Shown here: positions 1-64,000 of the stretch, piece after piece
Numbering within the stretch: position 1 is the stretch's first letter
How the letters are laid out: each line of letters starts with the position of its first letter
DNA from: Auricularia sp. M13
Lineage: Eukaryota; Basidiomycota; Agaricomycetes; Auriculariales; Auriculariaceae
Assembly (NCBI GenBank): GCA_037042915.1
Contig: CM073204.1
Coordinates: 744,001-808,000 of the forward strand
DNA: 64,000 bases
Reading direction: 5' to 3'
Translations under genes and position numbers: made by a program
The notes under the pieces: generated by a model
Databases searched by the model: none
The model's input: the letters and a program-made list of their open reading frames with translations, nothing else
What the model was told of the DNA's origin: nothing

Positions 1-404
1 GGGCAGAATCTGCGTAGGCCATGAGCGGAACGAGCTAAGCAATTTACGGGGCCGATTTTGTCATGTCGCATGTAAGATCGCCAAGACCTGCAACGAACCC
101 TCGCATGCGGCTCTATCACCTATGACAATTGCCGAATAAGCTCTTGCATGTTGCGTACCCCCAAGCCCCGGCCGAGCAATTCTGGCGGCAAAGTACGAGT
201 AGTACCCATGTATAGAACGTATTTGGGGTTATGTCGACGAGCTCTAAGAACGTTAAAGGGTCAGATGAAGATGACAAGGTGCATGTACAGCAATCGACAT
301 GCTAGGCCAGATTGTGCAGAAAAATATCACTATATTTTTTGTTGTGGACAATGTCGAACCCTTGGGAGCCGCTGACTGCCGAGCACGGCGCTACGATGCC
401 ATTT

Positions 405-882
405 CTACTGCCCCTTTTTGACCAAGGTGATCTCCTTTAGCGCCTTCTTCCTTGCGTCGTCAAGCCTGTCCTCAAGCTGTTTGGTAAAGTCGGCGTAAGT
501 CATCTAGGGTATGATCAATTCGCGTATATCCTAATGAGCTATTACGCACCTCAACCCCCCTCGCCACGATCAGGTCATTTGGACCAATGAGCTCGGGGTT
601 GACGGTCTGACTCTGCCCAGATACATAAGCAGAAGTAGGTGATGGCTGCTCGACGGATCCGCTATTCTGCACTACCATTAATCTGCGATCCTTGTACAAG
701 AATATCGAATATCCTCGGACCTGTGCAGTATTGTCGGGCACGTACGGAACAACCAAGTGCTGATTGAGCTTGGTCAGCGGAAACTCGTATATATGTGTCC
801 TGGGGTCCATGAGTGTGTCGACACGTATACTTGGGTGGGAGTCAAAGTGAAGGAGCAGCCGCAATGTTCCGACGACGGACAA
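405..882 (-). CDS. Small two-exon hypothetical protein (dup copy 1)
   Basis: Start codon at 882 (MSVVGTLRLLL), exon 1 to 550, a 46-nt GT-AG intron at 504-549, then a short second exon ending at the stop at 405-407. The second exon encodes MTYADFTKQLEDRLDDARKK and a lysine-rich tail, probably a short helix. The product is about 140 residues with no signal peptide or membrane segment. I do not recognise the family. It is transcribed divergently from the WD40-like gene, with only 44 bp between the two start codons, so the two probably share a promoter. The reading frame is preserved in both duplication copies, which supports a real gene. Confidence 0.55.
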
Positions 883-926
883 AGGAAGCTTCCCGTTTTC
901 CTACCTGCCTGCCTACCTCCTCCACG

Positions 927-2306
927 ATGACGGACCAAACCCTCAAATATACTCGCACGCATTTACTGCGGCAACAACAACCAGCTGTGACCGCTCTGGC
1001 CCTTCAGCCGAACGGGCAGCTCCTTGCTGTATGCCACGAGCCCACGCCAGACCTCAATATAACGCTTTGGAAGCTCGGCGCCTCCAGCGGAGACATTGTG
1101 TTCACGATGAAGCTTCCTTTCCAAGCTACATCAGTGGTTTGGCCCGTTGATGGCCTTGGTGCAGCTTTCTTCGGGCACGGAGACGCAATAATGATTATGC
1201 TCGCCTGCGAGAAGGTCCGTATGGGCGCCCCCTGCCATTTATTTGCATTTGACTATTATCTTAGAAGAAAGTCAAGATCGCGCTTGCGGAATTTTGGGGT
1301 CAAAACGTACTTGCGGTGGCTTTCCGCAAGGAGCACTACGACCATCGCCTCGCGGTCGCGTCCAGCACTGGAATTATCATTACCGAGATCACAGGTGGTA
1401 AGTTCTGTCGATTTCAGGCGCGACGGCAGATTCAAATTTGGCTTAGGAGGCACTAAATATAAGCATCTGCTGCACATGGAGCACCATACAGACGCTGCTC
1501 AGCCGGTCGCACTGTCTTGGGACAAGGACGAAGCAGGCGGGAATATTCTATGGGCTGCCTATCACGATGGCTCTGTAATGTGAGTGCGCTGTAGCATGCT
1601 AGATCGTGTGACAGGTGCAGGCTCTGATTGACGACCCTTGTTATAGGCAAAGCAACGCAGATACGGGAAATCGTACTGTGCGGATCAGCGCTCAGGGTCG
1701 GATGCCTACGTCTGTTTCTATCTTCAAGCTTTGGCCATTGCTCACGCGTCGCTAGAACTTGGGCATCATTTTCGTACAACCGCCTCGCAGCCATCGACAC
1801 CTTAAGCCGTCTATTTATGTATGATTTGGCTGTCAATGGTCAGTCCATGCTACTTTCCAAGGATGTCAGCTACGCATGTTTTGCACACGGTGGCGCGGCA
1901 CTCCTCCATGGGAGCGGCGCATCTATAGTTGTGTCCGATGTCCAAGACGGTGATTGCATCGCGAATATTGAGGATACCGGTGAGGATTTCGAGAGGCCGA
2001 TAATTTTGATTGTTCTCAATTAGTTTTCAGGACATAGTGGAATCCAGTTTGTTGCTGTACGTGTCAGTCAAGCGATGATTCTGTATTAACTATTACTATA
2101 GGCAAACGCCCAACCGAGCCCATGGATGGTTTGCACGGCTTCTCACTCGAGCTTCGGCATTGAAGTCACTGTCTGGCAAGTTCTGGCCGATCAAGGACGC
2201 GCCTCTCAAGGTCGGGGCAAGCTCCTTCGCGACCCTGTGAATTGGCTCCGAGTGGTGTCTGTCTGGATTGTTCTTGTCGCTGGATGGCTTGTCTTCAAGA
2301 AGTAGT
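927..2306 (+). CDS. WD40-like protein with C-terminal membrane anchor (dup copy 1)
   Basis: Start at ATG 927 (MTDQTLKYTRTHLL). The N-terminal part reads like a degenerate WD40 propeller: a strand with PAVTALALQPNGQLLAVCHE followed by LWKLG, and later blades around AVASSTGIIITEI, ALSWDKDEAG and IVVSDVQDGDCIANI. Introns include 1,215-1,264 (50 nt, GT-AG) and others near 1,400, 1,578-1,645 and 2,030-2,100. The last exon ends with VVSVWIVLVAGWLVFKK and a stop at 2,304-2,306, a single C-terminal membrane helix with a basic end, as in tail-anchored proteins. The partner is unknown. Proteins with WD40 repeats plus a C-terminal anchor include Sec12, but the match is not specific enough to name it so. 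It shares a 44-bp divergent promoter with the gene at 405-882. Confidence 0.6.
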
Positions 2307-2398
2307 CTTATGTATGGAGCAGAACATGCACAGAATATTGGATTAGCATTTCGCTGAGAGACAAGATAACTGGAAGGCAAGATTATGAGAAGTTTTCA

Positions 2399-2840
2399 TT
2401 CGCGCGCGGTCTTGCGCTCCGTCCTGGCGACCTGATCGTGTGGAATGAAGGCGCTTGAGTGCCCTGGAACATGGTAAGCTCGGTGCGACAAGCTCGTGCG
2501 GCATGGACTGACATTTCCTGGAAAGCTTTGGCGCTGTGTGGCTGGGTCTGCTCTGGCAACGGCAGCGGCTGCCAGTGACGATCCTGCGCAGGCGGAGGAC
2601 GGACGGTTATACGGGGCGCATAGAACGGTTTGCGTCGGGCGCGGCGCTCGCGCTGGCCTGGCGGCGTCGCAAGCAGCGTCGGCGCGGGTGAGCGCCTGTT
2701 CCAAGCAACGGGCGCGCTGCCGGGATTTTCCGGCGCGCTCTCAAGCTCCTGCCTTGCGCCCGGACCCACCTCGCAGCCAGGCCGGGCGCTGCCTCTGGCG
2801 CTGCGTGCGCTGCATCTCCCGTTTGGCTCGCGCGCTGGCA
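2399..2840 (-). repeat. rep-A interspersed repeat, inverted copy (dup copy 1)
   Basis: About 442 bp, the reverse complement of 10,651-11,092 with only a few differences. It begins near cgcgcggtcttgcg and ends at ctcgcgcgctggca. All six frames are open for stretches because the sequence is GC-rich, but the frames differ between copies and resemble no family, so I treat it as non-coding. Together with the 10,651 copy it makes a pair of inverted repeats ~8.25 kb apart. Confidence 0.85.
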
Positions 2841-4199
2841 TTTCCTTCCATTTACACAGTATGACGGCCGCCGACCGCATGTGCGGCCAGCTTCGCAAGA
2901 CGGCTGCGCGACGGGCTTGACCAACGAATTCGAGCGCAGAAGACGAAGAACCGCTGTGTCCGTCCGCTGGCTGGTTGCCTACGTACACACCATGCGGAAT
3001 CCTGACGCGTCAAGCACGCATGTCCCCGACGGCTTCCCAGCGTTCAGTCCAAGCAACGGTGGCAGCAACTCGCCCCTTCCCCGCCCGCCGTTTCTTGGGA
3101 ATCTCCCCACTTCGGGACCCCACTTCGAGTCCTCCGCCCCCGTGAACAGGACATCATCTACCCAGCCTGATCATTTATGCACGAACTGTCGAACTGCAAC
3201 ATGAAGTATGTATCCAAGCTCCAGGATAAGTATCCAAACCTCATCTCACCCGTCTTACCCTTCTGCGCAGCACGCAGCACGTCACCTGAACACAAATTCA
3301 AAGGAGCCGGTGAGCCGCGCGATGCTCACGCCTGACCAGCGAAGGTGAGCTCGGCGAGGACTCTACCCACGTCGTCAGCGTCCTTACCTAGACGCGCAAC
3401 TCAGTCTTCGTCTGGAAAGCGCAGGAGCGAGCGGCGCAGGCCCCTCAAAGCGTCGCCCGCGTTATTCCATGCGGAGGAGACGGCAGGAGAGATCGCAGCC
3501 GCCGCGGCCTGCACGCAGGTCGAAGCAGAAGTCTAGAGGTATGCAATCCCACTCAAATGTTGTCGGGATGCTAACATCGACTTGAAGCTTGCGACGCACG
3601 GCGACCAAATAAGACCAGACGAGTTGGTCCCAATGGGCAGAGTCTCGTGTGCAGGGGCTGGCTTGCGACAGATTGCCCTTGCTTTTGCATCGACTCTACA
3701 GCATCGACACACGGCGCGATACGCGGCGACGCTATCCCCGTTTTTCTCTCGGAGGCTAGGCGGCTTCGAGCTGCTCATCAGCCCGAAAGACGGGGCCTCC
3801 GCGCTCGATGTACGTCCTGCTGCTTGTTTTGGGTCTCGTTTCTTACATTCTGCTGTGTGCGGACAGTTTATGCTTTTGCAGTGTCAAATGCATGTTGCCT
3901 TCCAAGTCCCAAAGTCCGGAAGGCAAGTTCTGTGCGCACAGTGGACGAACATTCTGCCATGCTTACACATCGTCCAGTCGCCACCACCCCTCTTCATCAA
4001 CATCTGCATTTATACCGTCCGACTCTGCCCGGGAACGGCGTCCGAGCCGGTTCTGCCACTCCACGACGGGTGCAGCGTGTTGGTGATCTATGCCATGAAG
4101 CCCTGTGCCAGATGGCCTCGTCAGTACGATAGACCGCGCCGGAGCTCGTCGCGTTGCCCCCCGATTGATAGGTCGAGTCGGCGATGCCGCCGCCCGCGT
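2841..4199. other. Unassigned stretch with short open frames (dup copy 1; copy 2 at 30,957-32,314)
   Basis: Plus-strand open frames here include one starting MRNPDASSTHVPDGFPAF at 2,991 (serine/proline-rich) and others at 3,345 and 3,808. They may be 5-prime exons of the disordered coding region that follows, but I could not connect them convincingly by splice sites. A TGACGCGTCA palindrome at 3,003-3,012 contains an MluI-type ACGCGT site. The two duplication copies differ here by at least one single-base indel (near 3,739). Confidence 0.3.
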
Positions 4200-6661
4200 C
4201 GGGCTCCGCGGCCTGAACTGGTCGATGGCCGTTAAGCCACAGGCCGCGTCGACCCCGCTTTTGACGGTTTCCAGCCCGGCACTGCATGAATATCGAAGGC
4301 GAAGGGACTACAGCGCGGTCAGGCGGAGAAACCTACTGCGAAGCTCGTCCCGTGTATTGCTGCAGCTGAATGCACGGACGAGGAGGCGGGCGGGACTGTT
4401 CGACGATGGCGCCATTGGAAACGCGGGGGGCGCTGGCTTGATGGACGTCCACGCGGACGCCGGGTTCGACAACCTAAGAATGACCACGCCTACGTTGATG
4501 GCCACGCCGCTCCTATCATCCACTCCTCTGTCGCCGGCGCCGGCTTCAAGCCCCGCTTCCTGCTGCTGAACCCCCTGGCACCGTCATCGCCGAGTCGTAC
4601 CCGCTGCGCGCTTCGGTCGCCGTGTGGTTTGCCGTCGCTGCGCCTGGAGCAGGAGGGTCGGTCGTGGGCCGACGACGATCACGGTGAACCTCGAGCTGCT
4701 CATCTCGCGTCGTCGCAAAACTCGGGTTTCTAGCATCGCATCAGCGTCAGCGGCGCGCTGCACGGATTCCTCCGCCATCGACTGTGCCCCAGCATCGCCC
4801 CGTTGCTGGAATGCGCGGCTCGGCGAGACTGTTTCTGAGGCCACTGATGACGAGGAGGCCGCTCCCGCCGCCGCTGAGGAGGACGCAAACGACGCTGCTG
4901 ACCAGGACGGCTCGTTCGACCTGTCGGCGTCATCGTCGCTGGCCGTCTCTACTGGCGCAGACCAGGAAGATACCCCGTCAGCACCGGTGCATCGTCACCT
5001 TTGACGCGCGAGAATCTCCGCCAGCTGGCTCTCTCGCAGGGCGGCCCGCGCGAGAGCGTGAGCGGGGGCTCGCTCGCGTGGTCCGCGCACGAGTCTGCGG
5101 TCGGCGCGCTCGAGGCGGCGCTGCACAAGCTGTGCACCATGCGCAGCAGCGGGTCTCTTAACTCGCTCTCGCCGCGCGCTCGCCCGACCCGAGTCCGCTG
5201 CGTGCTGAGTTCGGGCGGCCGTCGGGCGCGAGCACGCCCAGCCCGCTGCGTAGTACCTTTGCGCCCGAGCCTGCGCCCGCTAGCAACGACGTGTCGCCAA
5301 CCTTCTCGCAGTTCAGCTTCACGACCGAGAGACCACGACCATGCGCATGCGGAGCAGGTGTCCGACGGCTTGCTGTCGGAGGACGGGCGCGACGAGGTGC
5401 CATCCGTCTCGCTGCCCAAGCCGAAGCGCAAGTCGTCCAAGGCGCTCGATGTGCCCTCCACGTCACGCCGGCGCGTGTCGCATCTCGACGCTCCGATGAC
5501 TTCCACACCCTCAAGACCGGAGCGCCGCCGCGCCTCGCATATGGACTCCCCGCGGTCTGCTATCCTTCAGGGACAACGAGAGCACGTCCGACGGTGAGAG
5601 CGAGGTCGCGCTGCTCTCGCTTGACCAGATTCTCGGCGAGGTCTTTCCCAGCGCGTCGCCGGAGGTCCACCCCGTATTCTCGGCGAGGTCTTTCCCAGCG
5701 CGTCGCCGGAGGTCCACCCCGTGCCGTCCAGGATGATCAAGCGCGTGCCAGCTTCGACTTCGATTTTCATCGCACGAGCGAGGAGGAGGACCGCTCGCAC
5801 TGGCGGGACTCGATTCGATTCCCTGGCTCTGAGAGCCGCGACTCGCTGCCCAGTGGAAGTCGCGCGCGCACCAAGAGCGGGAAGTTCGTGAAGCGCGTGC
5901 TGAGCAAGCTGCACCCTCGTCGCGAGGAGGAGCTCGGTATGCCCAGCGGCAGTAAGACCTTCAACGCGAGCACGGTATCGTTGGCGCCGCACAGCAGCGA
6001 GAAGCAGTCGCACACGCGCCGGTCGAGCAAGCCGTCCAATAAGGACTTCAAGACGCAGCGCAGCCGCACGGTGTCGAGCACGCTCTCCAGGGCGATGACC
6101 ACGCCCGAGCCCGCCGCCCATGCCGCCGGTACCGCAGGCCGGTCCCTCGTCCGAAACGCGGAGCAGGACGATGTCGCTCTTTTCGTCGGGCCTGGGCATG
6201 CCGGAACGCGAGCACGTGCAGACGAGGTAAGCTACCCATATACTTGCGTAAACGAAGCTCACGCGGGGCAGTTCGGGACACTGGTCGGCTCTGAGAGTCG
6301 GTCGCAGAAGTCGCGTCCAGGCAGCTCGGCGAGCTCTGGCAAGCATGTGCACCATCCGCGTCCTGAGGTCACTGTGGCTTGGACCGAGCTCATCGAGCCG
6401 CACCCCCATCCCCGTGCGCGCTCCTCCTCGCCTTCGCCTACCCGCGCGCGTTCGATGTCCCCAAGACGCCCATCAGGCGACCGCAGGATGAGTATCAGCA
6501 ACGTCGCGAAGGACCAGCCGACGTATGTTGAGCCACACCGCCCGCCGCTGGCTGTGCTCAGCAGCAGCGTGCGCCGGCGGACAATGAGCGCAGGGACTGT
6601 AGATGCTCGTGTGCGTTTGAGCTCATTGTTTTCCTTCACACCCGCTTACGGAATGGAATAG
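4200..6661 (+). pseudogene. Disrupted Ser/Pro-rich disordered protein gene (dup copy 1)
   Basis: A plus-strand stretch with strong low-complexity coding character but no single open frame. It has an acidic Ala/Glu/Asp segment near 4,850-4,970, Ser/Pro-rich segments through 5,600, a basic-acidic stretch with FDFDFHRTSEEEDRSHW at 5,755, and an SSPSPTRARS-type Arg/Ser region at 6,420. It ends with a stop at 6,659-6,661. A 47-bp unit (attctcggcg...ccaccccgt) is tandemly duplicated at about 5,628-5,721. As 47 is not a multiple of three, this breaks the frame. The two duplication copies differ by single-base indels near 4,977, 5,172, 5,537 and 5,733, so part of the damage may be sequence error. No known domain was seen. 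It could be a multi-exon gene rather than a pseudogene. Confidence 0.45.
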
Positions 6662-7234
6662 AGGTCGGTGTCGTGGGCTGGCATCCTGCACACACCTCCT
6701 CACAAGCGCGCATGAACGATGTCCGCCTCTGGGCCGCCGCAACCGTCGCCCGTTCAGGAAGAGCATCAGCAACAGCTGATAGCCCACCTTCGTTGATGGT
6801 CAAGCCGCGCCCACAGCGCGACCGCATTTTGTCGAACTCGTTCATCCATTATCTTGCGCACACGATCGCGTTTGCCGGAGGAAGTGGGAGGGTCTGTGCG
6901 TAGCGCAGCGTCGGGGCTGTCGCTACCGGGCCCCGTAGAGGAGGAGACTGTAAAGGCGAGGCGTGAGAGAGAGAGGGCGAGTTCGGACCAGGCTTGTTTC
7001 TCTTGTGTCCCGGGTGTCCAAGAAAGGCACACAGTAAATTGGATCTGTACGAAACCTTACGGTATACTCTAAGGATAAGTTCAAAACAAAACACATTATA
7101 TTGTTCTATGCTCGTATCTGCTGCTTGTGTTCCTCTGAAGTGAATTTGTTGCCGCGCCCGGGTTGGCCCCTTGGACTCGGACTAGTTGTTCCTGCTCCGC
7201 GGTAACTGCGTGTTCCCAACGCTTTCACTAGGCC
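6662..7234. other. Intergenic stretch before the MFS gene (dup copy 1; copy 2 at 34,775-35,345)
   Basis: Only short overlapping frames on both strands. Nothing recognisable. It presumably contains the 3-prime end of the disordered gene and the promoter of the transporter gene. Confidence 0.4.
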
Positions 7235-9066
7235 ATGCCTTCGGTGTCATCGCGTACTCTGCACGTTGCGCAGGTCGCATTTGCTGTCATATTCTGGTGG
7301 GCTCTTCGGCAGCTCTGGCTTTCGTGGTCGCTTATGACAGCTCCTAGCGTCGCTTGCTCGGGCGTGGTACTCGGCTTCGCAGGTCTGAAATATGATAATT
7401 CCGCCTGAACCATGCTCATAATCCAATAGCACTGAAACCCGTTCTTATTCGCCAACGCGTGCTGCTTGATGCACGGCATGCAGGCTGCGTTGAGCGTTAA
7501 AGGCTATTGCCAGGCGTATATCGAGGTCCATGCGTGTCCCAAGACGAACACCGCGACGAACAGCCCTGCGACGCCCAGGTATCTATAATCTGGTCATTTG
7601 TAGGCCGTCCTTCCTCTCTGACCGCGTTTCAGATCTCAGGCTCAATCGCCTGTTCACGCTGGCCGCCGTCATGTTGAATGCATGTTCCACATATAAACGC
7701 TGACAGTAATGGCTCCCTAACGCCCTTCTTCAACGCAGGTTATCGCCTTGCCAGTCGGCATTATTCTTGATCACGTTGGTCCTCGGTGGACGTGTCTTCT
7801 TGGGAGCAACGATATTTGCCTTGGGCAACATTGCATTCGGATTCGGTCAAGAGGGTCCAGGTTCGTGAACGGTCTTATACGACTTCATGGGTTTGTCTGA
7901 CTTGAACCAGTGGATATGTATCTCACGTGTGCGCCTTACTCGCTGCAAGCTGCCGCTGACTCGGTGAAAGCGGTTTCATCGCGATGGCCATTGGTGGCCC
8001 TCCCATTTATATGTCGGCACTTCACCTGTCAAATGCACGACTCGCTCGGGGTTCGTCATGAGCCTGATTACAAGCTCTTTCGACGTGTCCAGCGTACCAT
8101 TTCTGGGCCTTTATTGGCTTGACTCCTGGTGCGTACTTTTCCGCTGGCTCCGATTGTACACTAGAATCAAAATATCGCAAGCTTGATGGAGCCCTACCCA
8201 TAAGGATATTCGTGTGGGCATGCACGGTCATTCCTGCTCTGTACGCGGCCTGCTAGTGACTCGAATCACCTATTGACGGAACACCCAGGATCGCCTTAGA
8301 ACTGTCCACCATTGGACCTATGCATTCATATTCTTTGGACGAGTTCGAATCCGTTGACGTTGGGCAAGACCCGCCGACGCATGGAGTCCTTGTGGCCCAT
8401 GAGGTGTATATGCATTCGGAGGTCAACTTCGAGGAGTCCGAGATCGTCTCACTCGTGCGGTCGCTATCTCCGTCTCCTCCTCCTTCTCTCGCCCGCAAGG
8501 AGTCCAGTCCTGTGCATGATCCCGTCCAGGGTGTGCTGGTCGGCCGTAGGCTTCGCGAACAGGTCACGGGCCGCTGGTTTACGTGGGTACACCTTCGTCT
8601 TTCTCTTGTGATATTAATGCAACCACCAGTGCTATCAGCTTATTCCTTTGCATCCACGCGTAAGCTCCCGTGAGGAACCCGAAGCACCATACTGATGAGG
8701 CTTGCAGTGCGCGTATCAACTACATCCAGACCGTGCAGTCGCAACTTGTCTGGTATATCGCTCCTCAGCCAGCCCAGGCTCTCGGAGTCCTTTGCCATCC
8801 TGTGGCTGGCCCGCTCCGCGGCAACTATACGCCCGCGGCGGCCGATGTGCTGGCGGTCACGGTGCCGGCGCTGGAGGGTGGTAGAGGTGAACATTGTGCT
8901 GTTCCGACTTGCAACCGCGGTCGACGCGGATGCGGCTGTCAGAATGTGGCTGCCGCCGCTCAAGGCGCTCTCCTCCCGCACATGGCTTACTGCCAGCTGC
9001 AAGCACTGTGCTACGTCGCGCTGCACGGCCATTCCCCTGCTGCTGTGTTCGTCCTTAAAGTACTGA
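7235..9066 (+). CDS. FMP42/SLC43-like MFS transporter, frames disturbed (dup copy 1)
   Basis: Successive plus-strand exon-like pieces match the fungal FMP42 / SLC43 branch of the major facilitator superfamily, membrane permeases thought to carry amino acids or similar solutes. In order: MPSVSSRTLHVAQVAFAVIF (7,235) with VVLGFAGLKYDN, the first helix; LRLNRLFTLAAVMLN then ALPVGIILDHVGPRW (7,640-7,790), the loop 2-3 signature; ATIFALGNIAFGFGQEG; GFIAMAIGGPPIYMSALHL (about 7,975-8,040); GFVMSLITSSFDVSSVPF (8,050-8,100), the typical helix 5 region; a cytoplasmic loop (8,320-8,580); and NYIQTVQSQLVWYI (8,720). A GC-AG intron is likely at about 7,680-7,738 because it restores LN-VIALPVG. Some stops interrupt the simple frames, so it may be a multi-intron gene, a young pseudogene or a sequence affected by indel errors. 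Confidence 0.55.
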
Positions 9067-10092
9067 TTCCTCTTTACTGAACTTGTAACGGCGAGGTTAT
9101 TCCAGTATAGAACTTGTTCCTTGTGGCCGATATCTGATATACATGTGATCTGAACTAAAACGTGCTCACTGGTTCGGTTCGAGCAGAGCATATTGGAGAG
9201 GATGCGTGCGGACAGGACAAGGACCACGGGCCATAAGCTGGTTATGATGTCAAGCAAGAGCAGGCGCGTTCGAGTGGGATGTGCGCAGGACGTGCCGCGC
9301 CTGCATAATCCGTCAGACGAACCATATCCTGCGACCGAACGTCAGCACGCAAGTAAGGCATGATTATCGAACACGTGCATACACCAGCACGCCGGTGAGG
9401 GCGAGCGCGCTCGTTTGGGGACGCGCTCGAGCACGTACCGACCGTGAGCATCGTTGGAGCGGAGCCAGGATCGCACCCATCATCGAATGCGACCATTGTT
9501 CGATAGCCACACCCGCCTTGCCTTATATCGGCTGTATGCAAATTGCAGCGTCCGGCAATGCATATCGCGAGCGAGGGCTAGCGTTCGTAGCGCGGTCTGC
9601 TATATAAACAAACACGTAACCTGGACGGGTAAAAAAGGATTGTAGCGTCCAGCGAGCAGGGCACGGACGACGGCGACAAGATAGGCCACGACTTCGTTGT
9701 TATGGTGCCGACGCGGTCCAGAAGATGCTGGAGGTCAGGATCAGCAGCATATAGCCGCAGATACATGGCATGCAAACGCACGAATGCTGCATTTACGGGT
9801 GATAGTGAGCAAGACGACTTGAATGGTATTGTGAATCGGTAGGCGTATCATCGTCTCGTTGTCCTCGATAGTCGGTCGTGCCGCACGGGATCGCGCGCCA
9901 GCCAGCAATATCGTATGATAAGGCTATAAGAGCAGCCAGATGTCAAGTAGAGAAAGGGTTTCTTTCTCCTCGGCCATCGGTCGTCTAACTCGAGAGCGGA
10001 AGCGCCGCCGAGCCAGTGCGAGGCTCGAATCCATGCATCACGTTACGCTGTGCTAGCAAGCGTTTAGCAGACGACTCGCGCAATAAGACCGC
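9067..10092. other. Unassigned stretch (dup copy 1; copy 2 at 37,178-38,200)
   Basis: Several minus-strand frames of 60-200 residues occur (for example 8,640-9,257 with LWPVVLVLSARILSNML, a possible membrane helix, and 9,242-9,541). They do not add up to a recognised family and their frames change between the copies through indels near 9,400 and 9,457 (37,517 and 37,565). A decayed membrane-protein gene on the minus strand is possible. Confidence 0.3.
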
Positions 10093-10587
10093 TCAGACAT
10101 ACATCACCGACTGACGGAGCACTGGAAGCAGAGCTGTGGTGGGATGGTCCGGATGAACAAAACTCGGCATAGCCTGGCCAGCAAAGATTACTTGACTTAC
10201 AGCAGAGATTTTGCGCCGCTTGGCGCCCTCTTCTGGAACGCCAGGCTGTCCGATCGCGCAAATTGGTAACTTGATTTGCACGGCCAGCGTCTGGAGGGAA
10301 TATGTACGGTCAGCGGAAGGTTGGTCGGATGGCGAAGATGACTTGACCTGCGGCAAAGAATAAGAGGACTTCATCTGGGTAAGGTAGCTCCGTGGGGTGT
10401 CGATTGCAGCAGGCACTTGAGAACATGAATGAATATATTGGTCGAGCGCATCTATAGCACTCGATCTAAATGCCGAGCTATGTTTCAGCGTACCAGGGCC
10501 TGTAATGAGATATCGGGCTCGGGTCCGTTCGTTCGGCGCGAACTCGCACCGCTCCGCCATGCCAACGTCGACAGCAAATGCATTCAC
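10093..10587 (-). CDS. Hypothetical ORF, 164 codons (dup copy 1)
   Basis: Open frame from an ATG at 10,587 (MNAFAVDVGMAERCEF) to 10,093, serine-rich in the middle, with no signal, membrane segment or known motif. It is conserved without change of length in the second duplication copy, but recent duplication alone explains that. It ends beside the rep-A copy. It may be a chance ORF. Confidence 0.25.
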   Translation of the reverse strand: MNAFAVDVGMAERCEFAPNERTRARYLITGPGTLKHSSAFRSSAIDALDQYIHSCSQVPAAIDTPRSYLTQMKSSYSLPQVKSSSPSDQPSADRTYSLQTLAVQIKLPICAIGQPGVPEEGAKRRKISAVSQVIFAGQAMPSFVHPDHPTTALLPVLRQSVMYV

Positions 10588-10650
10588 GTCCGGGAGCGGA
10601 AGTGGGGACAGTTAGACATTCAGCTTCCAGGACTCGATATGAGAACAGTC

Positions 10651-11560
10651 GTGCCAGCGCGCGAGCCGAACGGGAGAGGCAGCGCACGCAGCGCCAGAGG
10701 CAGCGCCCGGCCTGGCTGCGAGGTGGGTCCGGGCGCAAGGCAGGAGCTTGAGAGCGCGCCGGAGAATCCCGGCCGCGCGCCCGTTGCTTGGAACAGGCGC
10801 TCACCCGCGCCGACACTGCTTGCGACGCCGCCAGGCGCGAGCGCCGCGCCCGACGCAAACCGTTCTATGCGCCCCGTATAACCGTCCGTCCTCCGCCTGC
10901 GCAGGATCGTCACTGGCAGCCGCTGCCGTTGCCAGAGCAGACCCAGCCACACAGCGCCAAAGCTTTCCAGGAAATGTCAGTCCATGCCGCACGAGCTTGT
11001 CGCACCGAGCTTACCATGTTCCAGGGCACTCAAGCGCCTTCATTCCACACGATCAGGTCGCCAGGACGGAGCGCAAGACCGCGCGCAAGACTACGCGCGC
11101 CCGAATGCGCAGGGGCTGTTTCTGTCTGCGTAAAAATGACTGGCCACACGTCCCCATTCCTCGAATCCGCCCAGCTTGCTGTCCATCCCCCTCATCCGTC
11201 GCACGAATTATCTCAGCCTGGCAGCCCGCCAGGCACCCCGCACGCATACCGCTCTGGCTTTCCCGGTCTTCTCGCTGCAGAGCGCCCGCTCCCTGCTTTT
11301 TGCCATCGTCTTCCTCTCCGCTTCGTGTTTGTTGGCCCTGCATATCCCTGGACCTACGCTTTGCTATACGCCCAGACAGTATTGCACCGTTCATGATTGT
11401 CTTTTGCACCATATGCTTTGCCTATGTCGCACCTTGTTGTCTTCCCACAGATTTGTTCTACATTTTGTCTCTTGACATGATACAGCGCATTTGTTCTATG
11501 ATAGTATCGTAATCGCTGCTCTGGCGTCGTCCTGAATTTTGCAAAATTATTATCATACAA
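10651..11560 (+). repeat. rep-A interspersed repeat, longest copy (dup copy 1)
   Basis: The first 442 bp match 2,399-2,840 in reverse complement. From about 11,030 on, including aaaaatgactggccaca at 11,133, the sequence is also homologous (about two thirds identity by eye) to the reverse complement of 15,870-16,510, and this homology continues past the duplication end at 11,258. The repeat is therefore at least ~800 bp long. No open frame is shared between copies. Its right boundary is uncertain. Confidence 0.7.
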
Positions 11561-11743
11561 TGACCCTGCCGCAGTGTAGGAATTCAAGTTGTGCATCGAT
11601 GCTCAAGCGCTCAAGTCGAGACTCGGATTAGTTATTCCTCCCTGTAGCCCCCTGATTATAGTCTTATACTAGACGTTAGGATCCGTTCGCGACCCACCAC
11701 GACAGTTTGGTTCCGGATTTGCTGTCCTTCTCTCCTCTCAGGC

Positions 11744-14700
11744 ATGTCCGACGCCGAAAGCGAGCTCGAGAAGCTCGCTCGCCCACGCGCTCTTCGTGGA
11801 AAAGCGAAATTCGAGGCTTCATTCGCTCGGTTTCTAGAGTCCCACAACCAGACTCGAGATGCAGAATCTACCAGCATCCTAGACGTCATGGGAGACAGCC
11901 TAAAGGCCATCACCAGCGACATCGAAGCCTTTGACCCTGCGGACCTCTGTTTCCTACAGAGAACTGGTCCTGACGGCGCCCCAATCATCGATCGCGATGA
12001 TATCTCCTCGCGGGTATTCTTATCGAACGAAAGAGCGATTTCTTTGGCTTGCGAAACGCTACAAGGCGCGGATGAAGAGTTCCCCGACGACATAGGACGT
12101 GTAGAGGACCTCTATAGCCAGGCGAAGCAGCTGCAGCGTCGGGTTTCCGAGCTCAGGCGGCTTGCCTGGAACCAACATGTGGAACGGGACATGCTGGCTG
12201 GAGTTTATGCTGACCAGGTGTACGATAACTGTAAGCGCAGCATATTTAGTCATTCTCCTTTGTCTAAGCTCGCTCCACAGCGACTGCCTTTTCTCGTGGC
12301 TTCCGGAAATCGACCGGCATTCATGCCGTCTTCGCATTCATCATCGTTTGCTGCCACCTCATTCTCCATAGCACTGTTGGCCTTTCCAATCACATCCTCT
12401 GCGCTATGGACCTGGTCTGCACTCTGGGCGTGTTTGCTGCGTCTGCTGCTGGCGTTCCTCACGACCTGCGAACCGCATTGTCGTGGTTCTCGATCGACGC
12501 CGACATCCAGTCTATTGCGTGCTGCCCGAATCCCGAATGCTGCAAGTTACACCGCCCAGATAAGGAAGGTCGACTTCCAGAGCGATGCGACGCAGCATTT
12601 GGCAGCTGGCGCTGCAACTGGATAATATCCACGTCCTCCGTGGCGGCGGACGGAACGCTGCATGTGCGCCCCATTCGCGAGTTCCACTTCCAGTCAATCA
12701 AGACTTGGGTAGGCGGCCTATTAGCCCGCCCAGGCATGGAAGAGAAGATGGAGCAATATGTCAACGCGGCCGCCTCGACCGATACTGGGATTTTTGCAGA
12801 TATATGGCACACGGGTTTCCTGCGAAACTTCCGATGGGGCGATACAACGTGCAGTCCCGGCTTCGTCTCCACTCAGAACGGACACCTTCGCTTACTGTTC
12901 TCTCTTGCCATCGACTGGTTTACGGCGCACGGCGGCAAGCAAGCGGGAAAGAAGTGGTCGATCGGTGCCATATACCTTGTCTGCCACAACCTTCCCCTGG
13001 AGATTCGATTTCTGCCCGAAAATGTCTGCCTTGTTGGTATAATTCCCGGGAGGACCAAACCCCTGGGCCAGGCCGTCAACTGGTTCTTGCAGATGCTAGT
13101 CAGCGAGCTTGTTGACTTTTTCGAACGCGGCGTCTGGTATACTCGTACCTACAAGTTTCCCACGGGACGCCTCGTGTGGGCTGCGCTCGGTCCAGTTGTC
13201 TGCGACCTTGATGCCGCACGAGGCATTGCTGGCTTCGGCTCCAGTTCGCATACGCTGCTCTGCACCCTGTGCAAAGTCACGCGCGCGACCCTAGGCGACT
13301 TCGACACCCTCTTCCCTCCTAGATGTGGCTCTGCAGAGGACGGCTTTCCCGGATGGTCGCTCTTCATGCACCTCTGGAACGTAGCAACGTCACGCGAAGA
13401 ACGGGATCGGTTGTGGGAAAAGCATGCGATCAGATGGACGGAGTTGGCGAGATTGCGCTACTGGAATCCATTCCAGTATCTCGTCATCGATCCCATGCAC
13501 AACCTTTTCCTCGGTCTCTTCAAACGCCACTTTCGCACCATTTGGGGCATGGACATCGATATAGGTGGTTGGGGCGACGAGCTCGTACTCCCCCGCCGGT
13601 CAGCTCGCGCATGCAAAGCGACTCTTCGCCCATGATGATTGCTCGGTCGGTGACCTGCAGTCTCTTGCAGTTGGTGCCCTCCGATGGCTGGCGCATGCCT
13701 GCGAGGATAAGATCCCTGAAGAAATCATTCGAGGAAGGAAAAAAGCTCTGGCTCTGGCTCTATTTGATTGGGTAAGGCTGCGTCGGTGGAAATTCCTCGT
13801 GTTCGGCTAACTATATTCAGAAGGAAAATATCTTAGCGGCAAGGGAGCCTCAAGCCTCCTTACCGCAGATTCTTTGTGTTACCCAAGAGGACAAGCTGTC
13901 CGCAGTCGAGTGGCTCCTCACGCAGCCCGCCATGTGGGCGAAGATGGACAAGTCGGACCTCCTTGAACTCTGCGAAGAAGCCCAGCTCGACGTCAGGCCG
14001 GGGGCAACTAAGGCCGACTTACAAGATGCATTGAAGGTGTCACGTTCTGGCGAATGCCATGCTCCCAGGTTGACCCAATGTCCAGGTACTTCTCGAAGAG
14101 CGCGAACAGCGAGCCTCCATGGCCGCGGAGGAGGAAGTCGACTTAGAACCGACGGTCCGACCTCCATCTGGGAAGAGCACGCCGAAGGTCGTTCTCGGGC
14201 GCGGTATCCTATCGGCCATATCCAAGGATATACAACGGACCGTTCTTCCCGACTGGATTGACCCTGCGCCAAAGCACGTTGGCAATTCCAAGCATGGCAA
14301 GCTATCTGCTAATAATTGGCGCGTGTTCTGCTCGATACACTGCATCTTCACCCTCATCCGGCTTTGGGGTACGCGGGCACACGACAGCAGGCCGTACCGT
14401 GCACTTGAAAATTTCATATACCTTGTCAAGGCGGTCGAGTTCGCCACCATGCGCACTACCATGGCCAGTCGCTGGCTGGCCTACACAGAGCTGCTGAAGC
14501 ACTATCTCAAGGGTCTCGAGGAACTCTACCCAAATGTCAAGTATACCCCTAACCAGCACCTGGCAACGCATCTGGAGGAATTTTTGAGGAGGTTCGGACC
14601 TCCCCATACATGGTGGGCTTTCCCGTATGAACGGTACAACGGCATGCTGCAAAAAATTCACACAAACGATATCATCGGTGACGTCTCAAGCACGTACACA

Positions 14701-15457
14701 TGTCCGCAATGATCTAATTCCCTTTCTAGGCTCCATGGAAAAGACCATCTTGAGCAAGTACATACAGGCGGCTCGCTTACGATGGTTGATCGTCGATGGC
14801 ACAGTCCCCAAGGTCATCAGACCACTGCTCGACTGGGCCTTGGGTCTCATGCGCAACGAATATGCCGGCAACCTTCTGGTAGAGAACGATGCGGCAGGTC
14901 TGTCGGGCACTTGGTCGGTACAGCCCAGTGATGCGCGTCTCTCGAACGAGATGCATCAACTACTCGACAAGCCCAAGGGTAGCGCCAAGGCATATAAGGC
15001 CGCAAAAAGCATCCAGCATCGTGGCATGACATTCGCTGCATTTATCCACGCTCCGAAGTCTGCTTCGCCAGGCAACAGCATCGTCCATATCAAGTTGGAT
15101 GGCGAAACTGCACCCGCCCGCATCAAGGAAATAGCCTACAGGCCGCAGGTCGACAATAAAGCTATCACAGGCGACGACGTGTATGTCTTGGTCGAGCTGT
15201 ACAACACGCTATCCGAGGCAGACGATTTGCTCAATCCCTACAAGCACTGGCGGCGGCTGGGGCGGCACCAAGGTCTTGACTGCCACTTGCGGTACACCAC
15301 ATTGGGAAGCGCGCAGCTGGTTCCAATGTCTGACGTGCTCTGCCACGCCGCAATGTGCCAGTACGAGGCTGTGCCAGATAAAGCGCTTGACAAGGCGGCA
15401 TTCGTTTTCCTCGGGCTACATCGCGTACGCGTCCAATTCAAGCTGCTGCTAATCTGA
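11744..15457 (+). mobile_element. CACTA/EnSpm-type DNA transposon: Tnp2-family transposase gene, near-intact
   Basis: Start ATG 11,744 (MSDAESELEKLARPRALRG), stop at 15,455-15,457. Exons join cleanly over four short GT-AG introns: 12,231-12,280, 13,772-13,820, 14,037-14,085 and 14,678-14,729. The product would be about 1,170 residues, a usual length for the basidiomycete Tnp2 group. Family marks in order: an N-terminal coiled region; a Cys cluster CCPNPECCKLHRP (12,519-12,557); LVGIIPGRTKPLG (13,032); CTLCKVTRA (13,264); the hallmark DPMHNLFLGLFKRHFR (13,490); HGKLSANNWRVF (14,293); and PNQHLATHLEEF (14,550) with WWAFPYERYNG. The summed exon length is 3,514 nt, one base off a multiple of three; the frame breaks once near 13,565, where no intron of suitable phase exists. 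It is therefore either a young pseudogene or a one-base sequence error. Terminal inverted repeats starting CACTA were not found. Confidence 0.85.
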
Positions 15458-15869
15458 CGAACGCACAGGTGTGAATATGACTACACTGCAATATAGGATT
15501 GTCCGTTGCTGGGAATCAGAAGGAGATAAAGTATATCGGGCTTCCTCGTTCCCAGATATCTCGCCCAGGACATTACGTCCAGTCACGCTATAGTCACCGC
15601 CACTTGGATTATGGTTGTAGGTCTGTGAATGTGACATTAGCGTCTACTCGGCGAATTTAATACCGGTACATGGCGAAAGAAATGACCCAGAGCTGGCATT
15701 GGCGTTCAGACAGTCGGCAGAGGGCCCGCTACTCTCCTCACCGCTGTAGAAGCGAGAGAGCATGTACTGAATGAGGTTCTGGTCGATGTTTCCGAAGGCA
15801 AGTAGGTAGATTGCTAGGTAGGTAGATTCGCGGAATATGGTCCTATACAACACTCAGCAAGTCTAACGC
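15458..15869. other. Stretch downstream of the Tnp2 gene
   Basis: No coding feature seen. It presumably holds the 3-prime untranslated and terminal part of the CACTA element, but no terminal repeat could be matched to the upstream side. Confidence 0.3.
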
Positions 15870-16510
15870 CGAGTGTTAAACGGGCCCCGCTCCCAACCCA
15901 AGTCCGCTGAAGAGATCGGCGATGGGCTCCTGATTGACAACATAGTGCTTGACCGCTGGGCCCTGCAGGATGCGGAGAAGTTGAGTGCCTGACCGAGGGC
16001 TAATCGTAGCGACGGGGAAGACGGTAACACGAGAAAGGGCACGTACAGCAATCCTATCGATGCGCATAGCAAAGCGCGAGTCCGGGATCTGCAGTACCGC
16101 GAGAAAGAGGACAGGAAAGGGAATGGACCGGAGCGGGAGACGAAGGTGGGAGCGGCAGCGCTCTGCAGCAGAAGGCAGACAACTGCGCGACCGCAGCTCG
16201 ACGAAGACCAAGGCAGAGGGGGTTGCGGTGACACTGGGCGAGTTGCCGTAGGATGAGGCATGCGGCCGGCGCAATGTCCGCGCGGGTCCCAGGCGGGGTC
16301 GCCAAGCTGAGGCAACTCGAGCAGACGGATGTGGGGGACGGACAAGAACCTCAGCAAGTTCGAGGGACGGCGAATGTGTGGCCAGTCATTTTTGCAGATT
16401 TCACCAGCCTGGCGTGGTTGTGCGCGCTGGCTTGCGCGCTGTCCTGGCGGCATGATCCCGCGGATTGAAACGCCCGAGTGTCGTGGAACGTAGTAAGGCG
16501 GTAAGGGTGT
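15870..16510 (-). repeat. rep-A interspersed repeat, diverged copy
   Basis: Read on the minus strand, this stretch aligns with 11,030-11,420: it shares aaaaatgactggccaca, a region around cctcagcttggcgacc, a ctgcagagcgc block and a cgctttgctat block in the same order. Identity is roughly two thirds, so it is an older insertion than the copies in the duplicated blocks. Confidence 0.65.
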
Positions 16511-16899
16511 CCGAGATGCGCTGTAGGAATGCCTCGCGCGACGTCGGACGAGGATATGCAAGGCGCTATAGACGCGCACGCCGCTTAGCTTGACGAGGTC
16601 ATCCGGCCTACCAGCCTAGTTGACTGCCGACATACAGGATACTTTGCCTCTGATTAGCTTAAATAGTGGAAGAAGAACAAGACGGACCATAAACAAATGT
16701 CGAGAGCTCGCCGGTGCAGCTGGAGCACACCCCCGCGCACTCTGGTAATCGCCAATCGCTGGATTTATGCGAGGGTCTCCGCCACAGAGGAAGTTGTAGC
16801 GCTGACAACGGTTGGCGGGACTTGGCGCGCTGGGTCGGGCATCATGCTGGACGCCGGCCACTTGGACGGGTGATGTGTTCGTTGCAAGAAATCAGCTGC

Positions 16900-19800
16900 G
16901 ATGACGAGTAGATCCAGCTGGCGTTGTGGGCAGCGTGTGGGGTGAACATGAGCGACGATATCGCGGAATGTAGGGCCGGGTAAGGCGCGAGTGTCGTGAG
17001 CGACGCCAAACGGCTGGCAGGGTGCATGGCGAGCTCGGCATGAATAGATGTCGGCCGGTAGAATGAGCGACGAGCTGTGGGCAAGACGTTGTTCGCGGCG
17101 CAGCGGCGTCCACGAGATGCAAGCGCTCGAATCATCCGCGGCGTAAGTGCACTATGGCCTGCGTGCCCATTGGGGTCTAGGGTGAGCTTGCGGCCTGGGC
17201 CTGCGTATCGTGGGAATCAACAAGGGCGGCTTCGTCGGAGCGACGGTCGACAATGTTGTGCTTGTGCTACACGCTGGTGCGTGGTCGCGACAGTGATGAT
17301 GTAGCTCGACTGCTAATCATGTCAACAGGGGAGGCAGCCCCTTTCTGTCGCGCCATTGAATAGTACGTGGTTTCCGCAGAAACGGAACCGTCAAGCGCAA
17401 GATTTCGTTGGCGCCATCGGAACACGCTCGAATATGATGTCGTTAATGTCGAGGCATTTTTCCATAGGTCTGCGTCCGCTCGCGACGCAAGACCAGCCGG
17501 TGAAGGTGGGAATCGCGCAGGATGGGCAGACATTTGTGCCGGGTGCCTCGATCGCGCGCCAGCTGTCCCAAGGCCGACAGGGGGGATTTTACTCGCCGTC
17601 GGTCGCAATGGACTCGTCGCGCGCATCAGGTATGCCGCATGCGTGCCGCAGTACGCCGAGCCGCTACGCGCGGGGGGCGCGAAGCGAGGTGCGGGTTTCG
17701 TAGCTGCGCCCGGGAAGGACGGCGAGGATGATTACGCAACACCAACATGATGCCGCACTTCATCGAAGGGTCGCCTATGCTGCAGGTATCGCCGCCGCCA
17801 TTGCGGTGAAGGGTTGCGATGGCTGGACTGCGACCCTTAGGTTTGCAAACGCCGGCCGTAGAATGGAGCGTTCACTCACCAGCATCGCAGAGAACAATAC
17901 TGGCCCCACCGTGGCCGACAAGCTTGCATGCAGCGCTTAGGATCCGTGAGTAGTGCTAGATAAGCGTCATTTACTGTATGATAGGTCAGGGGCGATCGGA
18001 GACGGTGAGCGTAGCCTTACTGAGGGACAACGGGTTGGCGATGATTTCGATATGGCCCAAGAAAATGGAAGGCTGACATTAAGTTAGGAAATGCCGGACC
18101 CATCGCGAAGCTTAGCTCACGGGTGTATGCGATGGTCTCGAGAGGCCCATATGTGGGTGACGCTGTTGACGCCGACGTTCGAGGAGAGGTAGGTTGGAAT
18201 GTATCGCCCAGCAGCAACCGGCAAGTCAGAAATCGCGGAGGAGTATCGCGCCACCGAAATAAGTGCTCGAGGGCCCTGGCGATGCTGGCCACGCGGTCAT
18301 GCGCGTCGCTGTCGCAGCCGACGCTGACGGAGAAGTGCTTCATGTCGTTTGCGTCGCGCGTGCACGGATGCAGCGCTCTGCGACCGCAGATGACAGCTGA
18401 AGATGAAATATCAGCAGTCAATACGGTGCGCATGGCGAGCCCGAGCTTACAACCGTTGGCGACGCCGCGCATGACCAGGTGGCTTGTGCAGGTGCACCCT
18501 CGCCTTCCTTTACGCGCCGTATAGCTTGACTAGACCGCAGCGACAAAGGCGCACTATCGCGGGTCTTGCCCGCCTGGTGCTGCGAGGTGGTTGAGCAGGT
18601 TTTCGTCGCTGTTCTGAGTTGGATGCGTACCGCAGGAAATTCCTCTTCTGTGCCCTGGTAGCCAGGGCTGGTCATGGGTAGCTGACATGACGATCAGCTG
18701 CTGGATGGGCTCGGAATCTTGTGCTTACCAGGCGGCTGGCTAGCGAGGTTGTCCCAGCCGAGACCCTGCGCGATTCGTATTGAGCGACCTTGTAACTAGC
18801 GTCGTCAGTGCGCGGCCCACGTACCATGATGGTACCAGCAGCCAATGGAAATCGCGCGGAGACAGGATGACCTGCGTCGAACGAGTAATAAATGGCGGAC
18901 AGCCTTTTCGCTCTTGACGGCGCCGAGAAGACGAGGGACGTTAACGAAAATGATGTAGTGAGCAAGCCCGTATTTTTCATCCAGATCTTGCGGCCGTTGC
19001 TGGGAACGGCGGCGGAAAGAAATATGGAGTCCGAATTGAGGCCTAGGGTCTGGAAGATATCGACTGCGCCCTCTACATCCGGCTTCGAGCGCTGGTCTAA
19101 CGGCAAGACCTCGAGCGGTGCGCGGTGGCTTACATGCATCTGATAGTTGCACTGGTGGAACTCAACGCTCAGGCGGTTGAGCGCAATGTGACGAGCGCGC
19201 AAAGGCGCTGCCAAAGAGACGATGCCCTTCAGAATCGCGACACCGATCGAGCATCCACCAACCCGACGTACTAGAACTCAAACGCCACCTGACACCGCCG
19301 GCCATCTTGCCGCCAACGAGACTCGAGACGAGGACCGCGGAGTACTTGCCCACGGTACGGGTGTGGCCGCGTTAAGAGCCGATGCAAGCTGTTCGCCGTT
19401 GTCGGGAATAATAGCGAGTTCGACTTCAAGGTCGCCCACGAGTCCTTTGGCAGACTCGATGTGTTGCCGACGAGGTCCTGGGCTTTCGACGTAGGGATGC
19501 CCTCGACTGTGTTCTTGAGCTTCTACCCGATAGTGGAGCGACGAACATCTAGAGCCTGGATTGGCACATCGAGAACGGAAATTCAGCGGCGGCAGCAGGT
19601 CCAGCGGCGACGGGAGGTGCAACGGCGGCGACGGTGGCAGCAGCAGCACGTGGGTCGTCGGTGACAGGTTCGTCCGAGGTGATGGCATGGAGTAATTTCT
19701 TTTGTATGGTTCTCCTGAAAGACTATAGCGCGAGAAGAGCCCGATGGAGTGGTCCCGCGTCTCGTAATTCGCCTTGAACCGGCGGGTGGCTATGTCCGTG

Positions 19801-22800
19801 AATTTGTGACTGGATCCCATGTAGATGTGCCGCATAAGCTTGCTCTGTGGAACAAGCGGTTCAGGCGGCGCGAATCGATACTGCGGATTTGTGAGCAAGA
19901 ACGACCATGAGCTGGTCGAACACGAACCGCGAGGACTTCCACTAGGCCAGCTTTTGGCGTTTTTCAGAGCCGCCGCAGATCTCGGTTTCCCACCCCCGCA
20001 CAAGATCAGAGCCGCACTGTGCGACACGCGCAACCATGTTGTCCTTACTGGCCGCGAGCCGTGATGCTGCACGGCGGGGTGCTAACTTTGCAATGTCAAG
20101 ACCTGCTTTGCAACTCTTGCGCATTAAAACGCTGACCGAGCTCACCGTGGATCTTTGCTTTGCCCGCGCTCCCTGCTTCCGCATGCTGTTCAGCTCGGCG
20201 CGGGTAACGAGTTCGGGAACGTATTTCATGTTGAACAGAGCTGCGCGGTCACGGTGTTGACTTTTTTCGACAGATCTAACGTGCCACTACGTGAGCAAGC
20301 ACGCCCATGATTGAACGAGACTGACATGTACAGAAAGGCACGACTCCAGCCCAAAGGCATCTTGAATAAGACGGTACGTCGAAGGGGTGGCATAATAAGG
20401 CTTTAGCAGGATTGTAGCCCTGGTCCTTCCGCTGCTACACGGAGTTATGAGGTAGTTCTTGGCGGTGGTGATTTGCTCAAATGTGAACTGCTCTGTTAGC
20501 TGAGCCGACCATCATCAGAGTGCTAGATGTTGCGCTGTCAAAATACATACCTTGGCAATGTCGATCTTCTCGACCTTGACATATTTCATACATTGGTAAG
20601 AGCCAGGCAGGGCCACAAGATCTCCGGCCCAAACGTAGTGTTGACCTTGTAACGTGTGAGTATGGGCCATCGTACATGCCGAACACCTCCACACACCTCG
20701 ACCTCAAGGTTGACAGAATCAAGCAGGCGGTCGCCGGTCTGACAGGCGACCTTGACAGCCTCACGGAGCGCGGCATTGTTGAGCGTCTTGGAGATGCGCA
20801 TCGCGTTTTGGGGGCAATTGTGTTCGTCGTGCTTGCCTGTACGTTGCACCGTGACGATCTTGTAGAAGCCGACGTCGATGAGCGCTGAATCGGGAGGACG
20901 TCGACGATCGAGGCGAGGGTAGAGTGGTGCATCGGGGCCTGACCAGTGAAAGCATAGCTCTTTCAGGCAAAGCCCTTGGCAGGCATATGCTCGAAGGTCA
21001 CCATCTCGGTGACGAGGGAGGTGATCTGAGCGAATTGCGTCGCAACCAGCGAACTGGACCGGTGGTTTGAGGGCGAGCGGACGACTATGTCTGCGAACAA
21101 GGGGTGGGTCTCGACGTTAACATCTTTGTTCATCGTATTTGTTCATCGTATCGAAGGTCATGCTCGTGTACCGCTGGCGGATTTCGCGAGAATGGATGAT
21201 ATTCAACGGCGGGTGAATGCCGACGATTTGAAAAGGCGTATATGGCGGCGAAAAGCGGCGGGGGCGGGTTGAACTGGTTTGTGCCCTTTAGGTACGGCTG
21301 GCCGGCCAAGTTCAGGACGAGGCGCGCAGGTCATCCGATGGTCTGCACCGCGCGTGAGCCTGGCAATGCGCGTGAGATATCGTAGTTCGGCGCTTACGAC
21401 GACGAGGCTCGGAGCGCATCCCGATGTTGCCGTCACGCATGCTAGCGTGACGAAGCGCCACAGTCAGCTCGTCGCCTGGCAAGACCATGCCCGCAAAAGC
21501 GACGTCGCACCTTAATGCTAATGAGGGAAGTAATGCGATCATAGCATAATGAACTTACGGAGTGACGCGCTCGGGAACGCATACAGCGTGAGCGTACTGT
21601 ACGTACTTGCACGGCGCAGCGTTGGAAGGTAGGCCGTGCGCAATTCTCCCTGGGAGCTGCGCCAAGTGCGAAGAGGGCAGGTTGAGGTGGATGGGGTCGG
21701 GGTCGCCCGAAAGCACGCCGCAGACATCGCCGGTCACTAGACGGCGGCGCAGCCTCGATCGGACGGAGCCATTCCTCGGGCAGACGAGGCGAAGCAAGTC
21801 GCCGTCGATGGCGGACAGGAGGATGGCTTTCCTGATGGTCTGAAACAGAGTCAATCTCGCATTGTACACGTTGGCTAAGAATTGGGAATAGGAAAAACGT
21901 ACCTGCCAGCCGCTGACACTGGAAAAATCCATTGGAGCTTAGCCGCAGCCGCTCCTGGCCGTCTTGACCGTCTCGCACGCGTCGACGACGCCGGAACAAG
22001 ATTGTTCGATGGCGGCGGCGTCGATGGCGACGTCCGGCCCCGGTCCGGCCCCTTGACGACGTCGCGAGCGTTGAGCGCAAGCTCGGACACCTCAGCGTTG
22101 TCACCGGAGCAAACCTTCCGGGAGGAGCTCTTTTTGCGGGTCTTTGCGGCCTTGCGGACGGGGACGAAGCCCTGGTGACAGTAGTGGAAGACGAAGGGCA
22201 AAGCCGGTGGGCTCCTCGAACAACGCAAGGTTAATCCGACGCGGACGCTCCGTTGAGGCCTTGTGCGAGGGCGACGTGGCGCCGTACGAGACGAGTGCAT
22301 CAGAGCGCTCGACCTTGACCGCATTGCCGTTTTGGAGACTGACAACGACCTGCTGGCCGACGCGAGGCGCGAAGTCGCGCTTCAATGGGTTCGCGAGGTA
22401 AGACGATCCTTACGCAATGTTGGGCGTCGTAGGAATGCGCCAAGCCAGCCAGTCAAAGCGCTGGCTAGGGCGCTCAGCCTCGCCGCGGTGTCCGCCACCT
22501 CGCTCGTAACGGCGAACGTGATGCTGTCGGCACACGCGCCGCGCTCGACACCGACCAAAGTCAAAACTTCGGGGCCGGCATTGACGCTCGGGTAGTCCGC
22601 AGAGAGTGTAGCGTTCCCGTCATCGCCGACTGAAGCGGTCAAGGATGCTCTTGACGAGGTTGTTCTCGATGTGTGGGAGAGCCGAGAGACCACTGACGGG
22701 CTCGTCAATGACCGTCGAGTGCTTGACGGCAACAAGCCCTTGCAAGATGCACACGCGCTGAGAGGCCTGGTCGGACACGGCTTTGATGACCTCCGAATGC

Positions 22801-23500
22801 CAGAGAGAATCCTGGACGAGTCCTATGAGAACGAGGCCCGCTCACGGAAATCACAAACGAGTGCGTTACCTTCTTGAACCAAACCGTCAAGGACGGGGAA
22901 TAAACCGCACCTGCTTCCGGCGGCGCTGCGCGATTTCGAGGAAGCAAGCCGTGTCCTCGCAGGCGAGGAGCAGCTCGGTAGTCCAGGGTAAGCCTGGAAG
23001 AACTGCTCGAGAAAGGTGTGGGTCGTCCAGGACGAATGCAATTGTCGTCTGTTGCCTTCCAGACCTTGACGCCGCATGTGGTGATCTTGCGACTCGGCTC
23101 GCCGAGCTCAGAGCGAAATCATGGGGATGCCGACCGTTTCCTTGAAATGCGTTCCTTCCCATTGAGCATCGGCAACACCGGGCGCGGCAGCGATGAGCTC
23201 CTTGACGACGCGGCTCGTGCGTTCCTCCTTGGCAGCCATGACGCAGCCTGGCGGTATCCCAGGATGCAGCACCATTCGCGGGGTGTTGCTTGGTCGTGCT
23301 CCGTGACGCGCTCGTCGTACGGCAGGCAATGGACAGCACATTCCGTTACGTTGCGCGTCAGCGTACCAACCTTGTGGCGGGATATGTGTGCCATCAGGCC
23401 GAGGACGTCCGGGATGGACCAAAGCTGGGCTCAGGACGTGTCGATGCCGATATTGAAGAACGCCGGGACCGTCTTGATAGTGTCAGGCTGGAAATGCTTA
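16900..23500 (-). pseudogene. Decayed fungal type I fatty acid synthase (fused beta-alpha order)
   Basis: Reading the minus strand from 23.5 kb downward, fragments in changing frames follow the fungal FAS domain order. Enoyl reductase end: VVKELIAAAPGVADAQWEGT (about 23,130-23,190) and EQFFQAYPGLP. Dehydratase region: GDNAEVSELALNARD (22,090), AILLSAIDGDLLRLV (21,800), the hot-dog signature SGDPDPIHLNL (21,690) and GMVLPGDELTVALRH with MRDGNI (21,430-21,490). Malonyl/palmitoyl transferase: ATQFAQITSLVTEM (21,020) and FTGQAPMHHSTLASI (20,920), where the usual GHSLGE nucleophile motif is lost; VEKIDIAK (20,560); FTDIATRRFKANYETRDHS (19,780). Acyl carrier region: VSSLVGGKMAGG (19,310). Ketoreductase: DQRSKPDVEGAVDIFQTLG (19,080) and FVNVPRLLGAVKSEKAVRH (18,930). 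Ketosynthase: DINDIIFERV (17,440) and the tail to ~17,000. Many frame changes and stops occur. About 500 residues between carrier and ketoreductase are missing. This is a fossil of a central lipid-synthesis gene; the working copy must lie elsewhere. Confidence 0.85.
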
Positions 23501-24539
23501 CACATGCGTGAGCATCGAACCAGTGACATGTAGAGAAGATACAACACACTAGAGAGATATGGGAACTGCAAGAGGAAAACCGGTGATCGCGGTCGAGCCT
23601 GAGCCGAGGGTGGGACGGCATTACTGTACTATATGCCAGGCGTCAGCTTTGTGGCTCTAAAGATCCAGTCCGGACGACATACAGCTGCTGGGCGCTCGAA
23701 CGCGCGCTCTAGGCGGGCGTGGATCGTGGACGCGAGCTCTTCATCGCCTGACGCTGGGCGCGGGAGATGGTTGCGCAGAATGAAGCGGCGCGGTGACTCT
23801 TCGGAGGGGGGAAGGGGCATGCGGAGACGGCAGGCAAGCATGTGGCAGAGCAGGACCTCGGGAAGCCCATGCTTCCTAGATGTAGAGTCGGTTTGGCCAC
23901 GGCAAGCGAAAGTGTAATAGCCAGAAGCTCGCAGACACGACATGACGTGCCAGCGACGAGGCGTAGCCCAGGCCACGACCTCGCCGAGTGTAGTTCGCGC
24001 GTGCGCGGCGCTTGCGCGGGCTGGCGGCGAAAGCAGCATGAGCGCCTGTTCCAAGCAGCGGGCGCGCAGCCGGGATTCTCCGGCGCGCTCGCTCCTTCAA
24101 CAGGCTCGAGGCTCCATTCCGGAAATGTAGACCGCTCCTGCTCCTTCCTCGCACCCACACTTTTGGCCTCTTTATCTTTTCCGTTAGGCGAACTTTTTCT
24201 CTCACTGGTAGGCCCCTCCCACGAATTATTGTCCATTGTCGCCGATATGAAGCACAACCGAACCTAACTCCTCGTTCAGACGCACTGACTTTATGCTCAC
24301 TTTCGGAACAATCTTAATGTTGGCAATTTTTGCGTGGATAACGTGCTTCTTCACAGGGTCTGTGCACTTCTTGCCGTTACATCATATCTACCATCTAATT
24401 CGTCCAGCAGGAGTTTATCAATTAAACCTCGTCCCTGATAAACTATTTTTATCCTACTCCATGTCACGTTGCAAGCGGAATACTATTTTTATCCTACTAG
24501 TTCACACCTTGTATTCAAGAGCAATCTGCAGCGCTATAA
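23501..24539. other. Unassigned stretch upstream of the decayed FAS
   Basis: Contains the 110-bp rep-A fragment at 24,012-24,125 and a minus-strand frame at 23,629-24,054 with no recognised motif. From about 24,290 to 24,520 the sequence is AT-richer, with repeated tatttttatcctact. The N-terminal FAS domain (acetyltransferase) expected next was not seen, so the fossil is truncated here. Confidence 0.4.
24012..24125 (-). repeat. rep-A fragment
   Basis: About 110 bp with gagcgcctgttccaagc followed by a region like the 2,690-2,760 part of rep-A, in the same orientation as the copy at 2,399-2,840. It lies just upstream of the decayed fatty acid synthase. Confidence 0.65.
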
Positions 24540-25833
24540 TCAATTCATCAAGACTCTCTGGAGGTGGCTGGCCGCTTTGAATACCGCGCTCTTGCCATCC
24601 ACCAGGGAACCCAGCAGGATCTGCAGCTGAATTAGCTCCCTCGACGGCGCCTTGCCATTGACCACCGTGGCCAATGCTTTCATCGAGCTGTTCACCACAC
24701 GAAGAGCATCGAGGGCGACCTGAATGGAGCATCGAAGGCGAACGCAGTGTGATTTAACCCCGTGCTATGTCGACGCGCTGCTGCAAAGCGGCCAGAGAGC
24801 CTGGGTGCCAAGCTGATTTTCTGATGATGAGCGCACGTCGCTCCTCCGTGAAGGCTGTATCCCACGCCTCTGACAGCAGCTCGTGGAGGTTAAGAAGCGC
24901 AGAATGCTGCCTGTCCGCCAGGGAAACTGCTGCAGCCAATTCTGCAGCCAACGCAGTGAAGGACTGCTCTAGGCTCTGGTGAGCCTTTGAGGGCAGCGTA
25001 CGCTCAGCGCAGGAGTACATCGGCTCGATTAATCGCGCGAACACCTCGCAGACGAGAAACCCGGCGTTCAGGCGGCCAGCCTGATCATCTATTCGTTTCG
25101 CCCATGCATCATACGTCTCCTGCGTTCTGTGGCAAGAGTCAACGTTTGATATTAGCGCATAAACAGGATTTACTGCTTACTGAACAATAACGTTGTCCGC
25201 CAGACCATTCAGCTTGCGCATGCCGGATACAACCCGATCAAGGTCGCGGGTAAGGTCCGCGAACCCTTGGGTGTCGCCAGGATACAGCGCGGAAATGTTC
25301 GAGATCATGTTGCTCGAAATGGACAGCGAGAGAGCCAAAGCAGGTGGGGCAGGAGTGCCAAGGGTCTCCCATTCGTACGTGGCGCAGAGATTCACATCGT
25401 CAATGGGCCTGCCGTCGATGGAAGCTCCCTGCACAGCGCGCAGTGCGTGAACGGTGCCGCAATAAGTGGACAACAGAGGCGTCCCACAGAGGAGCTGTTT
25501 ACCCTCGTGCAGAACTGAGACCACGCCCTCTCTGATGAGAAACACAATCACAACCAGCAATACCAGGCACAGGACGAAGAACCGCGCGTCGTTCCATAAG
25601 CTGGAGATAATGTGGCGAGCGTCCATCCAGAGGCTGGAGAGAAAGTAGAGCGCCATAGACTTGATGGTCTTCGCGATTGGTACGAAATAGTCCATGGCTG
25701 AGCGCTGCATGGCGCGCGCGTAGGCAAAGACGAGCAGAATAGCGACGATGATGCCGGCCACGAGCATCTCCATTGGATAAGACATGAGCACGTGGATCGC
25801 GAAGGCGATTGAAGACGACAGAGGCTTCCACAT
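24540..25833 (-). CDS. Multi-exon membrane protein of unknown function
   Basis: Exon with MWKPLSSSIAFAIHVLMSYP at 25,833 (the frame is open further upstream, so the true start may be earlier). There are two clear membrane segments, MLVAGIIVAILLVFAYA (residues ~21-40) and FFVLCLVLLVVIVFLI (~85-101). A soluble part has CGTVHALRAVQG and DDVNLCATYEWETL, then a helical region around LDRVVSGMRKLNGLA. A 54-nt GT-AG intron (about 25,126-25,179) joins in phase to exon 2 (TQETYDAWAKRIDDQAGRLN..., 24,757-25,125). A last frame (VALDALRVVNSSMKALATVV..., to 24,540) continues the helical pattern, but its splice to exon 2 is unclear. The family appears to be fungal-specific. No function is inferred. Confidence 0.65.
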
Positions 25834-28115
25834 GTCGAGCGCGTGGGCGAAAAGGCGGGAGGGGGGATTGGGACGATTGATGAGGCAGACGACTTATGAA
25901 GAGTCGCGTCTCTGAGTGGCACTCACTTGTGGCACAGCTACCTTTGTGTGTTGCCGAGCCCCCCACGTCGTAGTCAACATTGTCTCTGTGCAACGTGTTT
26001 GCCACTGGGTAAGAACTCACCTGTGCCGGAGGTATCCGAAAGCTCGGATCTCCTTTCGATTATCCCGTAGGGAGTCCGCCCGTCCGGCCGTTGCGAAAAA
26101 ATCTGCTTAATCCTACTTTTTCCCCCGGGACAGTCCTGAGGTGCTGCACAGAATGAATGAACCCCTACTGAAGGCATGTTCCCAGTATCTTAAAGGTAGA
26201 ATTTGGGGTAGTCCTTGCCAGTTGGCTGTGGGATGTCAGGCCTTTAAACATTGACAGTGACACTGGCAGTTTGGCAGTCCGGAGCCAATTCGGTGACAAC
26301 GGAGTTGCCGCTTTAGCTAGCGACTGTCATGTCGGAGTAGAACTCGGAAATCGCGAGCATCTCCTTGAGCAGGAGAGAGGGGTCAGCACGCGCAGGGAAA
26401 GCAAGCAATCGGAGCAGAGAAGCCGTCAGAGAGTGTAAAAATGGAGCCGAGCGGAGTACAAGGTACCAACTGTACAAGGTCGTTATTTTGAAGTTCAACA
26501 CAAATGCGCGACGTGCACGCAGGGAGACTTAATAGAACAGTTTGAAATAATCACGAGGCACCAATTACGCATCCCTAGCGAACCAAGGCGCCGCGGAGCG
26601 CGCAGCGCGAAGCGTGTGACTTGTATACTAAAATATGATTCTGATTCGCCCCTTGGCGCGAAACGCAGGTGTGTCGTAGCTCCTAATTCGACAGGAACTA
26701 GCGATGGCCTGCCCACTGCCCTATCTGCGCTGACCGCCAGGCCTCTCGGGTGCACGGAAAGCGTCGTCTACGCAGTGGGATACCGTACACGGGGTACAAA
26801 CGGGTGAGAAACCCGGGAACATCGAAATCGAGCTATATAAACGTCGGGGCTTGCAGCAGGACTAACCTCATATGATCCTCGGCAGGATCATATTCCCACA
26901 CTATCCCCGTCATCTCATCACAGGGAAAACTTCCCTCTTCTCACCGATAATTGGTTTTGGTCCTCAAGGCAAGATTCAGAGTGAATATCAGGATTACTTG
27001 GATTACTGATGTGCATGCTCGGCGGCCGCCGGCTTAAGCCGTGCCAGGTTCTGGCTACCGCCCGCCGCGTCTCAACCTACCTACCACGGTAGAGCAGTGC
27101 AGAAAAGGTTCGAAGCCATGAAGCCATGCGCGGTCCATTAACTCTTGCCCGTGGTTAGCAAGGCAAATTGGCCGCTCGTCTGGCTCACGATGTCGTCTGC
27201 GAGACGCTGACCTGGCCACTTCCTTGACCCAGCCTTTACCGGCGGGCGTCCTCCTGGTGCTACGGCTTCTGCTCTGACACACTCGGGAGTGCATGGGCCT
27301 TGGCTTATCTTCTATTACCCCTCTACTCGTTATGTGGCTCCTACTACTTAACGCTGCTGCTCCGAATACTGGGCTGGATATTCTATCCACCCTGAGCGGA
27401 CAGGGTCGTTCTAAAGCTCGTACTTGATACTATATGCGCCTCACGCGCTCGGACTCATGGCGCGAGAGCTTGACGCGAGCTTCAATGCGTTAGTGTCGGG
27501 CATCCTCCCGATACTTGCCCCGTTCCTGGTCGCGAACCCGCTCCGTTTCTCAGTGAGGCACCTCTAGATGCCACGGAGACCTGTACGCCGGACATCGTGG
27601 TCACTGTGCCGAATCACTCGCGCTCGCAAGCCGCGTCCTCGCGCACCACGGTGAGGCGTACTCCTCATCGTGTGGTGCCCGGCGCGCTACCCCGATTGCG
27701 AGGTCGGCCTTACGACGATATGGACCAGGTCATCCATACCGCCGCTTCTCAGACGCCCATGCAAATATGCTGCAGCGCTGCGTGCCGTGACAGACTGTCC
27801 AAGCGATGTGGACAATTTGTAGGTCCACAATCCGCGCTCGAGCGCAGGTTGTGGATGCCCACGCCAACCATCGGCGTCACGGTGGGTGCCTTTGTACGCC
27901 GCATCAGCAGCTATGAAGAGAGTTGATAAGGACCGCAAGACGGTGTTCGAGGCGTGTGTCGGGTGCGCTGTTTCCCAATGCCTAGCGCCCTCTAGCGCGT
28001 ACAGGATCGTGTGGACCTGTCCCTGCACTGCGCCAGCCCATGTCTAATACGCGCTCTCGGCCTACCTACCTGCTACCGCCGCCCAATATGCGCGCGCGTC
28101 AAGGCGTCGTTTACG
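25834..28115. other. Gene-poor stretch before duplication copy 2
   Basis: The first part (25,834-26,020) may hold the 5-prime exon of the membrane protein gene. There is a perfect 10-bp hairpin at 26,870-26,893 and a TATA-like tatataaa at 26,834-26,841. Two unassigned frames occur (27,055-27,390 minus, 111 codons; 27,597-27,926 plus, 109 codons). Nothing else was recognised. Confidence 0.4.
26870..26893. repeat. Perfect 10-bp inverted repeat
   Basis: atatgatcct, loop cggc, aggatcatat. It lies about 30 bp downstream of a tatataaa sequence. It could be a dyad protein-binding site or a hairpin. No gene start nearby explains it. Confidence 0.6.
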
Positions 28116-28520
28116 GGGCAGAATCTGCGTAGGCCATGAGCGGAACGAGCTAAGCAATTTACGGGGCCGATTTTGTCATGTCGCATGTAAGATCGCCAAG
28201 ACCTGCAACGAACCCTCGCATGCGGCTCTATCACCTATGACAATTGCCGAATAAGCTCTTGCATGTTGCGTACCCCCAAGCCCCGGCCGAGCAATTCTGG
28301 CGGCAAAGTACGAGTAGTACCCATGTATAGAACGTATTTGGGGGTTATGTCGACGAGCTCTAAGAACGTTAAAGGGTCAGATGAAGATGACAAGGTGCAT
28401 GTACAGCAATCGACATGCTAGGCCAGATTGTGCAGAAAAATATCACTATATTTTTTGTTGTGGACAATGTCGAACCCTTGGGAGCCGCTGACTGCCGAGC
28501 ACGGCGCTACGATGCCATTT

Positions 28521-28998
28521 CTACTGCCCCTTTTTGACCAAGGTGATCTCCTTTAGCGCCTTCTTCCTTGCGTCGTCAAGCCTGTCCTCAAGCTGTTTGG
28601 TAAAGTCGGCGTAAGTCATCTAGGGTATGATCAATTCGCGTATATCCTAATGAGCTATTACGCACCTCAACCCCCCTCGCCACGATCAGGTCATTTGGAC
28701 CAATGAGCTCGGGGTTGACGGTCTGACTCTGCCCAGATACATAAGCAGAAGTAGGTGATGGCTGCTCGACGGATCCGCTATTCTGCACTACCATTAATCT
28801 GCGATCCTTGTACAAGAATATCGAATATCCTCGGACCTGTGCAGTATTGTCGGGCACGTACGGAACAACCAAGTGCTGATTGAGCTTGGTCAGCGGAAAC
28901 TCGTATATATGTGTCCTGGGGTCCATGAGTGTGTCGACACGTATACTTGGGTGGGAGTCAAAGTGAAGGAGCAGCCGCAATGTTCCGACGACGGACAA
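28521..28998 (-). CDS. Small two-exon hypothetical protein (dup copy 2)
   Basis: Copy of the gene at 405-882 in the second duplication block. The exon 1 reading frame (start at 28,998) is identical in translation, and the 46-nt intron is conserved. It keeps the tight divergent arrangement with the WD40-like gene starting at 29,043. Function unknown. Confidence 0.55.
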
Positions 28999-29042
28999 AG
29001 GAAGCTTCCCGTTTTCCTACCTGCCTGCCTACCTCCTCCACG

Positions 29043-30422
29043 ATGACGGACCAAACCCTCAAATATACTCGCACGCATTTACTGCGGCAACAACAACCAG
29101 CTGTGACCGCTCTGGCCCTTCAGCCGAACGGGCAGCTCCTTGCTGTATGCCACGAGCCCACGCCAGACCTCAATATAACGCTTTGGAAGCTCGGCGCCTC
29201 CAGCGGAGACATTGTGTTCACGATGAAGCTTCCTTTCCAAGCTACATCAGTGGTTTGGCCCGTTGATGGCCTTGGTGCAGCTTTCTTCGGGCACGGAGAC
29301 GCAATAATGATTATGCTCGCCTGCGAGAAGGTCCGTATGGGCGCCCCCTGCCATTTATTTGCATTTGACTATTATCTTAGAAGAAAGTCAAGATCGCGCT
29401 TGCGGAATTTTGGGGTCAAAACGTACTTGCGGTGGCTTTCCGCAAGGAGCACTACGACCATCGCCTCGCGGTCGCGTCCAGCACTGGAATTATCATTACC
29501 GAGATCACAGGTGGTAAGTTCTGTCGATTTCAGGCGCGACGGCAGATTCAAATTTGGCTTAGGAGGCACTAAATATAAGCATCTGCTGCACATGGAGCAC
29601 CATACAGACGCTGCTCAGCCGGTCGCACTGTCTTGGGACAAGGACGAAGCAGGCGGGAATATTCTATGGGCTGCCTATCACGATGGCTCTGTAATGTGAG
29701 TGCGCTGTAGCATGCTAGATCGTGTGACAGGTGCAGGCTCTGATTGACGACCCTTGTTATAGGCAAAGCAACGCAGATACGGGAAATCGTACTGTGCGGA
29801 TCAGCGCTCAGGGTCGGATGCCTACGTCTGTTTCTATCTTCAAGCTTTGGCCATTGCTCACGCGTCGCTAGAACTTGGGCATCATTTTCGTACAACCGCC
29901 TCGCAGCCATCGACACCTTAAGCCGTCTATTTATGTATGATTTGGCTGTCAATGGTCAGTCCATGCTACTTTCCAAGGATGTCAGCTACGCATGTTTTGC
30001 ACACGGTGGCGCGGCACTCCTCCATGGGAGCGGCGCATCTATAGTTGTGTCCGATGTCCAAGACGGTGATTGCATCGCGAATATTGAGGATACCGGTGAG
30101 GATTTCGAGAGGCCGATAATTTTGATTGTTCTCAATTAGTTTTCAGGACATAGTGGAATCCAGTTTGTTGCTGTACGTGTCAGTCAAGCGATGATTCTGT
30201 ATTAACTATTACTATAGGCAAACGCCCAACCGAGCCCATGGATGGTTTGCACGGCTTCTCACTCGAGCTTCGGCATTGAAGTCACTGTCTGGCAAGTTCT
30301 GGCCGATCAAGGACGCGCCTCTCAAGGTCGGGGCAAGCTCCTTCGCGACCCTGTGAATTGGCTCCGAGTGGTGTCTGTCTGGATTGTTCTTGTCGCTGGA
30401 TGGCTTGTCTTCAAGAAGTAGT
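29043..30422 (+). CDS. WD40-like protein with C-terminal membrane anchor (dup copy 2)
   Basis: Second copy of the gene at 927-2,306, same exon frames, same introns and the same C-terminal VVSVWIVLVAGWLVFKK segment. No difference that changes a reading frame was seen between the copies across this gene, so either could be functional. Confidence 0.6.
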
Positions 30423-30514
30423 CTTATGTATGGAGCAGAACATGCACAGAATATTGGATTAGCATTTCGCTGAGAGACAAGATAACTGGAAGGCAAGATT
30501 ATGAGAAGTTTTCA

Positions 30515-30956
30515 TTCGCGCGCGGTCTTGCGCTCAGTCCTGGCGACCTGATCGTGTGGAATGAAGGCGCTTGAGTGCCCTGGAACATGGTAAGCTCGGT
30601 GCGACAAGCTCGTGCGGCATGGACTGACATTTCCTGGAAAGCTTTGGCGCTGTGTGGCTGGGTCTGCTCTGGCAACGGCAGCGGCTGCCAGTGACGATCC
30701 TGCGCAGGCGGAGGACGGACGGTTATACGGGGCGCATAGAACGGTTTGCGTCGGGCGCGGCGCTCGCGCGGGCCTGGCGGCGTCGCAAGCAGCGTCGGCG
30801 CGGGTGAGCGCCTGTTCCAAGCAACGGGCGCGCTGCCGGGATTTTCCGGCGCGCTCTCAAGCTCCTGCCTTGCGCCCGGACCCACCTCGCAGCCAGGCCG
30901 GGCGCTGCCTCTGGCGCTGCGTGCGCTGCATCTCCCGTTTGGCTCGCGCGCTGGCA
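30515..30956 (-). repeat. rep-A interspersed repeat, inverted copy (dup copy 2)
   Basis: Copy of 2,399-2,840 carried inside the second duplication block, with a handful of substitutions, for example near 30,535 and 30,770. Confidence 0.85.
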
Positions 30957-32314
30957 TTTCCTTCCATTTACACAGTATGACGGCCGCCGACCGCATGTGC
31001 GGCCAGCTTCGCAAGACGGCTGCGCGACGGGCTTGACCAACGAATTCGAGCGCAGAAGACGAAGAACCGCTGTGTCCGTCCGCTGGCTGGTTGCCTACGT
31101 ACACACCATGCGGAATCCTGACGCGTCAAGCACGCATGTCCCCGACGGCTTCCCAGCGTTCAGTCCAAGCAACGGTGGCAGCAACTCGCCCCTTCCCCGC
31201 CCGCCGTTTCTTGGGAATCTCCCCACTTCGGGACCCCACTTCGAGTCCTCCGCCCCCGTGAACAGGACATCATCTACCCAGCCTGATCATTTATGCACGA
31301 ACTGTCGAACTGCAACATGAAGTATGTATCCAAGCTCCAGGATAAGTATCCAAACCTCATCTCACCCGTCTTACCCTTCTGCGCAGCACGCAGCACGTCA
31401 CCTGAACACAAATTCAAAGGAGCCGGTGAGCCGCGCGATGCTCACGCCTGACCAGCGAAGGTGAGCTCGGCGAGGACTCTACCCACGTCGTCAGCGTCCT
31501 TACCTAGACGCGCAACTCAGTCTTCGTCTGGAAAGCGCAGGAGCGAGCGGCGCAGGCCCCTCAAAGCGTCGCCCGCGTTATTCCATGCGGAGGAGACGGC
31601 AGGAGAGATCGCAGCCGCCGCGGCCTGCACGCAGGTCGAAGCAGAAGTCTAGAGGTATGCAATCCCACTCAAATGTTGTCGGGATGCTAACATCGACTTG
31701 AAGCTTGCGACGCACGGCGACCAAATAAGACCAGACGAGTTGGTCCCAATGGGCAGAGTCTCGTGTGCAGGGGCTGGCTTGCGACAGATTGCCCTTGCTT
31801 TTGCATCGACTCTACAGCATCGACACACGGCGCGATACGCGGCGACGCTATCCCGTTTTTCTCTCGGAGGCTAGGCGGCTTCGAGCTGCTCATCAGCCCG
31901 AAAGACGGGGCCTCCGCGCTCGATGTACGTCCTGCTGCTTGTTTTGGGTCTCGTTTCTTACATTCTGCTGTGTGCGGACAGTTTATGCTTTTGCAGTGTC
32001 AAATGCATGTTGCCTTCCAAGTCCCAAAGTCCGGAAGGCAAGTTCTGTGCGCACAGTGGACGAACATTCTGCCATGCTTACACATCGTCCAGTCGCCACC
32101 ACCCCTCTTCATCAACATCTGCATTTATACCGTCCGACTCTGCCCGGGAACGGCGTCCGAGCCGGTTCTGCCACTCCACGACGGGTGCAGCGTGTTGGTG
32201 ATCTATGCCATGAAGCCCTGTGCCAGATGGCCTCGTCAGTACGATAGACCGCGCCGGAGCTCGTCGCGTTGCCCCCCGATTGATAGGTCGAGTCGGCGAT
32301 GCCGCCGCCCGCGT

Positions 32315-34774
32315 CGGGCTCCGCGGCCTGAACTGGTCGATGGCCGTTAAGCCACAGGCCGCGTCGACCCCGCTTTTGACGGTTTCCAGCCCGGCACTGC
32401 ATGAATATCGAAGGCGAAGGGACTACAGCGCGGTCAGGCGGAGAAACCTACTGCGAAGCTCGTCCCGTGTATTGCTGCAGCTGAATGCACGGACGAGGAG
32501 GCGGGCGGGACTGTTCGACGATGGCGCCATTGGAAACGCGGGGGGCGCTGGCTTGATGGACGTCCACGCGGACGCCGGGTTCGACAACCTAAGAATGACC
32601 ACGCCTACGTTGATGGCCACGCCGCTCCTATCATCCACTCCTCTGTCGCCGGCGCCGGCTTCAAGCCCCGCTTCCTGCTGCTGAACCCCCTGGCACCGTC
32701 ATCGCCGAGTCGTACCCGCTGCGCGCTTCGGTCGCCGTGTGGTTTGCCGTCGCTGCGCCTGGAGCAGGAGGGTCGGTCGTGGGCCGACGACGATCACGGT
32801 GAACCTCGAGCTGCTCATCTCGCGTCGTCGCAAAACTCGGGTTTCTAGCATCGCATCAGCGTCAGCGGCGCGCTGCACGGATTCCTCCGCCATCGACTGT
32901 GCCCCAGCATCGCCCCGTTGCTGGAATGCGCGGCTCGGCGAGACTGTTTCTGAGGCCACTGATGACGAGGAGGCCGCTCCCGCCGCCGCTGAGGAGGACG
33001 CAAACGACGCTGCTGACCAGGACGGCTCGTTCGACCTGTCGGCGTCATCGTCGCTGGCCGTCTCTACTGGCGCAGACCAGGAAGATACCCCCGTCAGCAC
33101 CGGTGCATCGTCACCTTTGACGCGCGAGAATCTCCGCCAGCTGGCTCTCTCGCAGGGCGGCCCGCGCGAGAGCGTGAGCGGGGGCTCGCTCGCGTGGTCC
33201 GCGCACGAGTCTGCGGTCGGCGCGCTCGAGGCGGCGCTGCACAAGCTGTGCACCATGCGCAGCAGCGGGTCTCTTAACTCGCTCTCGCCCGCGCGCTCGC
33301 CCGACCCGAGTCCGCTGCGTGCTGAGTTCGGGCGGCCGTCGGGCGCGAGCACGCCCAGCCCGCTGCGTAGTACCTTTGCGCCCGAGCCTGCGCCCGCTAG
33401 CAACGACGTGTCGCCAACCTTCTCGCAGTTCAGCTTCACGACCGAGAGACCACGACCATGCGCATGCGGAGCAGGTGTCCGACGGCTTGCTGTCGGAGGA
33501 CGGGCGCGACGAGGTGCCATCCGTCTCGCTGCCCAAGCCGAAGCGCAAGTCGTCCAAGGCGCTCGATGTGCCCTCCACGTCACGCCGGCGCGTGTCGCAT
33601 CTCGACGCTCCGATGACTTCCACACCCTCAAGACCGGAGCGCCGCCGCGCCGCATATGGACTCCCCGCGGTCTGCTATCCTTCAGGACAACGAGAGCACG
33701 TCCGACGGTGAGAGCGAGGTCGCGCTGCTCTCGCTTGACCAGATTCTCGGCGAGGTCTTTCCCAGCGCGTCGCCGGAGGTCCACCCCGTATTCTCGGCGA
33801 GGTCTTTCCCAGCGCGTCGCCGGAGGTCCACCCCGTGCCGTCCAGGATGATCAGCGCGTGCCAGCTTCGACTTCGATTTTCATCGCACGAGCGAGGAGGA
33901 GGACCGCTCGCACTGGCGGGACTCGATTCGATTCCCTGGCTCTGAGAGCCGCGACTCGCTGCCCAGTGGAAGTCGCGCGCGCACCAAGAGCGGGAAGTTC
34001 GTGAAGCGCGTGCTGAGCAAGCTGCACCCTCGTCGCGAGGAGGAGCTCGGTATGCCCAGCGGCAGTAAGACCTTCAACGCGAGCACGGTATCGTTGGCGC
34101 CGCACAGCAGCGAGAAGCAGTCGCACACGCGCCGGTCGAGCAAGCCGTCCAATAAGGACTTCAAGACGCAGCGCAGCCGCACGGTGTCGAGCACGCTCTC
34201 CAGGGCGATGACCACGCCCGAGCCTGCCGCCCATGCCGCCGGTACCGCAGGCCGGTCCCTCGTCCGAAACGCGGAGCAGGACGATGTCGCTCTTTTCGTC
34301 GGGCCTGGGCATGCCGGAACGCGAGCACGTGCAGACGAGGTAAGCTACCCATATACTTGCGTAAACGAAGCTCACGCGGGGCAGTTCGGGACACTGGTCG
34401 GCTCTGAGAGTCGGTCGCAGAAGTCGCGTCCAGGCAGCTCGGCGAGCTCTGGCAAGCATGTGCACCATCCGCGTCCTGAGGTCACTGTGGCTTGGACCGA
34501 GCTCATCGAGCCGCACCCCCATCCCCGTGCGCGCTCCTCCTCGCCTTCGCCTACCCGCGCGCGTTCGATGTCCCCAAGACGCCCATCAGGCGACCGCAGG
34601 ATGAGTATCAGCAACGTCGCGAAGGACCAGCCGACGTATGTTGAGCCACACCGCCCGCCGCTGGCTGTGCTCAGCAGCAGCGTGCGCCGGCGGACAATGA
34701 GCGCAGGGACTGTAGATGCTCGTGTGCGTTTGAGCTCATTGTTTTCCTTCACACCCGCTTACGGAATGGAATAG
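32315..34774 (+). pseudogene. Disrupted Ser/Pro-rich disordered protein gene (dup copy 2)
   Basis: Second copy of 4,200-6,661. Here the frame from 32,739 stays open longer, to 34,004, because the indels near 4,977 and 5,172 of copy 1 are absent, but the tandem 47-bp duplication (about 33,743-33,836) is also present. The final 257-residue frame (34,001-34,774) is shared by both copies. Function unknown. Confidence 0.45.
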
Positions 34775-35345
34775 AGGTCGGTGTCGTGGGCTGGCATCCT
34801 GCACACACCTCCTCACAAGCGCGCATGAACGATGTCCGCCTCTGGGCCGCCGCAACCGTCGCCCGTTCAGGAAGAGCATCAGCAACAGCTGATAGCCCAC
34901 CTTCGTTGATGGTCAAGCCGCGCCCACAGCGCGACCGCATTTTGTCGAACTCGTTCATCCATTATCTTGCGCACACGATCGCGTTTGCCGGAGGAAGTGG
35001 GAGGGTCTGTGCGTAGCGCAGCGTCGGGGCTGTCGCTACCGGGCCCCGTAGAGGAGGAGACTGTAAAGGCGAGGCGTGAGAGAGAGAGGGCGAGTTCGGA
35101 CCAGGCTTGTTTCTCTTGTGTCCCGGGTGTCCAAGAAAGGCACACAGTAAATTGGATCTGTACGAAACCTTACGGTATACTCTAAGGATAAGTTCAAAAC
35201 AAAACACATTATATTGTTCTATGCTCGTATCTGCTGCTTGTGTTCCTCTGAAGTGAATTTGTTGCCGCGCCGGTTGGCCCCTTGGACTCGGACTAGTTGT
35301 TCCTGCTCCGCGGTAACTGCGTGTTCCCAACGCTTTCACTAGGCC

Positions 35346-37177
35346 ATGCCTTCGGTGTCATCGCGTACTCTGCACGTTGCGCAGGTCGCATTTGCTGTCA
35401 TATTCTGGTGGGCTCTTCGGCAGCTCTGGCTTTCGTGGTCGCTTATGACAGCTCCTAGCGTCGCTTGCTCGGGCGTGGTACTCGGCTTCGCAGGTCTGAA
35501 ATATGATAATTCCGCCTGAACCATGCTCATAATCCAATAGCACTGAAACCCGTTCTTATTCGCCAACGCGTGCTGCTTGATGCACGGCATGCAGGCTGCG
35601 TTGAGCGTTAAAGGCTATTGCCAGGCGTATATCGAGGTCCATGCGTGTCCCAAGACGAACACCGCGACGAACAGCCCTGCGACGCCCAGGTATCTATAAT
35701 CTGGTCATTTGTAGGCCGTCCTTCCTCTCTGACCCGCGTTTCAGATCTCAGGCTCAATCGCCTGTTCACGCTGGCCGCCGTCATGTTGAATGCATGTTCC
35801 ACATATAAACGCTGACAGTAATGGCTCCCTAACGCCCTTCTTCAACGCAGGTTATCGCCTTGCCAGTCGGCATTATTCTTGATCACGTTGGTCCTCGGTG
35901 GACGTGTCTTCTTGGGAGCAACGATATTTGCCTTGGGCAACATTGCATTCGGATTCGGTCAAGAGGGTCCAGGTTCGTGAACGGTCTTATACGACTTCAT
36001 GGGTTTGTCTGACTTGAACCAGTGGATATGTATCTCACGTGTGCGCCTTACTCGCTGCAAGCTGCCGCTGACTCGGTGAAAGCGGTTTCATCGCGATGGC
36101 CATTGGTGGCCCTCCCATTTATATGTCGGCACTTCACCTGTCAAATGCACGACTCGCTCGGGGTTCGTCATGAGCCTGATTACAAGCTCTTTCGACGTGT
36201 CCAGCGTACCATTTCTGGGCCTTTATTGGCTTGACTCCTGGTGCGTACTTTTCCGCTGGCTCCGATTGTACACTAGAATCAAAATATCGCAAGCTTGATG
36301 GAGCCCTACCCATAAGGATATTCGTGTGGGCATGCACGGTCATTCCTGCTCTGTACGCGGCCTGCTAGTGACTCGAATCACCTATTGACGGAACACCCAG
36401 GATCGCCTTAGAACTGTCCACCATTGGACCTATGCATTCATATTCTTTGGACGAGTTCGAATCCGTTGACGTTGGGCAAGACCCGCCGACGCATGGAGTC
36501 CTTGTGGCCCATGAGGTGTATATGCATTCGGAGGTCAACTTCGAGGAGTCCGAGATCGTCTCACTCGTGCGGTCGCTATCTCCGTCTCCTCCTCCTTCTC
36601 TCGCCCGCAAGGAGTCCAGTCCTGTGCATGATCCCGTCCAGGGTGTGCTGGTCGGCCGTAGGCTTCGCGAACAGGTCACGGGCCGCTGGTTTACGTGGGT
36701 ACACCTTCGTCTTTCTCTTGTGATATTAATGCAACCACCAGTGCTATCAGCTTATTCCTTTGCATCCACGCGTAAGCTCCCGTGAGGAACCCGAAGCACC
36801 ATACTGATGAGGCTTGCAGTGCGCGTATCAACTACATCCAGACCGTGCAGTCGCAACTTGTCTGGTATATCGCTCCTCAGCCAGCCCAGGCTCTCGGAGT
36901 CCTTTGCCATCCTGTGGCTGGCCGCTCGCGGCAACTATACGCCGCGCGGCGGCCGATGTGCTGGCGGTCACGGTGCCGGCGCTGGAGGGTGGTAGAGGTG
37001 AACATTGTGCTGTTCCGACTTGCAACCGCGGTCGACGCGGATGCGGCTGTCAGAATGTGGCTGCCGCCGCTCAAGGCGCTCTCCTCCCGCACATGGCTTA
37101 CTGCCAGCTGCAAGCACTGTGCTACGTCGCGCTGCACGGCCATTCCCCTGCTGCTGTGTTCGTCCTTAAAGTACTGA
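35346..37177 (+). CDS. FMP42/SLC43-like MFS transporter, frames disturbed (dup copy 2)
   Basis: Copy of the gene at 7,235-9,066. It differs by a few single-base changes, for example one extra C near 35,733 and different C/G counts near 36,920-36,950, which alter the frames at the C-terminal end. Which copy, if either, encodes a working transporter cannot be decided from the sequence. Confidence 0.55.
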
Positions 37178-38200
37178 TTCCTCTTTACTGAACTTGTAAC
37201 GGCGAGGTTATTCCAGTATAGAACTTGTTCCTTGTGGCCGATATCTGATATACATGTGATCTGAACTAAAACGTGCTCACTGGTTCGGTTCGAGCAGAGC
37301 ATATTGGAGAGGATGCGTGCGGACAGGACAAGGACCACGGGCCATAAGCTGGTTATGATGTCAAGCAAGAGCAGGCGCGTTCGAGTGGGATGTGCGCAGG
37401 ACGTGCCGCGCCTGCATAATCCGTCAGACGAACCATATCCTGCGACCGAACGTCAGCACGCAAGTAAGGCATGATTATCGAACACGTGCATACACCAGCA
37501 CGCCGGTGAGGGCGAGCGCTCGTTTGGGGACGCGCTCGAGCACGCACCGACCGTGAGCATCGTTGAGCGGAGCCAGGATCGCACCCATCATCGAATGCGA
37601 CCATTGTTCGATAGCCACACCCGCCTTGCCTTATATCGGCTGTATGCAAATTGCAGCGTCCGGCAATGCATATCGCGAGCGAGGGCTAGCGTTCGTAGCG
37701 CGGTCTGCTATATAAACAAACACGTAACCTGGACGGGTAAAAAAGGATTGTAGCGTCCAGCGAGCAGGGCACGGACGACGGCGACAAGATAGGCCACGAC
37801 TTCGTTGTTATGGTGCCGACGCGGTCCAGAAGATGCTGGAGGTCAGGATCAGCAGCATATAGCCGCAGATACATGGCATGCAAACGCACGAATGCTGCAT
37901 TTACGGGTGATAGTGAGCAAGACGACTTGAATGGTATTGTGAATCGGTAGGCGTATCATCGTCTCGTTGTCCTCGATAGTCGGTCGTGCCGCACGGGATC
38001 GCGCGCCAGCCAGCAATATCGTATGATAAGGCTATAAGAGCAGCCAGATGTCAAGTAGAGAAAGGGTTTCTTTCTCCTCGGCCATCGGTCGTCTAACTCG
38101 AGAGCGGAAGCGCCGCCGAGCCAGTGCGAGGCTCGAATCCATGCATCACGTTACGCTGTGCTAGCAAGCGTTTAGCAGACGACTCGCGCAATAAGACCGC

Positions 38201-38695
38201 TCAGACATACATCACCGACTGACGGAGCACTGGAAGCAGAGCTGTGGTGGGATGGTCCGGATGAACAAAACTCGGCATAGCCTGGCCAGCAAAGATTACT
38301 TGACTTACAGCAGAGATTTTGCGCCGCTTGGCGCCCTCTTCTGGAACGCCAGGCTGTCCGATCGCGCAAATTGGTAACTTGATTTGCACGGCCAGCGTCT
38401 GGAGGGAATATGTACGGTCAGCGGAAGGTTGGTCGGATGGCGAAGATGACTTGACCTGCGGCAAAGAATAAGAGGACTTCATCTGGGTAAGGTAGCTCCG
38501 TGGGGTGTCGATTGCAGCAGGCACTTGAGAACATGAATGAATATATTGGTCGAGCGCATCTATAGCACTCGATCTAAATGCCGAGCTATGTTTCAGCGTA
38601 CCAGGGCCTGTAATGAGATATCGGGCTCGGGTCCGTTCGTTCGGCGCGAACTCGCACCGCTCCGCCATGCCAACGTCGACAGCAAATGCATTCAC
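38201..38695 (-). CDS. Hypothetical ORF, 164 codons (dup copy 2)
   Basis: Identical-length copy of the frame at 10,093-10,587 in the second duplication block. No function can be assigned. Confidence 0.25.
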   Translation of the reverse strand: MNAFAVDVGMAERCEFAPNERTRARYLITGPGTLKHSSAFRSSAIDALDQYIHSCSQVPAAIDTPRSYLTQMKSSYSLPQVKSSSPSDQPSADRTYSLQTLAVQIKLPICAIGQPGVPEEGAKRRKISAVSQVIFAGQAMPSFVHPDHPTTALLPVLRQSVMYV

Positions 38696-38759
38696 GTCCG
38701 GGAGCGGAAGTGGGGACAGTTAGACATTCAGCTTCCAGGACTCGATATGAGAACAGTCG

Positions 38760-39371
38760 TGCCAGCGCGCGAGCCGAACGGGAGAGGCAGCGCACGCAGC
38801 GCCAGAGGCAGCGCCCGGCCTGGCTGCGAGGTGGGTCCGGGCGCAAGGCAGGAGCTTGAGAGCGCGCCGGAGAATCCCGGCCGCGCGCCCGTTGCTTGGA
38901 ACAGGCGCTCACCCGCGCCGACACTGCTTGCGACGCCGCCAGGCCCGCGCGAGCGCCGCGCCCGACGCAAACCGTTCTATGCGCCCCGTATAACCGTCCG
39001 TCCTCCGCCTGCGCAGGATCGTCACTGGCAGCCGCTGCCGTTGCCAGAGCAGACCCAGCCACACAGCGCCAAAGCTTTCCAGGAAATGTCAGTCCATGCC
39101 GCACGAGCTTGTCGCACCGAGCTTACCATGTTCCAGGGCACTCAAGCGCCTTCATTCCACACGATCAGGTCGCCAGGACGGAGCGCAAGACCGCGCGCAA
39201 GACTACGCGCGCCCGAATGCGCAGGGGCTGTTTCTGTCTGCGTAAAAATGACTGGCCACACGTCCCCCATTCCTCGAATCCGCCCAGCTTGCTGTCCATC
39301 CCCCTCATCCGTCGCACGAATTACCTCAGCCTGGCAGCCCGCCTGGCACCCCGCACGCATACCGCTCTGGC
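38760..39371 (+). repeat. rep-A interspersed repeat, truncated at the duplication junction (dup copy 2)
   Basis: Matches 10,651-11,258. Unlike copy 1, the repeat stops at 39,371 and is joined directly to a fatty acid synthase fragment. The last ~60 bp before the junction carry more mismatches to copy 1 than the rest of the block. Confidence 0.8.
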
Positions 39372-40260
39372 CATGCACTCTCCGGCGTCAGCTCGCTCGC
39401 TGTTGCCGCAGCTCCTTCTGCCCCGCTCTCTGTCGGATCGCAGTCGCGCATCAGTCTGGCCTCCCGGTTTTCTGCGTAATCTTGAACTCGAATATGGAAC
39501 TACGCCTGTTTACAAAGAGGGCGAGGGGCTTTCACCAGACGAGCCAGCATCGGACTCTTAGATGGCCCACGCCGGTAGCCTACTCCGCGGTCTGCGCGTC
39601 GTTGGAGCCCAAATATCCGGCAGCTTGGCTATATCCGCCGTCACGCTAAACGCGTCAAAGAGCTAGGGTCTCGGTCATGACGCTATCTCGCTCTATGCCG
39701 CAGCGCTGGAGCCTGCACAGTTCCTAACTTGGGGGCGGAGGTGAAGGCATGGCTCGCCAACGTGGAGGTGGGCGACGCAAAGCCTAATTTGCGGTGGCGG
39801 CTGCTGGCGGCGTCGTGGTGACGGCGCAGTCATCATCGCTGAAAAGTGCAGGTCGAGCAGGAGGGAATTGCCAAGAACTCTATCGAGCACTCAACACGTT
39901 ATCTGGAGCCTGAGTTGCGCGCGGGCGAGCGTGCTCTGCATGGGCCAGACGTCCTCCTTGGCTCTCTAGGAGCTCGAGAGCACCGCCAAGGAGTACAGCG
40001 ACTCGTATGTTGACGTGATTAAATCCATGTTCACCCCGTGTTCGCCATGATGCTCTCCTCATGTGGTACGACGTTAGCTTCAGTTGCGACATTACTGCTC
40101 GCTGCCTTGCCACTGAACACCTGTGGACCCGGCGCTGCTCGCCTACGTGCAATCCCACATTGCCAATTGCATACTCTGGCGCCGCAGTTCGGTCAAAAGC
40201 TCATCGATAACATAATTAGCCTTCCACCGCGTCTTTTCCCGACTATAAGCTGGATGTGTC
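39372..40260 (+). pseudogene. Fatty acid synthase alpha-part fragment, opposite orientation
   Basis: Starts exactly at the broken end of duplication copy 2. Plus-strand pieces in shifting frames fit the FAS alpha region from acyl carrier to before the ketoreductase: NLELEYGTTPVYKEGEGLSP (39,480) for the carrier helix region, VVGAQISGSLAISAVTLNAS (39,600) for the segment that reads like VGGKMPGGF in intact enzymes, AEVKAWLANVEV (39,735), STAKEYSDSYVDVIKSMF (39,975), ALLMWYDVSFSCDITARC (40,050) and APQFGQKLIDNI (40,185). This is the part missing from the minus-strand FAS fossil at 16.9-23.5 kb. It is a host-gene fossil with several frame breaks. Confidence 0.75.
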
Positions 40261-40611
40261 CTCATTCGACGTGCAGCTAGGATTCCTCCCATGGCCACGG
40301 CGCGTGTTCGGCGCGGGTGGTGGCTTAGGCGGTCCTTGGGTCCGCTGTCGCTACTGCTTGCCGTGCGCGCACTTGCGCACGGCATTTGAAGCAGCGTAAG
40401 TCAACAAGACTTCGCGGTTGGTTGGCTGCCGGACAAAACTGATAGCCCCTGCAAAGGCATCGTTGAATGCATCGCTCTTCATACAAATATATATTTATTT
40501 TGGCAATATTACTCGCACGATGGTCAACATGAATGGGGTGAATAATGCAATGGTCTATGACGCAGGGCGGAAAAGCCGTTGGAGAGCGACAAGGCGACTG
40601 TCAAAGATTAG

Positions 40612-42197
40612 CTAAATGCTGACTCCAGGAAGCCGCAGTACGTACTTGGTAAGCTCAACCCACTTCACATCGATCGCAGGCTCGACAAGCAGAGCTGCGC
40701 GCTCGTAGGGGCTTAATTGAGATAGATATCGAGGATCGAACCAGTTTTGGGGCAGTCGTTGAGGGGGTTTGGCAGCATTATCCACGTCACCGTCAACCCG
40801 AATCCGCGCGTTCTGTCCGGATTGTCCCACGCCACGCAGAGCGACGCAGTCATCGATAAGGCGGAGCACGTCGGTGAGCTTTCCGCTCCTCCAGGGCAGT
40901 CGCCTTATGCGGAAGCGTCTTACTGGGGCGTAGCTTAGGTCTTGTTCATCGGAACTGGTACAGTCGACTCCCAAAAGGAAGTTGAGCTGTGGGAGAGGAG
41001 ATGTCGCGTTGAGGTTAAGGAGCGGGATAAGGCCTTGTTCTATGAGGAAGTTGATGCGGCTTGCGCTGAGCTGCGCCAACATTCAGTTCAGATCAAAGTG
41101 GGAAAGACGTCAGACGCACATGATTTCGCCGGCTATTGTCGCTGCCTTTCTTGCGCTTGAGCTCCTTCATGTCGGGCTCAGGGGGGTTGATGACGTTCTT
41201 GCGTAGATCCCGCAGGTAGTCAAGGTGGTCGCCAATTTTAGACTTCAACTTCTGCAGCGGGACCTTTGACTGAGGGTAGGTTGTATAGTACGACAGCGTG
41301 AATATGTCGATGATTCGTGCATTGTAGGGGCTCGAGTTCGTATCGTCCCAGTCTACGGTTACCTGAGCGAGTGTCTCGGGCAGCACATTGCAATCCACTG
41401 GGGGATCAGGAAACTTGGAGTATGAGCGGCGGCCGTGGCCAGTGTTGGTGACCACTATGCCGAGCGCAGACTTGATCATCGCCCGAACATTTTTCTACGT
41501 AACTAGTCATCCACCGACGGAAAGAGGATGCAGGACGACGTACACTCGCATCCTTGTCGTCGACAGACCGACTCCCGCGTTGCCTAGTGCGCCACTTCGA
41601 TGTATCGGAGCCGAAGGCAACGAACTCGTCGGAAGAATCGTTGTCGATGACCTGCGCCTCGGTCATGCGCCTGGACTTGCGCGGACCGTTCGTGGTCACG
41701 ATGGTGCCGGCAGACGGGCACCCGTCTTGCTTGGCCCGAGAGCCCATGTAAATCACCTCGTCGGAAGAGTTGCCGTCGACCGGCAGCGTCTCTGTCTTAC
41801 GCCTGGACGTGATGGGACCGTTCGTGGCGGCGCCGGCAGACAGGCGCCCACCTTTCTTGGCCCGAGAGCCCATGTAAGACACCTCGTCCGAGGAGTCGCC
41901 GTCGACCGGCAGCGTCTCTGTCTTACGCCTGGACTTGATGGGACCGTTCGTGGCGGCGCCGGTAGACAGGCGCCCGCCTTGCTTGGCTCGAGAGCCCATA
42001 GTCACCTCGTCGGCAGACTCGTTAACCGCTGCGGAGTCACAAGAAACGCCGCCGTGTTCAGCTTGGGCAAGCCGTTGCTGAAGGGCAGCAAGTTGCTGCT
42101 GCAACGACGCAGACATCTCCGCTTGCTGTTCGGCTCGCCTCTCAGTGGCCTGGACGTGTTTGTCTAGATACTCGAAAAGTTTCTGTATATCGCCCAT
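40612..42197 (-). CDS. Coiled-coil protein with three 40-residue internal repeats
   Basis: Start at 42,197 (MGDIQKLFEYLDKHVQATER). Three exons join in frame: 42,197-41,546, intron 41,495-41,545; 41,494-41,120, intron 41,071-41,119; then 41,070-40,612. Residues ~10-55 form a Gln/Ala/Glu coiled coil (AEMSASLQQQLAALQQRLAQ). Next come three near-identical ~40-residue repeats, each starting MGSRAK and ending with DSSDEV or NSSDEV, rich in Lys/Arg and acidic Ser, about 41,640-42,010. The C-terminal half, with LLGVDCTSSDEQDLS, LPWRSGKLTDVLRLID and LPQNWFDPRYL, resembles a protein group found in many copies in Agaricomycete genomes, function unknown. The frame looks intact. It lies outside the KDZ element. 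Confidence 0.75.
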
Positions 42198-43879
42198 CTG
42201 CTACAAAAGTATTTGATTAGTCTACGCGAGAGGTGAAGTTTGGGGCGCACACGTTGAGCAGAAGACTTCTAGGTGCAAATGTTTGATGAATATGCGAGGG
42301 GGTGGAAGCGGTCCTTGGTCTGACGGGAGAGCTGGTCATTATATCGGAGGAGTCGATGTGGCACAATAGTACGTGGGCACAATGTATGTGAGTTTGGCTG
42401 AGCAGCCCGGTGGGAATTCGATTGGGGGCTGGGTGCGGAAGATTCCTTCTGTGAGCTACACAAGCAGTGGCCGAGGCGCCGGCGCCTGCAGCCTTTCTGC
42501 CCGTGACCAGACGGTGGAGTCGATGGCCTGCCCAATGAGATCTAGCCGATGCCCCAAAATGGTAACAGGACGTCAAGGAGCCGTTGTGAACTACACGAGA
42601 GGCGCCATCGGAGGTGATTGTGTCACAGTCGCGCTGAGATGGAAGGCCAGGGGAAATGTAGATGCTCGTGACGGACGGAGCGGCAGCAAACTGACAAAAG
42701 TCCGACTCGCCGCACCGTCATCCTGCGCTCAGGGCCGCTCTGCGACTTTGCTGTGTTTGCGCTGGATTAGAGCCCTCTACGCGACCTTGGACACCAGCAT
42801 GTATCGATACGACACTCCGCTCGCGGGCAGCAGCAGCAGCGTCTCTCTCTCTCTCTCTCGGCACCCAATTTCTTCTGCTTTGAACATCGATTTTGATCAC
42901 CATAGCTTGTTCTCGACACCTTTTCACTCCTCCATCTCTGTATATTCCTGTGCTACAATTTCCGAATACGACATCGACATCTTAGTACGAGCACGTCCTT
43001 CGTTCCGTCCCACACAGTCGTCTCGTTGTGCTGTTGCTTGTCGCCCGACACGGCGTTTACCTACCGCGCGTGCATGTGGCAGCTTGTCCTTCGCCATTAC
43101 ACACCCTATCAATGCACCATCCCGGAAAATGCTCCATGTTGCTGCAACCAAATTGACGACGGGGAGGCCACGAAAACGTCGGCACCTCGCGCTGATGGTA
43201 ACCTATGCTCTTGGTTGGGATGATGCTCGTCGTTGAATATCCAGCATGTATGCAGCCAGCGTCTTCAACTTGGACGACTGCCTCTTCCTGCTCGACTGCT
43301 GCACGGGCTCCAGAGTCACGGCAATATTATTCTAGTTACCCGCAGAATTGCTAACTTGCTCACAGTTCTGATTCTCGGAAATACTGGAGAGTTTTTGGCG
43401 CGTGCGGTAGCCGTGGCAGGGTCGGCCGCGTGTGTCGCGCTGCTGCTGTGTCGCCAGCGCTCTTTCGCGTCTCCGCGAGATGCCTGCAGGCCGTCTTGCC
43501 TGCTACTCAGCCTTCGGCCGCTCCTGCTCGGGCCGGCGACGCTCCTCCTCCTTATTCCAAGTCCCCGCCTGCGCAGCTGCTTCACGTGCAGGTGCTTCTC
43601 ATCCTGCTTAGTTATTCTGCATGCGCTCCCACATTCCCAGCGCCCGCATCCTGTCTGTCGCAGCGATCAAGTTGCACACGACAACCGCTGCGGTCTCCTC
43701 GCACATCTCAGCGTCTCCACCGTGCAATGGATGCCGGCAGTCACGGGCTCCCTCTTCCAGCGCGACGAGACGGCGCAGGTCTGAACGACCACACACTGCG
43801 ACCACACGGCGCGGGGCACGGCGTGCGAGCGTAAGTGGGTGCGCGAGACGTCCTTCGAGTCAGGACCGTGAATGGCAAC
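42198..43879. other. Unassigned stretch
   Basis: Contains a (TC)n run at 42,842-42,860 and long overlapping frames on several strands, the longest at 42,373-43,236 plus, whose composition looks non-coding. The part after 43,400 may belong to the PI-PLC remnant, but no motif is legible. Confidence 0.3.
42842..42860. repeat. (TC)n microsatellite
   Basis: Nine to ten consecutive tc units following a short cag repeat. Confidence 0.8.
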
Positions 43880-44550
43880 GGCCACCTCACGCAGCAGCTC
43901 GTTTGACGACTAGGGCACCGACTTGATCACGGGGCACGAAGTTCCACGTCCCGCTCGTACCAGCGCTTCCAGGCCCACGACGCCTGCAAGCTGTCCGAGG
44001 CAGCCGGGAAGAAGCGCCAGCGCCGTCGGGGTCAGACGCTGGCGCTCGCTGGTGGGCGGTGGCTGCTCGACGTCGGCTTCAAGCGTCCGCGCAGCGGCGG
44101 CTCGTGGAATGCGCTGGGCACGCAGCTTGACTGGCCGTAGAACGTGTACTGGATCCAGGTGCGCCCTCTCTCACTCTCAGCGCTCAATGGGCACGGGTGC
44201 TTAGGGATACTGCGGCGCAGAGCGAGACGGAGGAGCGCATCCTGGTGCTGCCCAAGTGCAACATGGCCAGCTTCCTGCGCGAGCTGGACGATGACCTGCC
44301 GCTGCCGTCGCTCATTCTGCCCGGGACGCACCAAAAGTTCGTTCAGGTTAAACTTGACATATGCGATGAAATTGCTAAGCTCGGCACGGTTGTAGGATGG
44401 CGCAGTACGGCTGGCCGCACTTTAAATGCAAGCAGACGTCTCTGGCGACGCAGTTCCGCCAGGGCGTGCGCGTGCTGGACGTCCGACTCGCGCTGGTCGA
44501 CGGGGAGCTGCATCCGTGCAGCAGCATACATTCCGGTATCCAGTTTTGAC
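43880..44550 (+). pseudogene. Remnant of a PI-PLC X-domain phosphodiesterase
   Basis: Plus-strand pieces match the start of the PI-specific phospholipase C X domain. LPKCNMASFLRELDD and PLPSLILPGTHQ (44,250-44,335) correspond to the strand and the catalytic-histidine motif (usually PGTHDS). After an in-frame jump typical of a short intron, GWPHFKCKQTSLATQFRQG (44,400-44,460) and VRVLDVRLALVDGELH (44,465-44,515) match the second strand block with the conserved Asp-x-Arg. The remaining two thirds of the X domain are absent; the frame stops at about 44,545. It is a truncated host gene, close to the left end of the KDZ element. Confidence 0.65.
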
Positions 44551-45185
44551 TGACTAATCCAGGTTTGCCACTCGGAAAGCAGCCCTCAGCAACAGGCCGG
44601 TAGACCGTAAGTATGTTACGCACTTAATCGATGCTGCCCCAGTCCCAGTGCTCAGCAATAAATCACAGATCATTCGAGTGACTTTTGTGGGAATCCCGTT
44701 GCCACAAACATGGCATAGCGTTGCAAAATCTTTGTCGTACGAGTAATAGGCCAACGCGCGCGAACGGCGAGGCTCGCAGAGTCGAGCCTCGCGCGGTTCT
44801 GGGGCTTGATCCTAAGAATACATAACTCAAGTGGACATCATGCCGGCCCACGTTGCGAAGGAACTTGCCACCCGGTGCCGATATGAGCATAATCTATGTA
44901 TGCTCAAGTTGTGTACCTTTAGGAGTCGGTGACTGCCGCTCGCGCTATGATACTACTTAGTATTATACGTGTAGTCGTCGCAAATCCGAGTCCTGCCCAG
45001 GTCCTGCCGCTGTGTAAAATTACAATCGCGGCGCAGCGCTACCTATCGATCTGCTGTGGCGGTGGCACAGTTTGGCCTCCATTGTTTCTGCAGTTGCTTA
45101 TGAACTACAACAATCCTCTTCGAGCCTTTCAAGTATCTCTACCTTCTCGACCCACTTCGGCTCGCTGTCTACAATCCAGCACCGA
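44551..45185. other. Intergenic stretch upstream of the SUN-domain gene
   Basis: Only short frames. Nothing recognised apart from the presumed promoter of the following gene. Confidence 0.4.
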
Positions 45186-46109
45186 ATGCCCTCTCAATCG
45201 CGTACTAGAATCATGAGGGCGCAGGCGCCCCCGCACTCAGTCAAAAACTCGCGTTACATGAAGGTGGATGGCCGCAGCTGTATCCTGATGCTATGTTAAC
45301 CAATCTGCATACTGGTTCAGGATTACATTATTCTTCTCTTGGCACTCACAATCCTCGGCGCCGCCCTCTGCTACCGGTACAAGCCCACATGGGTTGCCAT
45401 CTTTGCGAAACGAGTGAACAGTCGTGGCAGCAGCGTCCCCGGGCTGTCGGACTCGATCAATCACGCTGCTTTTCAGAACGGCGCCCGAGTAATCTCAAAG
45501 CTCTCGTCGCCGTCTGTCGTCGCGCCCGTCCGTGGCCTCTATGAAGGCGGGGCGGAGAACGCCTATGTCGATCTGTTGGTTCGCGATGGGCACGGACCAT
45601 CAATTCCCGAGGCGGCCCTCGGTCTTGTTTCGGACCATCGTGCTCTCTGGTTCTTCAACGAGACGCCAGGTTTGCTCGCGGTTGCACTGCCGGCTCCTGT
45701 CGTCGTCCACACCATCCGATTCTTCGGGCATGCTGTCAAGCGATCCTGCTTGCCTCGTGCCGTGAACCTTTGGGGTCTCGTAGTGCCACCGGAGTCCAGC
45801 CGCGTTCGCTACGGCATGTTTACTTGGCCCAACTTCCCCCAGCGACTCTTACAAGTACCCACTGTCCCAGTCAAGTGGTCAGCTAAGAGTCTCCTAGCTG
45901 GTGACTCGAAGCTTAATTGGATTCCTCTGGGACAATTCAACGACATACCGCGTGGCGGAAAGCATCATGATTTCCGACCTACGCCCGGAGAATTCGGCAT
46001 AGATTTTCCCATTCACCTTGTCGCTGTGGACTTCAGACAGAACTGGGGCGAAACTTACACATGTTTTGCCGGTTTTGGCGTTTATTCTTCTGCTCCAGTT
46101 TCATCTTAA
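45186..46109 (+). CDS. SUN-domain (Sad1/UNC-84) membrane protein
   Basis: Exon 1 from ATG 45,186 (MPSQSRTRIMRAQ) to 45,262, a 59-nt GT-AG intron (45,263-45,321), exon 2 to the stop at 46,107-46,109: about 289 residues. Near residue 27 a single membrane helix, YIILLLALTILGAALCY, follows a basic N-terminus. The rest is a SUN fold: RALWFFNETPGLLAVALPAP, a jelly-roll strand; VVVHTIRFFGHAVKRS; LPRAVNLWGLVVPPES; WIPLGQFND; and the closing block FPIHLVAVDFRQNWGETYTC. SUN proteins span the inner nuclear membrane and bind KASH partners. This short form without a coiled coil belongs to a group multiplied in Agaricomycetes, and its localisation is not certain. It ends ~130 bp before the left end of the putative KDZ element. 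Confidence 0.8.
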
Positions 46110-46238
46110 ATTGTTGCTAACGAAGTCGACTCGCAGTCTGCTTCGCAGATTCTACTGTATGCCCGATCCTGTATGCACACAGCTATTGTAACGTGGCATT
46201 GATAGATCATCAACCTTCAGATATGTTAGACACTTGTA

Positions 46239-46410
46239 TTTTGGTTTGCTACTCCCAGCTCCCAGAACTCCCAGGTCCTGACTTTGACTGCTCCTGACTC
46301 CTGAACCCGAGACTTGTACTCCCAAAGTTAATGGAGAAATAAAACTTGTACTCCCAGAGCAACTTGTAAGGCGGAATAAAACACAAGTCACTCCTGACTC
46401 CCAAAATGGT
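46239..46410 (+). repeat. Left terminus and ACTCCC-rich subterminal repeats of the KDZ element
   Basis: Terminal ttttggtttgctactcccag, then repeated actcccag / actcctgactcc units; gtactccca occurs near 46,317 and 46,349. The block is inverted relative to 60,930-61,164. Confidence 0.65.
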
Positions 46411-46504
46411 CAAAGCAGAGCAGATGTATTGCGCGAGTTGTGTGCGAAAGATACAGTGTGTCGAGATGAGAAAAAAACGAGCTACGATACAGCTATAATA
46501 CAAC

Positions 46505-47480
46505 TTATGCTACAGCTACAGGCAATTCCGGACGAAGGTGAGGCACCGGCGGCAGTCTGTGACGATAGTCCATGAAGGACTGGGCGAAGCAATGCCAAAC
46601 GCTGCTCTCCAGATCATAGAAGAGCTCGGACTCGCAGTTCACGGAGTGGATGTTGCCGCCGATGGCGACGAGCTCATCCCACGGTTTGAGGAACTGGTCA
46701 GCTCGAGGCCAAGGGCGCATGAACGTGTAGAAGTTCCACAGGCTCTCGAGGCGCTCGGTGCGATCGACGACGGTCAGCTTGTTGATCGCATTCCGGTCCG
46801 TGCCAGGGACAAAGTCGGAGCCACCCCAGCAACCGCGGCATTGTCTATATCGCTGCTTTGCGTCGAACTGGAGTGGCGCGTGGTCGGGGTGACTCTGCCG
46901 GATCGTGAGGTCGAGGTAGAAGAGCTCATAGCGGAACTCTAGCTCCGTCAGTTCCCACATGATGTACCTGCGCCAGTCCAGCGACGGCCAGACAGCATCG
47001 TCGTCCTTGCCCGCCGTGAAGGGAGGAAGCTCGTGACCGTCAAAGGTCGGATGGTTGATTCGGTCGATATATTGACCGATGCGCTTCAGCGGCTCGGCGG
47101 GCGGCATCTCGACGGGCGGCTCAGCAGGCGGCTCGGGCTGCGTCGTCAAAGGCTTTGGACCAGCAGTGGGAGGTGGTTCGAGTCGTGACGAGCTCGACGG
47201 CACCGCTGGCGGCTCGGGCCCGACAGACAACGGCGGCACAGACGGATCCTCGAAACGCGAACGGCGCCACTCGACGATGGTGCCAAGGGGGCCCATAACC
47301 GCAACGGGACCCTGCTTGTTGGCCTTTGGTTGCGGTTTTTTGACACCCGCACGTTCCCAGCATCTACAATTTCATGAGTGATTAATGACTGAGCACAACT
47401 GCGGACTCACCCATCCCAATCTGCCCGCCAAATCCGTCGCGATCGAGGTGCCAGTTGCGGATGGTCATCGTTTGTCCGCC
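46505..47480 (-). CDS. Element-borne hypothetical protein P1 (Pro-rich)
   Basis: Main exon 47,363-46,505, open in the frame that includes MGPLGTIVEWRRSRFEDPSV. It is preceded by a 47-nt GT-AG intron (47,364-47,410) joining an upstream exon in the frame RIWRADWDG. No ATG is visible in that exon, so the start is unsettled and it may be a continuation of the gene at 47,483-50,115. A Pro/Glu-rich N-terminal part (PPAEPPVEMPPAEP) is followed by a folded-looking domain: DWRRYIMWELTELEFRYELF, a Cys pair CRGCWG, and WNFYTFMRPWPRADQFLKPW. No known domain was recognised. It is the leftmost gene of the putative element. Confidence 0.6.
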
Positions 47481-47482
47481 AC

Positions 47483-50115
47483 TCAATCGAAGTTCTTGAG
47501 CAGCTGCTCGCCTTCGAGGTACTGCGTGGACAAGGGCAGATAGATGATGCGCTTCGCCTTGTAGTCCCACCACTCCGTCATGCCGCGCTTGATGTTGTGG
47601 AAGTCGCGATGCTTGCGACTGATCAGCCAGAACGTTGGGGCGTCGTCGTTTGCCTCATCCACGCTGAAGTACCACGCAGTGTAGTACGTCAGCGGGCGCG
47701 TCTTCTTGCTCTTGGGCTCTGAGATATACCAGGTCTTGGGTTCGACCTCGCGCCGCTCAGCCTCGCTCCGTCGAGCTACTTCGCCTTGTTCGGGTTCGTC
47801 GAAAAGGTCGCGAATGAGCGTGTCCTTGAGCTCAGAGACGGTCTTTGCCTGGACGGGGGGACTAGGGGGACCGTACATTTCGTTCATTTCCTCCTCGCAA
47901 GAGTCAGAATCTTCGTCGATGTCGAAGACTCTCGCCGGCCGTGGACGGTTCAGACGGGGCGGAGGCGGCGGCGCAGGCTGGGGTGGAGGCGGCGGCGGAT
48001 GCGGCGGCGCTGGAGCATGTACGGCTTGACCGGACTGTGCAGCAGACGGTTGGGATGCGGGCGGTAGCGGAGCAGGCTCGTCTTCGTCCTGCACACTATC
48101 ATCCACAGGCTTGGGCAACGATGTGACCTTAGGTGCTGGTTGCGGCAGGCTCGCGTCCAGACCGAGCAAGTTGACCATGCGAGCGACATGCTGCTCCGGC
48201 ACGACCAACTTCAACAAATTTCGCCAATGAGGCGCGGACATGCCTGGATTCTGACTGGCATCCGTCGTCGCCAGTCGCCGAAGAAAATAAGGACGGATCT
48301 TGAGCCAATGCAGCAAGGGTTTAGCGGTATTCAAGTTTCCGCTCTTGACTTCCTGGGGCCGCGCGGCACTGGCGAGGGGTACACCGCCCTTGCCCTTGCG
48401 TAAGTTAAAGCCGGGCTCCTTTGCGGCTTTCCAGGCGTTGACGAAATACGCTGCCAAGGGGACCTTGTGCAGCTGCAACTTGCCGATGTTCGGCGGCACA
48501 GGCAGCACGTCGGCGGTCATGAGGTCCAGCTGCCGCTCCCGCGATACATTCACGCGCCCGGAGACGTTATGAGCGGGCATGAATACCGTTGGGAACCAGT
48601 GCGGCCGCTCCGTGCTCTTGTAAGCCGAAATCCTGTCTGGCGCCACGAGCACAATGTTGTCCAGGCCAATTGTCGAGTTCTTCCCTTCAAGCAGCTTCAC
48701 AGTCGTTCCGCGGTTACGCTTCTTTGGCGGGGCATCCGCGCTGGAACCCGGGTCTTTGCAGTTCTGGTCAGTAACCTATCATGAGAAATAGCCAACAGAT
48801 ACATACCCTGTCTTTTGCGCTTGGACGACATGCCCGACCCTTTCGCGCCTGTCGATGGCCCGGCTGCTGACAGCTGCGGCGCTGGAGGCAGATGCCCTGC
48901 AAGATGCGCAGGCGGGGGAGGAAGATGCGCTGGCGGGGGAGGAAGTGGCGCTGGCGCTGGCGGCTTAGCCGGCCTCGGGTCACGGCTCGTCGAACTCGGA
49001 CCTGCAACGCCGCTCGACGAGCTTGCGACGGGTACAGGCGCGTTGTCCTGGAAGCCGACGTCCTCGGTGCCGTTCCAGACGGACACGGTGACGGCGACGT
49101 TTGATCCAGAGAAGGTCGTGATGTCGCTGACGGGCTGCGCCTCGACATAATGGTTGCGCTCGATGTCGTGTATATGAGCGCATTGCTGACTCCCGTACAT
49201 CCTGTACATGGCTCGTCGGATGACTCCCGCCCGCTGCTTCTCAAGGAGCTCGTTGAAGTGTGCTCGAGTGAAAGGCAGGAGCTGCCACACAGGAATGTCT
49301 CGCGATGCGTAGAACATGGCGAACTTGTCACTGGTGGTGAAGCAGCCCCGATAAGGCGCGACGTGCCGAGTAGCCTGATATATACGCGCCCGGCGAGCAA
49401 CCTCGTATGACGAGACGGTGGGAATGTATGCGTCCAATCCCGCCTCAAGGTCGCCCGTCTTCTTCTCCAACTCCATCCAGCCCCGTATCTCGTTCAGACA
49501 GCGCTGCCACTCTGCGAAGTTGACGTGACAGTCCCACTTCTTTAACGACTGTCGTCTCAGGCTGCTTGTGAGCTCAACGAACTTGTCATACCGCTCCGTT
49601 GGAATACGAGCCAAAGCAGTCCTGCGGCCTGGCTTCTCCACGGCTGCCCGCCAAAGGGGTGTCGTCTCCAGCTCCGTCGTTTCGATACGATTTAGAAGCA
49701 GCGTGGGCAACTTGAAGAGCTCGCTGCCTGCTGGTCGGAGGTGCTCGTCTTCGAGACGATACCAACCCAAGTCTCCGAGCATGTCGGTGTGCCGGAGATT
49801 CCACCAGGCGCGGCCAATTTGCAGCGGAACTTGTGAGCCCACCGGCTTGAGCAGCGGCACGAACGCCATGTGCAGGTTGTTCTCGTCGTGAATCTGCGGC
49901 AGTTGGCTTGCCTCGTAGAGACCGAACCGACCGTCGACGCAGCGCGTTGAGTCGACGACGGGGTAGTCTGGTATCTCGGGCACAACGTCTCGATTCGTCC
50001 GCACGATGTATCTGGCCTCCCGCAGGCTGGGCCAGGCGCAGAAATACGGCAGAGCGGTGAACGCGGGGTCCTCCCTGAACGAAGCCATCAGAGGCTCGTC
50101 TGCCAGTAGAAACAT
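47483..50115 (-). CDS. Element-borne large hypothetical protein P2
   Basis: Start ATG 50,115 (MFLLADEPLMASFRED). Exon 1 to 48,807, a 53-nt intron (48,754-48,806), exon 2 to the stop at 47,483-47,485; about 860 residues, frame intact. The N-terminal ~330 residues look folded (CAWPSLREARYIVRTNRD, WWNLRHTDMLGDLGWYRLED, VAPYRGCFTTSDKFAMFYAS). The middle is a proline-rich linker with repeated PPPPAHLPPPPAHL and a basic KRKRQ / PPKKRNR segment, a likely nuclear signal. A second folded part follows (residues ~470-640), then another poly-proline run, an acidic stretch (DIDEDSDSCEEEMNEMY) and a C-terminal part with WYISEPKSKKTRPLTYYTAW. No catalytic motif was recognised. Its upstream region holds four TGACGC/TGATGC-loop hairpins. 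Confidence 0.75.
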
Positions 50116-50469
50116 CTCGAGAACTCACGATTCATTCTCGTCGATGGTATTTTCCATCTGGACGTCGACAGCCTGTGCCTGCGCGTTCGGATTCGACGCT
50201 GGCTGGCTGCGAGGTCGTCAGCATCAGATCGAGACGGCATACTCGAAACACTCACGCATTGTCGACGTCCATGTCGACGTCTCGAGAATCCACGTTCATT
50301 TTCGTTTGCCTGAGCGACTTGTAAATAAAAATTGACATGGTTTCGGTCAAGATGGCTCACTGAAATACGAGTTCGAGAATATCTACTAGTGGATCTTTGG
50401 ATGATTTCTATACTACGTCTAATATACGACAGGCTGGATACTTGGGACGATTCTGAGTGGTGGGAGGGG

Positions 50470-50830
50470 GTGGAGAGAGACGGACGGTACAGGCGGTGAC
50501 TGTGCGATGCACGAACGAACGGGACGCTTGAGCGCTGATCGCGGCAAGCTCAACAGCCACGTTCACTGATGCGTGAGCGTGGTGCTAATTTATGTTCACT
50601 TGCGAGGGACAGACGGACTGGGGGTGCGCAGGCAGCGTGACTGTGTGATGCACGGACGAACTGGACGCTTGAGCGCTGATCGCGGCAAGCTCAACAGCCA
50701 CGTTCACTGATGCGTGAGCGTGGCGCTGATTTATGTGGAGTTGCGAGGGAGAGACGGACTGGGGTGCGCAGGCTGCAGTACAGGCGGCGATTGTCTGACG
50801 CTCAAAGACGCTGGTGTCACTGATGCGTGA
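50470..50830 (+). repeat. ~133-bp tandem repeat, about 2.3 units
   Basis: Units begin near gacggac..., include gacgcttgagcgctgatcgc, a TGATGC-loop hairpin, and ttgcgaggga. The second unit is at about 50,610-50,750, and the third is partial and diverged. It lies upstream of the minus-strand gene P2. Confidence 0.75.
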
Positions 50831-50895
50831 ACCAGGTCGATGGTGCAGGAGCTCCCAGTAGCGCGTCCAGCTACACGTTCGCTGACGCGCGAACG
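50557..50895 (-). promoter_or_regulatory. Hairpin cluster upstream of P2 (TGATGC/TGACGC loops)
   Basis: Four dyads: 50,557-50,582 (arms 10 bp, one mismatch, loop tgatgc), 50,697-50,724 (11 bp, one mismatch, tgatgc), 50,811-50,835 (imperfect, tgatgc) and 50,876-50,895 (cgttcgc / gcgaacg, 7 bp perfect, loop tgacgc). On the sense strand of P2 the loop reads GCATCA or GCGTCA. Confidence 0.75.
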
Positions 50896-51894
50896 GTCCA
50901 CTGGCACGATACTCTGCGTCGACTGACTCGTCTACGCAGCGAAGGAGAGCTTGGAGAGCGCCCGGCGGCAGCCGGCGGCTGACTCGGGCACTTTGAACTC
51001 CGCTCAGCCAAATCGGTCGTCTAAGTTGTCGAATGGCCTTGCCTCGACGAAGAGGCCGAGAATAAATTTATAAAATTTCGAAAAAAATAAGAAAACTACA
51101 ACAAGTTCAAATGAGCACACTGGAATAATATCTCATGAAATTTCCGCTGTGCCCTTCCTGTCTCACACTCCTGACTCAACCTCATGGCCTGAGATAGCAT
51201 TATTTTAACTGAGAAACCCTCAATTTAACTCTCAAAGGGGTCTTGTAGATTAGTTAAGTCATCTTGAGCCCTGCATTGGCTGAGCTTTCATTTCCAGAGT
51301 TCGCGTTCCCGAACGGGACACGTCACGTGACGCTGTTGACGGTGACGCAATGAGCAGTGAGACGCGACTGCGACCGCACGTTGAGGATCCTGGCCCGGAT
51401 ACTTGCCGCAATATGTTCGCAATAATATCTTAAATACAATCCGTCGGTCGTGGGCGCGGGACGGACGCGTCGCGAGCGACGGACGCGTCTCGCGCCCACG
51501 ACCGACGAAAAGGGTATTCAACCGCTGCTCTGGCTGCCGTTCGCGACCACCCTGAGCTGCCGCAACGGCGTCACTGGCTTATGCTAGGACCCTAGAGCTC
51601 CCTCAAGCCGCAGCGGCGAAGGTTGCTCCGGGGTATGCGGCCAGAGCAGAAGTTGAACACGCGGTTTAAAGTCCCGCGTTCGCGGCTTCTGCGCGCCGGG
51701 TTGCACGCACCACGTGACCTGCATTCCCGATATGGCAACGATTCCGTGCCTGCACCGGTCCGCAAAACACGCGCCGCACATGATGTGCTGGCGTTGCTCT
51801 TATCGATCCTCGATCTCTCCCTAATAACCCACGTCGCAGCGAGCACATAAGCCGTGCTTTTCCGCAGCCGATCTCGCGCACATCCGTCCTGCCC
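50896..51894. other. Intergenic region between P2 and the TET/JBP gene
   Basis: Includes an AT-rich part (51,060-51,100), a gtcacgtgac palindrome near 51,324 and the 17-bp inverted repeat. No gene was recognised. Confidence 0.5.
51442..51507. repeat. 17-bp perfect inverted repeat upstream of the TET/JBP gene
   Basis: cgtcggtcgtgggcgcg at 51,442-51,458 and its exact complement at 51,491-51,507. The 32-nt spacer carries two gacggacgcgtc-like units, so ACGCGT appears at 51,465-51,470 and 51,483-51,488. It lies ~390 bp upstream of the presumed start codon at 51,895. Confidence 0.8.
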
Positions 51895-53472
51895 ATGGCC
51901 GACACTCCAGGTGCGCAACTCATCGTTCTGGCCATTGCGACTCATCAACTCGTCGGTAGGACCATATCCCGAGAATGAGAGTATCCCGGTGGACTTCGCC
52001 GAGTTATTCCAGAGAATCGTGCAGCAGGCACAGCTCAGCGGTGGGGAAAACTGCGAGATCTCTTTGGCATTCAACGCGACGGTACGGAGGAAGCTCTATC
52101 GGACGACGATGCTGGACAGGTCACTGAGCAACCTGTGACTCCGGTACAAGCTGCTGGGACTCTCGCGGCTGGCGAATCAGCTGCTGAGCCGCTCGCGGAA
52201 ACTGGGACAAAAGCTAAAGGCCGCAAGCATAAGTCAGCATCGCCTGAACACTCACGCACTTGCTCTGACTTGCCACGAAGGAAATCCAGAGCACTAAATC
52301 CCGAGAAACTCGAGGCGAAGATGCTTACAAGCTGGCATCGTCTCAATAAGAAGATGCTAGAGACTGCGCTGAAGCCCGGGAATATACGTACGTACTGTTG
52401 AGAATACATGCCCTCACCAACTCCTCCGTACAGACCGCGTTCCCGAGCTCGACCTCGCCGCGCTCGTCGACAGGAATCAAGAGCGCAACAGCAAGCCTTA
52501 CCCCGCCTTCGAATCTGTGACGGCCAGGGTCAGCGATGAGCCTTTTGTCCTCGTGGACAAGAAAGACGTACCTGCTGTCATCGTTTTCCCGAACTGGTTA
52601 TCCAAAGCTAGTCATGTGCGTCCGCGCTGCTGCGGAAACTCCTACTCACGTGCGGAATAAACTCAGGACATCCTATTCAAGAGTCTCATGGACTTCGGGC
52701 GCAGTGTCGGTGTGAAAATTCGCGCTGGCGCAGATCAGAATGCGAGAGACGCGGAAGAATGCTATACTCGGCAGGAGCATCAAGACGAACTGCACGGCGT
52801 ATTCCAGTTGGTATCCATCTGGAGGGCCCTCGGTCGATCGGTGAGCTCAGATGATCAGCCTAGAGTGTGTGTGCTCACCGGGTGAAGGCGAACAATGGCC
52901 CTGCGGGTCCCGCTCGCGATCTCTTCAAGAAAACAGACAACCTCAACGCGGGGCTCGCGTTGCTTCGAGAGCTGCGGCTCGTGACCATGCGACTCATGGA
53001 CATGTTCCAGCTCATCGACCCCGAGCAGTACAACCTCTTCAACGATGCCTCGGAGAAGTTGAAAGCCATGTACCCCGCATATGCCGCGCTGGCCGCTGCC
53101 GACCCCTCCTTCCTCCACGGGAGAAGTCTCATCTACAATCGAGAGACCGGCGAACACACTGACCGCCGCGATATGAAGCTCGCATGGACGCCGATTCTTA
53201 CAGTGGGTAAATACCGCGAAGGCACGCTTCGTGTCGCGGGTTCGGACATTAACTATCTCCCCGGAACACTTGCGTTCATTAGAGGGGGCATCTTGAAGCA
53301 CTCCGTTCAATTCGCAGGCGGTCAGCGCATCGCGATTGCGCACTTCATGCACAAGAATGTCCTTGCGGAGGTCGGTGCAACGAAGGTCAAGCTTTTCACA
53401 TACAAAGAAATGGCGGGCTATAAGCCGCCCTTCGACGAAGGCAACGGTGACTGCGATGAACCCATGAATTAG
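51895..53472 (+). CDS. TET/JBP-like 2-oxoglutarate/Fe(II) dioxygenase
   Basis: TET/JBP enzymes oxidise the 5-methyl group of cytosine or thymine in DNA. The catalytic core is in the last exon (52,864-53,472): LIYNRETGEHTDRRD gives the iron-binding His-x-Asp, followed by WTPILTVGKYREGTLRV, LPGTLAFIRGGILKH with the distal His, and GQRIAIAHFMH with the Arg expected to hold 2-oxoglutarate. Upstream are helical blocks LLRELRLVTMRLMDMF and PFVLVDKKDVPAVIVFPNWL. Likely start ATG 51,895 (MADTPG); introns 52,388-52,433, 52,616-52,666 and about 52,811-52,863, with one or two more near 51,911-52,119 whose exact sites are ambiguous. A basic segment (KAKGRKHKSASPEHS) may direct it to the nucleus. The frames join without damage, so it appears functional. 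The gene lies inside the putative KDZ element, 2.2 kb from the transposase gene. Confidence 0.85.
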
Positions 53473-53656
53473 TTTCTGAATAGCGAATGTATTCAACTCA
53501 CACTGGCAAGCATATATGCACTCATATCTCACCTTACTAATTTTCGGGCACTCATTCATCATGAACAAATGAAAGCATTAAGATTGGCGGTTAAGAGGGT
53601 CAAGGACAGGCTCATCGAGATTACAAAGTGATTAAAATAAAGTAAGGGAAGGGTAT

Positions 53657-54649
53657 TCACGCCGAACGAGACTTCTTCGTCACCGGCTGGAGTTCCTGCT
53701 GCTCATCGACCTCGCCCTGCATGTCTCTCTTGCGCTTGTCCCTGCTCGACGGTGCCGCGGGTGCCTGCCTGGCACTGGCGACGTCGCGGCTCTTCGACGG
53801 GCCGGAAACGGGCACCGGGGTGGCGAACGGGTTAGGTTTGGGGCGGCCATTGCGGCTGGCCGAACCAGCCATTGGCCGCTGCATGATTGCCGTCCCGCTG
53901 GCGGCGCCACCGCGGAGGCCAGCGTTGGCGAGGGGAGTGGCAGCGGTGGCGGCGGCGGCGGCGGTGCTTCGCGGCACGGTGGCGGGGGCGACAGCGCGTT
54001 TGGTGCGTGGAGCGGGAGCGGTGGCGGTGGGCGCGTGAGCGGGAGCGCCGGTGGCGGCAGGGCTGGTGCATGGAGCGGCAGCGGCAGCGGTGCGGGCGGG
54101 AGCGGCAGCGGCGGCGGGATTGGTGCGTGGAGCAGCAGCGGCAGCGGTGTGGGCGCGAGCGGGAGCGGCGGCGGCGGTGTCGCCAGGTAGTATCTCCGGG
54201 ATTCGGGTTCGCGGTTGGAGGATAGGATCTGGCAGCTCGGATCCGCTGTACGGCCTGCGCACAAGCCGGAGCTGTACGACGATGGACATGCTGTCACAGT
54301 CATGGCCATCCCAGCCCATGTCCATATCGTCGCCTTCCTTCAGGTGCGCATAGCGGGGAATATCCTCACCGTAACTTGGGTGCACCTGCAACACCTCGAC
54401 GAACAAGTTTTTCTCCCAGTCGTTCAGGAGAGAGAGCACGGTGGGCGGCAGCTCGTCGTAGCTCAACCACCGGTTGAAGCGCGGCGTGTTCACGATGATC
54501 GTCTCGCCAGTCTGATTGACTTTAGTCTCGCGCAACATAAGAAAAGCGCGGCGGATAATACGCACCACCATCTGACAATAAAACTGCCTCTCGCCGTTGG
54601 GGCGGGTCGGTTTGTCCGGTAGAGAGTAGAGGGGAAGCTTGGGGGGCAT
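53657..54649 (-). CDS. Element-borne hypothetical protein P3 (Ala/Pro repeat region)
   Basis: Single open frame from ATG 54,649 (MPPKLPLYSLPDKPTRPNGE), 330 residues. The first ~165 residues look folded (QMVVRIIRRAFLMLRETKV, FNRWLSYDELPPTVLSLLND, MDMGWDGHDCDSMSIVVQLR). A low-complexity Ala/Pro/Thr tract follows, with repeated AAAAPART-type units (about 54,000-54,190), then a basic tail with KRKRDMQ and KKSRSA, likely nuclear. No known domain. It is convergent with the TET/JBP gene (185 bp between the stops). Two perfect TGACGC-loop hairpins (54,864 and 54,904) lie 215-280 bp upstream of its start and a third at 55,002. Confidence 0.7.
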   Translation of the reverse strand: MPPKLPLYSLPDKPTRPNGERQFYCQMVVRIIRRAFLMLRETKVNQTGETIIVNTPRFNRWLSYDELPPTVLSLLNDWEKNLFVEVLQVHPSYGEDIPRYAHLKEGDDMDMGWDGHDCDSMSIVVQLRLVRRPYSGSELPDPILQPRTRIPEILPGDTAAAAPARAHTAAAAAPRTNPAAAAAPARTAAAAAPCTSPAATGAPAHAPTATAPAPRTKRAVAPATVPRSTAAAAATAATPLANAGLRGGAASGTAIMQRPMAGSASRNGRPKPNPFATPVPVSGPSKSRDVASARQAPAAPSSRDKRKRDMQGEVDEQQELQPVTKKSRSA

Positions 54650-54863
54650 GGAAGGAGGATTAAAGAGCGGGGTAATGTCAAGTCTGTAACTGCGAGACCC
54701 AGACGTTTAAGTACGTCGCTGCGCGGTCCCACGAAATAGCACCTGATGCTCTTCAGGGAAGGGATCTTCCAATGCTCGAGCATATCTTCTGACTGTGGGC
54801 GCAACACTGATTTTGTCGGGGGGAATGGATGCGAGGAACGGGAATGAGATGTCCAGGGACGCC

Positions 54864-55059
54864 AAGGAGGGTATATTGACGCATATACCCTCCTTTGACC
54901 GCCCACGCTCACTGACGCGTGAGCGTGTATGCGGGTGGCCGTGCAGGTACGCCTAAGCGAAGAACCTGTCCCCATCATCTCGCCTATGAGGAGAACGCCG
55001 AGAGGCCGCTCACTGACGCGTGAGCGGCCTCGTCACAGGCCCGCAGTTAAGCGGGCCTG
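54864..55059 (-). promoter_or_regulatory. Perfect hairpins upstream of P3
   Basis: 54,864-54,895: aaggagggtatat / atataccctcctt, 13 bp perfect, loop tgacgc. 54,904-54,927: cacgctcac / gtgagcgtg, 9 bp perfect, loop tgacgc. 55,002-55,031: gaggccgctcac / gtgagcggcctc, 12 bp perfect, loop tgacgc. 55,036-55,059: caggcccgc / gcgggcctg, 9 bp perfect, with a different loop, agttaa. The arms of the first are unrelated to the others, yet the loop is the same. Confidence 0.85.
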
Positions 55060-55255
55060 GCCGTGCTGTCGGACGGACACTGACCCGTGGCGTCGACAGC
55101 AGCGGGCGGGCGATGAGTCTGAGTCGGAGTTCGAACGGACTTCGGTCTTTCAGCGGCCCTCCCCCTCCTCCGCACACCCACATCCCCGTCACGCACCCGC
55201 CTTCGCCCGCCACCCCGCCTTCCCCCTTCCCTCCTCCCTCCCTCCGCTCCGCCGG

Positions 55256-55638
55256 TGGCAACGCGTCAGTTGCCATCCAGAGCTCAGGTCGTTGGTGAGC
55301 GTGGACACGCGTCAGTGTCTGCGCTCTCTTCGGCCGTCCCTCCTGCCCCACTGAATACATCGTATAACCCCCTAGTGCCAGGCATACATTTTCTTTATAC
55401 TCTACCTTTGCCCATTCCCCTCCGTAGTAGTCAACGCGTCAGTTGTCTGCCCGGAGAATCGTCGAGCACGCGTCAGTGTCCGTACGCCCCACCATCCTCA
55501 AATTAAATAATAAAACCTTGCCCATTGCTCTCCATAGCAGCCATAATCTCTGATTAATAATTTCTCTGTGTCCATTCCCCTCAGTGGCAGTCAACGCGTC
55601 AGTTGTCTGCCCGGAGAATCGTCAAGCACGCGTCAGTG
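55256..55638 (+). promoter_or_regulatory. Paired hairpin modules upstream of the KDZ transposase (GCGTCA loops)
   Basis: Six copies of acgcgtca, at 55,261, 55,307, 55,434, 55,468, 55,594 and 55,628, arranged as three pairs. In each pair the first copy is flanked by caac/gttg (extended to tggcaac/gttgcca, 7 bp, at 55,256-55,275) and the second by cac/gtg (5 bp gacac/gtgtc at 55,304-55,319). The last pair ends ~27 bp before the KDZ start codon. About 85 bp is directly repeated (55,405-55,490 and 55,566-55,652), which explains the similarity of the last two pairs. Stems shorten toward the gene. Confidence 0.8.
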
Positions 55639-55664
55639 TTCGTACGTCCCAAATCCAGATCCTC

Positions 55665-58569
55665 ATGGCACGCGATATCTTCGTCGAGCCCACCTATGTG
55701 CGGCGGCGAGGAAAGAACAAGACCTCGCAGCCCACGAGCTCGTCAAGCGCTGCTCGCAAACGCAATTCCACGAAGGCGACAGCGGCGGGCAAGCGCGCAG
55801 CACCTGCTCTCGACGTCGACCGTCCCGTGAAGCGGCGCAGGATCTTGGCGTCACAGCGCGCTCCAGAGAGCGTTTATGAAGCCTACCGGGAAGCGGTCGA
55901 TTCGCGTCAACTCGCCTTCTTCCACATCGATCCCTCAACCTGGGTCGCCGAGATATGCGACCTCGACACGTTGGCTGCGCAAGGCAGTTGCGTCAACGGC
56001 TGGGCTGTCCTGCGCAGCGAAGTCGACGAAGCAGAAGCCGTGTCGTATAACTGCACCTGCCCCGACTACCTTCGCAACTCGGACATCGACCAACGGCACT
56101 GTCTTCACACTATGCTGCTTTCGTCGGACCATCGGCCGCCGTTCAAGTTGTTCACCGAGAAAGGTGCGTTGACTATCTGTAGTGTCGTCGAGCCTCGCAC
56201 TGACTGCTGTAGACGATCCCTCCTCCGTCTTGTTCGAACATATTCCAGCTACACCCCAAGCACCTGCCCTGTCGTTCTTCGTCTCCTTCGTCCCAGGGCA
56301 CAGCAGACAAATCGTTCAACATTGCGGGCGATCCTCGAACCAGGGTCACTGGACTTGCGGCAAGCATCGCGACAACAACTGCGTGCACATCAAAGCCGCT
56401 CGTGCCCGCGACGCGTTGAAGTTACTGCTCGAGGACGCGGAAGTCGATGAACACGAGGGTGACGATCTAGCTGAGAGAGCGCGACTACGAGGTGAGCTCG
56501 CGCGTTCGATGCTTGGCCGGCCGAATGCTAATGGCCCTGCAGCCGAAGCCAAGAGTCTGAGGGATTACGATGATGAGCGGAGCGTATCCCGCCTCAACGT
56601 CGGCCCACCGGCGTGGGCGCGCATTGCCTCAGATTCTGACGAGGATGCACCCACGTTCGCCTGTTGATCCTATCCCGGACTACTTCTGCCTCGGCGAAGA
56701 TCCTCGTTGCCGCTGTGGGAGTGGTCCGAAGGAATCGGCGCCAGTCAAGGTCATCGACTGCATCGTATTCGGACTCTCGTCCGCGTGCGCTGCCCAAATC
56801 GAAGTCCAAGTCTGCAGCACCTGCGAGCCCCAAAGCCATCAGAATGCCGGGCCAGACCTGCGCGAGTTCGGTATCTTCAACTTCAATAATTCCCGCCTGT
56901 ACACGCACGAGCTTCTCGACAAGTACACTAGCCTCATGACGCTCGCCGAGGTTCCCTTCCACGCGTTCCATATATCCGTTTGTCGAGATTATACCAAGTC
57001 GTCAATTCCCTTCGTCTGCGAGCGGACGTTCCGAACAGCATATTTCTCGTTCTCCAGACTCCAGAAGCTGGACGTTAGCTTCGTCTGCGACATCTGCGGT
57101 GAAGAACCCGAGGTCGTCGTGTGTGATGGCGTGACTGCTGGCTTCAGAGCCGACTTGGTGACGGAGTCTCTGCGACCTCCCACGACCATCGATCCGCACG
57201 CGCCATCGATACTCAGCGTGAAACCGATGCCGGGGGAGACGTCGTTGGTGAACGGCGATGTCAGAAAGCGCGCCCAACAGGCAGTTCGATGGCGCCTGAA
57301 GTTGCGGCAGGGAAAGACGCCTCTCGCTCCGGGCGACGATTCGGAGGAGTCCCTTGACGAAGATGTCGATGCTGAGAGAGCGGAGCGCGTGGCGAATAAA
57401 CGACGCAACAAGAGAGATGCGGAAGATAAGGCCATGAGAAAGAAGTTGCCTGGGATTGTGGACGAACTCGCGAAGCAGAGCCGTGAATTAGCACAGATGT
57501 TCGGCATATATGTAGCGACCGATTTGAAGAGCCTCGACAGCACCGTCTTAAAGAATTACTTGCATCTATTGGAGCAGGTGGGTTCGTTTCCTTTCCAGGG
57601 TAATGTTGTCTCTAACATCGTATCTAGCTGCTGGCATATGAGTCGGTGCTACAGTTCGCAAACAAAGCGGCGTGGCCCTTTCTCGACATGCTCAAGGACG
57701 GCGACGCGGAGGGCATCCTGCCGCTACTCTCACTCGTTCCCGCACTCGCCGTCGTCGCTCGGTATGAAGTGAAGACAACGACACAAATCAGCTCTACACT
57801 TCGAAGCGTCGCGGGATTCGTTCTTGACCGTTCTCAAACGGTCTTCGCGTCGCTTTCGCACCACGACCCGGATGAACACCTGATCGAAGAGCACGAGGAT
57901 TGGCGCGAGGTTCGTTTTTATAATGATCCCGGACAGTGACAAAGTTAACACGCATTTCAGACTGGCACATTCTATGGACGGCCTCGGATTCGAAACAGAT
58001 CGGTGTACCCCAACATTCCCGGAGACGGCGCAACTGATCGCGCGACGGTCACAGCGTCGGGCGGGAAGATGGCATGCTCCAAGTTTTATCAGACCTATGG
58101 CAAGAAAGGCCTAACGGGCGGCTTGATGGCCATCTGGTGCCCGCACAGCGTCTGCTACGGGTTTCACTGCATCCCGAAAGGCGAGGGGCGGAACGACGTC
58201 TTTTCCGCGCTGTACACTCACTGGGTTCGGCCACCCAAAGTCGCTGTGTACGACTTCGCCTGCGCGCTGTCCCCGTACTGCATGATTCGGGAACCCATCT
58301 ACTTCGGCGACACCCTTTTCGTCATCGATGGCTTCCATGAGCACGACCACTCCCGCTGCTCGCCGGCCTGTTTCCTCAGCGCGTATTTGGAATGGTCTGA
58401 AAAGTATCGGAACATCAACTCGAGCGCCGGCGAATGCGGGAACTCCAGCCTGCTCAAGATCCGCAAGTCGCTCAGTTACATGGGCCAACGCCACGGTATA
58501 GTCCTTGTCTATACATTCCTTGCCATTTGGAACCGCATGCGGCAGAAATCGCGAGAGGCAGATGCTTAA
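55665..58569 (+). CDS. KDZ (Kyakuja-Dileera-Zisupton) transposase, intact
   Basis: Start ATG 55,665 (MARDIFVEPTYVRRRGKNKT). Five exons: 55,665-56,163, 56,213-56,583, 56,633-57,577, 57,628-57,909 and 57,961-58,569, with introns of 49-51 nt. The exons sum to 2,706 nt, 901 residues with no frame break. Order of parts: basic N-terminus; a SWIM-type zinc finger (C130-x-C132, C146-x-H148); a second Cys/His cluster (C215, C223-x-H225); a Cys-rich region of the kind found with KDZ transposases (CLGEDPRCRCGSG, CSTCEPQ, VCDICGEEPEVVVCDG); a charged linker; then the RNase H-like core with GGLMAIWCPHSVCYGFHCIP, VYDFACALSPYC (D797), VIDGFHEHDH...C (D822) and NSSAGECGN (E857), the likely acidic triad. It cuts and joins transposon ends in the nucleus. 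The promoter region carries three paired GCGTCA-loop modules. Confidence 0.92.
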
Positions 58570-59056
58570 TCACGTGGCTTGAGACCCTGTCGATCCGGCG
58601 ATCTTAGATAATCCTGATAATCCCGAGTGCTGAACCCCAAAGGGGACGGACTTGCATTACTGGTGCGTCGTGATCGTCCAATTCTCTGTGTAATATCTCA
58701 TGCAAATATACCTCGCAGTAAACGTCATGATAACCATGTGTCGCACTGGTGTAGATAAGCATCGCACAGCGCCATTTACAATGAACAAGAACGGGCCAGC
58801 CGTAATATATCGAGGGCGTTGCGACAGACCAGACGCGACGTCTCGTACTCGGCGCCTGCAAATGTACGGCCAGCGTCATTTTTCGCGCATTAATCCGAAT
58901 CTTCGTACGAAGCTATCAGTGTTAAGCTACCAATATAATATAGACCACGAACGTCGCCGATCTACATTTTCCTTGACCTACGAGCCCGGCACTTTGCTCG
59001 GGCTTCGGAATTTTGGACGGCGTCGCGGGAGACCCCGTCTACCTGCTCTCGACACT
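58570..59056. other. Intergenic stretch between KDZ and P4
   Basis: AT-richer than its surroundings. No gene, hairpin cluster or repeat was recognised. Confidence 0.5.
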
Positions 59057-60927
59057 ATGGCTGGGTTTACACCGCCGAACGACACCCCCACTATGCCACT
59101 GCACTGGCACCATCTGCCCGTCATTGCCATGCACGAGCATAGGCTTGTGCATGACAATGGTGCACTTCCCGGCCATTTCGAGCGCGACTTCAACGCGGCG
59201 CCATACCCTGTTCCGCTCGTGCCCGGGGAGCCCATCGAGCCCGCTCGCGCGCAGCCCGTTGCGGGCTTCGACGAGGCGCCGTACGCTGCCGGCTGGCCGT
59301 TCCCGCTTGTCCTGCCCGCGCCCATCGAGCTCATCGAGCCCGCCAGCGAGCAGCGGGTCGCGGACTTCGCCGCTGCGGCGACTGGCGACCGCTGGCCCGC
59401 GCAACCCGTCCCGCCCGGCATGCACTTCCAGCCCAGGCACATCGACTCTGGCACAATGCAGCGCAACACGGGCTCCAACGTCGCGCCATCTGCCGTCCGC
59501 TGGCCCGGGCAGCCCGCGTTGCGCTTCGACGGCATAGGAAACGGCGCGCCGCCCGCATTTTCGCCGTTCTCGCTCTCCCACGAGCCCGCCATGCACAGCG
59601 ACACAGCGCTCGTCGAGCGCTTGCCCTTATACAAAGCGCCCGCCGACCTCGCGGGCGGGCAGCGGGTCGTGGACTCCGACGTCGTCCCGCCCGTTCCGCC
59701 CTTCTGCCACGCGCGCGCCGACCAGCCAAATGGGCAGCGCGTCGGGCAGCGCGTCTCGCCCGTCCCGCCCGTCTCGCGCTTCGACCACGCGCGCGCCGAC
59801 CAGCCAAACGGGCAGCGCGTCGGGCAGCGCGTCTCGCTCGTCTCGCCCGTCTCGCGCACGCGCGCCGTCCCGCCGCCGTCTCGCCCGTTCCGCCCGTCTC
59901 GCGCTTCGACCACGCGCGCGCCGACCAGCCAAACGGGCAGCGCGTCGGCAGCGCGTCTCGCCCGTCTCGCCCGTCTCGCGCACGCGCGCCGTCTCGCCCG
60001 TTCCGCCCGTCTCGCGCTTCGACCACGCGCCCGCCGACCAGCCCGTTCCGCCCGTCTCGCGCTTCGACCACGCGCCCGCCGACCAGTCAAGCGGGCAGCG
60101 CGTCTCGCGCGTTTCGCTCGCCGTCTCGCCTGTCCTGCCCGTCTCGCACTTCGACCACACGCCCGTCGTCGTGAGCGGGCAGTGGGAAGGAGACTTCCAC
60201 GCCGGCGGCACGACGCTCGCCACGCGCTGGCAGTCGACCACGTCCGCCATGGACGACGACGCTGTAAGTGTGCCAACCGCCTGCTTGTTTCTGTAACTCA
60301 CGGCCGTCACAGGTGGCACCGCAAGGTCACGGCGCCGTGTGCTGGCTTGCGCACGGCGAATCGCTGCTCTTCTCGTCCTACCTCGTGCCCGCCTTGGAGA
60401 ATGACATGGCCAGCCAGGCGCGCGCCCCGGCCGTCTCCACGCCCACCCAGTCGACGCTCGCCGTGAACGGCACGGCGCACATGCCGCTCGCTCGCGAACC
60501 CGAGGCTGCCGCCGCGCGCTGGTCCGCGGCCTTGGACGACGCGTTGCGCGCTCGCATGGACCAGTCGAGCGCCGAGGCTGTGGTGCTTGACGCCGCTGCT
60601 GCGCACGATCCAGTGCGCAGCTGCGCGCCGTTCCCAGGCTTTGCGTCGCCGGCCTTCGAGCCAACGGACGTCTTGCCGCTGTTCCCCGCGCCCGACTTCC
60701 CGATGCTCGACGCCGCTGCTGCGCACGAATCTCACATTGCGCAAAAGAACATTGCTGCGCGTCACGCGCTCGCAGCTGGGACTTATGCCCCGGATGACTG
60801 GGCCCGTAAGGGACTTGACTTTGTGCAGATTGTCCGAAGACCGTACGTCCGTCTCAGCGCCAAAACGGCCCTGGCTCGTGCAGTGGGAGTTGCCAATGCT
60901 GAAAGTCGGGTGCTCAAGGAGCTCTAG
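59057..60927 (+). CDS. Element-borne repeat-rich disordered protein P4
   Basis: Likely start ATG 59,057 (MAGFTPPNDTPTMPLHWHHL). The first ~220 residues carry imperfect repeats of the type FDEAPYAAGWPFPLVLP and WPAQPVPPGMHFQP. From about 59,700 to 60,150 there is a tandem array of SRFDHARADQPNGQRVGQRV units of ~60-75 bp. Within the array the frame shifts, with base losses near 59,870 and 59,951, so the gene is either damaged or mis-sequenced there. The downstream frame resumes the same repeats, ends exon 1 at TSAMDDDA (about 60,262), crosses a 49-nt GT-AG intron, and continues to the stop at 60,927, with two AAAAHDP / AAAAHES repeats. It is proline-rich with no recognised domain. It ends directly at the right subterminal repeats. 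Confidence 0.6.
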
Positions 60928-60929
60928 GA

Positions 60930-61164
60930 GTTGGGAGCTCTGCATTTCTTGGGAGCTTGGGAGTACTGACTTAGGTAGACTTTTGGGGAGTTGGGAGTAC
61001 TGACTTAGATAGACTTACAGGGTGGAGAAGCCCAGGAGTGGGTAAAAAGAGTCAATTGGACTCTGGGAGTTGTGGGAGTTGGGAGTGGGAATATGTACAT
61101 AGGGAGTAGGAGTAGAAAAATTCAGGAGTATTCCTGAGAAAACTGGGAGCAGCAAACCAGAAAA
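60930..61164 (-). repeat. Right terminus and GGGAGT-rich subterminal repeats of the KDZ element
   Basis: gttgggag and tgggagtactgactta units (two near-exact copies of ~35 bp at about 60,957-61,017), then gggagttgtgggagttggga and the terminal ctgggagcagcaaaccagaa. It begins right after the stop codon of the repeat-rich protein gene. Confidence 0.65.
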
Positions 61165-61664
61165 CCACTCAAGGCCATAACCCCCTTGGAGACTCATTGG
61201 CTGCAACAGGACGTGGTTCCTTCAAATTCTGCGACGTCAACACCGTTGAATTCACAATCCATTGAAACGCGAGTAGGAGCGGCAGGCAGGGCTTGCAAAG
61301 TCAACAGTTGCAGCAAACCCCTCTGGTATTTCGGTGTGCAAAAAATTAAGTTGACTGGCGTTGACGAGATTCTCGCAGCAGGAGTCTGGGGCATCCAAGC
61401 GCGATGTATGGTGTGCGCGTGGTCTATCGCTGATGGTAGGCACCATTTCCTTGTTGCTACTCCGGTGTCGTAACATTCTCATGATTTGTCGTATCCACCG
61501 ACTTCTATACCGTACGCTCGCGTCACATTATCCGGTCACAAGTCACAACCCTCTAGCGCTAAGGCAATAATAAATCTCCAAGTTCACGGTTCTTGAAGGT
61601 CATGCGGTTATGTTCGGGAGAGAGAGAGGCTGTACCAATGCACTACGAGTTGAACCCGTCTTCA
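61165..61664. other. Right flank of the KDZ element
   Basis: A plus-strand frame at 61,186-61,473 (95 codons) has no recognised motif. Otherwise nothing was seen. Confidence 0.4.
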
Positions 61665-63143
61665 TTACCGCTGCACGCGACCATTAACTACATTCTTCTC
61701 GGGCTGCTGGTGGCCGTCAATGAATACATGAATTAGTTTCACGCGGAGTGCGGCCTGGCGCAGTCGCCTCCACCTCCGACGGCCGCCCGAACAGTCGATA
61801 TTGCTCAGCTCTATCTGCCGTAGTTCTCCCACAGAATACACGATGGTGTTCTTGACGAGGCTCAAAATGTCTAGGTCGGTAACATCGCACCGCCGAGCTG
61901 GAGCGGAGACCGCAAAGTCAAGGAGGGCCTTGCAAACCAGCAAGGGCCCTCTCTTTGCCCTCGCCCAATCGAGAATAGATTGTGCCTCCAGAGAATGGCG
62001 TGGTCGAAGCCGGAGGATTATTGAAATGATGTTCGGAAGGTCGACCCGCACGACCGCATGCTCGTCCAGGGATAAATGGGTGAGATGCCCGTAGGCAGGG
62101 CCGCGTATGATTGCTCGGGCGTCACGCGGCACGCCGTTGACCACGACAAGCCTGGTACCGACACCTCCAAAGCGAAACACAAGGCAGTCAGGTCTGGTAT
62201 CGCCGTCAATGCTCAGGTGATTCAGTGAAGGGTGCGCCCGAGTAAAGATGCCCGCCTGGTAAAGCGTGGTGAAAACCAAAGGATAATATCGGATGTGCAG
62301 CTCAGACACATTTGCATACGAAAAATACTCGAGCAGTGGCGTGAGAATTCGACGTGAGAGATCAAGCTTTAGATGCGCCAGTACTTTTGGGAAAACGCCC
62401 GGGGAAGTCGCTAAAGAGCCTTCAACCCGCCTGCGTTCGCGTGTTCCGTCAAGTAGACTAAGTTTTCTGAGCTGGCTCAACTGACTCGAGAGCGATAGCA
62501 AAGCCTCGAAACTGTCCGTCGAAGCTAAATGGAGCTCCTCGACAGTATGCAGTATGGTCGGGTGCAGAGTGGTAGGCGGACGAAGTACAGATGGCGGACC
62601 GAGGAAATTCCCTTCAAGCTGTACGCAACGAAGTTGAGGAGCATCTCCGAGAAATAGATCGCATGGAAGGGACATGTAGTAGCACTGAGGATGAAGACGC
62701 ATCGACAACGTCTTCATCGCGGGCGCTGATGTAGAGAGCGCATGGGCGATGGCTTCACCGGCGCCTAGCAAGCGTGGGGGCGAGTTCGCGGAGCACATCC
62801 TCGCAATTGAACCTCGGTTAAGGTTGATTGAGATGCGGAGGGAAACGGTGTGCCAGAGATGCAGAGCCATGGAACGCAGAACGGGAATATCGGACGTTGC
62901 GTCCCACAGGTTCAGTTGCAGCTCTATGTTAAGATGGGATGACTTTGACCGCTCTAGAAGCTCGGCGAGTATGTCGGCGCGCTGCTCCGTCCACGATATG
63001 TGACACCACAGTCGGCCAAAATGCAGGCATACTTGACGCCAATAGGAACAAACGAGAGAAGCCGATATGAGTCCTCTCAGAGGGAGGAGTGCGAAGACAT
63101 CGCTCAAGATGTCAGAAGGAAGGCGATGGGACAGGCAAGACAT
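61665..63143 (-). CDS. F-box / leucine-rich-repeat-like protein
   Basis: Single open frame of 492 residues from ATG 63,143 (MSCLSHRLPSDILSDVFALL). Residues 6-50 are a clear F-box: LPSDILSDVFALLPLRGLIS, then ASLVCSYWRQVCLHFGRLWC. F-box proteins bind Skp1 and bring targets to SCF ubiquitin ligases. The rest has irregular leucine-rich strands (LSMRLHPQ, LRCVQLEGNFLG, VEELHLASTDSFEALLSL, LRKLSLLDGT, LNHLSIDGDTR, LTHLSLDEHAVV), the layout of the large F-box families of Agaricomycetes. The target is unknown. The frame looks complete without introns. It lies just outside the right end of the KDZ element. Confidence 0.85.
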   Translation of the reverse strand: MSCLSHRLPSDILSDVFALLPLRGLISASLVCSYWRQVCLHFGRLWCHISWTEQRADILAELLERSKSSHLNIELQLNLWDATSDIPVLRSMALHLWHTVSLRISINLNRGSIARMCSANSPPRLLGAGEAIAHALSTSAPAMKTLSMRLHPQCYYMSLPCDLFLGDAPQLRCVQLEGNFLGPPSVLRPPTTLHPTILHTVEELHLASTDSFEALLSLSSQLSQLRKLSLLDGTRERRRVEGSLATSPGVFPKVLAHLKLDLSRRILTPLLEYFSYANVSELHIRYYPLVFTTLYQAGIFTRAHPSLNHLSIDGDTRPDCLVFRFGGVGTRLVVVNGVPRDARAIIRGPAYGHLTHLSLDEHAVVRVDLPNIISIILRLRPRHSLEAQSILDWARAKRGPLLVCKALLDFAVSAPARRCDVTDLDILSLVKNTIVYSVGELRQIELSNIDCSGGRRRWRRLRQAALRVKLIHVFIDGHQQPEKNVVNGRVQR

Positions 63144-64000
63144 AGAAGGCTCAACACGCTATTTTGGTCAGTGTGCAAACGACGTAACTGAACAAAGAAC
63201 TCACGCGGGAAGGTAAGATAGCCTGATGAGTTCTGTGTCCAATCGACGGGACAGTTGAAGTGCGAATAACCGAGGGAATACACAGCGTAGATTGGCTGTC
63301 CATGGGAGGGCGGAATGTATCTCGTGGACGGAGAAAGGGACAAGGTCGGAACAATCCAAGCTTAAGCGGTATTATCAACTCCACGACGGAGTTGAATCGG
63401 AGAGGAGAATCGTATAAAGGCTTGCGCGAAAATGATTGAGTACAACTGATGAAACGCAGAGGTTGCTCGTCGAGTCTCTGTAATTTCAGTCAAGCAGCAG
63501 AAAAATAATCAAGGCACCGGCATCGCATACACATATGTTCAAAAGCTTGTGATACGATTCTCAAGAGACCTTTTTCACGAACGGTGCAAAGTGGGCGGCC
63601 TTGAGGGACAAGTGGTCAAATGCTACAAGCAAAGGAAAGGAAAGGGCTCAGGGAATAGCATTAAACTTGATCAAACAAAAATTGGCGGCAGTTCAGTTGC
63701 AGCACAAATGCTCTTCAGCGCCGTGCGGTGCGACGCAGCCGGCGCAGGTGCGAGACGGGTGCGGGTGCGCACACGCCGGACGCGTTGTGATGAGTCGGCC
63801 TCCCTCACATCACCCGGCTCTCGACCGGCTCCTCGCACGACCCCGTGCTCCTCGCCGTCGCTCCCGTTCGCAATGACCACTTTTCGATGATCCCGTACAT
63901 ACACCTGCCTCGGTCCGTCTCATTCCATTTCGATTACAACTGCTCTGCTCCTTTCCTCACTCTGTATATTATCCCGGTTCTGTATGTACGTTCCCCTACG
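63144..64000. other. Right edge of the window
   Basis: Short frames only (63,549-63,890 plus and shadows). The upstream region of the F-box gene lies at the start. Pyrimidine-rich sequence from 63,900 could be the promoter of a gene beyond the window. Confidence 0.35.

Follow-up and report, generated by a model that had tools for sequence, protein, structure and literature searches.

Clustered stem-loops with a shared TGACGC loop in a KDZ/TET-JBP transposon family of Auricularia sp. M13

The 64-kb stretch of DNA analysed here (the window) carries clustered short hairpins that share a loop, TGACGC, and whose arms differ from site to site, each being complementary to its own partner. This observation is confirmed, and the interpretation that accompanied it in the original prediction is, as a whole, partly supported. 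The best explanation we can offer, with a probability of roughly 0.4, is that the arrays are cis-acting stem-loops of one family of KDZ/TET-JBP DNA transposons, which would be transcribed, fold in RNA and be bound through a recognised loop. A multi-copy cis element whose loop and stems can be put to the test, inside a transposon of this kind, provides a concrete handle on how mushroom TET/JBP enzymes encoded by transposons reach their targets. Joint conservation of loop and pairing would, in addition, be unusual for a eukaryotic DNA transposon; no earlier description of such hairpin arrays was found among the open-licence papers listed by the searches.

Loops and arms of the hairpins in the window

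All five dyads quoted in the original prediction were found where they had been placed, with the claimed arms of 13, 12, 9, 7 and 7 bp. Together with the related sites, they are arranged as follows.

50558..50938, plus strand: cluster I, loops at 50567, 50708, 50821 (TGATGC), 50883 (TGACGC) and 50924 (TGACTC)
54864..54895, plus strand: cluster II site A, loop TGACGC, perfect 13-bp arms
54904..54927, plus strand: cluster II site B, loop TGACGC, 9-bp arms
55002..55031, plus strand: cluster II site C, loop TGACGC, perfect 12-bp arms
55036..55059, plus strand: adjoining 9-bp hairpin with another loop (AGTTAA), present in L039 and L042 too
55069..55098, plus strand: weak site J, loop TGACCC
55256..55275, minus strand: cluster III site D, 7-bp arms
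55297..55326, minus strand: cluster III site E, 12-bp stem interrupted by a 2-by-2 mismatch
55426..55642, minus strand: cluster III sites F and G, two 160-bp units, loops at 55436, 55470, 55596 and 55630

The cluster I loops at 50567 and 50708 sit in 141-bp tandem units, and the 160-bp units of cluster III number 2 to 7 among the ten copies read. TGACGC or GCGTCA occurs 52 times in the window, 11 times within the clusters and 41 times elsewhere. Complementary arms of at least 3 bp (inner Watson-Crick pairs) are present at 10 of the 11 TGACGC sites within the two stretches, the exception being 50,796, and at none of the 41 outside (Fisher p 7e-10). Three of the four TGATGC sites within the clusters also have at least three inner Watson-Crick pairs. 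Perfect arms of at least 7 bp enclose a TGACGC loop five times in the window, against 0.004 expected; hexaloop dyads with such arms number 15 in the whole window, and 10 of these have other loops. The comparison with other hexamers, which had been proposed as a check, also went in favour of TGACGC, since in the comparison with 846 hexamer classes that occur 30-80 times in the window, every other class has at most one dyad with arms of at least 7 bp. A covariance model detects 15 hairpins in the window, all at 50.55-50.94 and 54.86-55.65 kb and scoring 19.2-35.7 bits, partly by construction because it was made from 13 site types of the same family; below these it matches the identical positions read from the opposite strand, and the first independent place after them reaches 12.5 bits.

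The description of an invariant loop with unrelated arms needs qualification. The loop is shared, but variants occur across copies (TGATGC, TGGCGC, TGACAC, TGACGT, TGACCC, TGACTC), and the arms do differ by site, although types B, C and H1 have an inner G[CT]TCAC in common. As a plain hexamer, TGACGC is frequent genome-wide, with 41,705 sites versus 39,297 for the reversed control.

It could be argued that CACTGACGCGTG-like sequences persist because ordinary proteins bind them in duplex DNA, and that template switching at the small dyad repeatedly lengthens and re-perfects the arms without selection on pairing. An example of such a protein site is the MluI cell-cycle box, ACGCGTNA. The occurrence of ACGCGTCA at sites B, C, D, E, F and G fits this proposal, as do the C-G closing pair common to 11 of the 13 site types and the state of site C, which is perfect in the window copy and has one A-C mismatch in nine other copies read. 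However, the MluI cell-cycle box is not found at every site: site types A, H1-H3, I, J and IV have no ACGCGT, and three of them (A, H2 and IV) retain an exact TGACGC loop between arms of 13, 7 and 10 bp. The lack of multiple long dyads in any other similarly frequent hexamer class of the window further argues against this proposal. We consider this explanation unlikely.

The host transposon and the distribution of the hairpins

The hairpins lie in a KDZ/TET transposon, so that the proposed link to KDZ and TET genes is borne out: both domains are encoded in the hairpin-bearing element.

46218..61184, no strand assigned: transposon copy holding the hairpins, about 15 kb, limits by alignment
48697..50124, minus strand: accessory ORF to the left of cluster I, without Pfam match; no homologue found
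52864..53472, plus strand: ORF with TET/JBP oxygenase domain (Pfam Tet_JBP)
53657..54706, minus strand: accessory ORF to the left of cluster II, without Pfam match
55665..58569, plus strand: pieces of the KDZ transposase gene, probable first ATG at 55665, CxC4 in ORF 56561-57772, KDZ domain in ORF 57949-58569

The left limit was set by alignment to the contig 3 copy and the right limit by three copies. The CxC4 match in the transposase is strong (E 2.6e-37), the KDZ match (E 2.7e-4, 21.2 bits) lies below its 26.6-bit cut-off, and the Tet_JBP match (E 6.6e-7, 29.1 bits) lies below its cut-off of 34.9 bits; the TET/JBP ORF also weakly matched (E 0.004) CcTet, whose structure is solved, and one other TET/JBP chain. 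None of the accessory ORFs scanned matched Pfam, and a search with two of them found no homologue for either. The ends of the element read CAGATATG... and ...CATAACCC, with an imperfect inverted similarity of about 41 nt as judged by eye, and no clear target duplication was seen at the two copies with both ends covered. Kyakuja-type elements are described, in PMC12730594, as having CA..TG ends without inverted repeats and a 7-bp target duplication.

The hairpin region recurs at 11 places in the genome, plus fragments. The arms at a given site are nearly identical in every copy read, and the recurrence is thus explained by transposition. Exact CACTGACGCGTG sites number 98 in the genome versus 11 for the reversed control; by our own count 71 of the 98 lie in element copies and fragments and 27 elsewhere. 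The suggestion of tiny mobile hairpins was not supported, since outside the element the model gave at best 18.3 bits (L049, past the end of the element, with loop GGACTC) and 16.7 bits (L014), versus 19-36 at most family sites, in a search that took in 44 of 79 loci, the remainder overlapping those or not being chosen. Likewise, 12 of the 27 stray CACTGACGCGTG sites, out of 15 stray loci retrieved, were examined and had only 3-bp Watson-Crick arms, 9 of them falling in other repeats, and tiny dispersed hairpins were rejected.

The possibility that the hairpins are a general property of KDZ/TET elements was also dropped, as they were not seen in the parts of diverged loci that were examined. 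No hairpin array was seen in the five regions (L073-L077) that precede diverged CxC4 matches, the best structure there being a 4-bp stem with a TGATGC loop in L076, and arrays were not seen at L078 and L079 either; the genome has 39 CxC4 matches, and the diverged elements were read in part. In 19 TET loci searched with 1.5 kb of flanking sequence on each side, no TGACGC or TGATGC dyad of at least 4 bp was present; by position, ten of these loci lie away from family copies, and at the family's own loci the flanks stop short of the clusters. Within the sequence searched, the hairpins are confined to one element family.

Pairing of the arms and the level at which it may act

The original prediction held that identical arms in all copies would indicate simple duplication. 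Copies do nearly agree site by site, and within one element the arms differ. Among site types, the covariation of the arms is 0.620, versus 0.193 in shuffles (sd 0.038), of which 0 of 500 reach the observed value; with partners slid by 1-3 columns it is 0.089-0.203. Pairs 4-12, in columns unused in site selection, are Watson-Crick in 75 of 117 cases versus 41.6 with arms swapped between sites (0 of 20,000). In tandem units the arms diverge less than the spacers at site A (0.068 versus 0.220) and site G (0.037 versus 0.186), whose arms were not used in finding the units; the B arms and inner F arms were anchors in that step, are conserved by construction and were left out as evidence. Furthermore, the covariance model from 13 site types picked out a fourth cluster in three other copies, with other 10-bp arms and the same loop. 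The claim that pairing is maintained is thus supported by the covariation and by a cluster that was predicted and then found, whereas recognition of the loop is something we infer.

Some observations point the other way. The site B loop is more variable (0.158) than its unit-mates, and small insertions in the contig 1 copy spoil two cluster I hairpins. The variable pair of cluster IV is T-A in 5, C-G in 2, C.A in 2 and T.G in 2 cases, all four combinations without evident association; open frames cross this cluster and it may be coding. The hairpins might even lack a function and descend from a few ancient palindromes spread by tandem repetition and transposition, as the near identity of arms per site and the restriction to one element family would allow. 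Copying alone, however, does not yield more than ten site types with one loop and differing arms, each complementary to its own partner, nor would it account for arms conserved relative to spacers, and we regard this as very improbable. Differing stems that still pair suggest that something recognises the folded shape.

It is somewhat more likely that the stem-loops act in RNA than in DNA. On the plus strand of cluster III, all six GCGUCA hairpins appear in the minimum-energy fold (z -4.3), versus three on the opposite strand, and the stem of site E becomes continuous, with two G-U pairs, when this strand is read as RNA. In 15 majority forms, the GCGUCA strand has 7 internal G-U pairs, 3 A-C pairs and 8 other non-standard ones, and A3, C and E become stems of 12 continuous pairs; seven against three is a small difference (binomial p about 0.17 by our own arithmetic, with F and its variant counted separately). 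Taken one by one, 12 of 15 hairpins have the greater stability on the GCGUCA strand, but so do 300 of 300 random perfect stems, from loop energy alone. Clusters I, III and IV as wholes have lower energy on the opposite strand, which speaks against an RNA reading on the GCGUCA strand. That the hairpins form the leader of every neighbouring gene was dropped for cluster II, which is not the leader of the next minus-strand gene because full copies have an apparent plus-strand gene to its left. An Rfam search of window positions 46000-61400, which take in clusters I-III, gave no match to these clusters with E as high as 5; three matches below threshold sit on another inverted repeat at 51.4 kb.

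Alternatively, the arrays may be bound as extruded or single-stranded DNA by the transposase or an accessory protein, for end assembly or for recruiting TET to demethylate the DNA; the arrays would then be the structural equivalent of VANC target arrays. In all four clusters TGACGC is oriented inward from the element ends, as is often the case for binding sites of two-ended elements, clusters I-III are situated between open frames, and the unit number of cluster III is variable. The loop contains a CpG, several loop variants are CpG transitions, and the element itself encodes a TET/JBP domain. VANC proteins bind tandem motif arrays in non-coding transposon parts, according to PMC5735166. On the other hand, a reader of duplex DNA does not need complementary arms of changing sequence, the inward symmetry of four clusters has a chance of 1/8 by our own arithmetic, and no cluster lies at the very termini in copies whose ends were covered. 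Arms of 7 bp, moreover, are poorly extruded from DNA. Action at the DNA level is rather unlikely in our judgement.

If the stem-loops do act in RNA, a protein encoded by the element or by the host would read the loop, which is GCGUCA on the strand whose transcription runs from the centre of the element outward, and the stem would only present the loop. Folding would matter above all ahead of the transposase gene, where cluster III stops 22 nt before the probable ATG, and array length could set the strength of control over the transposon's own messages. A bolder and improbable version is that the hairpins are address labels for structure-guided anti-silencing: an element protein would read the loop and bring TET/JBP to the element's own DNA or nascent RNA, and stems could drift as long as pairing is kept.

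Comparison with known systems

Iron-responsive elements and Smaug recognition elements combine a fixed loop with a variable stem and are read by RNA-binding proteins. The hairpins described here likewise have a fixed loop on a variable stem, but the loop is GCGUCA instead of CAGUGN or CNGG, the window clusters have no Rfam match, and the arrays lie in a DNA transposon. With the TET+ Kyakuja transposons of Agaricomycotina the element shares a KDZ transposase and a TET/JBP gene in one multi-copy element; the word hairpin is absent from the main text of that description (PMC12730594).

The nearest functional parallel is the VANC target arrays of VANDAL (MULE) transposons in Arabidopsis (PMC5735166). 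There the VANC motif is described as a plain duplex motif, in contrast to the stem-loops found here, and the words hairpin, palindrom and inverted are absent from the main text; a VANC-like protein was not identified in the element. Like the VANC arrays, clusters I-III consist of a short, tandemly repeated motif that lies in non-coding parts of a DNA transposon and has a copy-variable unit number, with possibly coding cluster IV standing apart, and like VANDAL elements the transposon has genes that may oppose silencing.

Hairpins in the window and their host transposon

The hexamer TGACGC occurs 25 times in the window and its complement GCGTCA 27 times. At least three inner complementary pairs are present at 10 of the 11 sites inside 50.5–50.95 and 54.85–55.65 kb and at 0 of 41 sites outside these stretches, which agrees with the original observation that no such structure was seen elsewhere in the window. 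Five of the sites are flanked by perfect arms 7 to 13 bp long, versus 0.004 expected. The window contains 10 more hexaloop dyads of that arm size with other loops, but among hexamers of comparable frequency none of the other classes has more than one. A covariance model built from 13 hairpin site types of the family gives a total of 15 hairpins in the window. The two stretches also include:

TGATGC loop, three hairpins
TGACTC loop, one hairpin
TGACCC loop, one hairpin

Beside site C, at 55036–55059, lies a perfect 9-bp hairpin with another loop (AGTTAA), also present in the element copies L039 and L042.

Both stretches lie inside a transposon running from about 46,218 to 61,184 (limits from alignment with other copies). 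Its CxC4 domain match is well above the curated cut-off, and the TET/JBP and KDZ transposase matches are below theirs. Fifteen relatives of the CxC4 protein were found, and the five with names come from fungi of the Agaricomycetes. Since these three domains are matched, the element is classed, by sequence, as a KDZ/TET element of the kind described for Agaricomycetes (PMC12730594).

The 801-bp region of clusters II (sites A, B and C) and III (sites D–G) is near-complete at 11 places including the window, with fragments on contig 10; 10 of the 11 copies were read (window, L039–L047). About 2 kb, missing in the window copy and L041 and present in the other eight, includes an apparent 463-aa gene (frame read in L039 and L042), for which a homologue search and a Pfam scan gave no match:

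L039 1861–3249, acidic open frame of 463 aa, absent from the window copy

Small insertions spoil two cluster I hairpins (50558..50938 in the window) in the contig 1 copy. Several copies (contigs 1, 3, 4, 5, 7, 9, 11) lie within 0.1–0.5 Mb of a contig end. Elsewhere in this genome, the hairpin array was not seen in the parts read of diverged KDZ/TET loci, covering ten TET loci, five regions upstream of CxC4 and two more; genome totals are 19 TET and 39 CxC4 matches.

Other repeats were noted as well. Positions 1–11258 and 28116–39371 of the window form a large direct duplication (spacing about 28,113 bp, 98–100% identity across the segments listed), and partial copies in inverted orientation occur too. 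A long inverted repeat at 51442–51507, recognised by eye upstream of the TET gene, has sub-threshold matches to microRNA precursors in Rfam. On contig 1 of G000 (7802229–7849764), six CACTGACGCGTG sites recur at intervals of about 9.5 kb, an rDNA-like period, with 3-bp arms only at the three loci examined.

Complementarity of the arms

The proposal that arms change yet stay complementary holds between site types of one element, but not for the same site across the copies read, where arms are nearly identical and recurrence is thus explained by transposition. Among 13 representative site types, 12 of them taken from the window and the other, A3, from L039, Watson–Crick pairs occupy 114 of 156 cells, versus 69.0 with 3-prime arms swapped. 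Three inner pairs formed part of site selection and were therefore left aside in a stricter count, in which the remaining nine columns gave 75/117 versus 41.6 (reached by 0 of 20,000 permutations), and 51/90 versus 30.4 after removal of three related types (1 of 20,000). The covariation score is 0.620 versus 0.193 in shuffles, and all slid versions score at most 0.203.

Cluster III is built of 160-bp units, each holding two hairpins, and its unit number ranges from 2 to 7 between copies; it stops 22 nt short of the first ATG in the inferred reading frame of the transposase. In alignments of 28 and 32 tandem units, the arms that played no part in finding the units show lower difference (A 0.068, G 0.037) than the spacers (0.220, 0.186). 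Sites A and G have invariant loops, the loop of F varies little (0.056) and that of B more (0.158). A single compensated change between tandem units, T-A to C-G in site A3, lies near an uncompensated G to A.

Cluster IV

Run over 44 loci (190,257 bases), the model detected hairpins absent from its building set: with the loop TGACGC, L053 gave seven, L046 two and L051 one, and L051 gave another whose loop is TGGCTC. Joining neighbouring stretches added a second TGACGC hairpin in the contig 1 copy, making eleven with that loop. The model's prediction of further hairpins thus held in this cluster IV, which lies right of the transposase domain and has arms CGCC(T/C)TGCGC. Four of the eleven have T-A as the variable pair within a perfect 10-bp stem, one has T-A there alongside a change to G-T at a different pair, and C-G, C.A and T.G occur in two each. 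Since open frames traverse the cluster, it may be coding. TGACGC-like dyads of 4 bp were absent from 58.5–61.2 kb of the window and from L049, on the right-hand side of the copy on contig 3; in the other copies the 8 kb covered may stop short of this part. The best model scores outside the element were 18.3 bits (L049, past the element end, loop GGACTC), 16.7 bits (L014) and 16.4 bits (L016, L025). The TGACGC strand is + in clusters I and II and - in III and IV, and the loop reads alike from either element end.

Possible folded strand and known systems

Unless mutational bias generates the dyads, a folded strand is implied, because arms that vary in sequence yet stay complementary bring no advantage to a protein that reads duplex DNA. 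The arrays may fold in RNA, on the GCGUCA strand (probability roughly 0.4); action at the DNA level is somewhat less likely. With G-U pairs, the GCGUCA strand forms 12 continuous pairs in site types A3, C and E, and its internal deviations comprise 7 G-U, 3 A-C and 8 others. The predicted fold of the cluster III + strand exposes all six loops (z -4.3), versus three of the six hairpins on the complement. The G-U pairing and this fold weakly favour RNA. Against it, cluster II in full copies has no adjoining - strand gene, total energy is lower on the other strand for clusters I, III and IV, and loop energies alone make any perfect stem favour GCGUCA.

RNA hairpins with an invariant loop, iron-responsive elements among them, provide one model for the arrays. 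The closest working parallel is the VANC system: VANC is a transposon protein that binds short tandem-repeat motifs in non-coding parts of its own element, inducing loss of methylation (PMC5735166). In contrast to that system, the motif is here carried on stems, and the KDZ/TET element itself encodes a possible demethylating enzyme, to which, as a conjecture, the hairpin arrays might be linked in a VANC-like manner.
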